Shown: positions 1 to 34,293 of the stretch, piece after piece | Layout: the number at the start of each line of letters is the position of its first letter | Position numbering within the stretch: the first letter of the stretch is position 1 | From: Draconibacterium orientale | GTDB taxonomy: Bacteria > Bacteroidota > Bacteroidia > Bacteroidales > FEN-979 | DNA: 34,293 nucleotides | Direction: 5' to 3' | Assembly: GCA_020719165.1 (NCBI GenBank) | Contig: DYQT01000010.1 | Location: 1-34,293, forward strand | The notes under the pieces: model-generated | Seen by the model: the letters and a program-made list of their open reading frames with translations, nothing else | Databases searched by the model: none | Told to the model about the DNA's origin: nothing | Program-made: the position numbers and the translations under genes

Positions 1-483
1 GGTACCTGTTACCATTTTATAAGCGGCAATGCTCATTGCTGCCGGGAATGTATCGTTGGAGGATTGCGATTTGTTCACGTCATCGTTGGGATGGATCACG
101 GTTTTACCTTCCCCGCCCAGTATGCCGCCATGGAGCACATGCGCCCTGTTGGCGATCACCTCATTGAGGTTCATGTTTGTTTGCGTTCCTGAACCGGTTT
201 GCCAGATTACCAATGGAAACTGGTCATCGAGTTTACCTTCCAGAATTTCGTCGCATGCCATCACGATCAAATCTTTTTTCTCCGGCGAAAGCACCCCCAA
301 ATCGGCATTGACCATGGCTGCAGCTTTTTTCAACACAGCCATGCCCCTGATCATCTCTTTGGGCATAGAGCCGGGCTCCCCGATTTTAAAATTTGTCAAC
401 GACCGTTGCGTCTGGGCGCCCCAGTATTTGTCCATGGCAACCTCAATGGGGCCCATGGTGTCTTTTTCGATACGTGTTTTCAT
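1..483 (-). CDS. fumC: Fumarate hydratase class II, N-terminal part (cut by window edge)
   Basis: The minus strand from an ATG at 483 stays open to the window edge, giving 161 residues. It is absent from the ORF track because its stop lies outside. The protein starts [20 protein letters not shown] and contains YWGAQTQRS, the substrate-site motif [12 protein letters not shown] followed by NEVIANRA, and [19 protein letters not shown]. These are hallmarks of class II (iron-independent) fumarase, which interconverts fumarate and L-malate in the cytosolic TCA cycle. Aspartate ammonia-lyase, the closest relative, usually has a GGAGTS-type motif where this has WQTGSGTQT, so fumC is preferred. About two thirds of the usual ~460 residues, including the SS catalytic loop, lie outside. 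It is the last visible gene of the minus-strand run recX-prfB-arsC-fumC, 30 nt after the arsC-like stop. Confidence 0.93.
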
Positions 484-513
484 GGCAGGTTATTTATGGT
501 TAAAAGTTGGAGA

Positions 514-858
514 TCATTTCAACAAGGGTGTAATATTTTCAACCGGATCGCCGATCACTGCTTTATATTTGCTTTCCACAACAGGCCGTTTCAGCAACTT
601 TGGGTTTTGAATAATCAACTTCACCAACTCATGATCTTCAAATTTTTTCCCAATCAGGTTTTGCTTGTAATATGCCTCCTGCTTCCGAATCACCTCTTCG
701 GGTTTAAGGTTGAGCTTTACCAGTAATTTTTCAAGTTCCTGCTCTTTCAAAGGGTTTTTAAGATACTCCACCACTTCAAAATCACATCCTGATTGCTGCA
801 GATACTGCAGACCGGCCCGGGATTTTTTACAGGATGGGTTGTGGTAGATTCGAAACAT
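514..858 (-). CDS. ArsC/Spx-family thioredoxin-fold reductase (arsenate reductase-like)
   Basis: This 114-residue protein matches the ArsC/Spx/YfgD family in length. The N-terminus IYHNPSCKKSRAG carries the family Cys (Cys10) in an HNPxCxxSR context, and KRPVV near residue 90 fits the conserved Arg-Pro that binds the oxyanion in ArsC enzymes. Proteins of this type reduce arsenate with glutathione/glutaredoxin or, in the Spx branch, act as thiol-based transcription regulators. There is one Cys at the active-site position and no CXXC, which fits the reductase-like branch. No other arsenic gene (arsR, arsB, acr3) is nearby, so a dedicated arsenic role is not supported and a housekeeping redox role is equally possible. 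It sits between prfB and fumC on the same strand. Its start is separated from the prfB stop only by a heptamer tandem repeat. Confidence 0.85.
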   Translation of the reverse strand: MFRIYHNPSCKKSRAGLQYLQQSGCDFEVVEYLKNPLKEQELEKLLVKLNLKPEEVIRKQEAYYKQNLIGKKFEDHELVKLIIQNPKLLKRPVVESKYKAVIGDPVENITPLLK

Positions 859-891
859 ATTTACGATTTACGATTTACGATTTACGATTTA
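859..891. repeat. Heptamer tandem repeat (ATTTACG x4 plus a partial unit)
   Basis: Four exact copies of the 7-bp unit ATTTACG plus a partial fifth (ATTTA) fill the whole gap between the arsC-like start and the prfB stop. The partial unit supplies the prfB TAA stop. A near-identical array (AATTACG x4) lies at 11324-11351, also directly after a stop codon. No function is known to me. Confidence 0.9.
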
Positions 892-1981
892 GCCTGCATT
901 TCCGTATTCCATCAGATAGGCTTTGATAAAGTCAGTGAGGTCACCATCGAGAACTGCCTGCGTGTCGGATGTTTCATGGCTTGTACGAAGGTCTTTGACC
1001 ATTTTGTAAGGATGCAGCACATAACTGCGGATTTGGCTGCCCCACTCGATTTTTTTCTTGCCACTTTCGATAACATTAATCTTTTCACGCTGTTTTCGCA
1101 GTTCAATTTCGTACAATTGTGACTTCAGGAGTTTCAGCGCTTTTTCGCGGTTCTGACCTTGAGAGCGGGTCTCCTGACATTCAATCACAATACCGGAGGG
1201 TTCATGTTTGAGCCTGACAGCAGTTTCAACTTTATTCACATTTTGACCTCCGGGGCCGCTGCTACGGAAGGTGTCCCAGCTGATGTCGGACGGGTTGATT
1301 TCGATGATGATGTCGTCGTTGATGATCGGGTAGGCATACACCGATGCAAAAGAGGTGTGGCGCTTGTGGTTGGAGTCGAAGGGAGAAAGCCTCACCAGCC
1401 GGTGAACACCATTTTCGCCTTTGAGATAACCGTAAGCATAATCACCATCAAATTCAAGGGTTACCGATTTGATTCCGGCTACATCACCCTCCTGATAATC
1501 GACTTCGGTAATTTTAAACTTGCTTCGTTCGGCATACCGGATGTACATGCGCATCAGCATTTCGGCCCAATCCTGCGATTCGGTGCCACCGGCACCCGAA
1601 TTGATCTGCACGATGGCGCCGAGTTTATCCTCTTCTCCACTCAGCATATTCCTGAATTCGAGATCTTCAACCAGGTACAGCGTGTCGCGATAATTGGTCT
1701 CGAGCTCCTGTTCGGTTCCTTCTCCCTGGATGTAAAAATCCCACATGACCATCAGGTCGTCGCGGCTTGCAAGGGCCTTCAGATATGCATCGGTCCATAG
1801 TTTTTTATCACGGATGGCCCGCAACGCCAATTCTGCCGTTTTGGGATTGTTCCAGAAATCTGCTGCTTGCGAGAGCTGTTCTTCTTCAGCTATTTGAGAA
1901 AGTTTTTTATCGATGTCAAAGGTACCTCCTCAAGACATCAAGTCTTGTCTGAAGGTCCTTCAATTGGTCTTGTGATACCAT
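889..1981 (-). CDS. prfB: Peptide chain release factor 2, expressed through a programmed +1 frameshift
   Basis: RF2 recognises UGA and UAA stops and releases the nascent peptide. The ORF track shows only the 313-residue downstream part. The true gene starts at the ATG at 1981 and reads [21 protein letters not shown] in the zero frame, meets an in-frame TGA at codon 22 (1918-1916), and continues in the +1 frame as [14 protein letters not shown]. The total is about 363 residues, the normal RF2 length. The body shows the peptidyl-hydrolysis motif [13 protein letters not shown], the SPF anticodon-like tripeptide in [15 protein letters not shown], and a normal RF2 C-terminus. Its ATG lies one nucleotide after the recX stop (TGACATG), so the two are likely translationally coupled. 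Regulation is autogenous: low RF2 promotes the frameshift at the internal stop. Confidence 0.97.
1915..1930 (-). promoter_or_regulatory. prfB programmed +1 frameshift site
   Basis: On the minus strand the sequence AGGAGG-TAC-CTT-TGA-C has all three classical elements: an internal Shine-Dalgarno-like AGGAGG at the usual spacing, the slippery CTT (Leu) codon, and a poor-context TGA followed by C. Skipping one base gives CTT-GAC and continues RF2. The strong internal SD stands out because initiation sites in this window mostly lack one. Confidence 0.96.
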
Positions 1982-1982
1982 G

Positions 1983-2495
1983 TCAGATTTTAAGTTCTTT
2001 AATTACTTTTGAGATCAGGTCAAATTCAAATCCCTTGCCAGAGACAAAAGTGAGAATTTTTTCGCGGACATTCAAATTTTTCCCGGTATTTATCTCAAAT
2101 TTTTTTTTGAGAACCAATTCCCGGATGGTTCTCAGGTAGTCATCATCTCCAATCTCCTCCATCGATTTTTGCACGAATTGCTCGGGGATATGCCGGCTTT
2201 TTAACTCATACCGGATTTTTGTCCGGCCCCATTTGTTGATATGAAATTTTCCGCGTACAAAAATGCGCGCAAACCTCTCTTCATCGATATATCCCTCCTC
2301 CTTTAACAGCGCAATGATACGGGTGATTCTGGAAGAAGAAACTTTCCATTGCAATAATTTTTTATCCACGTCGAAGGTGCATCGCTCCTGATAAGCACAA
2401 TAATGGTGAATCCTTGCAAGGATTACATCCTGTTCATGTTTCACTGAATTGTTTGTTTCTTTCTCTGACATGCAAAAAACATCAGCCAATTTCAA
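1983..2495 (-). CDS. recX: Regulatory protein RecX
   Basis: RecX proteins are small helical modulators that bind RecA filaments and limit recombinase activity. The 170-residue product is all-helical with three tandem three-helix modules. The second carries the family signature GYIDEERFARIFVRGKFHINKWG, followed by RTKIRYELKSRHIPEQF. The extreme C-terminus (KGFEFDLISKVIKEL) is the expected third module. Two starts are possible: the ATG at 2495 or the ATG at 2471 (MSEKETNN). Neither has a clear ribosome site and the first 8 residues look unconserved, so the shorter form is quite possible. The stop TGA is followed after one base by the prfB ATG, suggesting translational coupling. recA itself is not in the window. 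Confidence 0.88.
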   Translation of the reverse strand: MKLADVFCMSEKETNNSVKHEQDVILARIHHYCAYQERCTFDVDKKLLQWKVSSSRITRIIALLKEEGYIDEERFARIFVRGKFHINKWGRTKIRYELKSRHIPEQFVQKSMEEIGDDDYLRTIRELVLKKKFEINTGKNLNVREKILTFVSGKGFEFDLISKVIKELKI

Positions 2496-2603
2496 ATTTT
2501 ACGATTATCTTGGCCCATTGATTAAGCGGATGAGGGCAAAATTGATATTGTCAATTTTAACATGTAAAGGTAAGGCTAAAACATAAAAAAAACCACTTCT
2601 GAC

Positions 2604-4861
2604 ATGAAATATTTTATTATCATTTTTCTGACATTCATTTTTAAGACGATTTTGGCTTCAGAGCCGACATTCATAATCGGGGGGCAAGCATTTCCGGTTT
2701 CTGGTTTTCAAATAGTTATTTCAACACAACCCGGAGAGGTGGAATTGAAAGCTGCCGTTGAATTTCAGAAGTACCTCGGCTTAGTACGGGGATAACACTG
2801 CCCATTTCAGATGCATTTTCTGATAAGTTTCCATATTCTGTTATCATTACTTCGGCCAAACAAATACTGGTGTCTGCAGTAGCTAAAACTCCTGGCCCGG
2901 ATGGCTATGTCATCCAGATTCATCCTGGCAGCATCCTGATTGCCGGAGGTTCGCATAAGGGGACGCTTTACGGTGTTTATGAATTTTTGGAGAATTATTT
3001 GGGATGCCGGTTCTGGGCGCCAAACGCCGAATTTATCCCAAAGAAGGCTGAGATTATACTTCCGGTTGCAGATGTTGTTGACAATCCGGCATTTGGATGG
3101 CGTGAGGTGTACTATGCCGGAATGGATAACCAGGACTTTGCCGACAAGATGCGTACCGACCGTCATGCATGGAACGGAGGTGAGAACTGGGGTTTGTGGG
3201 TTCATACCATGTTTACCCTTGTCCCTCCTGAAGTGTACTTTGATGCACACCCGGAGTATTATGCGCTGATGGATGGAAAAAGGGCTAAAACACAACTTTG
3301 TCTCACCAATCCTGATGTACTCCAGATCGTTATCGATGCATTGAACGCAAAAATGAAAGAAAAACCTGAGGCAAAATACTGGTCGGTATCACAAATGGAC
3401 ACCTTTGGCGGTTGTGAATGTGATGGCTGTAAATATCTGAATGAACGCGAAGGATCAGCCTCCGGCTCTATGATCAGTTTTGTAAACCAGGTTGCGGCAG
3501 CCTTTCCCCAAAAGATAATTTCCACACTTGCCTATCAATATACCCGTAAGGCACCGGAATATATCAAACCGGCTTCCAACGTGAACATCATGCTTTGTAC
3601 CATTGAATGCGACCGGAGTAAACCCCTGGAAAGCGATACGACTCCTGGTTCTTTTACCGAAGATTTGCGAAACTGGTCGGCTATTGCCAACGACATCCTG
3701 GTGTGGGATTATGTAATCCAGTTTACCAACATGATCGGCCCGTTTCCGAATCTTCCGGTGTTGCAACCAAATATTCAACTATTTAAAAAATACCAGGTCG
3801 GCTCGGTATTTGAGCAGGGCTGTCGTGGCACTTACAGTGAAAACCAGGAGTTGCGGCAATACCTGCTCGCAAAATTGTTATGGAACCCCGGGCTGAATGT
3901 TGATTCGCTCACAAACCTGTTTCTTGAAGGTTATTATGGAAATGCAGGTTCAGCAATCGGGGAATATTTGCACAGCATGACGGATGCCCTGAAAAAATCG
4001 GGCAAAACCTTGTGGATTTATGGCAGCCCGATGCAGGAAACCGATGCCTTTCTGAGTCCGGAGGAGATCAGAAATTATACATTGCTGTTCAATAAGGCAG
4101 AACTTTCCGTAGCAGGCGATTCTACCTTGCAAGCCAGGGTGCGCAAGGCCAGGTTACCGCTTGATTATGCCATGATCGAAATATCAAAAAAGAACATTAC
4201 CGGCCCCGATGGGTTCATCGAACCTGCGGGAACAGGGTGGAAGGTTATGCCTGGCATGATTAACAGGGTGAATGAGTTTGTTGTACAAGCCGGCAAATCG
4301 GGTGTGAAAACAGTTCATGAACGGTTTTTACCTCCCGATGTTTATGGTCAGCAAACCATCGATTTTTTCAACAAAGCCTACACGCGGCATCTGGCAAAGG
4401 ACAAACCATATGCCCTCACTGCGCAGCCAGCAGCAAAATACAGCGCCGGAGGAGCCGGATCGCTTACCGACGGCAAACGTGGGTCGTCGAATTATTATGT
4501 TCTCTGGCAGGGCTTTGAGGAAAATGATTTTACAGCATTGGTTGACATGGAAAAACCTACGGAGATAAATTATGTGGGGGCGGAATTTTTGCAGGACCTT
4601 GCTTCCTGGATCTTTTATCCAGTGGAGGTGGTAATAAGTGTTTCAGATGACGGAATTAAATTCACAGAGGTGGCAGCCTTTGATTCGCTAGCGTGCCAGG
4701 ATCCGCTGTTGATAAGAGAAGTTGGCAAAATGATAAACCCGGTGACAGTCCGGTTTGTAAAATTTTATGCGCGCAATGCCGGAAAATGTCCCTCATGGCA
4801 TATCGGCCATGGTGGCAAGGCATGGCTGTTTGCCGATGAACTGATTGTTGACAGAAGATAG
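2604..4861 (+). CDS. Secreted DUF4838 protein, probable glycan-active, split by a frameshift
   Basis: Two ORF-track entries are one gene. The first (2604-2795) begins with a signal peptide (MKYFIIIFLTFIFKTILAS) and runs to EFQKYLG. The second continues one frame away as LSTGITLPISDAFSDKFPYS, then the intact body. A one-base loss near 2777-2784 explains the split, and the GTG at 2870 is not a genuine start. The body has an alpha/beta N-terminal domain resembling those preceding GH20/GH67 catalytic domains (GGSHKGTLYGVYEFLENYLG, CRFWAPNAEFIP), then the DUF4838 region (CLTNPDVLQIVIDAL, VSQMDTFGGCECDGC, VFEQGCRGTYSENQELRQYLL). The last ~130 residues look like a discoidin (F5/8C) carbohydrate-binding module. 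Enzymatic activity for DUF4838 is unproven. It converges on the GH38 gene, with 14 nt between the stops. If the frameshift is real, the gene is a pseudogene. Confidence 0.82.
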
Positions 4862-4875
4862 GATCTCTTTAACCT

Positions 4876-7800
4876 TTATTTTTGTTTTTCGAAAACATCA
4901 ACCTCCCTGAAATAGTAAGGCCCGTGGGCTGTGTTTTCACTTACCCACAGCAGGTAACGGTATTGTTTCGATTTTTCGGGCAACGGAATGATGGTATATA
5001 CTGCTTTACTGTCGCCCCAGATATCCTCAGGGGGAGCGATGGCAATGAAATTCCATCCTGATGTTGCGGGATCACCCACAACCGCGGGTTTTTTTTCGCC
5101 GGATGCGCCCCACAGCGAAAAGGATTGTCCGCCGCGCCGGGTGCTTTTCTCGGTGAAAATATGCATGCTGTCGAGTTCAATCTCCTGCTGCAGATCCAGT
5201 AAGATACGGCCCTCGCCTTTGTACGACCATTTGTCGTTGATGGAGTCGCCGGGCAGCAGGTCGTACATTCCGTCGTTGATCGAGGGAACATTCATCCCGC
5301 TGGCATATCCTGCCAAAGCAGAATCTGAATCGGTGAAATAATAGGATGCCGTAACACCATTGGGTTGATGCATGTCAGCATAGTCTTTCATGGTAAGCCG
5401 GGCAGGCAGCCGGGTCAGGTTACGATTGCTGTAAGCGGTTATTTTTGCTGCCTGAACCTGGTTGTCATCCACATAACTTTTTGCGAGGGTGAGCGTCATC
5501 TCCGGGCGCCCTGTGAAATCATCGTATAGGGGACTTACCGGTTGAACCTGATCGAAGGAGTTGTCGGCGACAGTGATCGCGAATATCTTAATGCTTTCAT
5601 TGTCTGGGAGTTGCAGGGTTTCGCTCGCCATGCCGGCTTCGAGTTTGTATTTGAACAGGTATGCATATTGGTAAGCAAGTGTTGTGGTATCGCGATGCAG
5701 ATGGGTTGCAAACCAGGCAACTTCATCACGTTTGATAAACCCTTTTTGCATTCCCGTCAAACGTCCGAATTTATCCCATATGCGGTTGTCAAATTGTCCG
5801 ATGTTGCCGCGATAGGCTCCAACCCGCAAGGTTGACTTGATATTCCCCACTTTGAATGTGCCGGATGTGTCGGTGAGCGCTGCGGCCAGGATATAAACGC
5901 TGTTGTAGTTTCCTGTTTTTGGCAGGCGTATTTTTTGACCCTTGCAGGCAATCACATTGTTTTTTCCATCCGCTTTCGGACCTAAATTGAATTGAATTCC
6001 ATCTACAGTGAGTGTTTCCGGAAACAGGGCGGCAGGAATACTGATGCCTTGCTGATCGAACTGTCCGTCTTTCCTGTTTTTGGCAAAGGTTACCACATCC
6101 TGATCATATACCAGAGGCAACTCGATGGAGGAGGGCGCTGATTGTTTTTCTGCAGGAGGTTCCAATTGGAGCGCAAAACTGCGCATGGTGAATCTCTTCA
6201 TATCGGTGAGCAACTTGCCGTTTTTGATGATAGCTTCCCCGATCAGCCGCTCCTGTCCATCCACCTCCCATGCTTTAATAATCTTGGATGCCAACGAAAC
6301 TTCAACATTCTGAATATCTTTCCCGATGAGTTCCTGCAGGCGGATCACCACCTCCTTACCGTTCTCTGCTTTTTTGATGGTGCGGATATCAACCTGAGGA
6401 GAGGATACACGGGCAAAGGAATAAACTTTTCCGAGGAAACCCGGATGCTGTGATGTCTGGAAAATCCTGAATGGTTGATTCAAGCCTCTTCCCTGCCATT
6501 CAGAAAGAGCGGTGCGCCAATCTCCTTTGTGGCTGTAAATGCCAAAGGTAACCTCGTGGATTCCCCAATCCTGGGTAGCCTGATCGTGGAAGAAATTGGT
6601 GGTGGGGGTAAATAGCAGTGTAAGCCGTATGGTTTTATCGTTTGGCTTGTCGGAACCGAATTTGCAGTCTTCAAAAATAGTGACCCCGTAATTGCCCGAT
6701 TTATCGGTGAGATCGATCCATTCGCGTGAAGGAACTTCATACTTTTTTTCATTGTTATTGCCCCGCTCGATCGTTCCAAAACCGAGATTATAGGTTGCCA
6801 TTTCATTGGCGGCAGTCAGCGGAAACGAAGCTTTCAGGCATACTCCGCTCGATTGCCAGTTGATGGTATTGCGAACGATCAGATTCTCTTTCCCGGCAAC
6901 AAGTTGAATATACTGGGTAAACACAGAATTCATTGCGTTGCGTTCAATTTTAACTGTCGCACGTACCGGCCCGTTTTCGAGAACAGTAATTTTTGCAGGT
7001 CCTTTGACGTATGCGAAGGGTGGTTTTTTGCGATCGTTCCAATCCATATTCCAGGCTGGCCAGTATTCCGGATGCTCTTTTTGGAATTCAAGCCGCATCG
7101 GACCAGAAAGCAACTCTTTGCCCAGTTTTTTATCGATGATGCTTGAAATGTCGCCTGAGGTGTTGATGGTAACCTTCAGGAATTCATTGTCAATGATATT
7201 GTTGGAGGCCGAAAGGGTTGATTTTCTCGGTGTTGATTTTTCGGTTGGACGAACATCGTAACAGGCCAGTCCAAACGAGGGAACGGTGCAGAGAAACAGG
7301 ATCCGGATTCTTTCTTTCGAGATGCGTAAAACCTGAACCGGCAGCTCAGTTTCGGATGAATCAAATACCTGCACTGCATCCGGCGCGCCCCCGGGAAAAG
7401 AAATTTCAGCTTCTGCTATATCTTTTCGGCTGATAGCCAGAGGATTGTAAACTACCAGGGTTATTCCTTTTCCCCGTGTATCCATCGCGCGGATAACTGC
7501 CCCGGCTGAACTTTCAAGACCTGCCGCGAACTTGTTAAGAGCCAGCACTTCATCATTCCACGCATATTCATAGGCTTTTGGGATCGACGTTCCGGGAAGA
7601 ATGTCGTGCATCTGGCTGCCCAGAACAAGCCACCAGGCTTCATGGAGCGAGCGGTGCTGGTATTTGATTCCACCGAGCCAATCGGCCATCACGGCTAATG
7701 GTTCGGCGGCTAAGGCAAGCTGCTCGTTTTTTCGATTCCAGCGTTTCATATAGGCCTGTGAGGTAAGTGACCCTGATGAGTGTTCTGTAAGAAGGAGGTC

Positions 7801-8742
7801 TCCAGAGTACGATGGCAGACGATTTTTTTGCTCCGTGGTGAGGTCGCGGAACAGCTGGTCTGATGAGCTTAGATAGACATTGATTTTTCTGTCGGGCTGG
7901 TCAATACTGCCAACAGCGTTTTTAACATCCTCCTCGCGCGGTGCTCCGCCTACATCACCTACTCCATAATACCGGTAGTCGGCGAAAACACCATACTTCT
8001 TGCCATTTTCCATTACCCGGTTAACCCAATAGGTTGTGGTGTCAAGTCTTTTTTTTATCTCACCGCCATAATCTGTGGCATTCAAGGCGGAGATGATGCC
8101 AATGCCGTCGGGTCCGATCCAGTTGCCAATGTTGAACGGAATACCTGCAGCTGATCCCCAGGAGAGCTTTTGGGTGGAAAAACCTTTTAATCCCGCGTGG
8201 GCCAATACCGAAGGAATATGTGCCTGGAATCCAAAACAGTCGGGCAGCAGAAAATCGACACTCTCTTTGCCGAATTCAGATCTGAAATAGCCATTGCCAT
8301 AAAGCACCTGACGCATTATCGCCTCCGGGGCCGGGATATTGGCATCGCATTCATCCACCGACGAACCTCCCACATTCCACCTTCCCTGGGATACATATTT
8401 TTTTAGTTTCTCAAACTTTTCAGGATAGTATTCCTTCATCATCTTATACCTGCGTGCCCCCGAGAAGGTAAAAATATAGGGTTGATATTTTTCTAACCGC
8501 TGAAAATTGTCATCCATGGTGTTTTTCAGGAATTCATTGATCGTTGTTTCATAGTCCCACCGCCATTCGGTATCCAGATGTGCATAACCAACCGTGTAAA
8601 GCACCGGGTCTTTCGAAAGATCATATTTCGGGATTGCCGGTAAAGTTGCATCCTGCTGTGCATTTGCAACATTCATGAACAGGACGAACAGCAGCGCAGC
8701 TGAAAGGGAACAAATTCGCATCATGACAATTGTTTTTTCCAT
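4876..8742 (-). CDS. Secreted GH38 alpha-mannosidase with C-terminal accessory domains
   Basis: GH38 enzymes are retaining alpha-mannosidases that need a divalent metal. From the ATG at 8742 the protein has 1288 residues and a signal peptide (MMRICSLSAALLFVLFMNVANA, cut near residue 28). The ORF-track start at 8772 is a TTG and is unlikely. The metal-site motif AHLDTEWRW (His55, Asp57) and LLPDCFGF, with Asp168 as the probable nucleophile, are present. A helical middle domain (about 340-420) and the beta-rich C-terminal half of GH38 (about 510-730) follow. Beyond the usual family length there is a jelly-roll-like segment and a final ~120 residues (GEGRILLDLQQEIELDSMHI to FREVDVFEKQK) resembling a discoidin-type binding domain. 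The first domain is typical of mannosidases, but specificity (N-glycan, mannan) cannot be read from sequence. It is divergent from the TlpA gene and convergent with the DUF4838 gene. Confidence 0.9.
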   Translation of the reverse strand: MEKTIVMMRICSLSAALLFVLFMNVANAQQDATLPAIPKYDLSKDPVLYTVGYAHLDTEWRWDYETTINEFLKNTMDDNFQRLEKYQPYIFTFSGARRYKMMKEYYPEKFEKLKKYVSQGRWNVGGSSVDECDANIPAPEAIMRQVLYGNGYFRSEFGKESVDFLLPDCFGFQAHIPSVLAHAGLKGFSTQKLSWGSAAGIPFNIGNWIGPDGIGIISALNATDYGGEIKKRLDTTTYWVNRVMENGKKYGVFADYRYYGVGDVGGAPREEDVKNAVGSIDQPDRKINVYLSSSDQLFRDLTTEQKNRLPSYSGDLLLTEHSSGSLTSQAYMKRWNRKNEQLALAAEPLAVMADWLGGIKYQHRSLHEAWWLVLGSQMHDILPGTSIPKAYEYAWNDEVLALNKFAAGLESSAGAVIRAMDTRGKGITLVVYNPLAISRKDIAEAEISFPGGAPDAVQVFDSSETELPVQVLRISKERIRILFLCTVPSFGLACYDVRPTEKSTPRKSTLSASNNIIDNEFLKVTINTSGDISSIIDKKLGKELLSGPMRLEFQKEHPEYWPAWNMDWNDRKKPPFAYVKGPAKITVLENGPVRATVKIERNAMNSVFTQYIQLVAGKENLIVRNTINWQSSGVCLKASFPLTAANEMATYNLGFGTIERGNNNEKKYEVPSREWIDLTDKSGNYGVTIFEDCKFGSDKPNDKTIRLTLLFTPTTNFFHDQATQDWGIHEVTFGIYSHKGDWRTALSEWQGRGLNQPFRIFQTSQHPGFLGKVYSFARVSSPQVDIRTIKKAENGKEVVIRLQELIGKDIQNVEVSLASKIIKAWEVDGQERLIGEAIIKNGKLLTDMKRFTMRSFALQLEPPAEKQSAPSSIELPLVYDQDVVTFAKNRKDGQFDQQGISIPAALFPETLTVDGIQFNLGPKADGKNNVIACKGQKIRLPKTGNYNSVYILAAALTDTSGTFKVGNIKSTLRVGAYRGNIGQFDNRIWDKFGRLTGMQKGFIKRDEVAWFATHLHRDTTTLAYQYAYLFKYKLEAGMASETLQLPDNESIKIFAITVADNSFDQVQPVSPLYDDFTGRPEMTLTLAKSYVDDNQVQAAKITAYSNRNLTRLPARLTMKDYADMHQPNGVTASYYFTDSDSALAGYASGMNVPSINDGMYDLLPGDSINDKWSYKGEGRILLDLQQEIELDSMHIFTEKSTRRGGQSFSLWGASGEKKPAVVGDPATSGWNFIAIAPPEDIWGDSKAVYTIIPLPEKSKQYRYLLWVSENTAHGPYYFREVDVFEKQK

Positions 8743-8760
8743 GTAAAAGTAGAGATTTAT

Positions 8761-8787
8761 TTTGTTTCGCAAAAAGCGTTACTTTTG
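8761..8787 (+). promoter_or_regulatory. Probable sigma-ABfr promoter for the first TlpA gene
   Basis: TACTTTTG (8780-8787) matches the Bacteroidetes -7 consensus TAnnTTTG. A TTTG at 8761-8764 could be the -33 element, but the 15-nt gap is shorter than usual. The -7 element overlaps the ORF-track TTG start at 8785, which argues for the ATG at 8818 as the true start. Confidence 0.45.
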
Positions 8788-8817
8788 TACAAACAAACCT
8801 TAAAAGAAAAGTATTTT

Positions 8818-9945
8818 ATGAAAAGAATCCTCTTCATGTTGTGCGTCAGTGCAGTTCTTACATCCTGCATGTCTGGAAAAGATCAGTTTAAAATTACCGG
8901 TAGTGTGAAAGGAGTGGATACCGGCATGGTTTTTCTTCAGAAATATGAGGTGGATCAATGGGTTGATACCGACTCTGCCAGGTTGGACAAGGGTGAATTT
9001 GTGTTTGTCGGAAAGGTAAGTGTTCCCGAGTTGGTTCAAATCGTCATGAAAGCCAACGAGGTTCTTTTACCGGTTTTTGTGGACAATGAAGCGATTAACC
9101 TTCAAATTTTTCCTGACAGCCTTGAGAAATCAACCGTGAAAGGCTCTGCTAACCATGACATCTATCAGCAATATGTTGCCATGAGTGAGGCCATCAATAT
9201 CAGGATGGACAAGGTTTATGACGAATGGAAGAAGGCAAAAGTTGCCGGAGACACCGTTGGAATGGAACGAAACGACTCCATCTCAAACTGCCTGGATACG
9301 GAGGTGAAGCAGCAACTTCTGGATTTTGTCAAAACCAACAATAAAACTGTGGTTTCTCCTTACCTGATCATGCGAAATAGTTGGCAATTTGAATTACCTG
9401 AGCTGGAAGAAGTAGTGACTGCCATGGATACCAGCCTGAATCAGTCTCAGTACATGCAGGCCCTGCAGAAACGCATTGCTGTTCTTCGCAGCGTGGCTGT
9501 TGGCCAAATTGCCCCTGATTTTACCATGAATGACTCGACCGGTCAGCCAATTACGCTTTCATCACTGAAGGGAAAGGTGTTGCTGGTCGATTTCTGGGCA
9601 TCGTGGTGCAGCCCATGCAGGGCCGAAAACCCCAATGTAGTGAAGGCATACCGGGCTTTTGGAAAGAAAGGATTTGACGTTCTCGGATGTTCCTTCGATC
9701 AGAACCGGGAAAAATGGATGAAGGCGGTTAAGCAGGACGAACTTACCTGGACCCAGGTTTCGGATTTGAAAGGTTGGGCAAATGAGGCCGGAAAACTTTA
9801 TGGTGTTAACTCCATCCCGGCAAACGTTCTTCTTGACAAGGATCAGAAAATTATTGCCCGGAATCTCCGCGGGGAAGAGCTGATTCAGAAGATTGAGGAG
9901 ATACTGGGACCGGCGTTGCAGGAGAAGAAGGCGAAAAATAAATAA
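8818..9945 (+). CDS. TlpA-family thiol-disulfide lipoprotein with DUF4369 domain
   Basis: The ATG at 8818 is chosen over the ORF-track TTG because it gives a lipoprotein signal MKRILFMLCVSAVLTSC (lipobox LTSC, Cys17) and leaves the promoter untranslated. The 375-residue protein has an N-terminal DUF4369 beta-domain (about 24-120: FKITGSVKGVDTGMVFLQK), a helical linker, and a C-terminal TlpA/AhpC-TSA thioredoxin domain (about 228-370) with WASWCSPCRAENP (active-site Cys264 and Cys267) and the cis-proline loop NSIPANVLLD. It is probably anchored in the envelope and reduces or isomerises disulfides of exported proteins. The substrate is unknown. DUF4369-TlpA proteins are abundant in Bacteroidota. 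It is followed after 10 nt by a second TlpA gene, so the two likely form an operon. Confidence 0.9.
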   Translation: MKRILFMLCVSAVLTSCMSGKDQFKITGSVKGVDTGMVFLQKYEVDQWVDTDSARLDKGEFVFVGKVSVPELVQIVMKANEVLLPVFVDNEAINLQIFPDSLEKSTVKGSANHDIYQQYVAMSEAINIRMDKVYDEWKKAKVAGDTVGMERNDSISNCLDTEVKQQLLDFVKTNNKTVVSPYLIMRNSWQFELPELEEVVTAMDTSLNQSQYMQALQKRIAVLRSVAVGQIAPDFTMNDSTGQPITLSSLKGKVLLVDFWASWCSPCRAENPNVVKAYRAFGKKGFDVLGCSFDQNREKWMKAVKQDELTWTQVSDLKGWANEAGKLYGVNSIPANVLLDKDQKIIARNLRGEELIQKIEEILGPALQEKKAKNK

Positions 9946-9955
9946 TTATCGATTC

Positions 9956-11323
9956 ATGAGAGTCTTATTGATTGTAGGTTTGTTCATGGCTTCCTGCCTT
10001 GTTCAGGCTCAGAATACCATTGACGGCACCATTCTGAAGTATGACGGAAAAAGGATTTTCCTGATGAGTATCTACGGGGAAAAAACAAAAGCCATCGATT
10101 CAACCATGTCTGACAGTGCTGGCCATTTTGTTTTCACGCTCAGCAACCGTCTACCGGGGATGTACCGGGTGCAATGGGCAAAAGATGGCAATGTTGATCT
10201 GGTTTGGAATCAGGAAAATGTAAAATTCATCACCACCTCGAAAAACGCTGACGACAGCCTGCAGATCATAACCTCCATTGAAAACAAGATCAACCAGGCC
10301 TATTCGAGGCTTGACCGGATCAATCAGTCGAAATTACAGTTGCTTATGCCTGTTGTTGACTTTTATCCGGTAAAGGATGGCTTCTACTTATCGGCTTTCC
10401 GTGAATTGGAGTATACCCAAAAGTCGCAACAGCAATACCTTGATTCTCTGGTGAGATTATATCCGAATTCCTTTGCCGTTCGTGTGGCAAAAGTGTATCA
10501 AACGCCGTTTATCCCGGCAGGGCTTGGCAAAGATGAGCGAATTGTATTTTTGAAGCAGCATTATTTCGATCAGGTCGATTTTTCAGATACTGCACTCCTT
10601 CGCAGCATGGCATTTGTGAATAAGGCCATTGCATACTTGTCTATTTACAGTAACAACCGCATGCCTCAGAAACAACTGGAGGCAGAATTCATCAAGGCTG
10701 TTACCCTGATGCTCAGCGCTGCATCCGTAAGTCCGGTGATCTATAAATTCTGGCTTGATTACCTTGTGGGCGGTTTTGACAAATACCATTTCGACGAAGT
10801 TATTACCTACATAGCCGATAACTTCCAGGATCCCTCTTCGTGTGAGGATCAGGAGAGGAAATCGGCCTTGCAGAAAAAACTGGATACCTTTAAAAAAATT
10901 GCCATCGGAAAAATCGCGCCCGAACTCATTGTGCCCGATGCAAAAGGAGCCCCGGTAAAGTTGTCGGCAATCAATTCGGAGTATACCCTGCTGGTTTTTT
11001 ATGCCACCACCTGTCCGCATTGCACAGCCATGACGCCAAGACTCAAAGAACTTTACGACAAACAGCAGCCAAAGCGTTTTGAGGTGATGTCGGTTTCAAT
11101 CGATACCAGCCGGGCCGAATGGACAAAATTTATCAGGGAGGAGAAACTGACCTGGATAAACGTTTCTGACCTGAAAGGGTTTAATGGTAAGTCGGCCGAC
11201 GATTACAACATTTATGCTACTCCAACCATGTTCCTGCTCGACCGGGAAAAGAAAATCCTGTCCAAACCCATCTCCCTGATGGAGCTTGAACAGGCTTTTC
11301 GTGATCATAACCTGATTAATTAA
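9956..11323 (+). CDS. Secreted TlpA-like thioredoxin with DUF4369-like N-terminus
   Basis: The ORF-track entry starts at 9893 inside the upstream gene in another frame. Its first 21 residues are an Arg-rich artefact (CRRRRRK). The ATG at 9956 gives MRVLLIVGLFMASCLVQAQN, a good signal peptide. Cleavage after VQA is likely; the Cys at 14 lacks a convincing lipobox. The 455-residue protein has a DUF4369-like beta domain (TIDGTILKYDGKRIFLMS), a long helical middle (about 100-310), and a thioredoxin domain with FYATTCPHCTAMTP (Cys353 and Cys356) and a cis-Pro loop YATPTMFLL. The CPHC centre, unlike the CSPC of its neighbour, resembles DsbA-type centres and may have a different redox potential. It lies 10 nt after the first TlpA gene and is about 80 residues longer, with a different middle domain, so this is not a simple recent duplication. 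Confidence 0.88.
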   Translation: MRVLLIVGLFMASCLVQAQNTIDGTILKYDGKRIFLMSIYGEKTKAIDSTMSDSAGHFVFTLSNRLPGMYRVQWAKDGNVDLVWNQENVKFITTSKNADDSLQIITSIENKINQAYSRLDRINQSKLQLLMPVVDFYPVKDGFYLSAFRELEYTQKSQQQYLDSLVRLYPNSFAVRVAKVYQTPFIPAGLGKDERIVFLKQHYFDQVDFSDTALLRSMAFVNKAIAYLSIYSNNRMPQKQLEAEFIKAVTLMLSAASVSPVIYKFWLDYLVGGFDKYHFDEVITYIADNFQDPSSCEDQERKSALQKKLDTFKKIAIGKIAPELIVPDAKGAPVKLSAINSEYTLLVFYATTCPHCTAMTPRLKELYDKQQPKRFEVMSVSIDTSRAEWTKFIREEKLTWINVSDLKGFNGKSADDYNIYATPTMFLLDREKKILSKPISLMELEQAFRDHNLIN

Positions 11324-11379
11324 AATTACGAATTACGAATTACGAATTACGATTTTCAAAAATAAGTTTCATCGTAATT
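11324..11379. repeat. Heptamer tandem repeat (AATTACG x4) with potential hairpin between convergent genes
   Basis: Four exact AATTACG units (11324-11351) start at the base after the TlpA TAA. The last unit plus one base (AATTACGA, 11345-11352) is the reverse complement of TCGTAATT at 11372-11379, giving an 8-bp stem with a 19-nt loop between two convergent genes. The stem reaches into the stop codon of the minus-strand gene. It is AT-rich, so a terminator role is possible but not strong. Confidence 0.85.
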
Positions 11380-13561
11380 AATATTTTATGATTCTTGCTG
11401 TGCCGGAAGTTCCTTCCGATACCAGCCGGATGATGTAGATGCCATTTGGTTTTTCCTGAAGTGAAAATTCATGTTTCAGCTTCCCTTCAACCTGGCGGGT
11501 GGCCATCCTTTCACCACGCATGTCATAGATTTCAATATTGGCAGTTTGCAACACTTCCCTGCCTATAATTTCAATGGTAAAGGAGCCTGTAGTCGGGTTA
11601 GGGTAAACCCGGAAAAGGTTGCCTGATGCGGTTTGCGGCATCGGCTCAACTATCGGGCCGGCCAGGGATTCTTCCTTAAACGCCGCAGGTAAAGTATGGG
11701 GAACGGCATTGCAATAAAAACAATCGGATGAGATATACCCATGCAGGTAACCTCCCTGGGCCGTAGCCGCTCCCGGAAGAATTCTGATGGCTTTTCCTGC
11801 GATCAGTATTGCTGTTCCGCCGGTTTGCACAAGAAAACTATTGCCGCTTCCCGGCACAATCAGTGTATCTGTTGCATCTGAGCAGAGCGTCTGTCCTCCG
11901 GGTACCGTCACGCTTTCAAGAATTCGGTTTGAAGGAGGCAAGGCGTAAACCGTAACCGCTTGACCGATGGTATCGCTGCAGCCATTGGCATCGGTTACGG
12001 TTACCGTATAGTCTCCGCTGGCATTCACCGTGATTGCGGGAGAAGTTGCAGCATTGGACCAGCCGTAGCTTGTTCCGCCCGATGCTGTCAGGATGACTGA
12101 TTCTCCCTCGCAAATAGTCGTAGGGCCGCCTGCGGTGATCAGAGGCACGGGAAGTGGGTTCAATGTTACCAGAAAGGTGTTTTCTACCCCGCTGCCACAT
12201 GGATTTGTCCCTGATGCCGAGATAAAACCGGTTTCCGCGTTGAGCGCATAGTTAACCGTAATCGTGCGGCTGTTGGCACCAGACACGATGGTTGCACCTG
12301 CCGGGAGTGACCATGAATATCCCGTGGCATTGGTAATGGCCGGAATGGAATATACCACCCCTTTCGTTCCCTTGCAAAGCTGGTTGATTCCTGTGATGGC
12401 TCTGGCAGGATAAGGATGGCAGTTTGTTACCTCGACCGAATCGCTGACAATGCTGCTGAAATTGCCAAGGGTGTCCCGGAAGTCTACGTTCATCAGGTGT
12501 TTGCCCAGAGGCAGGTAGGGAAGTTCAAGCGAGTCAAGCAGGATCACATCACTTAAAGGCTGTGAAAGTGATATCACCCGCATGTTTGGCGGGTGGTTGT
12601 CGAACCAGAACCGGTATCCCGAAATGGCATTGTTTGCAATATTTGCTGTGCCGGTTTTGTAAAAATAGCTGGATGATACCACGCTGGAAAGGTCACTGCT
12701 CTGGAAACGCACGTGTGCTTTGTGAAGTCCGGGCTGGAGAGCTGCTGCATTAATATTGGCCACCACGTCGGCTGCAGGTTGATTTTCAACTGGTACAGTA
12801 ACTTTTCCGGCCGGGTTGTCGTCGAACCAATACTCATAGGATATCAGGTTATTTTGATTTCCGGAGCCATGTTTGTAAAACATGTCCGACTGCGTTGAAC
12901 ACCAGGTGCCGGTGGTGTTTTTGAACCGGATGTGAAAAGCGTGAAATCCCAGGGAGAGTGATGATGCTGTAATAACTTCTGAAAGATCAAGCATTTGAGT
13001 GTTAGCGACATTCACAGCAGTTTTGGCATCGTTGTCGTTGTCGAACCAATATTCGTATCCTGAAATCAGCATCTCGGGTACGATCACGAAATAGGCTGAA
13101 CTTGTGGAACTAAAAGTGCCTGTAACATCCCTGAACCGGATGTGAAACGTGTTCATTCCCGGGCTCAGTGCAGCGGTTGAGATGGCAGAACTCAGGTCAA
13201 GCAGGGTTGTACTGCTCACACCGACCGCGGTTTTGCCGGCATAATCGCTATTGAACCAGTATTCATATCCATTGATCAGGGTGGAGACCGGATAAAAGAA
13301 AAAGGAGGAACTTACCGGGCTATACCTGAGAGAGTCATCCTGAAAGCGGATGTTGAATCGGTGAAAACCAACGGGAAACGGGGACACATTTACCGATGTG
13401 TTCAGGTCCAGCGTTGTTGCCGGACTAACTGACTGGCTGATTCTCCCGGCATCATTGTCATCGAACCAATACTCGTATCCGATGATTTTTGGTGCCTGGG
13501 CTACAATAATTTGCAGCGGGATAACCAGGAGGCCTGTAATGAGGAGTAATATTTTTCTCAT
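11378..13561 (-). CDS. Type IX-secreted surface protein with five ~70-residue repeats, PKD/Ig-like domains and sorting tail
   Basis: The 727-residue product begins with a signal peptide (MRKILLLITGLLVIPLQIIVAQ). Five tandem repeats follow, each opening with a YEYWF-type motif at residues 29, 99, 169, 242 and 316 (YRFWF in the last). The consensus is roughly GYEYWFDxDxAGK, then LDLS, then L-x-x-G-x-H-x-x-x-I-R-F and a serine-rich YF strand. Next come a PKD-like domain (about 385-465, ITGINQLCKGTKGVVYS) and an Ig-like domain (about 470-540, TTICEGESVILTASGG), then a spacer. The last ~75 residues (FRVYPNPTTGSFTIEI to ARIIKY) are a type A type IX sorting domain, removed during export through the SprA machinery encoded nearby. 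The repeat function is unknown; adhesion or scaffolding is a guess. It lies 6 nt downstream of the beta-helix gene in one operon. Confidence 0.87.
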   Translation of the reverse strand: MRKILLLITGLLVIPLQIIVAQAPKIIGYEYWFDDNDAGRISQSVSPATTLDLNTSVNVSPFPVGFHRFNIRFQDDSLRYSPVSSSFFFYPVSTLINGYEYWFNSDYAGKTAVGVSSTTLLDLSSAISTAALSPGMNTFHIRFRDVTGTFSSTSSAYFVIVPEMLISGYEYWFDNDNDAKTAVNVANTQMLDLSEVITASSLSLGFHAFHIRFKNTTGTWCSTQSDMFYKHGSGNQNNLISYEYWFDDNPAGKVTVPVENQPAADVVANINAAALQPGLHKAHVRFQSSDLSSVVSSSYFYKTGTANIANNAISGYRFWFDNHPPNMRVISLSQPLSDVILLDSLELPYLPLGKHLMNVDFRDTLGNFSSIVSDSVEVTNCHPYPARAITGINQLCKGTKGVVYSIPAITNATGYSWSLPAGATIVSGANSRTITVNYALNAETGFISASGTNPCGSGVENTFLVTLNPLPVPLITAGGPTTICEGESVILTASGGTSYGWSNAATSPAITVNASGDYTVTVTDANGCSDTIGQAVTVYALPPSNRILESVTVPGGQTLCSDATDTLIVPGSGNSFLVQTGGTAILIAGKAIRILPGAATAQGGYLHGYISSDCFYCNAVPHTLPAAFKEESLAGPIVEPMPQTASGNLFRVYPNPTTGSFTIEIIGREVLQTANIEIYDMRGERMATRQVEGKLKHEFSLQEKPNGIYIIRLVSEGTSGTARIIKY
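12428..13483 (-). repeat. Five tandem coding repeats (about 210-222 bp each)
   Basis: The repeat starts are spaced 70, 70, 73 and 74 codons apart. At DNA level the most similar part is the stretch encoding YEYWF (plus-strand forms like TCGAACCAATACTC), found near 12820, 13048, 13252 and 13460, with a diverged copy near 12602. Divergence elsewhere suggests old duplications. Confidence 0.85.
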
Positions 13562-13567
13562 TGTGGA

Positions 13568-14638
13568 CTATTTTTCCTGGGCAGCAACCTTGAAATGGAT
13601 GTTGAGGGTGCCGTTTGGACTTGTCGAGCCCGACACATATTTGAACTGGATATGGGGGTTCACTGGCAGCATGCCATCTTTAAAAGGTTCGCCGCCGTAA
13701 ATTCCAACATCGGTTCCGTCACTGCCGCCATTGATGCCCGGGCTGCCTGCAATAAGATGGTAATTGTGATGAATATCATAAGTATTACCGCTCTGGCTGG
13801 TATAGATTTGCTCATTAGGCACATTTTCATGGTTCCCCGACAAGTTGCCAAAACCGTTCAGGTTTGCCACACAGTAGCCTAAATAATCGTAGTAAAATCC
13901 AATAGGTCCGTTGAAGAGATTATAATAATAATTGTTGTTAGTACAATAAATTGTATTCCAGCCATAATAGGCGACGCATGGATTTTTAAAAATGTTGTTG
14001 GAAAATGTTGAATTTTTTACATAAAAATTAAGCGTTCTATTGCTTCCCCACAAGAAGTCATTGTGCAAGAATGTGGCGCCGTAAAAGTAGTTCAGCTGGC
14101 CTTCCAGAATGTTATTCCTGAAACTGGCATTGGAATGACCGCCATAAACATGACCGCGAATGATGTTTTCACGGAAAAGGAAAGAGGATGTGGTGGTGTC
14201 ACTACCATTGAATGAAAGGCTGATGGTATTCAGATTACAGCGCGAAACAAAATAGGATGAAACATGCTGATCGGCATGGCTGGTGCCAAATGTGAGCGTT
14301 CCGGTGAGCATGAACCCCTGGAGGCTTCCGTTGTCGGCCCCCGACACGATGGTGATGTTCCCTGTGAGGAAGGTAGTTCCGGTGGCATAGCAGGAGTCGG
14401 GGTATATTCCGGCACCTATGATGTGAACCCCTTTGTCGATGATCAGGTTGCCGATGTCCATCAGCGCAGTTCCCGGCAGGTAGATATAATCACCATTTGC
14501 CGAATGAGCAACCGCTGAATCCAGCCGGGTAAAAAATTCACTTCCGCCTGATAAATGGTTAACGGCGATCAATTCCTGGGCGCTAAGGGAATTGATTCCC
14601 CAAAAGAAAATGGTTATGAATGTAATCAGTTTTTTCAT
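13568..14638 (-). CDS. Secreted right-handed beta-helix-like protein
   Basis: The 356-residue product has a signal peptide (MKKLITFITIFFWGINSLSAQ). The body is rich in short Asn/Gly/Ser strands typical of parallel beta-helix folds: YIYLPGTALMDIGNLIIDKG, GVHIIGAGIY, SYFVSRCNLNTISLSFNGS, NASFRNNILEGQLNYFYGA. The pattern resembles NosD/pectate-lyase-like proteins, but no catalytic residues can be assigned. The C-terminus (NPHIQFKYVSGSTSPNGTLN) is not a recognisable type IX sorting tail, so export beyond the periplasm is unclear. It is the first gene of a two-gene operon with the five-repeat type IX cargo protein (6-nt gap), driven by the promoter at 14704-14733. The pairing suggests a joint surface structure, but this is inference. 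Confidence 0.8.
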   Translation of the reverse strand: MKKLITFITIFFWGINSLSAQELIAVNHLSGGSEFFTRLDSAVAHSANGDYIYLPGTALMDIGNLIIDKGVHIIGAGIYPDSCYATGTTFLTGNITIVSGADNGSLQGFMLTGTLTFGTSHADQHVSSYFVSRCNLNTISLSFNGSDTTTSSFLFRENIIRGHVYGGHSNASFRNNILEGQLNYFYGATFLHNDFLWGSNRTLNFYVKNSTFSNNIFKNPCVAYYGWNTIYCTNNNYYYNLFNGPIGFYYDYLGYCVANLNGFGNLSGNHENVPNEQIYTSQSGNTYDIHHNYHLIAGSPGINGGSDGTDVGIYGGEPFKDGMLPVNPHIQFKYVSGSTSPNGTLNIHFKVAAQEK

Positions 14639-14703
14639 GACAGGTTTGGTTTTAAGATTAATTTTATTCGGTAATGTAATACTTTAATGACGAAAATTTT
14701 GGA

Positions 14704-14733
14704 CAAAGATAGAACAGAAAATGAAAATACAAA
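14704..14733 (-). promoter_or_regulatory. Sigma-ABfr promoter for the beta-helix/five-repeat operon
   Basis: On the minus strand TTTG (14733-14730), 18 nt, then TATCTTTG (14711-14704), a full match to TTTG-N(17-21)-TAnnTTTG. Transcription would start near 14698, leaving a leader of about 60 nt. Confidence 0.7.
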
Positions 14734-14793
14734 TATTCAGGTATAAAAATTCTTAAATAAAGGTATGAATTGCGTAAAGCCGATGACAGGATT

Positions 14794-14822
14794 TTTGTAT
14801 TCCGGCGTTTTTTTTAACTTTG
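14794..14822 (+). promoter_or_regulatory. Sigma-ABfr promoter for ruvA (and possibly sprA)
   Basis: TTTG (14794-14797), 17 nt, then TAACTTTG (14815-14822). The predicted start near 14828 gives a leader of about 43 nt before the ruvA ATG. With only 21 nt between ruvA and sprA, the same promoter probably serves both. Confidence 0.7.
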
Positions 14823-14870
14823 CAGACTTAAAAGATAAACCGATTAAAGTTTTAAATTGCAGCAGCGCAC

Positions 14871-15455
14871 ATGTATGAGTATATCCAAGGTAAGCTGGTA
14901 GAAAGAAACCCTGCTTATGCGGTTGTTGATGTGAATGGAATCGGCTATTTGCTGAACATATCCATACACACCTATGCGCAGCTTCGCGACGACGAGAGGT
15001 GTATTTTGTACACCCATCTCGTAGTTCGGGAAGACGACATGCTGCTATACGGATTTGCAGATGTTGGAGAGCGGGAACTTTTTCGGCAACTTATCAGTGT
15101 TTCAGGGGTAGGAGTAAACACGGCACGCATCATTTTATCGTCTCTTTCCCCGATAGAGGTGGTAAGAGCCATTGCTGAAGGCAATGCCGGTTTGCTGCAG
15201 CAGATCAAGGGGATCGGGGCGAAAACAGCTCAACGCATCATCATTGACCTGAAAGATAAGGTATCGCGGGAGTTAATTCCCAACGAAAAATCAGGAATTT
15301 CACACAATACAAAGAAGGAAGAAGCGTTATCAGGATTGATCATTCTGGGCTTCCCAAAGATGCTTGCTGATAAGGCATTGAACAAAATCATCGAATCGGA
15401 AGGAACGGGCTTGACAGCGGAACAACTGATCAAACATGCGCTTAAGGTTTTATAG
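14871..15455 (+). CDS. ruvA: Holliday junction branch migration protein RuvA
   Basis: RuvA binds four-way DNA junctions as a tetramer and loads the RuvB motor. The 194-residue product has the full family length. It begins with the OB-fold domain (MYEYIQGKLVERNPAYAVVDVNGIGYLLNIS) and passes through the acidic pin region around REDDMLLYGF. Two helix-hairpin-helix motifs follow (LISVSGVGVNTARIILS and LLQQIKGIGAKTAQRIIIDL). It ends in the domain III that contacts RuvB (EEALSGLIILGF, LTAEQLIKHALKVL). It sits directly upstream of sprA; ruvA-sprA-gcvH is, to my knowledge, a common gene order in Bacteroidota. The start ATG is the only sensible one given the promoter and leader. Confidence 0.97.
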   Translation: MYEYIQGKLVERNPAYAVVDVNGIGYLLNISIHTYAQLRDDERCILYTHLVVREDDMLLYGFADVGERELFRQLISVSGVGVNTARIILSSLSPIEVVRAIAEGNAGLLQQIKGIGAKTAQRIIIDLKDKVSRELIPNEKSGISHNTKKEEALSGLIILGFPKMLADKALNKIIESEGTGLTAEQLIKHALKVL

Positions 15456-15476
15456 CGTGATGGTTCCAAAGTAATA

Positions 15477-18400
15477 ATGACCTTGCAGGACTTAGTGAAG
15501 AGAAACAATTTATACACCCTTATATGCCTGGCCGTCCTGGTTATTTGTCGTATCCCGGTTTTTTCCGGAGAATCGGCAGGTAATTACATGGTTTCCATGC
15601 CCGGGACATCTCCCCCCGACAGTTTGTACAGAGGTGATACCACACTTCGGTATCCGTTTGTTGATGAAACAGTTATGCCTGGATCAGGAAGCGAGAATCC
15701 AATTTATCTCAAAAATCCATCCAACATTAAAACGAATGTTGAATATGATCCGGTTACCCGCCAGTATTACTACAATTATAAAATAGGAGAAACGGTTTAC
15801 CGGATTCCAACAACCCTGTCGTTCGACGAATTTCAGAATCAGGACATGCAGTCGATGATCAACCAATACTGGAAGGAGCGATCGGAAGCGGCGACGATGG
15901 ACAATGCAACAGGGATCATTCCCAAGATCCGCATCCCCGGGAAGGTGTTTGAAACCATTTTTGGTAACAACACGGTTGATATTCGCCCGCAGGGATCGGC
16001 AGAGATCGACTTTGGCATCGTTTCCAACAGGCGCGACGATCCCATGCTCAGTACCCGTCAGCGCCGACAGACAAACTTCGACTTCAACGAGAAGATACAG
16101 ATGAATGTGGTGGCCAAAATCGGAGATAAAATCGAATTCAAAATTAATTACAACACCGAAGCCACATTCGATTTCGAAAACAAATTGAAGCTCAGGTACG
16201 AAGGCAAAGAAGACGATATTATTCAATTGATTGAAGCGGGCGACGTTAACCTGCCGCTCAGCACAAATCTGATCAGAGGAACCGAGAGCCTCTTTGGCGT
16301 CAAAACAAAATTGAGGTTTGGAAGGGTAACCGTTACCGCACTCTATTCCCAGCAAAAAAGCGAGACTAAAAACATTGTCGTGCAGGGCAATGCTCAAACC
16401 CAAAGATTCAGAATACGGGCCGATGAATATGAAGAGAACAAGCATTTCTTTATCGGACAAAACTTTCGCGACACTTACCGTGACGGTCTCAAGAAGCTGC
16501 CGGTAATCACCTCCAATGTGAATATTCTGAAAATTGAGGTCTGGGCAACCAATATCGGCGCGGCAGTGACGGAGAACCGAAATATTGTGGCGTTCATGGA
16601 TCTTGGTGAGTACAACCCTTACAACACACGATTGTTTACAGGGAACCCCGCGCGCAGATTTCCGTCGAACAACTCGAACGACTTGTTCCAGGTTCTCATG
16701 CCGAATGCCTATGATTCAGGACAGGTGCGCAGCATCAATACTGTGAGCGGTTACCTGAAGGGGGCTCCTTTTTATATGATTGCCGGCGAGGATTTTGAAA
16801 AGGTTGAAAGTGCCCGTAAATTGTTACCATCAGAATACAGTTTCAATCCGAAGCTGGGGTTTATCTCCTTGAACACCGCATTAAATTCCGATCAAATTCT
16901 GGCTGTGGCATACCAGTATCAGGTTGTAGGCGATACCACGGTTCATCAGGTGGGTGAATTTTCCGACCAGGGAATTGCCTCACCAAAAAGTCTGGTGGTG
17001 AAGTTGTTGAAGAGCACTTCGTTGAATACCAGAGTTCCTACATGGAAACTGATGATGAAAAATGTTTATGCACTGGGTGCATACCAGTTGCAGGGGAACG
17101 ATTTTACCATGAACATTTTATACTCTGGAAATGCCAACGGCGTGCCAACAGCTTATATTACAGAAGGAAGAATAAAGGGTGTTCCTCTTTTACGCGTGCT
17201 GAACCTGGATAATGTAAATCAGCAATTCAATCCTCCCGGCGATGGCATGTTCGACTTCATTGACAATGCCGTAACCCAGGGAGGAACCATCCAGGCATCG
17301 AATGGACGAATATTCTTTACGGTGCTCGAGCCGTTTGGCAAGGATCTGCGCGATTCAATTTACGACCCCGCCGACCCAAAAGGATCTCTGGAACTGGCTA
17401 ATAAATACTGTTTTGATTCGCTGTACACCATGACCAAGTCGAATGCAAGGCAGTATCCTGATAAAAATAAATTCGTTTTAGACGGTTTTTACAAATCCGC
17501 TGCCGGTGCAGAAATTTCGCTCAATGCACTGAATGTGCCGGCCGGTTCGGTCAGGGTAACAGCTGGTGGAATCCAATTGATGGAAAATCAGGATTATACC
17601 GTTGATTATACCCTTGGCCGGGTCAGAATCATCAATGAGGGAATCCTTAATTCGGGTACGGCGATCAACATTTCACTGGAGAGCAACGAAATGTTCAATG
17701 TTCAAACCAAGCGGTTGATGGGTGCGCACATCGATTACAAAATAAATAAGGATTTCGTTATCGGAGCCACTATTTTGAATCTGAATGAGCGTCCGTTGAC
17801 ACAAAAGGTAAACTATGGTGATGAACCGATGTCGAACACGATGTGGGGAATGAATCTTACCTATCGAACCCAATCGCGGCTGATAACCCGGTTTGTTGAT
17901 GCCCTTCCGCTCATTACAACCAAAGCCCCGTCGTCCATTGCCGTGGATGTGGAATTTGCCCAATTCATCCCCGGTCATTCCAAAGCAATCGGGCGTTCAG
18001 GAACAACTTATATCGATGATTTTGAAGGTGCTCAATCAACCATCGACATGAAATCGATGTCAAACTGGTATCTGGCAAGTACCCCGCAAGGACAAACAAC
18101 TCCAAACATGTTCCCCGAAGCTGCTCCGGGGCCTCCCACACTTTCTTATGGGTTTAACCGGTCAAAGCTCGGCTGGTACATCATCGATCCGTTGTTCTAT
18201 GATAAAAATACAAATCTTTTACCCCCCAATGTATCTAACCAGGAATTGGCAAATCATTATGTGCGGCAGGTATGGGAAACCGAGATCTTCCCAAACAAAC
18301 AGCCATTGAATGGTGTTCCTGTGAACCTGTCGGTACTTAATCTGGCCTATTATCCTTCGGAGCGGGGATCGTACAACTTCGATGTATCCCCAACCTCAGT

Positions 18401-21400
18401 GTCGAAGGGCTTGAACGCCGACGGAACCCTGGCCAATCCCGAAACCCGGTGGGGAGGCGTAATGCGCAAGATCGAATCAACAGATTTCGATGCCACCAAC
18501 ATTCAGTATATTGAATTCTGGATGATGGACCCTTTCATTTACGATACCTTGAACAGCGGCCAGCTCTATTTTAACCTTGGAGATATATCGGAGGATATTT
18601 TAAGGGATGGGCGAAAAAGTTTCGAAAACGGTTTACCAACCACTGCGCTTGTAACAGAGGTTGACACTACTATTTGGGGCCGTGTGCCACAATTGCAGGC
18701 ACTTGTGGATGCATTTGACAACACCCCTGCCACCCGGCCATTTCAGGATGTGGGATATGACGGATTGACGGATGTTGATGAAATATCTTTCTTTGACACA
18801 TCCTACGTCGCGAAGGTCAGAAACACCTTCGGCGCAAATTCGCAGGCATATATAAATGCATCTTCCGACCCCTCATCTGATGACTTTCATTACTTCAGAG
18901 GGACCGATTATGATGAAAATCCGAATTTCAGCAGTGTGTTGAACCGTTATAAAAAATACAACGGCCCTGAAGGAAACAGCCCAACCACCGAGCAAAGCGT
19001 TGAAACCTACCCGACCATTGCAACTACTCTTCCCAATATGGAAGATATTAACAAAGACAATACATTGAGTGAGGCTGAGCGGTATTACCAATATGTTGTC
19101 CAGTTGCGCCGCGACCAGATGAAGACAGGGTCGAACTACATCACCAATATCTACCATGCCACCGATATTCCCCTGGCCGATGGTACCCGAGGCAATGTTA
19201 ACTGGTATCAGTTTAAAATACCCATCCGCACCCCTGATCAGATTATCGGAACCATCAACGATTTCACCTCCATCCGTTTTATGAGGGTGTTTTTCAAGAA
19301 CTTTCAACGTCCGGTTGTTTGCCGTTTTGCTACACTTGAATTGTCGCGCGGCGAATGGCGGAAATATAACTACAGTCTGCTTTCTCCCGGCGAATATATT
19401 CCCAATGCCGAGCAGAATCAAACCCAGTTCGACATAGCAGCGGTGAGTCTTGAAGAAAACGGCAGCAAACAACCCATTCCATATGTTATGCCTCCGGGGA
19501 TTGAACGCGAAACCAACTGGGGTTCGACCAACATGCAAAAGCTCAATGAACAGTCGATGTCGTTCAAAGTATGCAACCTGGTTGACGGGGATGCCCGGGC
19601 AGCTTATAAAAATGCAGAATTTGATTTCCGTCAGTTTAAACGGCTCCAGATGTATGTTCATGCTGAACAATCTGTTCGCAACCAAAATTTAAAACCAGGC
19701 GATCTTACAATCATCATGCGCATTGGATCCGATTTTACAGAGAACTACTACGAATATGAAATCCCGCTGAACTTTACCGCCTGGGGAACTCAGGCCAACA
19801 ATCCTGACGCTATCTGGCCCGAAAGCAATGCATTCGACATTGACCTTGAACGGTTGGTCAGGGTGAAATATAACCGGCTGGTTGCCATGCGCGACAAGGG
19901 GATTGAACTGACCTCTTCAACACCCTATTCGGAGTTTGACGGGAAAAATAAAATTACCGTTGTGGGTTCTCCTACCATCAGCGATGTTCGCGCCATCATG
20001 GTCGGCGTGAGAAATCCCAAAAAAAGCACCCAAACATCCGATGACGATGGCCAATCGAAATGTGCCGAAATATGGGTGGATGAACTCAGGCTCTCGGAGT
20101 TCAATAAAAATGGAGGATTTGCCGCCACTGCCAGGGTGGCCGTTGAACTTGCCGATCTTGGCCGGATCCAGCTTACCGGAACATACAGCAGTTCGGGGTT
20201 TGGCACATTGGAACAGAAGCAAACCCAGCGTCCGATGGAGGCTGTGACGACTTTTGGATTCGATACCGATCTGGAACTGGGTAAATTTTTCCCGGCCAAA
20301 ACGGGAATTCGCATTCCGATGCACTTTGACTATGCCATGATGCTTACCAGTCCGAAATATGACCCGCTGAATCCGGACTTGTATTTATCTGATGTAATCG
20401 ATGCCTTTGATTCAAAACAACAGAAAGATTCGATCAAACAAATCACGCAGGGATATACCCAGACCAAAAACTTTAACCTGATGAATGTCAGGAAAGACAG
20501 AACCGGGACGAAAAAACCAAAAATATACGATATCGAGAACTTCAACGCAAGTTATGCCTATTCCGAAATTTTTCACCGGGATGTTGATGTCGCGTATGAT
20601 CTGAAGAAGAAATACACGGGCGGATTCGGTTATAACTATTCAACCCAGCCAAAAAACGTGGTACCGTTTCAGCGCGTCAAAGCATTAAATAAATCGAAGG
20701 CTTTTGCCTTAATCAAGGATTTTAATTTCTATTACCTGCCCAAAGCTTTTTCTTTTCGGACCGATATGAACCGTGAGTTCAATCAGCGGCAATTCAGAAA
20801 TAAAAGCAGGGCCATTGTGCCGATGGAAACTTTCTACATCAAACGGTGGGACTGGAGCAGGACGTTCGATTTGAAATATGATTTTGCGAAATCACTTCGG
20901 CTGACGCTTGTTGCCAACACCCAGGCGTTTGTGAACGAACCTCCCGGGCAAATCGACCGTTCAAACCGGGATCAGATATGGAGCGAGATACTCTCCTTCG
21001 GAACCAAAAACAATTATAACCAGGCGCTGAACGTTAGCTGGGATGTACCGATCGGTAAAATTCCGATGCTTGATTTCATCACCCTTCAGGCCGGATATCT
21101 GACAACCTACCGATGGATGGGTGCTCCCATCTCAATCCAGGAACAGTATGGAAATACAATTGAAAATGCCAATGTACAAACACTGAACGGTGGGTTTAAC
21201 TTGGTAACCCTTTACAACAAAATACCCTATCTGAAAAGAATAAACCAGGCATCAACCAACCAGCGTGGAAATAAGCCGGAACCACCGAAAAACAAAAACC
21301 TGGACAAGCAGGACAGCCTGAAACTTTTACCAAACCGACCGAAAATCGGCAAGATCTTGCTTGAAGGAACCGTTCGTTTTTTGATGGCTGTGCGGACTGC

Positions 21401-22730
21401 AAAATTTACCTACACACAGGGAAATGGGACCCTGTTGCCTGGTTTTAAACCAGAACCTGTTGCCTTGGGCAACAACTGGAATCTTAATGCGCCTGGTTTG
21501 GGCTTTGTATTTGGCAGCCAGAATGATATCCGGTATAAAGCTGCCGATAACGGATGGATCACCAATGACACCATGCTGAACACCCAAATGTTTACCAAGT
21601 TTACCGAGAACCTCAGTTTAGCCGTCAGTATTGAACCATTGAAAGATTTGCGTATTGAAGTAGTTGGCAGCCGGCAATACTCCAAATCTCATTCAGAGTA
21701 TTTTAAAGCAAATTCAGCCGGCGACTTTGCTCCCTATTCACCTTACAATCAGGGAAGTTTTACAACCTCCTACATCATTATAGCCACTTCATTTGCACAG
21801 GACGACGGAGCAGGAAAATCTCCTACTTTTGAAACAATGAAGCAGTACAGGTTGCAGATTGCACAACGGTATGCAGCCATGAACCCAAATTCACGTTCGA
21901 TCAACGATTCAACCGGGTTTCCCAATGGCTACGGGCCAACAGATCAGGAGGTGCTCACCTCGGCATTTCTGGCCGCATATGCAGGAAAAGATCCCGCAAA
22001 AATTAAGCTTACCGCTTTCCCAACCATTCCGCTTCCAAACTGGCGGCTAACATACGACGGACTTGCCAAACTCAAGATTTTTAAAACATGGCTCCGCACA
22101 TTCACAATTACCCATGCCTATTTGTCGACCTATAGCGTTGGTTCATTTAATTCCAATATTTATTTCAAAGAGGTAGATGGGATGCCCTCTGTTGTTGACG
22201 ATGCAGGCAATTTTATCCCGGAGGCTCAAACCACGATTGTCTCCATCACCGAGCAGTTTAACCCGTTGATCAAGTTTGACCTGGGCTTTATTAACAGTTT
22301 GCTTGCCAGCGCCGAAATGCGCCGATCGCGCAATATCTCCCTCAGCTTTGTAAACAACCAGCTTACCGAAATCACCAGCAACGAATTTATCGTTGGATTG
22401 GGCTACCGGTTAAAGGGGATCCGGTTCAATTTATCGGGGATGCTTGGCGGGGGAAAGAAAACCAAAACCAACAGCGACCTGAACCTGAAACTTGATTTTT
22501 CAATTCGGAAGAACAAAACAGTTTTGCGCAGGGTTGATCAGGATATCAATCAGATAAGCGTTGGTCAGCAGGTGATGACGCTGAATTTCTCGGCCGATTA
22601 CAATCTCAGTGCCCGGTTCAATGTGAGGTTCTATTTTGATAAGGTGATCAATACCCCGTATGTGTCAAATCAGTATCGTACCTCAAACACCAAAGGGGGT
22701 ATAGCATTACGGTTTACTCTGGGGAATTAG
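15477..22730 (+). CDS. sprA: Type IX secretion translocon SprA (Sov)
   Basis: SprA is the very large outer-membrane beta-barrel that forms the protein-conducting pore of the type IX secretion system. The 2417-residue length matches the family (about 2400-2500). A signal peptide (LICLAVLVICRIPVFSG) precedes the typical start PIYLKNPSNIKTNVEYDP and YYNYKIGETVYRIP. The N-terminal half contains repeated SprA_N-type segments (for instance QMNVVAKIGDKIEFKINYN and TYIDDFEGAQSTIDMK). The C-terminal half is built of alternating strands ending in GGIALRFTLGN, a typical barrel terminus with near-terminal aromatic residues. It lies 21 nt after ruvA. The five-repeat protein at 11.4-13.6 kb is a probable client. 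Other translocon genes (gldKLMN, sprE, sprT, porV) are not in the window. No frameshift or internal stop is seen. Confidence 0.97.
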   Translation: MTLQDLVKRNNLYTLICLAVLVICRIPVFSGESAGNYMVSMPGTSPPDSLYRGDTTLRYPFVDETVMPGSGSENPIYLKNPSNIKTNVEYDPVTRQYYYNYKIGETVYRIPTTLSFDEFQNQDMQSMINQYWKERSEAATMDNATGIIPKIRIPGKVFETIFGNNTVDIRPQGSAEIDFGIVSNRRDDPMLSTRQRRQTNFDFNEKIQMNVVAKIGDKIEFKINYNTEATFDFENKLKLRYEGKEDDIIQLIEAGDVNLPLSTNLIRGTESLFGVKTKLRFGRVTVTALYSQQKSETKNIVVQGNAQTQRFRIRADEYEENKHFFIGQNFRDTYRDGLKKLPVITSNVNILKIEVWATNIGAAVTENRNIVAFMDLGEYNPYNTRLFTGNPARRFPSNNSNDLFQVLMPNAYDSGQVRSINTVSGYLKGAPFYMIAGEDFEKVESARKLLPSEYSFNPKLGFISLNTALNSDQILAVAYQYQVVGDTTVHQVGEFSDQGIASPKSLVVKLLKSTSLNTRVPTWKLMMKNVYALGAYQLQGNDFTMNILYSGNANGVPTAYITEGRIKGVPLLRVLNLDNVNQQFNPPGDGMFDFIDNAVTQGGTIQASNGRIFFTVLEPFGKDLRDSIYDPADPKGSLELANKYCFDSLYTMTKSNARQYPDKNKFVLDGFYKSAAGAEISLNALNVPAGSVRVTAGGIQLMENQDYTVDYTLGRVRIINEGILNSGTAINISLESNEMFNVQTKRLMGAHIDYKINKDFVIGATILNLNERPLTQKVNYGDEPMSNTMWGMNLTYRTQSRLITRFVDALPLITTKAPSSIAVDVEFAQFIPGHSKAIGRSGTTYIDDFEGAQSTIDMKSMSNWYLASTPQGQTTPNMFPEAAPGPPTLSYGFNRSKLGWYIIDPLFYDKNTNLLPPNVSNQELANHYVRQVWETEIFPNKQPLNGVPVNLSVLNLAYYPSERGSYNFDVSPTSVSKGLNADGTLANPETRWGGVMRKIESTDFDATNIQYIEFWMMDPFIYDTLNSGQLYFNLGDISEDILRDGRKSFENGLPTTALVTEVDTTIWGRVPQLQALVDAFDNTPATRPFQDVGYDGLTDVDEISFFDTSYVAKVRNTFGANSQAYINASSDPSSDDFHYFRGTDYDENPNFSSVLNRYKKYNGPEGNSPTTEQSVETYPTIATTLPNMEDINKDNTLSEAERYYQYVVQLRRDQMKTGSNYITNIYHATDIPLADGTRGNVNWYQFKIPIRTPDQIIGTINDFTSIRFMRVFFKNFQRPVVCRFATLELSRGEWRKYNYSLLSPGEYIPNAEQNQTQFDIAAVSLEENGSKQPIPYVMPPGIERETNWGSTNMQKLNEQSMSFKVCNLVDGDARAAYKNAEFDFRQFKRLQMYVHAEQSVRNQNLKPGDLTIIMRIGSDFTENYYEYEIPLNFTAWGTQANNPDAIWPESNAFDIDLERLVRVKYNRLVAMRDKGIELTSSTPYSEFDGKNKITVVGSPTISDVRAIMVGVRNPKKSTQTSDDDGQSKCAEIWVDELRLSEFNKNGGFAATARVAVELADLGRIQLTGTYSSSGFGTLEQKQTQRPMEAVTTFGFDTDLELGKFFPAKTGIRIPMHFDYAMMLTSPKYDPLNPDLYLSDVIDAFDSKQQKDSIKQITQGYTQTKNFNLMNVRKDRTGTKKPKIYDIENFNASYAYSEIFHRDVDVAYDLKKKYTGGFGYNYSTQPKNVVPFQRVKALNKSKAFALIKDFNFYYLPKAFSFRTDMNREFNQRQFRNKSRAIVPMETFYIKRWDWSRTFDLKYDFAKSLRLTLVANTQAFVNEPPGQIDRSNRDQIWSEILSFGTKNNYNQALNVSWDVPIGKIPMLDFITLQAGYLTTYRWMGAPISIQEQYGNTIENANVQTLNGGFNLVTLYNKIPYLKRINQASTNQRGNKPEPPKNKNLDKQDSLKLLPNRPKIGKILLEGTVRFLMAVRTAKFTYTQGNGTLLPGFKPEPVALGNNWNLNAPGLGFVFGSQNDIRYKAADNGWITNDTMLNTQMFTKFTENLSLAVSIEPLKDLRIEVVGSRQYSKSHSEYFKANSAGDFAPYSPYNQGSFTTSYIIIATSFAQDDGAGKSPTFETMKQYRLQIAQRYAAMNPNSRSINDSTGFPNGYGPTDQEVLTSAFLAAYAGKDPAKIKLTAFPTIPLPNWRLTYDGLAKLKIFKTWLRTFTITHAYLSTYSVGSFNSNIYFKEVDGMPSVVDDAGNFIPEAQTTIVSITEQFNPLIKFDLGFINSLLASAEMRRSRNISLSFVNNQLTEITSNEFIVGLGYRLKGIRFNLSGMLGGGKKTKTNSDLNLKLDFSIRKNKTVLRRVDQDINQISVGQQVMTLNFSADYNLSARFNVRFYFDKVINTPYVSNQYRTSNTKGGIALRFTLGN

Positions 22731-22733
22731 ATG

Positions 22734-22763
22734 TTGCAGGTGTTTGAAAAAAATGTAATTTTG
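22734..22763 (+). promoter_or_regulatory. Probable sigma-ABfr promoter for gcvH
   Basis: TTG (22734-22736), 19 nt, then TAATTTTG (22756-22763), starting four bases after the sprA stop. The predicted start near 22769 gives a short leader to the ATG at 22788. It lies inside the ORF-track extension of gcvH, supporting the shorter gene. Confidence 0.55.
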
Positions 22764-22787
22764 AGCAAATCTATAAACATAATTATT

Positions 22788-23168
22788 ATGAACGTTCCAG
22801 CAAATCTCAAGTACACAAAAGACCACGAATGGCTTAAAGTTGATGGCGATTTCGCCTATATTGGCATCACCGACCATGCGCAGCATGAATTGGGAGATAT
22901 CGTTTTTATTGAAGTGGAAACTGTAGGGGAGACACTTGCCAAACACGAATCATTCGGTACCATCGAGGCTGTAAAGACCGTTTCAGACATGTTTATGCCT
23001 GTAACCGGTGAAGTACTGGAGTTCAATGAGGTGCTTACCACAAATCCTGAGATTATTAACCAGGACCCGTATGAAAAAGGTTGGGTGATTAAAATTGCAT
23101 TATCCGATGCAGCCGAGATTGGCGAACTGCTTGATGCGGCTCAATACAGTGCCCTGATTAGTGGCTGA
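22788..23168 (+). CDS. gcvH: Glycine cleavage system H protein
   Basis: GcvH carries the lipoyl arm that shuttles the aminomethyl group between the P, T and L proteins of glycine cleavage. The start is set at the ATG at 22788 ([20 protein letters not shown]), giving 126 residues, the family length. The ORF track extends 19 residues upstream through a promoter. The lipoylation lysine is Lys63 in [12 protein letters not shown], followed by [14 protein letters not shown] and [11 protein letters not shown]. No other glycine-cleavage gene is adjacent, as is usual for this gcvH location beside sprA. It may be cotranscribed with the VanZ-like gene 34 nt downstream. Confidence 0.96.
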
Positions 23169-23202
23169 CCTGGTTTCCCCCTTTATTATCTCACACTGAT
23201 TG

Positions 23203-23607
23203 ATGCGATTTATTAAATACAACCGCCTGGGAATTCTGTGGGGCTGTATGATTATTATTATGACACTTCTCCCCGGGAGGGTATTTCCCCAAATACCCGC
23301 TTTTATCGACCTCTTCAAGCCGGATAAATTAATCCATCTTTTTGTATTCGGGATGTTTGCTTTTTTGCAACTCAGGGGTTTTACAATCCAGGATGTTTTT
23401 TTACAGGTGCGGAAAAATGCCATAATGCTGACCCTGCTCACCGGATTTCTATTGGGTGGGGTGACTGAGATTGTTCAGCATTACTTTATTCCGATGCGTA
23501 CCGGATCGATGGTCGATTTCATAGCCAATGCATTGGGGTGCCTGGCAGGCTTAGCATTTTTTCATTTCTGGCGAATCTGGTTTTATCATCAAAACCCGGG
23601 TGTGTAG
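23203..23607 (+). CDS. VanZ-like family membrane protein
   Basis: The 134-residue product has about four hydrophobic segments: near 8-22 (LGILWGCMIIIMTLLPG), 40-56 (KLIHLFVFGMFAFLQL), 74-90 (IMLTLLTGFLLGGVTEI) and 108-126 (IANALGCLAGLAFFHFW). The motifs DKLIHLFVFGMFAFL, GGVTEIVQHYFIPMRTGSMVDFIANALG are characteristic of the VanZ-like family. The original VanZ gives low-level teicoplanin resistance; the wider family has no settled function and resistance should not be inferred. The ORF-track start at 23200 is a TTG directly before the ATG at 23203, which is preferred. It follows gcvH by 34 nt and converges on uvrC, with 6 nt between the stops. Confidence 0.85.
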   Translation: MRFIKYNRLGILWGCMIIIMTLLPGRVFPQIPAFIDLFKPDKLIHLFVFGMFAFLQLRGFTIQDVFLQVRKNAIMLTLLTGFLLGGVTEIVQHYFIPMRTGSMVDFIANALGCLAGLAFFHFWRIWFYHQNPGV

Positions 23608-23613
23608 AAATAT

Positions 23614-25443
23614 TTACCCTTCAGCCGTTTCTTTGTGAAAGTGGTTGTATACCATGCCTCCTTTCGCTTTCCCGATCACCTCCTGGATCTCCTCCAATGA
23701 CGCTAATTTAATATTTTTAACCGATTTGAATTTCCACAATAATTTCTGGTTGATATTGGTTCCAATTCCGGCAATTTCCATCAGTTGCGGCGCCATGGTG
23801 GCTTTTTCGCGACGGCGGCGGTGGTGTGTGATTCCGAATCGGTGTGCCTCATCGCGCATTTGCTGGATGATTCGGAGCGTTTCCGATTTTTTGTCGAGGT
23901 ACATCGGCAGCGAGTCATTCGGATAGTAGATCTCCTCCAATTTCTTCGCGATACCGATCACGGTCATCTTCCCCGACAAACCAAGGGTATGGAGGCTTTT
24001 CAGCGCAGCGCTCAACTGTCCCTTGCCGCCATCTACAATAATCAGTTGCGGCAGAGGCTTCTCTTCATCCATCAAACGTTTGTACCGGCGCATAATAATC
24101 TCCTCCATCGAGGCAAAATCGTTGGGCCCTTCAACCGTTTTAATGTTGAAATGACGATATTCGCTTTTATCGGGTTTCGCATTTTTAAAGCATACCATGG
24201 CTGCCACAGCACTATCGCCCTGGATGTTAGAATTGTCGAAGCATTCGATGTGGGAAGGTGGTTCAGTCATGCGCAGATCTTTCATCATGGTATCAAGGAT
24301 GCGGCGCGTTTTATGCTCCGGGTCAACCAGCTCCTTCTGCTTCTCTTTTTCAAGCTGGTAATATTTAACGTTTCGCTCCGAAAGATCGAGTAATTTCTTT
24401 TTATCGCCGATCTTCGGCACGGTGAAATTCAGTCCCGGAATCTCATAATCCATGATGAACGGTACGATGATCTCCGGAGAGACACTTTCAAACCGTTGTC
24501 TGATTTCGGTTATGGCAATGGATAGCAGCTCTTCGGGGCTTTCATCCAGTTTTTTTATCATCTCGATGGTATGCACCTGGATGATAGCGCCGTTCATCAC
24601 CTTCATGAAATTGACATAGGCATGCAAGCCCGCGCTGACAATTGAAAAAACATCTACATCGTGAATGGTCGGACTGACAACTGTCGACTTACTCTGGTAT
24701 TTGTCGAGTAAGGCCAGTTTTTCTTTCACATAATGGGCCTTTTCAAACTCCTGGGTTGCGGCGTAACTCATCATAAGCTCTCTGAGTTGCTTTGCAACGG
24801 TGGTGATGTTGCCCTTGATGATCTCTTTGATGGCGGCAATCGACCTGTCGTAATCTTCAACCGGCTGATGTTCTTCGCATGGTCCCTTGCAATTTCCGAT
24901 ATGAAATTCGAGGCAGACTTTAAACTTTTTGGCCCGGATGTTTTTATCGGTGAGTGCTAGGGAACAGTTGCGCAGCGGGTAAAGCTGGCGGCTAAGCTCG
25001 AGCAGGGTATGCATGAGCCTCACATTAGCGTAGGGACCGAAATAGGTTGATCCGTCGCGGACGACATACCGTGTAGGAAAAATACGCGGGAAGGGCTCGT
25101 TTTTGATGCAAATCCAGGGAAAGGTCTTATCATCTTTGAGGGCGACATTGTAATGCGGCTGGTATTTTTTGATGAGATTATTTTCGAGAAGCAGCGCATC
25201 CTGTTCAGTTTCCACAACAATGTATTTGATGTCGGCTATTTTGCGAACCAGCATCTGCACCTTGCCGCTGATGGAGTTGATTTTTGCAAAATAGGAACTA
25301 ACACGTTTCTTCAGATCTTTGGCCTTGCCAACATAAATGATTTTATTTTTTTCGTCGAAATACTGATAAACCCCCGGTTTATGCGGCAGGTTTTTCACAA
25401 TCGGTTCAAGCTGAGAAAAATATTTGTTCAGTGCGTTGGTCAT
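23614..25443 (-). CDS. uvrC: Excinuclease ABC subunit C
   Basis: UvrC makes both incisions flanking a lesion in the UvrABC nucleotide-excision repair complex. The ATG at 25443 (MTNALNKYFSQLEPIVKNLP) gives 609 residues; the ORF track adds five from an upstream GTG. The N-terminal GIY-YIG nuclease domain shows HKPGVYQYFDEKNKIIYVGKAKDLKKRV (about 25-52). A Cys cluster CLEFHIGNCKGPCEEHQ (about 185-200) is typical of UvrC. A UVR domain that contacts UvrB follows near 205-240. The RNase H-like endonuclease domain has IECFDNSNIQG with DNSNIQG as the usual catalytic Asp region, IIVDGGKGQLSAA and RDEAHRFGITHHRRRR. The C-terminal helix-hairpin-helix is partly visible (LMEIAGIGTNINQKLLWKF). All expected domains are intact. 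Confidence 0.97.
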   Translation of the reverse strand: MTNALNKYFSQLEPIVKNLPHKPGVYQYFDEKNKIIYVGKAKDLKKRVSSYFAKINSISGKVQMLVRKIADIKYIVVETEQDALLLENNLIKKYQPHYNVALKDDKTFPWICIKNEPFPRIFPTRYVVRDGSTYFGPYANVRLMHTLLELSRQLYPLRNCSLALTDKNIRAKKFKVCLEFHIGNCKGPCEEHQPVEDYDRSIAAIKEIIKGNITTVAKQLRELMMSYAATQEFEKAHYVKEKLALLDKYQSKSTVVSPTIHDVDVFSIVSAGLHAYVNFMKVMNGAIIQVHTIEMIKKLDESPEELLSIAITEIRQRFESVSPEIIVPFIMDYEIPGLNFTVPKIGDKKKLLDLSERNVKYYQLEKEKQKELVDPEHKTRRILDTMMKDLRMTEPPSHIECFDNSNIQGDSAVAAMVCFKNAKPDKSEYRHFNIKTVEGPNDFASMEEIIMRRYKRLMDEEKPLPQLIIVDGGKGQLSAALKSLHTLGLSGKMTVIGIAKKLEEIYYPNDSLPMYLDKKSETLRIIQQMRDEAHRFGITHHRRRREKATMAPQLMEIAGIGTNINQKLLWKFKSVKNIKLASLEEIQEVIGKAKGGMVYNHFHKETAEG

Positions 25444-25455
25444 TTTAGAAACCCA

Positions 25456-25499
25456 CACCCTTTCCCCTTCCTACTGGCAGGGAGGGGCATGGCAGGGTG
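25456..25499. repeat. GC-rich imperfect inverted repeat in the uvrC leader
   Basis: An inner stem CCCCTTCC / GGAGGGG (one bulged base, 25464-25487) sits within an outer CACCC / GGGTG pairing (25456-25460 with 25495-25499). TGGCAGGG also occurs twice as a direct repeat (25475 and 25490). It lies between the receptor gene stop and the uvrC start and is GC-richer than its surroundings. It lacks a T-tract, so it is not a classical terminator. Confidence 0.5.
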
Positions 25500-25501
25500 C
25501 A

Positions 25502-25509
25502 CAAAGATA
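25502..25509 (-). promoter_or_regulatory. Possible -7 promoter element for uvrC
   Basis: The minus strand reads TATCTTTG, matching TAnnTTTG. No convincing TTTG lies 17-21 nt upstream. If used, transcription would start near 25496 and the leader would contain the GC-rich inverted repeat. Confidence 0.35.
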
Positions 25510-25521
25510 ATTCAATACGGA

Positions 25522-27933
25522 TTACATCCCGTTGTCAAATTCGAACTTCGCCTCTTTCTGCTTCTTGCCGGTTGTGCCGAAGTTGAACACCAACCCGCCA
25601 TAGATAACCCGTGCATCGCGGCGCCTGATCGACTCCTGCACCAGAATGGGTGTGTTTACACTGCTCTTCCATGCCTGTGAGTTGAAGAGGTCGGAAACAG
25701 TGGCGATCAGCGACAGTTTTTTCTTAAAGAAATCCTGCCTGAACCCAAGGTTTACGACCCACGATGGCTTGCGGAATCCCTGCGGGGTGAGTACTTCCGA
25801 CCGGTATTGGCCATTTATCTGAAACAGGGTGGTTTTGGTAATGCTGATGGCTGCATTCAGTTTGGCATTCCACGAAAAGGTAGATTTGGCGTTGCTGTAG
25901 CCGATGTTTGAAGCATCAATCTGGCTGTAAAAACCCGAAGCGCTGAAATTCAGGTTGATGATCTTTGCAATCTGGGCTGTTCCACTCAGGTCGAGGCCGG
26001 CCGACTGATCCTTTGCCAGGTTTTCGAATGTGGTAACGAGCACCGAGTCGTTCAGATTGGTGGTTACCATGGTGAATCCATTGACCTTGATGCGGTAGAA
26101 GAGGGTAGGAACAAGATTTGCATTTTTGAACTTTACAGCATATCCAAGTTCCATGGAATGAATTTCTTCCGGTTTCAGGTTTGGGTTCCCCACGAAAATG
26201 TTGCGGGGATCGCGGTATTCGGGAACAGGGTTCATGTCTTCTCCATCGGGGCGGTTTACCCGCTTGCTGTAGTTGATTTGCCACTCATTTTTTCCCGATG
26301 CAACACTTAAATGCAGGGTAGGGTAGAGGGCAAAATAATTGGTGTTGGTGGTGGTGTCGAGGGTTTTAAAATCGAGGTATACCAAGGCTTCTTCGGCACG
26401 CAGACCGGCCATCACGCTGAATTTTTTCCAGGTATAACTCAATGTTGTGAACAGGGCATGCACGGTTTGATTGGCATGAAACAAATTGTTTTCTCCCTGG
26501 TATTCAATCCATTGGCCGGTGATGGGGTCAAGGTGGGAAACTTCCTGGTTCTGGTCTGTTAGCTGAATGTTGCCCTCGTATCCCAGCTCCATACTGGCAT
26601 TTTCCCACAACGGCCGGCTGTAATCGACCGTGATGTTGATCTCCTGCTCCTGGTTGGTTGCAAGGGTCTGGTCCGATGTGTCGGGCAACTCCGGGACGGA
26701 ATAACGGTTGGTATAGTAATCATTTTCAGACTCTTTATCGCCCTGGTATTCAAAACCGGCCCGCAACTGGTGCTCGCTTTCCTTGTCGAAAACGTGTTCG
26801 TAAAATGCAGTGAGCCCAATGCTGCTCTGGGTCTCCTTACCATCATGATAACGGGTAAATGCCTCTGTTGGTTGCAACAAATGATCCTGGTAAAGATTGG
26901 CTGCCGTATCGGTTCGGTTTACCTGACGGTAGTTGTATATTCCGGTAATGCCCATGGCATCTTTTTTACTCATATTCCAGTCAAATCCAAGCTGTGCCAG
27001 ATGGGAAACCGGGCGGGCATAGGCTATAGTATTCTGTGAAAACCAGGTCGATTGATTTGTAGTGGTGTCAATGGTTTGGGAACTGAGTTCACGGGTCATC
27101 AGCCGGTAATCATGCCGGAAGCCATAACTACCAAAAAGGTTGAAATTACCGGTATTCAGGTTGAGTTGCAGGTTGGTGTTGTAACGGTCGTTGTTCCCGA
27201 TATTTGCCCCGAGGATACCGTTGAATCCTGCCTTTCGTTCTTTTTTCAGGATGATGTTGATGATCCCGCCGGTACCGTCAGGTTTATATTTCGCCGATGG
27301 GTTGGTTATCACTTCTATCTTTTCGATCAGCGAAGCCGGCATCTGTTCAAGATTTGCCGCGCCACTCATCACCGAGGGCCGGCCATTGATGAGGATGGTA
27401 ACACTGCCCGATCCCCGGAGGCTCACATTCCCGTCCATATCTACAGACACAGATGGAATGGTTTGCAACATGTCGGTCACGGTGCCGGTTTGGGCCTGGA
27501 TATCCTTCTGAACATTGAACACCTTCCGGTCGATTTTGTTGATCATCATTGATTTTTCGGCTGTGATGGTCACTTCCTTCATGGAGATGGCCGAGGAACC
27601 AAGGCTCAGGGTTCCAAGGTCGACTATTGAATGTTTTTTACTGACAGTAAGGTAACCGGAGCGTTGCTTTTCATAGCCCACAAAAGTATATTCCAATATG
27701 TAGGAACCAAAGGGAACATTGGTGATCCGAAAAAAACCGTTGCTGTCGGACACCATGCCGTTGACCATTTTGCCCGTCAGGGAGTCCAGCAATACCATGT
27801 TGGCGTACTCAACGGGTTTCTGATTTTGCGCGTCTGTTACCCGGCCTGAAACAATGCCGGGGTTTTTGTTTTGGGAGAAAAGGTTAAAGGGTTGGGTGCA
27901 AAGAAGAAGAAAAAGAAAAACAAAACGACTCAT
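25522..27933 (-). CDS. Outer-membrane beta-barrel receptor, TonB-dependent-like (OMP_b-brl_3)
   Basis: The 803-residue product has a signal peptide (MSRFVFLFLLLCTQPFNLFSQ). A carboxypeptidase-regulatory-like beta-sandwich follows (about 27-115, GIVSGRVTDAQNQKPVEYAN with FVGYEKQ), then a TonB plug-like domain (about 130-235, TVTDMLQTIPSVSVDMDGNV, SVTILINGRPSV, IEKIEVITNPSAKY, GGIINIILKK), then a beta-barrel (about 240-803). Its strand motifs (NRPDGEDMNPVPEYRDPRNI, GNPNLKPEEIHSMELGYAV) are typical of the OMP_b-brl_3 family. No SusD partner, FecR or ECF sigma factor is adjacent, so it is not part of a SusC/D glycan system here and the ligand is unknown. The C-terminus (VIYGGLVFNFG, then a charged KKQKEAKFEFDNGM tail) is usual for the family. 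It lies upstream of uvrC, 78 nt away. Confidence 0.88.
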   Translation of the reverse strand: MSRFVFLFLLLCTQPFNLFSQNKNPGIVSGRVTDAQNQKPVEYANMVLLDSLTGKMVNGMVSDSNGFFRITNVPFGSYILEYTFVGYEKQRSGYLTVSKKHSIVDLGTLSLGSSAISMKEVTITAEKSMMINKIDRKVFNVQKDIQAQTGTVTDMLQTIPSVSVDMDGNVSLRGSGSVTILINGRPSVMSGAANLEQMPASLIEKIEVITNPSAKYKPDGTGGIINIILKKERKAGFNGILGANIGNNDRYNTNLQLNLNTGNFNLFGSYGFRHDYRLMTRELSSQTIDTTTNQSTWFSQNTIAYARPVSHLAQLGFDWNMSKKDAMGITGIYNYRQVNRTDTAANLYQDHLLQPTEAFTRYHDGKETQSSIGLTAFYEHVFDKESEHQLRAGFEYQGDKESENDYYTNRYSVPELPDTSDQTLATNQEQEINITVDYSRPLWENASMELGYEGNIQLTDQNQEVSHLDPITGQWIEYQGENNLFHANQTVHALFTTLSYTWKKFSVMAGLRAEEALVYLDFKTLDTTTNTNYFALYPTLHLSVASGKNEWQINYSKRVNRPDGEDMNPVPEYRDPRNIFVGNPNLKPEEIHSMELGYAVKFKNANLVPTLFYRIKVNGFTMVTTNLNDSVLVTTFENLAKDQSAGLDLSGTAQIAKIINLNFSASGFYSQIDASNIGYSNAKSTFSWNAKLNAAISITKTTLFQINGQYRSEVLTPQGFRKPSWVVNLGFRQDFFKKKLSLIATVSDLFNSQAWKSSVNTPILVQESIRRRDARVIYGGLVFNFGTTGKKQKEAKFEFDNGM

Positions 27934-27962
27934 ATGGGAATACTGGTAGAAAATTTAAAATG

Positions 27963-27994
27963 CAAAGTTACCGATTTAAGCCGGGGCATGGCAA
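27963..27994 (-). promoter_or_regulatory. Sigma-ABfr promoter for the outer-membrane receptor
   Basis: On the minus strand TTG (27994-27992), 21 nt, then TAACTTTG (27970-27963). The predicted start near 27957 gives a leader of about 24 nt to the ATG at 27933. Confidence 0.55.
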
Positions 27995-28057
27995 CTATTA
28001 GACAGGATGACAGAATTTGCCTTTAGAAGTTAAATATCTGGATAAGTATGAGGAGGA

Positions 28058-29671
28058 TTACATGCAACATTTCTTATATTTCTTCCCACTTCCGCAGGGG
28101 CAGGGGGCATTGCGCCCTGGTGTTTTTTCTGCGATAACCGGTATCTGAGGTTCATAAAATGAAGATCGGGATGTTTTTTCATGGTTATCTCCATATAGCG
28201 GATAGTCCGGAATATCAGGTTCATCATCACCATCAATTTCGCTCTTGAAATATTCGTATTGCTCATAAACAGTCAGCATTGGGATGATATCATCATCTTC
28301 GATTGCACCCGATAAATCAGCTTTAACATCGTCAAACGGGCCGCAAAAGTCAATGGATACAAGATCATTTGCAAACAGAGTTCTGATAATCTCCTGCAAT
28401 TCAATGGCTTTTATCCAGGTACAGGAAATGACCATGGATCCAATCAAATTTGTGTCGATGAGCCGTTCATCTTCACGATGATCGATGAAATATTGAAAAA
28501 CTTCCTCAAACCACCGTAAAACCTCACCACGTCGTTCAGGTTGATGCATTGCAATACCTGAAACTGCATCAGATACAACATCACGGGCATATAGTGTAAG
28601 ATTGGGTTCAAACATCAATCTTTTCAGTTTGTCAAGCTGTTGATGACCCAGTTGATATATTGCCGGAATCAAACAATCTTCAAAACAATCTTCAAACCAG
28701 TCAAAGTAAAAAGTTTCATCTTCTTCAAGTAAGCCCAGAATTACCGGAAGACTCGCCTCGGCCTTGCATTCCGTCAGGAATAACACTGCATGGGACAGAA
28801 ACCTGGCACTCACCGGATTAGGAAATTCCTGATCATGCTCATTGTAGAAAAGATACTGATACCTTTGCCGTGCATCCATGATCATCCTTTCCAGATCGCG
28901 AATAAATATATCGCGTGGCAGGGTTAACAGGCTTGAAATTTCCTCAGGGGTAATTGTAAAGTCCCTGTCATATAGAATTTCAATTTCTGGCAGCTCAAAA
29001 ATTGGCACAGTTGTCAACTGCGGCAGACTTCGATCAGCGTATTCCACGGTCCTTCGCTTTGGGCGCCATTCTTCGAACAGTATGACATTTCGCTGTCGCC
29101 GCGCGGCTTCTATCGACTTTTCGGCCATTTCCATGAGAACATATTCCGGATTGCGTGCTTTCAATTTTTCCAGTCTTTTGGCAGCCGGGGCGATTTTCTC
29201 AACAGCAGCATAATAGAGTATCCCCATCATCAGGTAGTCATCCACCTCTGAAGTGAGGAATTCCGTTCGATCCGGAAAAAGTTCTTCAAGCTCAACGAAC
29301 CCGTTGAAAAGCTGGTATGCCTTTTCTATCTCATCCGATAACACGTAATGTAATCCCAAATAAAGCTTGCATGCCAGATAGCCAGGGTGTTCCCTGACAG
29401 CCCGCAGGGCTATTTCAAAAGATTTGCTACGTCGGCCCTGACGATCGTAAATCAGTAAAAGTAATGTTTTATACTCGGGAATATCCGGGTTTTTCGCGAC
29501 AAGTATCTCCAGTTCCGTCGCACTGATTTTTTTTCGTAAAATCCTGATTTCTGTTTCTAACAAAAGTTTCTGGAGTTCTATCGGATATTTGTCAAAATTG
29601 GCGGATTCAAATGAAAAATATTCTCCGGCTATCCTTACGACTGAATCCGCAATAACGTTATCTTTTTTCAT
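28058..29671 (-). CDS. TPR-like / DUF1186 / SEC-C zinc-motif protein
   Basis: The 537-residue cytosolic protein has no signal peptide. Residues about 30-220 are helical with TPR-like pairs (GRRSKSFEIALRAVREHPGY, LACKLYLGLHYVLSDEIEKAYQLF). Residues about 240-480 resemble DUF1186, a HEAT-like helical domain (SARFLSHAVLFLTECKAEAS, LPVILGLLEEDE, AIYQLGHQQLDKLKRL). An acidic linker precedes the last 19 residues, GRNAPCPCGSGKKYKKCCM, a textbook SEC-C zinc motif (CxC...CC) as in the SecA C-terminus, where it binds zinc and contacts SecB. In stand-alone proteins SEC-C is thought to mediate ribosome or protein contacts. The molecular role here is unknown. It has acidic patches (FDWFEDCFEDC) and possibly its own promoter directly at the start codon. 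Confidence 0.75.
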   Translation of the reverse strand: MKKDNVIADSVVRIAGEYFSFESANFDKYPIELQKLLLETEIRILRKKISATELEILVAKNPDIPEYKTLLLLIYDRQGRRSKSFEIALRAVREHPGYLACKLYLGLHYVLSDEIEKAYQLFNGFVELEELFPDRTEFLTSEVDDYLMMGILYYAAVEKIAPAAKRLEKLKARNPEYVLMEMAEKSIEAARRQRNVILFEEWRPKRRTVEYADRSLPQLTTVPIFELPEIEILYDRDFTITPEEISSLLTLPRDIFIRDLERMIMDARQRYQYLFYNEHDQEFPNPVSARFLSHAVLFLTECKAEASLPVILGLLEEDETFYFDWFEDCFEDCLIPAIYQLGHQQLDKLKRLMFEPNLTLYARDVVSDAVSGIAMHQPERRGEVLRWFEEVFQYFIDHREDERLIDTNLIGSMVISCTWIKAIELQEIIRTLFANDLVSIDFCGPFDDVKADLSGAIEDDDIIPMLTVYEQYEYFKSEIDGDDEPDIPDYPLYGDNHEKTSRSSFYEPQIPVIAEKTPGRNAPCPCGSGKKYKKCCM

Positions 29672-29676
29672 GGGTT

Positions 29677-29684
29677 CAAAGATA
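29677..29684 (-). promoter_or_regulatory. Possible -7 promoter element for the SEC-C gene
   Basis: The minus strand reads TATCTTTG, ending six nt before the ATG at 29671. If real, the transcript would be almost leaderless. No clear -33 TTTG is found at the expected distance. Confidence 0.35.
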
Positions 29685-29817
29685 TTACTTTTGATTTGTT
29701 GATCTTATAACAGGAAAATCATCAAAATATCTGGCACAGGATAGTTTGTTATTACTTTTTTTCGCTCATCGGTTTTTTGATACAAGTTTGTTCATGCCAT
29801 TGAACCATGGGAAAAAA

Positions 29818-31536
29818 TTATTGAAGAATTATCAAACCTATCATATCTAATTTCTCAGTTATTTCTTTATCAACTTCTGAAGGATTCAATAGTCGTATCA
29901 ATTTATAATAATCACGTTTATAAAAATCCTGTGGAAACTTTAGCCGTTTATAAAACTCATTAAAAATAATATCAAGCCAATCATCCGATAATTTTGTTTT
30001 ATTCCACCATTCGTTCGTGGGATCATTCAAGTAGATTTTAGGAGTGACATCTTCAATTGCTTGTCTCATTACTTCCTGTATTCTTACACCACCAATATAA
30101 GGATATTGATTTCCCATCAGGGAGGCGTGCCTGATGAGCAATTCAGGTTTTGCAAAATAGTTTTCAAGTTCTCTTTTGCTCCAACACATGACGTTGAGTT
30201 TTGGATTAGCCTGAAGATTTGGCAGATAATCAAAAATTGCTAATCCTTTTAATTCCGGGAAAATCTCTGAGAGAGACACAAAGTTATTAATAGCAGTCCA
30301 GGGAACATTGTCCGACGTATATTGAACATTGGCAAATTTCAAATATGGCTCTACTTTGTGATTGATTTTTAATGCAAACTGTTTCAGCATTTCTAAATCA
30401 GTCGATCCCTCAAGATATAATATGTGTTTTTTTGATTTTGCCAAATAATATTTTTCCCATCCGATATCGGTTAATGATTTTCGGAAGTTTTTCAATTTTT
30501 GAGAAGAGTTTACACTATTTAACTCATGGACAGTATTTTCGATAATTGCTACGATTTTTGAGGCGTCAGCAGCTTCGTCCAGCACGACTTCGGAATGTGA
30601 GGCGATTAATACCTGTGAATTCATGTCGCTGGCAACTTCATTTATTATTTGGAACGCTTCTCTTTGCCTGATCACTTCAAGGTGGGCATCAGGTTCATCC
30701 AATAAAAGAATTACATTGGGATTCGCATACATATAGGAAAGCAGCAGTAACGTTTGTTGAAATCCTCTTCCAGCCGATGAAATATCATAGAGAATTTCAT
30801 TTTCCCTGTATTGCAACTGAATAATCCCGGTGGCTTTAATGAACTCTGGTTTTAATAAATCTGCGCCGAACATCGACTTGATCCCTTTGCACAATTTTTT
30901 CCACTTTTCTTCGGGATCATATCCCGTAGAATGGGGTGTGTCCGGGAATAGAATTTCATAACATATATTCCTTAAAACCTCTGCTGTCTTTCCCTCTCCT
31001 AATTTTCTGGAAATAGAGCCTTGTGTGAGTTTATCTTCATTTGTCGAAATTCCGGACATGGGTTGCAAAAATCCAAAGTGAATACCTTTATCCTTTTCAT
31101 AAAAAGACTTTACTTCTTTAAGACCACTGGTTATTCTACAGGAGAAAGACTCTGCATTTGAAAATTCAAACTCAGCATTGCAGGTCCAATCTTTCCCTTC
31201 CTCTTCACCTTTGAGTTCAACTTCAAGTTTAACATGTTTCGTCTGACCGGATTCACTTGTCTCAGTCACTTTTCGTTTTCGCCATAAGAATCTTGCATCT
31301 GCAATAGGACTGTTTAGCAGATCCCTGCGGTTAATTGTTACGGCACCACTTCTGTTGAGATCATTTTTAATGTTTGCCTGGATGAAATTTGTAACACCAA
31401 TTTCCCATAAGCACAAAGCTTGAAATATCGTTGATTTGCCCGAATTATTTGGACCAATGATTACCACTGATTGTGCTAAAGGAAAAGAAACCGTTTCCAG
31501 TTTTTTGAAGTTCTTAATACTGATGTGGGTTATCAT
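29818..31536 (-). CDS. OLD-like ABC-type ATPase with degenerate TOPRIM domain
   Basis: From the ATG at 31536 (MITHISIKNFKKLETVSF, the usual start of this family) the protein has 572 residues. The track start at 31569 adds 11 residues and overlaps the stop of the decayed NYN gene. The ATPase half has Walker A GPNNSGKST (28-36), an ABC signature-like SSAGRGFQQ (253-261), Walker B VILLLDEPDAHLE (275-287) and the H-loop IASHSE (His314). The C-terminal half is TOPRIM-like: the conserved Glu in HILYLEGSTD (Glu376) and an Asp in GLAIFDYLPN (Asp436), but the second Asp of the usual DxD is missing. WSKRELENYF (about 452-461) is a motif seen in OLD-family nucleases. OLD proteins are often anti-phage nucleases; this may be a defence ATPase with weakened or altered nuclease activity. 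It is AT-richer than the core genes. Confidence 0.85.
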   Translation of the reverse strand: MITHISIKNFKKLETVSFPLAQSVVIIGPNNSGKSTIFQALCLWEIGVTNFIQANIKNDLNRSGAVTINRRDLLNSPIADARFLWRKRKVTETSESGQTKHVKLEVELKGEEEGKDWTCNAEFEFSNAESFSCRITSGLKEVKSFYEKDKGIHFGFLQPMSGISTNEDKLTQGSISRKLGEGKTAEVLRNICYEILFPDTPHSTGYDPEEKWKKLCKGIKSMFGADLLKPEFIKATGIIQLQYRENEILYDISSAGRGFQQTLLLLSYMYANPNVILLLDEPDAHLEVIRQREAFQIINEVASDMNSQVLIASHSEVVLDEAADASKIVAIIENTVHELNSVNSSQKLKNFRKSLTDIGWEKYYLAKSKKHILYLEGSTDLEMLKQFALKINHKVEPYLKFANVQYTSDNVPWTAINNFVSLSEIFPELKGLAIFDYLPNLQANPKLNVMCWSKRELENYFAKPELLIRHASLMGNQYPYIGGVRIQEVMRQAIEDVTPKIYLNDPTNEWWNKTKLSDDWLDIIFNEFYKRLKFPQDFYKRDYYKLIRLLNPSEVDKEITEKLDMIGLIILQ

Positions 31537-31559
31537 AATAGCAATTATTTTTTGGTTTT

Positions 31560-31753
31560 TTATTTCCATTTCTCCGGAATTTTAAGTTCAAATCCATCGG
31601 GCTTAACAATCGTGTCGATGAAATTGCCGCGGACAAATCGTTATCACCTGAGATGAGGATCGCGGTGTCAAATAAATAGTATCGGTTCCATCCCTTTGAC
31701 TTTAAGCCAAAATACAGATTGAATCCATCAATATACACCACTGTTCTTTTCAT
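31560..31753 (-). pseudogene. Decayed NYN-domain (PIN-like) ribonuclease gene
   Basis: The ATG at 31753 starts MKRTVVYIDGFNLYFGLKSK, the canonical NYN/LabA N-terminus with its catalytic Asp. After GWNRYY the sequence jumps directly to LFDTAILISGDNDLSAA, the conserved motif that normally lies about 80-100 residues later. A further break follows: the C-terminal tail continues in another frame as NFIDTIVKPDGFELKIPEKW and stops at 31560, again far too soon. Two internal deletions, the second shifting frame, would explain this. Intact NYN proteins are about 180-250 residues; this is about 65. The ORF-track product ends in a nonsense tail running into the OLD gene. Its stop overlaps the ATG at 31569 (ATGGAAATAA), so the ancestor may have been coupled to the OLD-like ATPase. 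Confidence 0.82.
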
Positions 31754-31814
31754 TTTCAATACTTTTTTCTTGCAATCCGGTCATTTTTTATTATAGTTGC
31801 ATCATTAACCGAGC

Positions 31815-31833
31815 CGGAGATAGCATCTCCGGT
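31815..31833. repeat. Perfect 8-bp hairpin CCGGAGAT-AGC-ATCTCCGG
   Basis: An 8-bp perfect inverted repeat with a 3-nt loop lies in the gap between the beta-lactamase stop and the NYN remnant. It is four bases from a second hairpin. The pair looks like a REP-type or mobile-element relic rather than a gene part. Confidence 0.75.
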
Positions 31834-31837
31834 TTGA

Positions 31838-31868
31838 CGGCAAGGGCAACATTGCCGTTTCTTTTTTA
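31838..31868 (+). terminator. Hairpin ACGGCAA...TTGCCGT with T-tract
   Basis: A 7-bp perfect stem with an 8-nt loop is followed on the plus strand by TTCTTTTTT, the shape of an intrinsic terminator. However, no plus-strand gene ends here; both neighbours are on the minus strand. It may instead be the second half of a two-hairpin repeat element together with 31815-31833. Confidence 0.45.
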
Positions 31869-31913
31869 CATCCACGTCATCTTTCCCAACAAATCTAAGC
31901 AATAATCATTTCG

Positions 31914-33146
31914 CTATTTCACCTGATCCCCATTAATTATCCCCAGCCACCGCAGTACAGCCATCGTCACGGTCTTCCTTGCCACATTAAAATCATCCAC
32001 TTTTTCCTGGTTTTTAGGTTCCACCAGCGTTGCCAGAAAATAAACTTTGCCTTTCACTTCAATCCACCCAACGAACCACCCGTAATTGTTGCCATTTCGA
32101 ACAGCCCATCCGGTTTTCCCGTTCAGGGTATATTCGGGGGTGGTTTCATTCATCATGATGATTTTCACCTCCTGCATCACAGATTTCTTTAATGGAAGGT
32201 TTTCTTCATACAAGCGCCTCAGAAATCCAATCTGCTGCCTTGGTGTGATGCGTGAATTTCCTTCCAGCCAAAACAAATCGATGTTGTCGGTCCGCACATC
32301 CATCCCTGGATAGTTCATCATTGCAAGGAACGACTTCATACGGCCAGGTCCGATCTTGCGAGCCAGTTCCTGGTAACATGGAACACATGAAACCGCGAAC
32401 GCTTCCTTCAATGTCAGCTCTTTTTCCCATTGTGGGAGCCTGCGTTTCTCTCCCTGCCACCTGAAAATATAGTTTGTGTCGATCATGTCATTTTCAAGTC
32501 CGATTAGGGTGTTTGGTATCTTGAAGGTGGAGGCAGGGAGGTAGCCGCTGTCCCATCTGGCAGGATCATAACCAAAGAATCTGTTTGTTTCAGGGTCGAG
32601 GATCATGATGGTTCCCGTGAGACCATATTTATCGAATATACTTTTCAGCGCCAGCGCAGAGTCAGTGCCCGATTTCAACGCTGTAACCTGCTTCATAATG
32701 TCGTTGGGAATGGTTGCCGAGAGAACATATTGTGCAATCTTCCATGTTCCCTCCTTTTTTACCAGCACTCCCGATCCCCGGCATACTCCCATCTGAGTCG
32801 TCAGCAACTCGTCAAACCATGCCGTGCTGCCTTCACGACCCAGGTATAGGTTACGGTTGAAGGAATGAAAATCCCAGGTCTTCTTCCTGTCAAAATGGGG
32901 CTTGCACCAGACGCTGAATTCAGTCGTGGTCCAGTATTCCGAGGCATCGGTGCCGATGAATACTCCATCGGGCGTCATGGCGCCGATGTAGGCCGTGTGG
33001 TTGCCTTGGGCCGCATCGCGGTGCCACTTGTCCAATAATCGATTTAAATGGTTTTGTAAACTGTCATTTAACGAAAGTGCTTGCAGTGGCTGGCATGCAG
33101 TCACGGATACAATGATTAGCACAAGAAGAAAGGTGACATTTTTCAT
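31914..33146 (-). CDS. Lipoprotein fusing an NTF2-like (SnoaL-type) domain to a class D beta-lactamase
   Basis: The ATG at 33146 gives MKNVTFLLVLIIVSVTACQP, a lipoprotein signal (VTAC, Cys18), and 410 residues; the track start at 33218 adds 24 residues before it. Residues about 27-148 resemble the NTF2/SnoaL fold (HTAYIGAMTPDGVFIGTDAS, STAWFDELLTTQMG, VLVKKEGTWKIAQYVLSATI). Residues about 160-405 are class D (OXA-type): STFK (206-209, catalytic Ser206 and the Lys that is carbamylated in the family), SCV (253-255) in AVSCVPCYQELARKIG, FWLEGNSRITPRQQ, and KTG (344-346) before NYGWFVGWIEV. The usual YGN motif is replaced by YPGM (279-282). Class D enzymes hydrolyse penicillins and some other beta-lactams; whether this one does is not certain. 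A typical OXA is about 260 residues, so the extra length is the fused domain. Confidence 0.88.
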   Translation of the reverse strand: MKNVTFLLVLIIVSVTACQPLQALSLNDSLQNHLNRLLDKWHRDAAQGNHTAYIGAMTPDGVFIGTDASEYWTTTEFSVWCKPHFDRKKTWDFHSFNRNLYLGREGSTAWFDELLTTQMGVCRGSGVLVKKEGTWKIAQYVLSATIPNDIMKQVTALKSGTDSALALKSIFDKYGLTGTIMILDPETNRFFGYDPARWDSGYLPASTFKIPNTLIGLENDMIDTNYIFRWQGEKRRLPQWEKELTLKEAFAVSCVPCYQELARKIGPGRMKSFLAMMNYPGMDVRTDNIDLFWLEGNSRITPRQQIGFLRRLYEENLPLKKSVMQEVKIIMMNETTPEYTLNGKTGWAVRNGNNYGWFVGWIEVKGKVYFLATLVEPKNQEKVDDFNVARKTVTMAVLRWLGIINGDQVK

Positions 33147-33170
33147 GGATTGCTTTGTTTTCTCAGATGG

Positions 33171-33178
33171 CAAAATTA
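33171..33178 (-). promoter_or_regulatory. Possible -7 element for the class D beta-lactamase gene
   Basis: The minus strand reads TAATTTTG, matching TAnnTTTG, and would give a leader of about 20 nt to the ATG at 33146. No clear TTTG is found 17-21 nt upstream. It supports the shorter lipoprotein start. Confidence 0.4.
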
Positions 33179-33220
33179 TGGAAGATAATGAAAGGGGCAG
33201 GTATTTGACTAAAAACATAT

Positions 33221-33251
33221 TTTGGAAAATAAATAAATTTGACTATTTTTG
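33221..33251 (+). promoter_or_regulatory. Sigma-ABfr promoter of the HTH-MNT/HEPN operon
   Basis: TTTG (33221-33224), 19 nt, then TATTTTTG (33244-33251) is a full consensus match. Transcription should start near 33257, only about 15 nt before the ATG at 33272. Confidence 0.75.
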
Positions 33252-33272
33252 TCAAAACAAATTTTGTCAAAA
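33238..33272 (+). promoter_or_regulatory. Operator-like repeats over the -7 element and start codon
   Basis: TTTTGTCAAAA occurs twice (33247-33257 and 33262-33272), each nearly its own reverse complement apart from the central base, spaced 15 bp start to start. In addition TTTGAC (33238) and GTCAAA (33251) form an inverted repeat flanking the -7 element. The second copy ends on the A of the ATG. This is the layout expected for autorepression by the HTH-bearing antitoxin encoded directly downstream. Confidence 0.55.
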
Positions 33273-33862
33273 TGTTAACTTTTGGTCAAAAAATCAGAAC
33301 CTGCAGAATTGAGCGCAAATTACCCCTGCGGATTATTGCTGCAGAATTGGATGTTGATCAGGCCATCCTCAGTAAAATCGAACGTGGATTAAAACGGGCC
33401 ACACGCGAACATGTGCTGAAACTAGCAGCCTTTTTTTCTATCAATTTAAATGAACTCCTGTTAGCCTGGCTTTCCGATAACCTGGTTTATACGCTCCAGT
33501 CGGAGGAGTTTGCCATAGAGGCTTTGCAGGTTGCTGAAGAGAAAGTTGGCTATGCAAGGAAAGAAAAGTTAAACCGGATCACCCTAATCCAAAGATTACA
33601 GGATTTTTTCAGCAACGACGGACGAGTTTCAAAAGTATGGTTGTTTGGATCATACGCCAGAGGGCAGGAGCGGATAGGAAGTGACGTTGATCTGATGGTT
33701 TCATACTCAGAAAAGGCATCCGGAACATTATTTGACTACGCCGATATTAAATATCAGCTAGAACTGTTGCTCAATTTGAAAGTTGACATTGTTGAGGAGG
33801 GGTTCATTAACACCTTCGCACAGAATAATATAAATAGGGATAAAGTATTGATTTATGGATAA
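33272..33862 (+). CDS. XRE-type HTH fused to MNT nucleotidyltransferase (antitoxin of a HEPN pair)
   Basis: The ATG at 33272 (MLTFGQKIRTCRIERKLPLR) is used; the track start is a TTG inside the promoter. The product has 196 residues. Residues about 5-62 form an XRE/Cro helix-turn-helix (LRIIAAELDVDQAILSKIERGLKRA). Residues about 100-190 form a minimal nucleotidyltransferase with WLFGSYARGQERIGSDVDL: the GS of the fold at 126-127, the metal-binding DxD at 138-140, and a third acid in VDIVEE (Asp172). In studied MntA-HepT systems the MNT protein adds AMP units to a tyrosine of the HEPN toxin and silences it. All catalytic acids are present, so it is likely active. The HTH is probably for autoregulation through the repeats at 33238-33272. 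It overlaps the HEPN gene by 8 nt (ATGGATAA), indicating coupled translation. Confidence 0.9.
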   Translation: MLTFGQKIRTCRIERKLPLRIIAAELDVDQAILSKIERGLKRATREHVLKLAAFFSINLNELLLAWLSDNLVYTLQSEEFAIEALQVAEEKVGYARKEKLNRITLIQRLQDFFSNDGRVSKVWLFGSYARGQERIGSDVDLMVSYSEKASGTLFDYADIKYQLELLLNLKVDIVEEGFINTFAQNNINRDKVLIYG

Positions 33863-34202
33863 TTTTGAGCCCTCATCTGTCGAAAGGCTTGTACATATCT
33901 CGACTGCGATAGAGCAGATTCTCAAATTCTGCGATGGGAAAACCGAAGCCGATTTCCTGAGTGATGATATGCTGAGCAGCAGTGTTTTGTATCAATTTAT
34001 CATCATTGGTGAGGCAATTCAATTTGTTGATCACGAAATTCTTAAGAAACATCCATATCCATGGCATTTACCACGTTCGTTTCGAAATTATATTGCGCAT
34101 GAGTATTTCGGAATGAATCTTAAGCAAGTATTTAAAACAGTTACAGATTTATTGCCTGATTTTAAGGTGTTGGTAGACAGAATGATTGAACAGGAACGAT
34201 AA
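33855..34202 (+). CDS. HEPN-domain toxin (HepT-like, DUF86)
   Basis: The 115-residue, all-helical protein matches DUF86/HepT in length. It contains the active-site motif RNYIAHEY (Arg77, His82, Tyr84), the Rx4HxY signature of HEPN ribonucleases. Family features around it (QFIIIGEAIQFVDHEILKKH, WHLPRSFRNYIAHEYFGMN) are also present. HepT toxins cleave RNA, including tRNA in studied cases, and are inactivated by AMPylation of the motif tyrosine by the partner MNT protein, here encoded upstream with an 8-nt overlap. Both motif residues and the tyrosine are intact. The downstream gene, if any, lies outside the window. Confidence 0.9.
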   Translation: MDNFEPSSVERLVHISTAIEQILKFCDGKTEADFLSDDMLSSSVLYQFIIIGEAIQFVDHEILKKHPYPWHLPRSFRNYIAHEYFGMNLKQVFKTVTDLLPDFKVLVDRMIEQER

Positions 34203-34281
34203 TTTTGATCTGTTTCCATTGTCAAATCAATGCAGCTATTAATTTTTACTGCTTATCCCTTTCGGTCAAGTGATTTTTTAG

Positions 34282-34289
34282 TACATTTG
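34282..34289 (+). promoter_or_regulatory. Possible -7 promoter element at the window end
   Basis: TACATTTG fits TAnnTTTG and could serve a gene starting beyond 34293. There is no clear -33 match, so this is weak. Confidence 0.2.
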
Positions 34290-34293
34290 GATA

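What the first reader, a model, noticed from the sequence alone, without database searches (positions are those of the whole stretch)
11378..14638. Beta-helix protein paired with a five-repeat type IX cargo of unknown function
The operon encodes a secreted beta-helix-like protein without a visible sorting tail, then a protein made of five ~70-residue YEYWF repeats, PKD/Ig-like domains and a type IX tail. The repeat does not match a family I can name with confidence. I have an impression, not verified, that similar pairs recur in Bacteroidota, which would make this an uncharacterised surface module.
Basis: partly seen in the sequence, partly recalled or inferred. Interest (0 to 1): 0.55.

Follow-up and report, generated by a model that had tools for sequence, protein, structure and literature searches.

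The report
Paired beta-helix and Ig-array surface proteins
Many Bacteroidota bacteria encode, side by side, a secreted beta-helix protein with no export tag and a tandem-Ig protein that has one, and the two are sometimes fused; this looks like a widespread, unnamed two-part cell-surface device in which one protein may carry the other out of the cell.

Summary
The pair is a 356-aa beta-helix protein (13568-14638, -) and, 6 nt downstream, a 727-aa protein (11378-13561, -) with five repeats, a PKD domain and a type A T9SS tail. The repeats match no Pfam, NCBIfam or PDB family. In 60 of 60 assessable Bacteroidota loci with these repeats, a member of the same beta-helix family lies directly upstream, 56 within 50 nt. 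In a separate survey of 247 Bacteroidia genomes, 71 of 75 beta-helix genes lead to repeats; three sit at a contig end. The one lone copy has lost the C-terminal tail. Two natural fusions join beta-helix, repeats and T9SS tail in one protein. None of 39 beta-helix members has a T9SS tail. AlphaFold gives a PL6-like beta-helix (pTM 0.86) ending in a conserved beta-hairpin, and Ig/FnIII-like repeats. Best reading: a two-component surface adhesin or ligand-display complex, with the repeats as stalk and the beta-helix as variable ligand face. Complex formation, surface location and piggyback T9SS export of the tail-less partner are inferred, not shown. No paper found describes the pair.

The parts
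14704..14733 (-). Bacteroidota-type promoter match (TTTG-N18-TATCTTTG) upstream of the beta-helix gene
   Evidence: pattern match only; 4 in window vs about 1 expected
13568..14638 (-). gene 1: 356-aa secreted right-handed beta-helix protein with no T9SS tail
   Evidence: family alignment
14576..14638 (-). signal peptide (residues 1-21, ...SLSAQ), type I, no lipobox
   Evidence: read from sequence; helix 2-13 in the model; same form across the family
13664..14569 (-). beta-helix core (residues 24-325): ends conserved, middle turns variable (35-41% vs 22% mean pairwise identity)
13571..13663 (-). C-terminal NPHIQFK...IHFKVAAQEK tail (residues 326-356), predicted beta-hairpin (strands 329-339, 345-352); conserved in paired members, absent in the one lone member
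11378..13561 (-). gene 2: 727-aa repeat protein with type A T9SS tail
13286..13477 (-). repeat 1 (residues 29-92, YEYWF); the mature protein starts a few residues before it
13076..13267 (-). repeat 2 (residues 99-162, YEYWF)
12866..13057 (-). repeat 3 (residues 169-232, YEYWF)
12650..12838 (-). repeat 4 (residues 242-304, YEYWF)
12425..12616 (-). repeat 5 (residues 316-379, YRFWF): a distinct last-repeat type
12173..12409 (-). PKD_6 domain (residues 385-463)
   Evidence: E 2e-21
11942..12136 (-). Ig-like domain, Ig_7/PKD type, below the curated cut-off (residues 476-540)
   Evidence: E 0.027
11387..11608 (-). type A T9SS C-terminal sorting domain (residues 652-725)
   Evidence: E 4e-12, 1e-12

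Best explanation
This is a two-component T9SS-dependent surface complex. Gene 2 makes a rod of Ig/FnIII-like repeats that is exported and anchored through its type A C-terminal domain. Gene 1 makes a right-handed beta-helix whose conserved C-terminal beta-hairpin docks on that repeat array. The repeats act as stalk and docking platform, and the variable middle turns of the beta-helix form the ligand face, most likely for a glycan or another surface, as in tailspike- or PL6-like beta-helices without catalysis. Because the beta-helix has only an ordinary signal peptide, I think it most likely assembles with gene 2 in the periplasm and leaves the cell attached to it (piggyback export). Shown here: the recurrent pairing, gene fusions, the T9SS tail on one partner only, and predicted folds. 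Inferred: physical docking, surface location of the beta-helix, piggyback export and ligand binding.
For: Pairing: 60/60 assessable loci across Bacteroidota have the beta-helix gene directly upstream, 56 within 50 nt (first seen). Separate survey of 247 Bacteroidia genomes: 71/75 beta-helix genes lead to repeats, directly or through a second beta-helix gene, 3 are at a contig end and 1 is alone. Fusions: G192 (L161, 1558 aa) and G052 (L126) carry beta-helix, then repeats, then T9SS tail in one chain. In simple split pairs the beta-helix ends, and the mature repeat protein begins, at the same point as the fusion junction. The one lone beta-helix (G268) has lost the C-terminal tail. T9SS tail: 21/37 repeat proteins have TIGR04183 and several Prevotella/Bacteroidaceae members end in short G-x-Y-type tails (short CTDs described in PMC11969387). 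None of 39 beta-helix members matches a T9SS tail model. Conservation is high at both ends of the beta-helix and low in the middle. Folds. Partner distances correlate, r 0.76.
Against: No binding, localisation or phenotype data exist. The folded concatenated chain gave no interface I could inspect (pTM 0.58). In seven members the repeats are internal, after a 700-800 aa N-terminal part, in the ones scanned with an alpha/beta-hydrolase-like domain, so docking cannot always be end to end. Some Prevotella-type repeat proteins have no recognised T9SS tail. SprA is present in 240/247 surveyed genomes anyway, so its presence in 43/44 pair-bearing genomes says nothing. The distance correlation could reflect shared descent.
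Confidence: 0.55

Rival explanations
1. The beta-helix protein is an enzyme (polysaccharide lyase or epimerase of PL6/AlgE type) and the repeat protein is its surface anchor and substrate-binding scaffold.
For: Best solved-structure match is PL6 alginate lyase BcAlyPL6 (E 2e-4, TM 0.50 over the query), then AlgE epimerases. Some partners carry hydrolase-like domains.
Against: No strongly conserved charged residue lies in the middle turns, where beta-helix enzymes keep their active site (best R133 0.50 and H192 0.60); the well-conserved charged positions D50, K69, D81 and D307 are near the ends. Pfam matches to pectate-lyase or beta-helix families occur in only a few members, weakly.
Confidence: 0.15
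2. The beta-helix stays in the periplasm as a dedicated chaperone or docking factor for export of the repeat protein and is not displayed.
For: Plain signal peptide, no T9SS tail, no lipobox; strict gene partnership.
Against: In two genomes the beta-helix is part of the T9SS cargo chain itself. A chaperone would not be expected to have a variable middle with conserved ends, nor to be present in 2-3 tandem copies per locus.
Confidence: 0.15
3. The two proteins are exported independently and only share regulation; they are separate surface or secreted proteins of one adhesion or nutrient programme.
For: No interaction is demonstrated; operon order alone is compatible with co-regulation.
Against: Near-perfect adjacency over very divergent Bacteroidota, gene fusions, and loss of the tail in the lone copy are more than co-regulation predicts.
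Confidence: 0.12

Closest known systems
T9SS type A cargo (TIGR04183 / PF18962), e.g. gingipains and RemZ
   Same: Gene 2 has the type A sorting domain and a modular PKD/Ig-rich body.
   Different: Known cargo carries its own CTD. Here a strictly paired partner has none, and the repeat module is not in any library searched.
PL6 alginate lyases and AlgE mannuronan epimerases (right-handed beta-helix)
   Same: Overall beta-helix fold.
   Different: No conserved catalytic cluster seen; ends in a conserved hairpin tail; encoded beside a tandem-Ig protein.
Y_Y_Y domain (PF07495) and other FnIII/Ig-like repeats, including the Aureispira grappling-hook protein GhpA
   Same: Small beta-sandwich repeats in tandem. 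A few members match Y_Y_Y weakly (3/51 repeats, best 2e-4); the folded chain resembles FnIII/Ig arrays and GhpA fragments.
   Different: The window's repeats give no Y_Y_Y match. The YEYWF signature, the distinct last repeat and the beta-helix partner are specific.
NosD-like and other widespread 410-460 aa beta-helix proteins of Bacteroidia
   Same: Weak profile similarity.
   Different: 17 such loci examined have no repeat gene downstream, and the sequences read lack the NPHI-type tail.
Two-partner secretion (type Vb) and other split adhesin systems (own knowledge, not tested)
   Same: Two neighbouring genes jointly give a surface beta-helix structure.
   Different: Gene 2 is not a TpsB-like transporter; export would be through T9SS in complex with the tagged partner.

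Membership tests
T9SS type A cargo (gene 2) | C-terminal sorting domain TIGR04183/PF18962 above curated cut-off | tested here: met
   E 1e-12 (47.7 bits, cut-off 23) and 4e-12 (46.6 bits, cut-off 27)
T9SS type A cargo (gene 2) | N-terminal Sec signal peptide | tested here: met
   MRKILLLITGLLVIPLQIIVAQA, read from sequence; no dedicated predictor was run
T9SS type A cargo (gene 2) | CTD cleavage and A-LPS attachment on the surface | not testable with these tools
   needs proteomics
T9SS cargo (gene 1, beta-helix) | type A, B or C sorting domain | tested here: not met
   no match in 39 family members at E <= 0.1
Surface lipoprotein (gene 1) | lipobox cysteine after the signal peptide | tested here: not met
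   two pattern hits only, both inside the hydrophobic core and not at the cleavage site
PL6 lyase / AlgE epimerase (gene 1) | right-handed beta-helix fold | tested here: met
   Foldseek to 7dmk, E 2e-4, TM 0.50 over the query
PL6 lyase / AlgE epimerase (gene 1) | conserved catalytic charged residues | tested here: not met
   no conserved charged cluster in the middle turns; residues were not superposed one by one
Y_Y_Y domain (repeats) | match to PF07495 above cut-off | tested here: not met
   none for the window protein; sporadic in relatives

The most novel reading that the evidence does not exclude
A T9SS two-partner export mode: a folded beta-helix subunit that lacks any sorting domain is carried through the SprA translocon in complex with a CTD-bearing Ig-array partner, bound through its C-terminal hairpin. 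Tandem beta-helix genes would let one anchor display several ligand modules.
Probability: 0.35. Interest if true: 0.75.

Novelty: new variant of a known kind. Interest (0 to 1): 0.6.

Why it matters
About a fifth of sampled Bacteroidia genomes (47 of 247) hold members of this beta-helix family, in freshwater, marine, soil, rumen and gut lineages, yet neither protein family is recognised by Pfam, NCBIfam or PDB sequence. If the beta-helix really rides out with its partner, the usual way of listing T9SS cargo (look for a CTD) misses a class of exported proteins. The natural fusions and the tail-less lone copy give ready-made tests of which part does the docking.

Tried and rejected
Co-occurrence with T9SS as evidence: SprA is in 43/44 pair-bearing genomes but also in 240/247 sampled genomes, so it is uninformative and was dropped. 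The weaker 410-460 aa beta-helix hits of the survey looked like a second subfamily, but 17 of these loci have no repeats downstream; they are an out-group and serve as a negative control. Two divergent repeat loci (L139, L140) whose beta-helix the profile missed do have a 430-450 aa beta-helix upstream, so the survey undercounts. Literature searches for the repeat signature, CTD-less T9SS cargo, piggyback export and the product names gave nothing on this pair. P. gingivalis PG0236, a right-handed beta-helix protein predicted as a T9SS component (PMC5053529), was a lead; I did not compare it with this family and do not claim kinship. A complex model by reading through the in-frame TAG between the genes was tried only as a modelling device: pTM 0.58, no interface read-out. 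The lipobox pattern hits were rejected as hydrophobic-core cysteines.

Full report
OBSERVATION. The window holds, on the - strand, a 356-aa ORF (13568-14638) and, 6 nt after its stop, a 727-aa ORF (11378-13561). The second protein has five repeats at residues 29-92, 99-162, 169-232, 242-304 and 316-379, spaced 70-74 aa; four begin YEYWF and the last YRFWF. It continues with PKD_6 (E 2e-21), an Ig-like stretch below the curated cut-off, and a type A T9SS sorting domain (PF18962 E 4e-12; TIGR04183 E 1e-12). The first protein has a plain signal peptide and no match in Pfam or NCBIfam at E up to 1.

RECURRENCE, FIRST TEST. A scan of 84,980 species genomes seeded by YEYWF-type peptides returned 63 loci, all with titles of Bacteroidota: Bacteroidales, Flavobacteriales, Chitinophagaceae, Mucilaginibacter, Labilibaculum, Flavobacterium paronense, Winogradskyella, Prevotella, Bacteroides and others. 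An iterative repeat profile found mostly 2-7 repeats per protein. In 60 of 60 proteins with room upstream, a member of one beta-helix family lies on the same strand directly before the repeat gene; the gap runs from -17 to 98 nt and is 50 nt or less in 56. The beta-helix profile was built partly from these loci, so this test is not fully independent. The ending 'DGTdiGIYGG..P..dG..P.NPHI..k.I...T...G.L.I.IkV.AQ' was, however, visible before any profile was made.

RECURRENCE, SECOND TEST. I drew 247 Bacteroidia genomes without regard to the pair and searched them with the repeat profile (45 genomes) and, separately, the beta-helix profile. 75 clear beta-helix genes (E below 1e-18) lie in 47 genomes. 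48 have repeats within 400 nt downstream and 13 are followed by another beta-helix gene. Of the other 14, 12 have repeats (further away, in the same chain, or too weak for the listing), one is at a contig end (G115, the last of a tandem of three) and one stands alone (G268). Overall 71 of 75 lead to repeats, 3 cannot be judged (G115) and 1 is alone. Conversely, 53 of 58 repeat clusters had a beta-helix upstream in the listing. Of the other five, L135 (G204), L139 (G206), L140 (G055) and L143 (G253) turn out to have one and G096 starts at a contig edge. As a negative control, 17 loci with only distant beta-helix similarity (mostly 410-460 aa, NosD-like and similar) have no repeat gene downstream.

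FUSIONS AND THE TAIL. Two genomes encode the pair as one protein. L161 (G192; 1558 aa) runs beta-helix, six AEYFFD-type repeats, further domains, TIGR04183 tail (E 3e-12). L126 (G052; about 1233 aa) runs beta-helix, one repeat, further domains, TIGR04183 tail (E 3e-7). A tail-like stretch is present at the junction in both. In simple split pairs the beta-helix ends just after the hairpin and the mature repeat protein begins a few residues before repeat 1, so the two mature chains are collinear with the fusion. The one lone beta-helix lacks the hairpin tail: its profile match stops at 297 of 334 and its sequence ends early. This is a single case.

STRUCTURE. AlphaFold2 with 39 sequences gives the 356-aa protein as a right-handed beta-helix, pLDDT 87, pTM 0.86, ending in a two-stranded hairpin at 329-339 and 345-352. 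The best solved match is PL6 alginate lyase BcAlyPL6 (E 2e-4, TM 0.50), then AlgE epimerases and phage tail fibres or tailspikes; no viral model reaches E 0.001. A concatenated chain of both proteins gives each repeat as a small beta-sandwich resembling FnIII, Ig, C3 and grappling-hook arrays. No interface could be read from it.

CONSERVATION. Mean pairwise identity in the beta-helix family is 0.35 in the first turns, 0.22 in the middle, 0.41 around DGT..GIYGG and 0.37 in the tail. No charged residue is strongly conserved in the middle. This fits docking or folding ends plus a variable shaft and does not fit a conserved enzyme. The last repeat of the array usually reads Y(R/K)(Y/F)W outside the Prevotella group, while earlier repeats read YEYW (listing), so the array has a defined end. 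Distances between the two partners correlate (r 0.76; 0.61 for distant pairs), which shared descent could also produce.

VARIATION. Repeat proteins are modular: PKD, Ig_7, CUB, HYDIN/choice-of-anchor D, chitobiase C-terminal and cadherin-like domains occur, and several have an N-terminal alpha/beta-hydrolase-like part before the repeats. 21 of 37 have the type A tail, one a type B and one a type C match, and several Prevotella/Bacteroidaceae members end in short G-x-Y...K/R tails like the short CTDs of Prevotella intermedia (PMC11969387). Loci with two or three tandem beta-helix genes before one repeat gene are not rare.

MECHANISM. Best reading: the repeat protein is a T9SS-exported, surface-anchored rod; the beta-helix docks on it by its C-terminal hairpin and presents a variable ligand face; and, lacking its own CTD, it most likely leaves the cell bound to its partner. 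T9SS cargo is recognised by its CTD bound to PorV inside the SprA pore and leaves CTD-first (PMC10994853), so a partner bound to the body of the cargo could follow; that is inference. Shown: pairing, fusion, tail on one partner only, folds by prediction. Not shown: binding, surface location, export route, ligand.

NOVELTY. Neither family is recognised by Pfam-A, NCBIfam or PDB sequence, and the literature searched holds no description of the pair. It is a new two-component variant of T9SS surface proteins and not a new kind of secretion unless piggyback export is shown.

Noticed in passing
window 14871-22730 (+): The pair sits divergently next to ruvA and sprA (the T9SS translocon gene itself). 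By contig coordinates the same arrangement holds in at least five close relatives (G001-G005), but not in other lineages, so it looks like clade-level synteny.
   Followed up: partly
G000:C151:51730-53953 (L136): A second, shorter copy of the pair in the same genome: beta-helix of about 339 aa, then a protein of about 400-420 aa with three repeats and a TIGR04183 tail.
   Followed up: partly
window 11378-11945 (-), residues about 539-726 of the 727-aa protein: The C-terminal part from residue 539 onward (GGQTLCSDATDTL...GGYLHGYI...C plus T9SS tail) is shared at roughly 31-37% identity with about ten other proteins of this genome: a reused pre-CTD stretch not named in Pfam.
   Followed up: no
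L139, L140 (G206, G055): Divergent pairs: 430-450 aa beta-helix ending '...NFFPI..GAAKVY...' with EYYFDTDPG-type repeats, a likely second subfamily that the profiles mostly miss.
   Followed up: partly
window 11324-11352: Perfect 7-nt tandem repeat (AATTACG x 4.1) between the converging ends of the repeat gene and the thioredoxin-like gene.
   Followed up: no
L044, L046, L053, L067 N-terminal parts: alpha/beta-hydrolase (PGAP1/LCAT-like) domain plus HYDIN- or CUB-type domains fused before the repeats, still with the beta-helix gene upstream.
   Followed up: partly
window 2870-11323: DUF4838 protein with F5/8 type C domain next to a secreted GH38 alpha-mannosidase on the opposite strand, followed by two DUF4369/thioredoxin-like proteins: possible glycan-use genes beside the pair.
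   Followed up: no
G268:C375 (L132:804-1814): Lone beta-helix without repeat partner and without the C-terminal hairpin; the sizeable downstream ORFs are on the other strand.
   Followed up: yes
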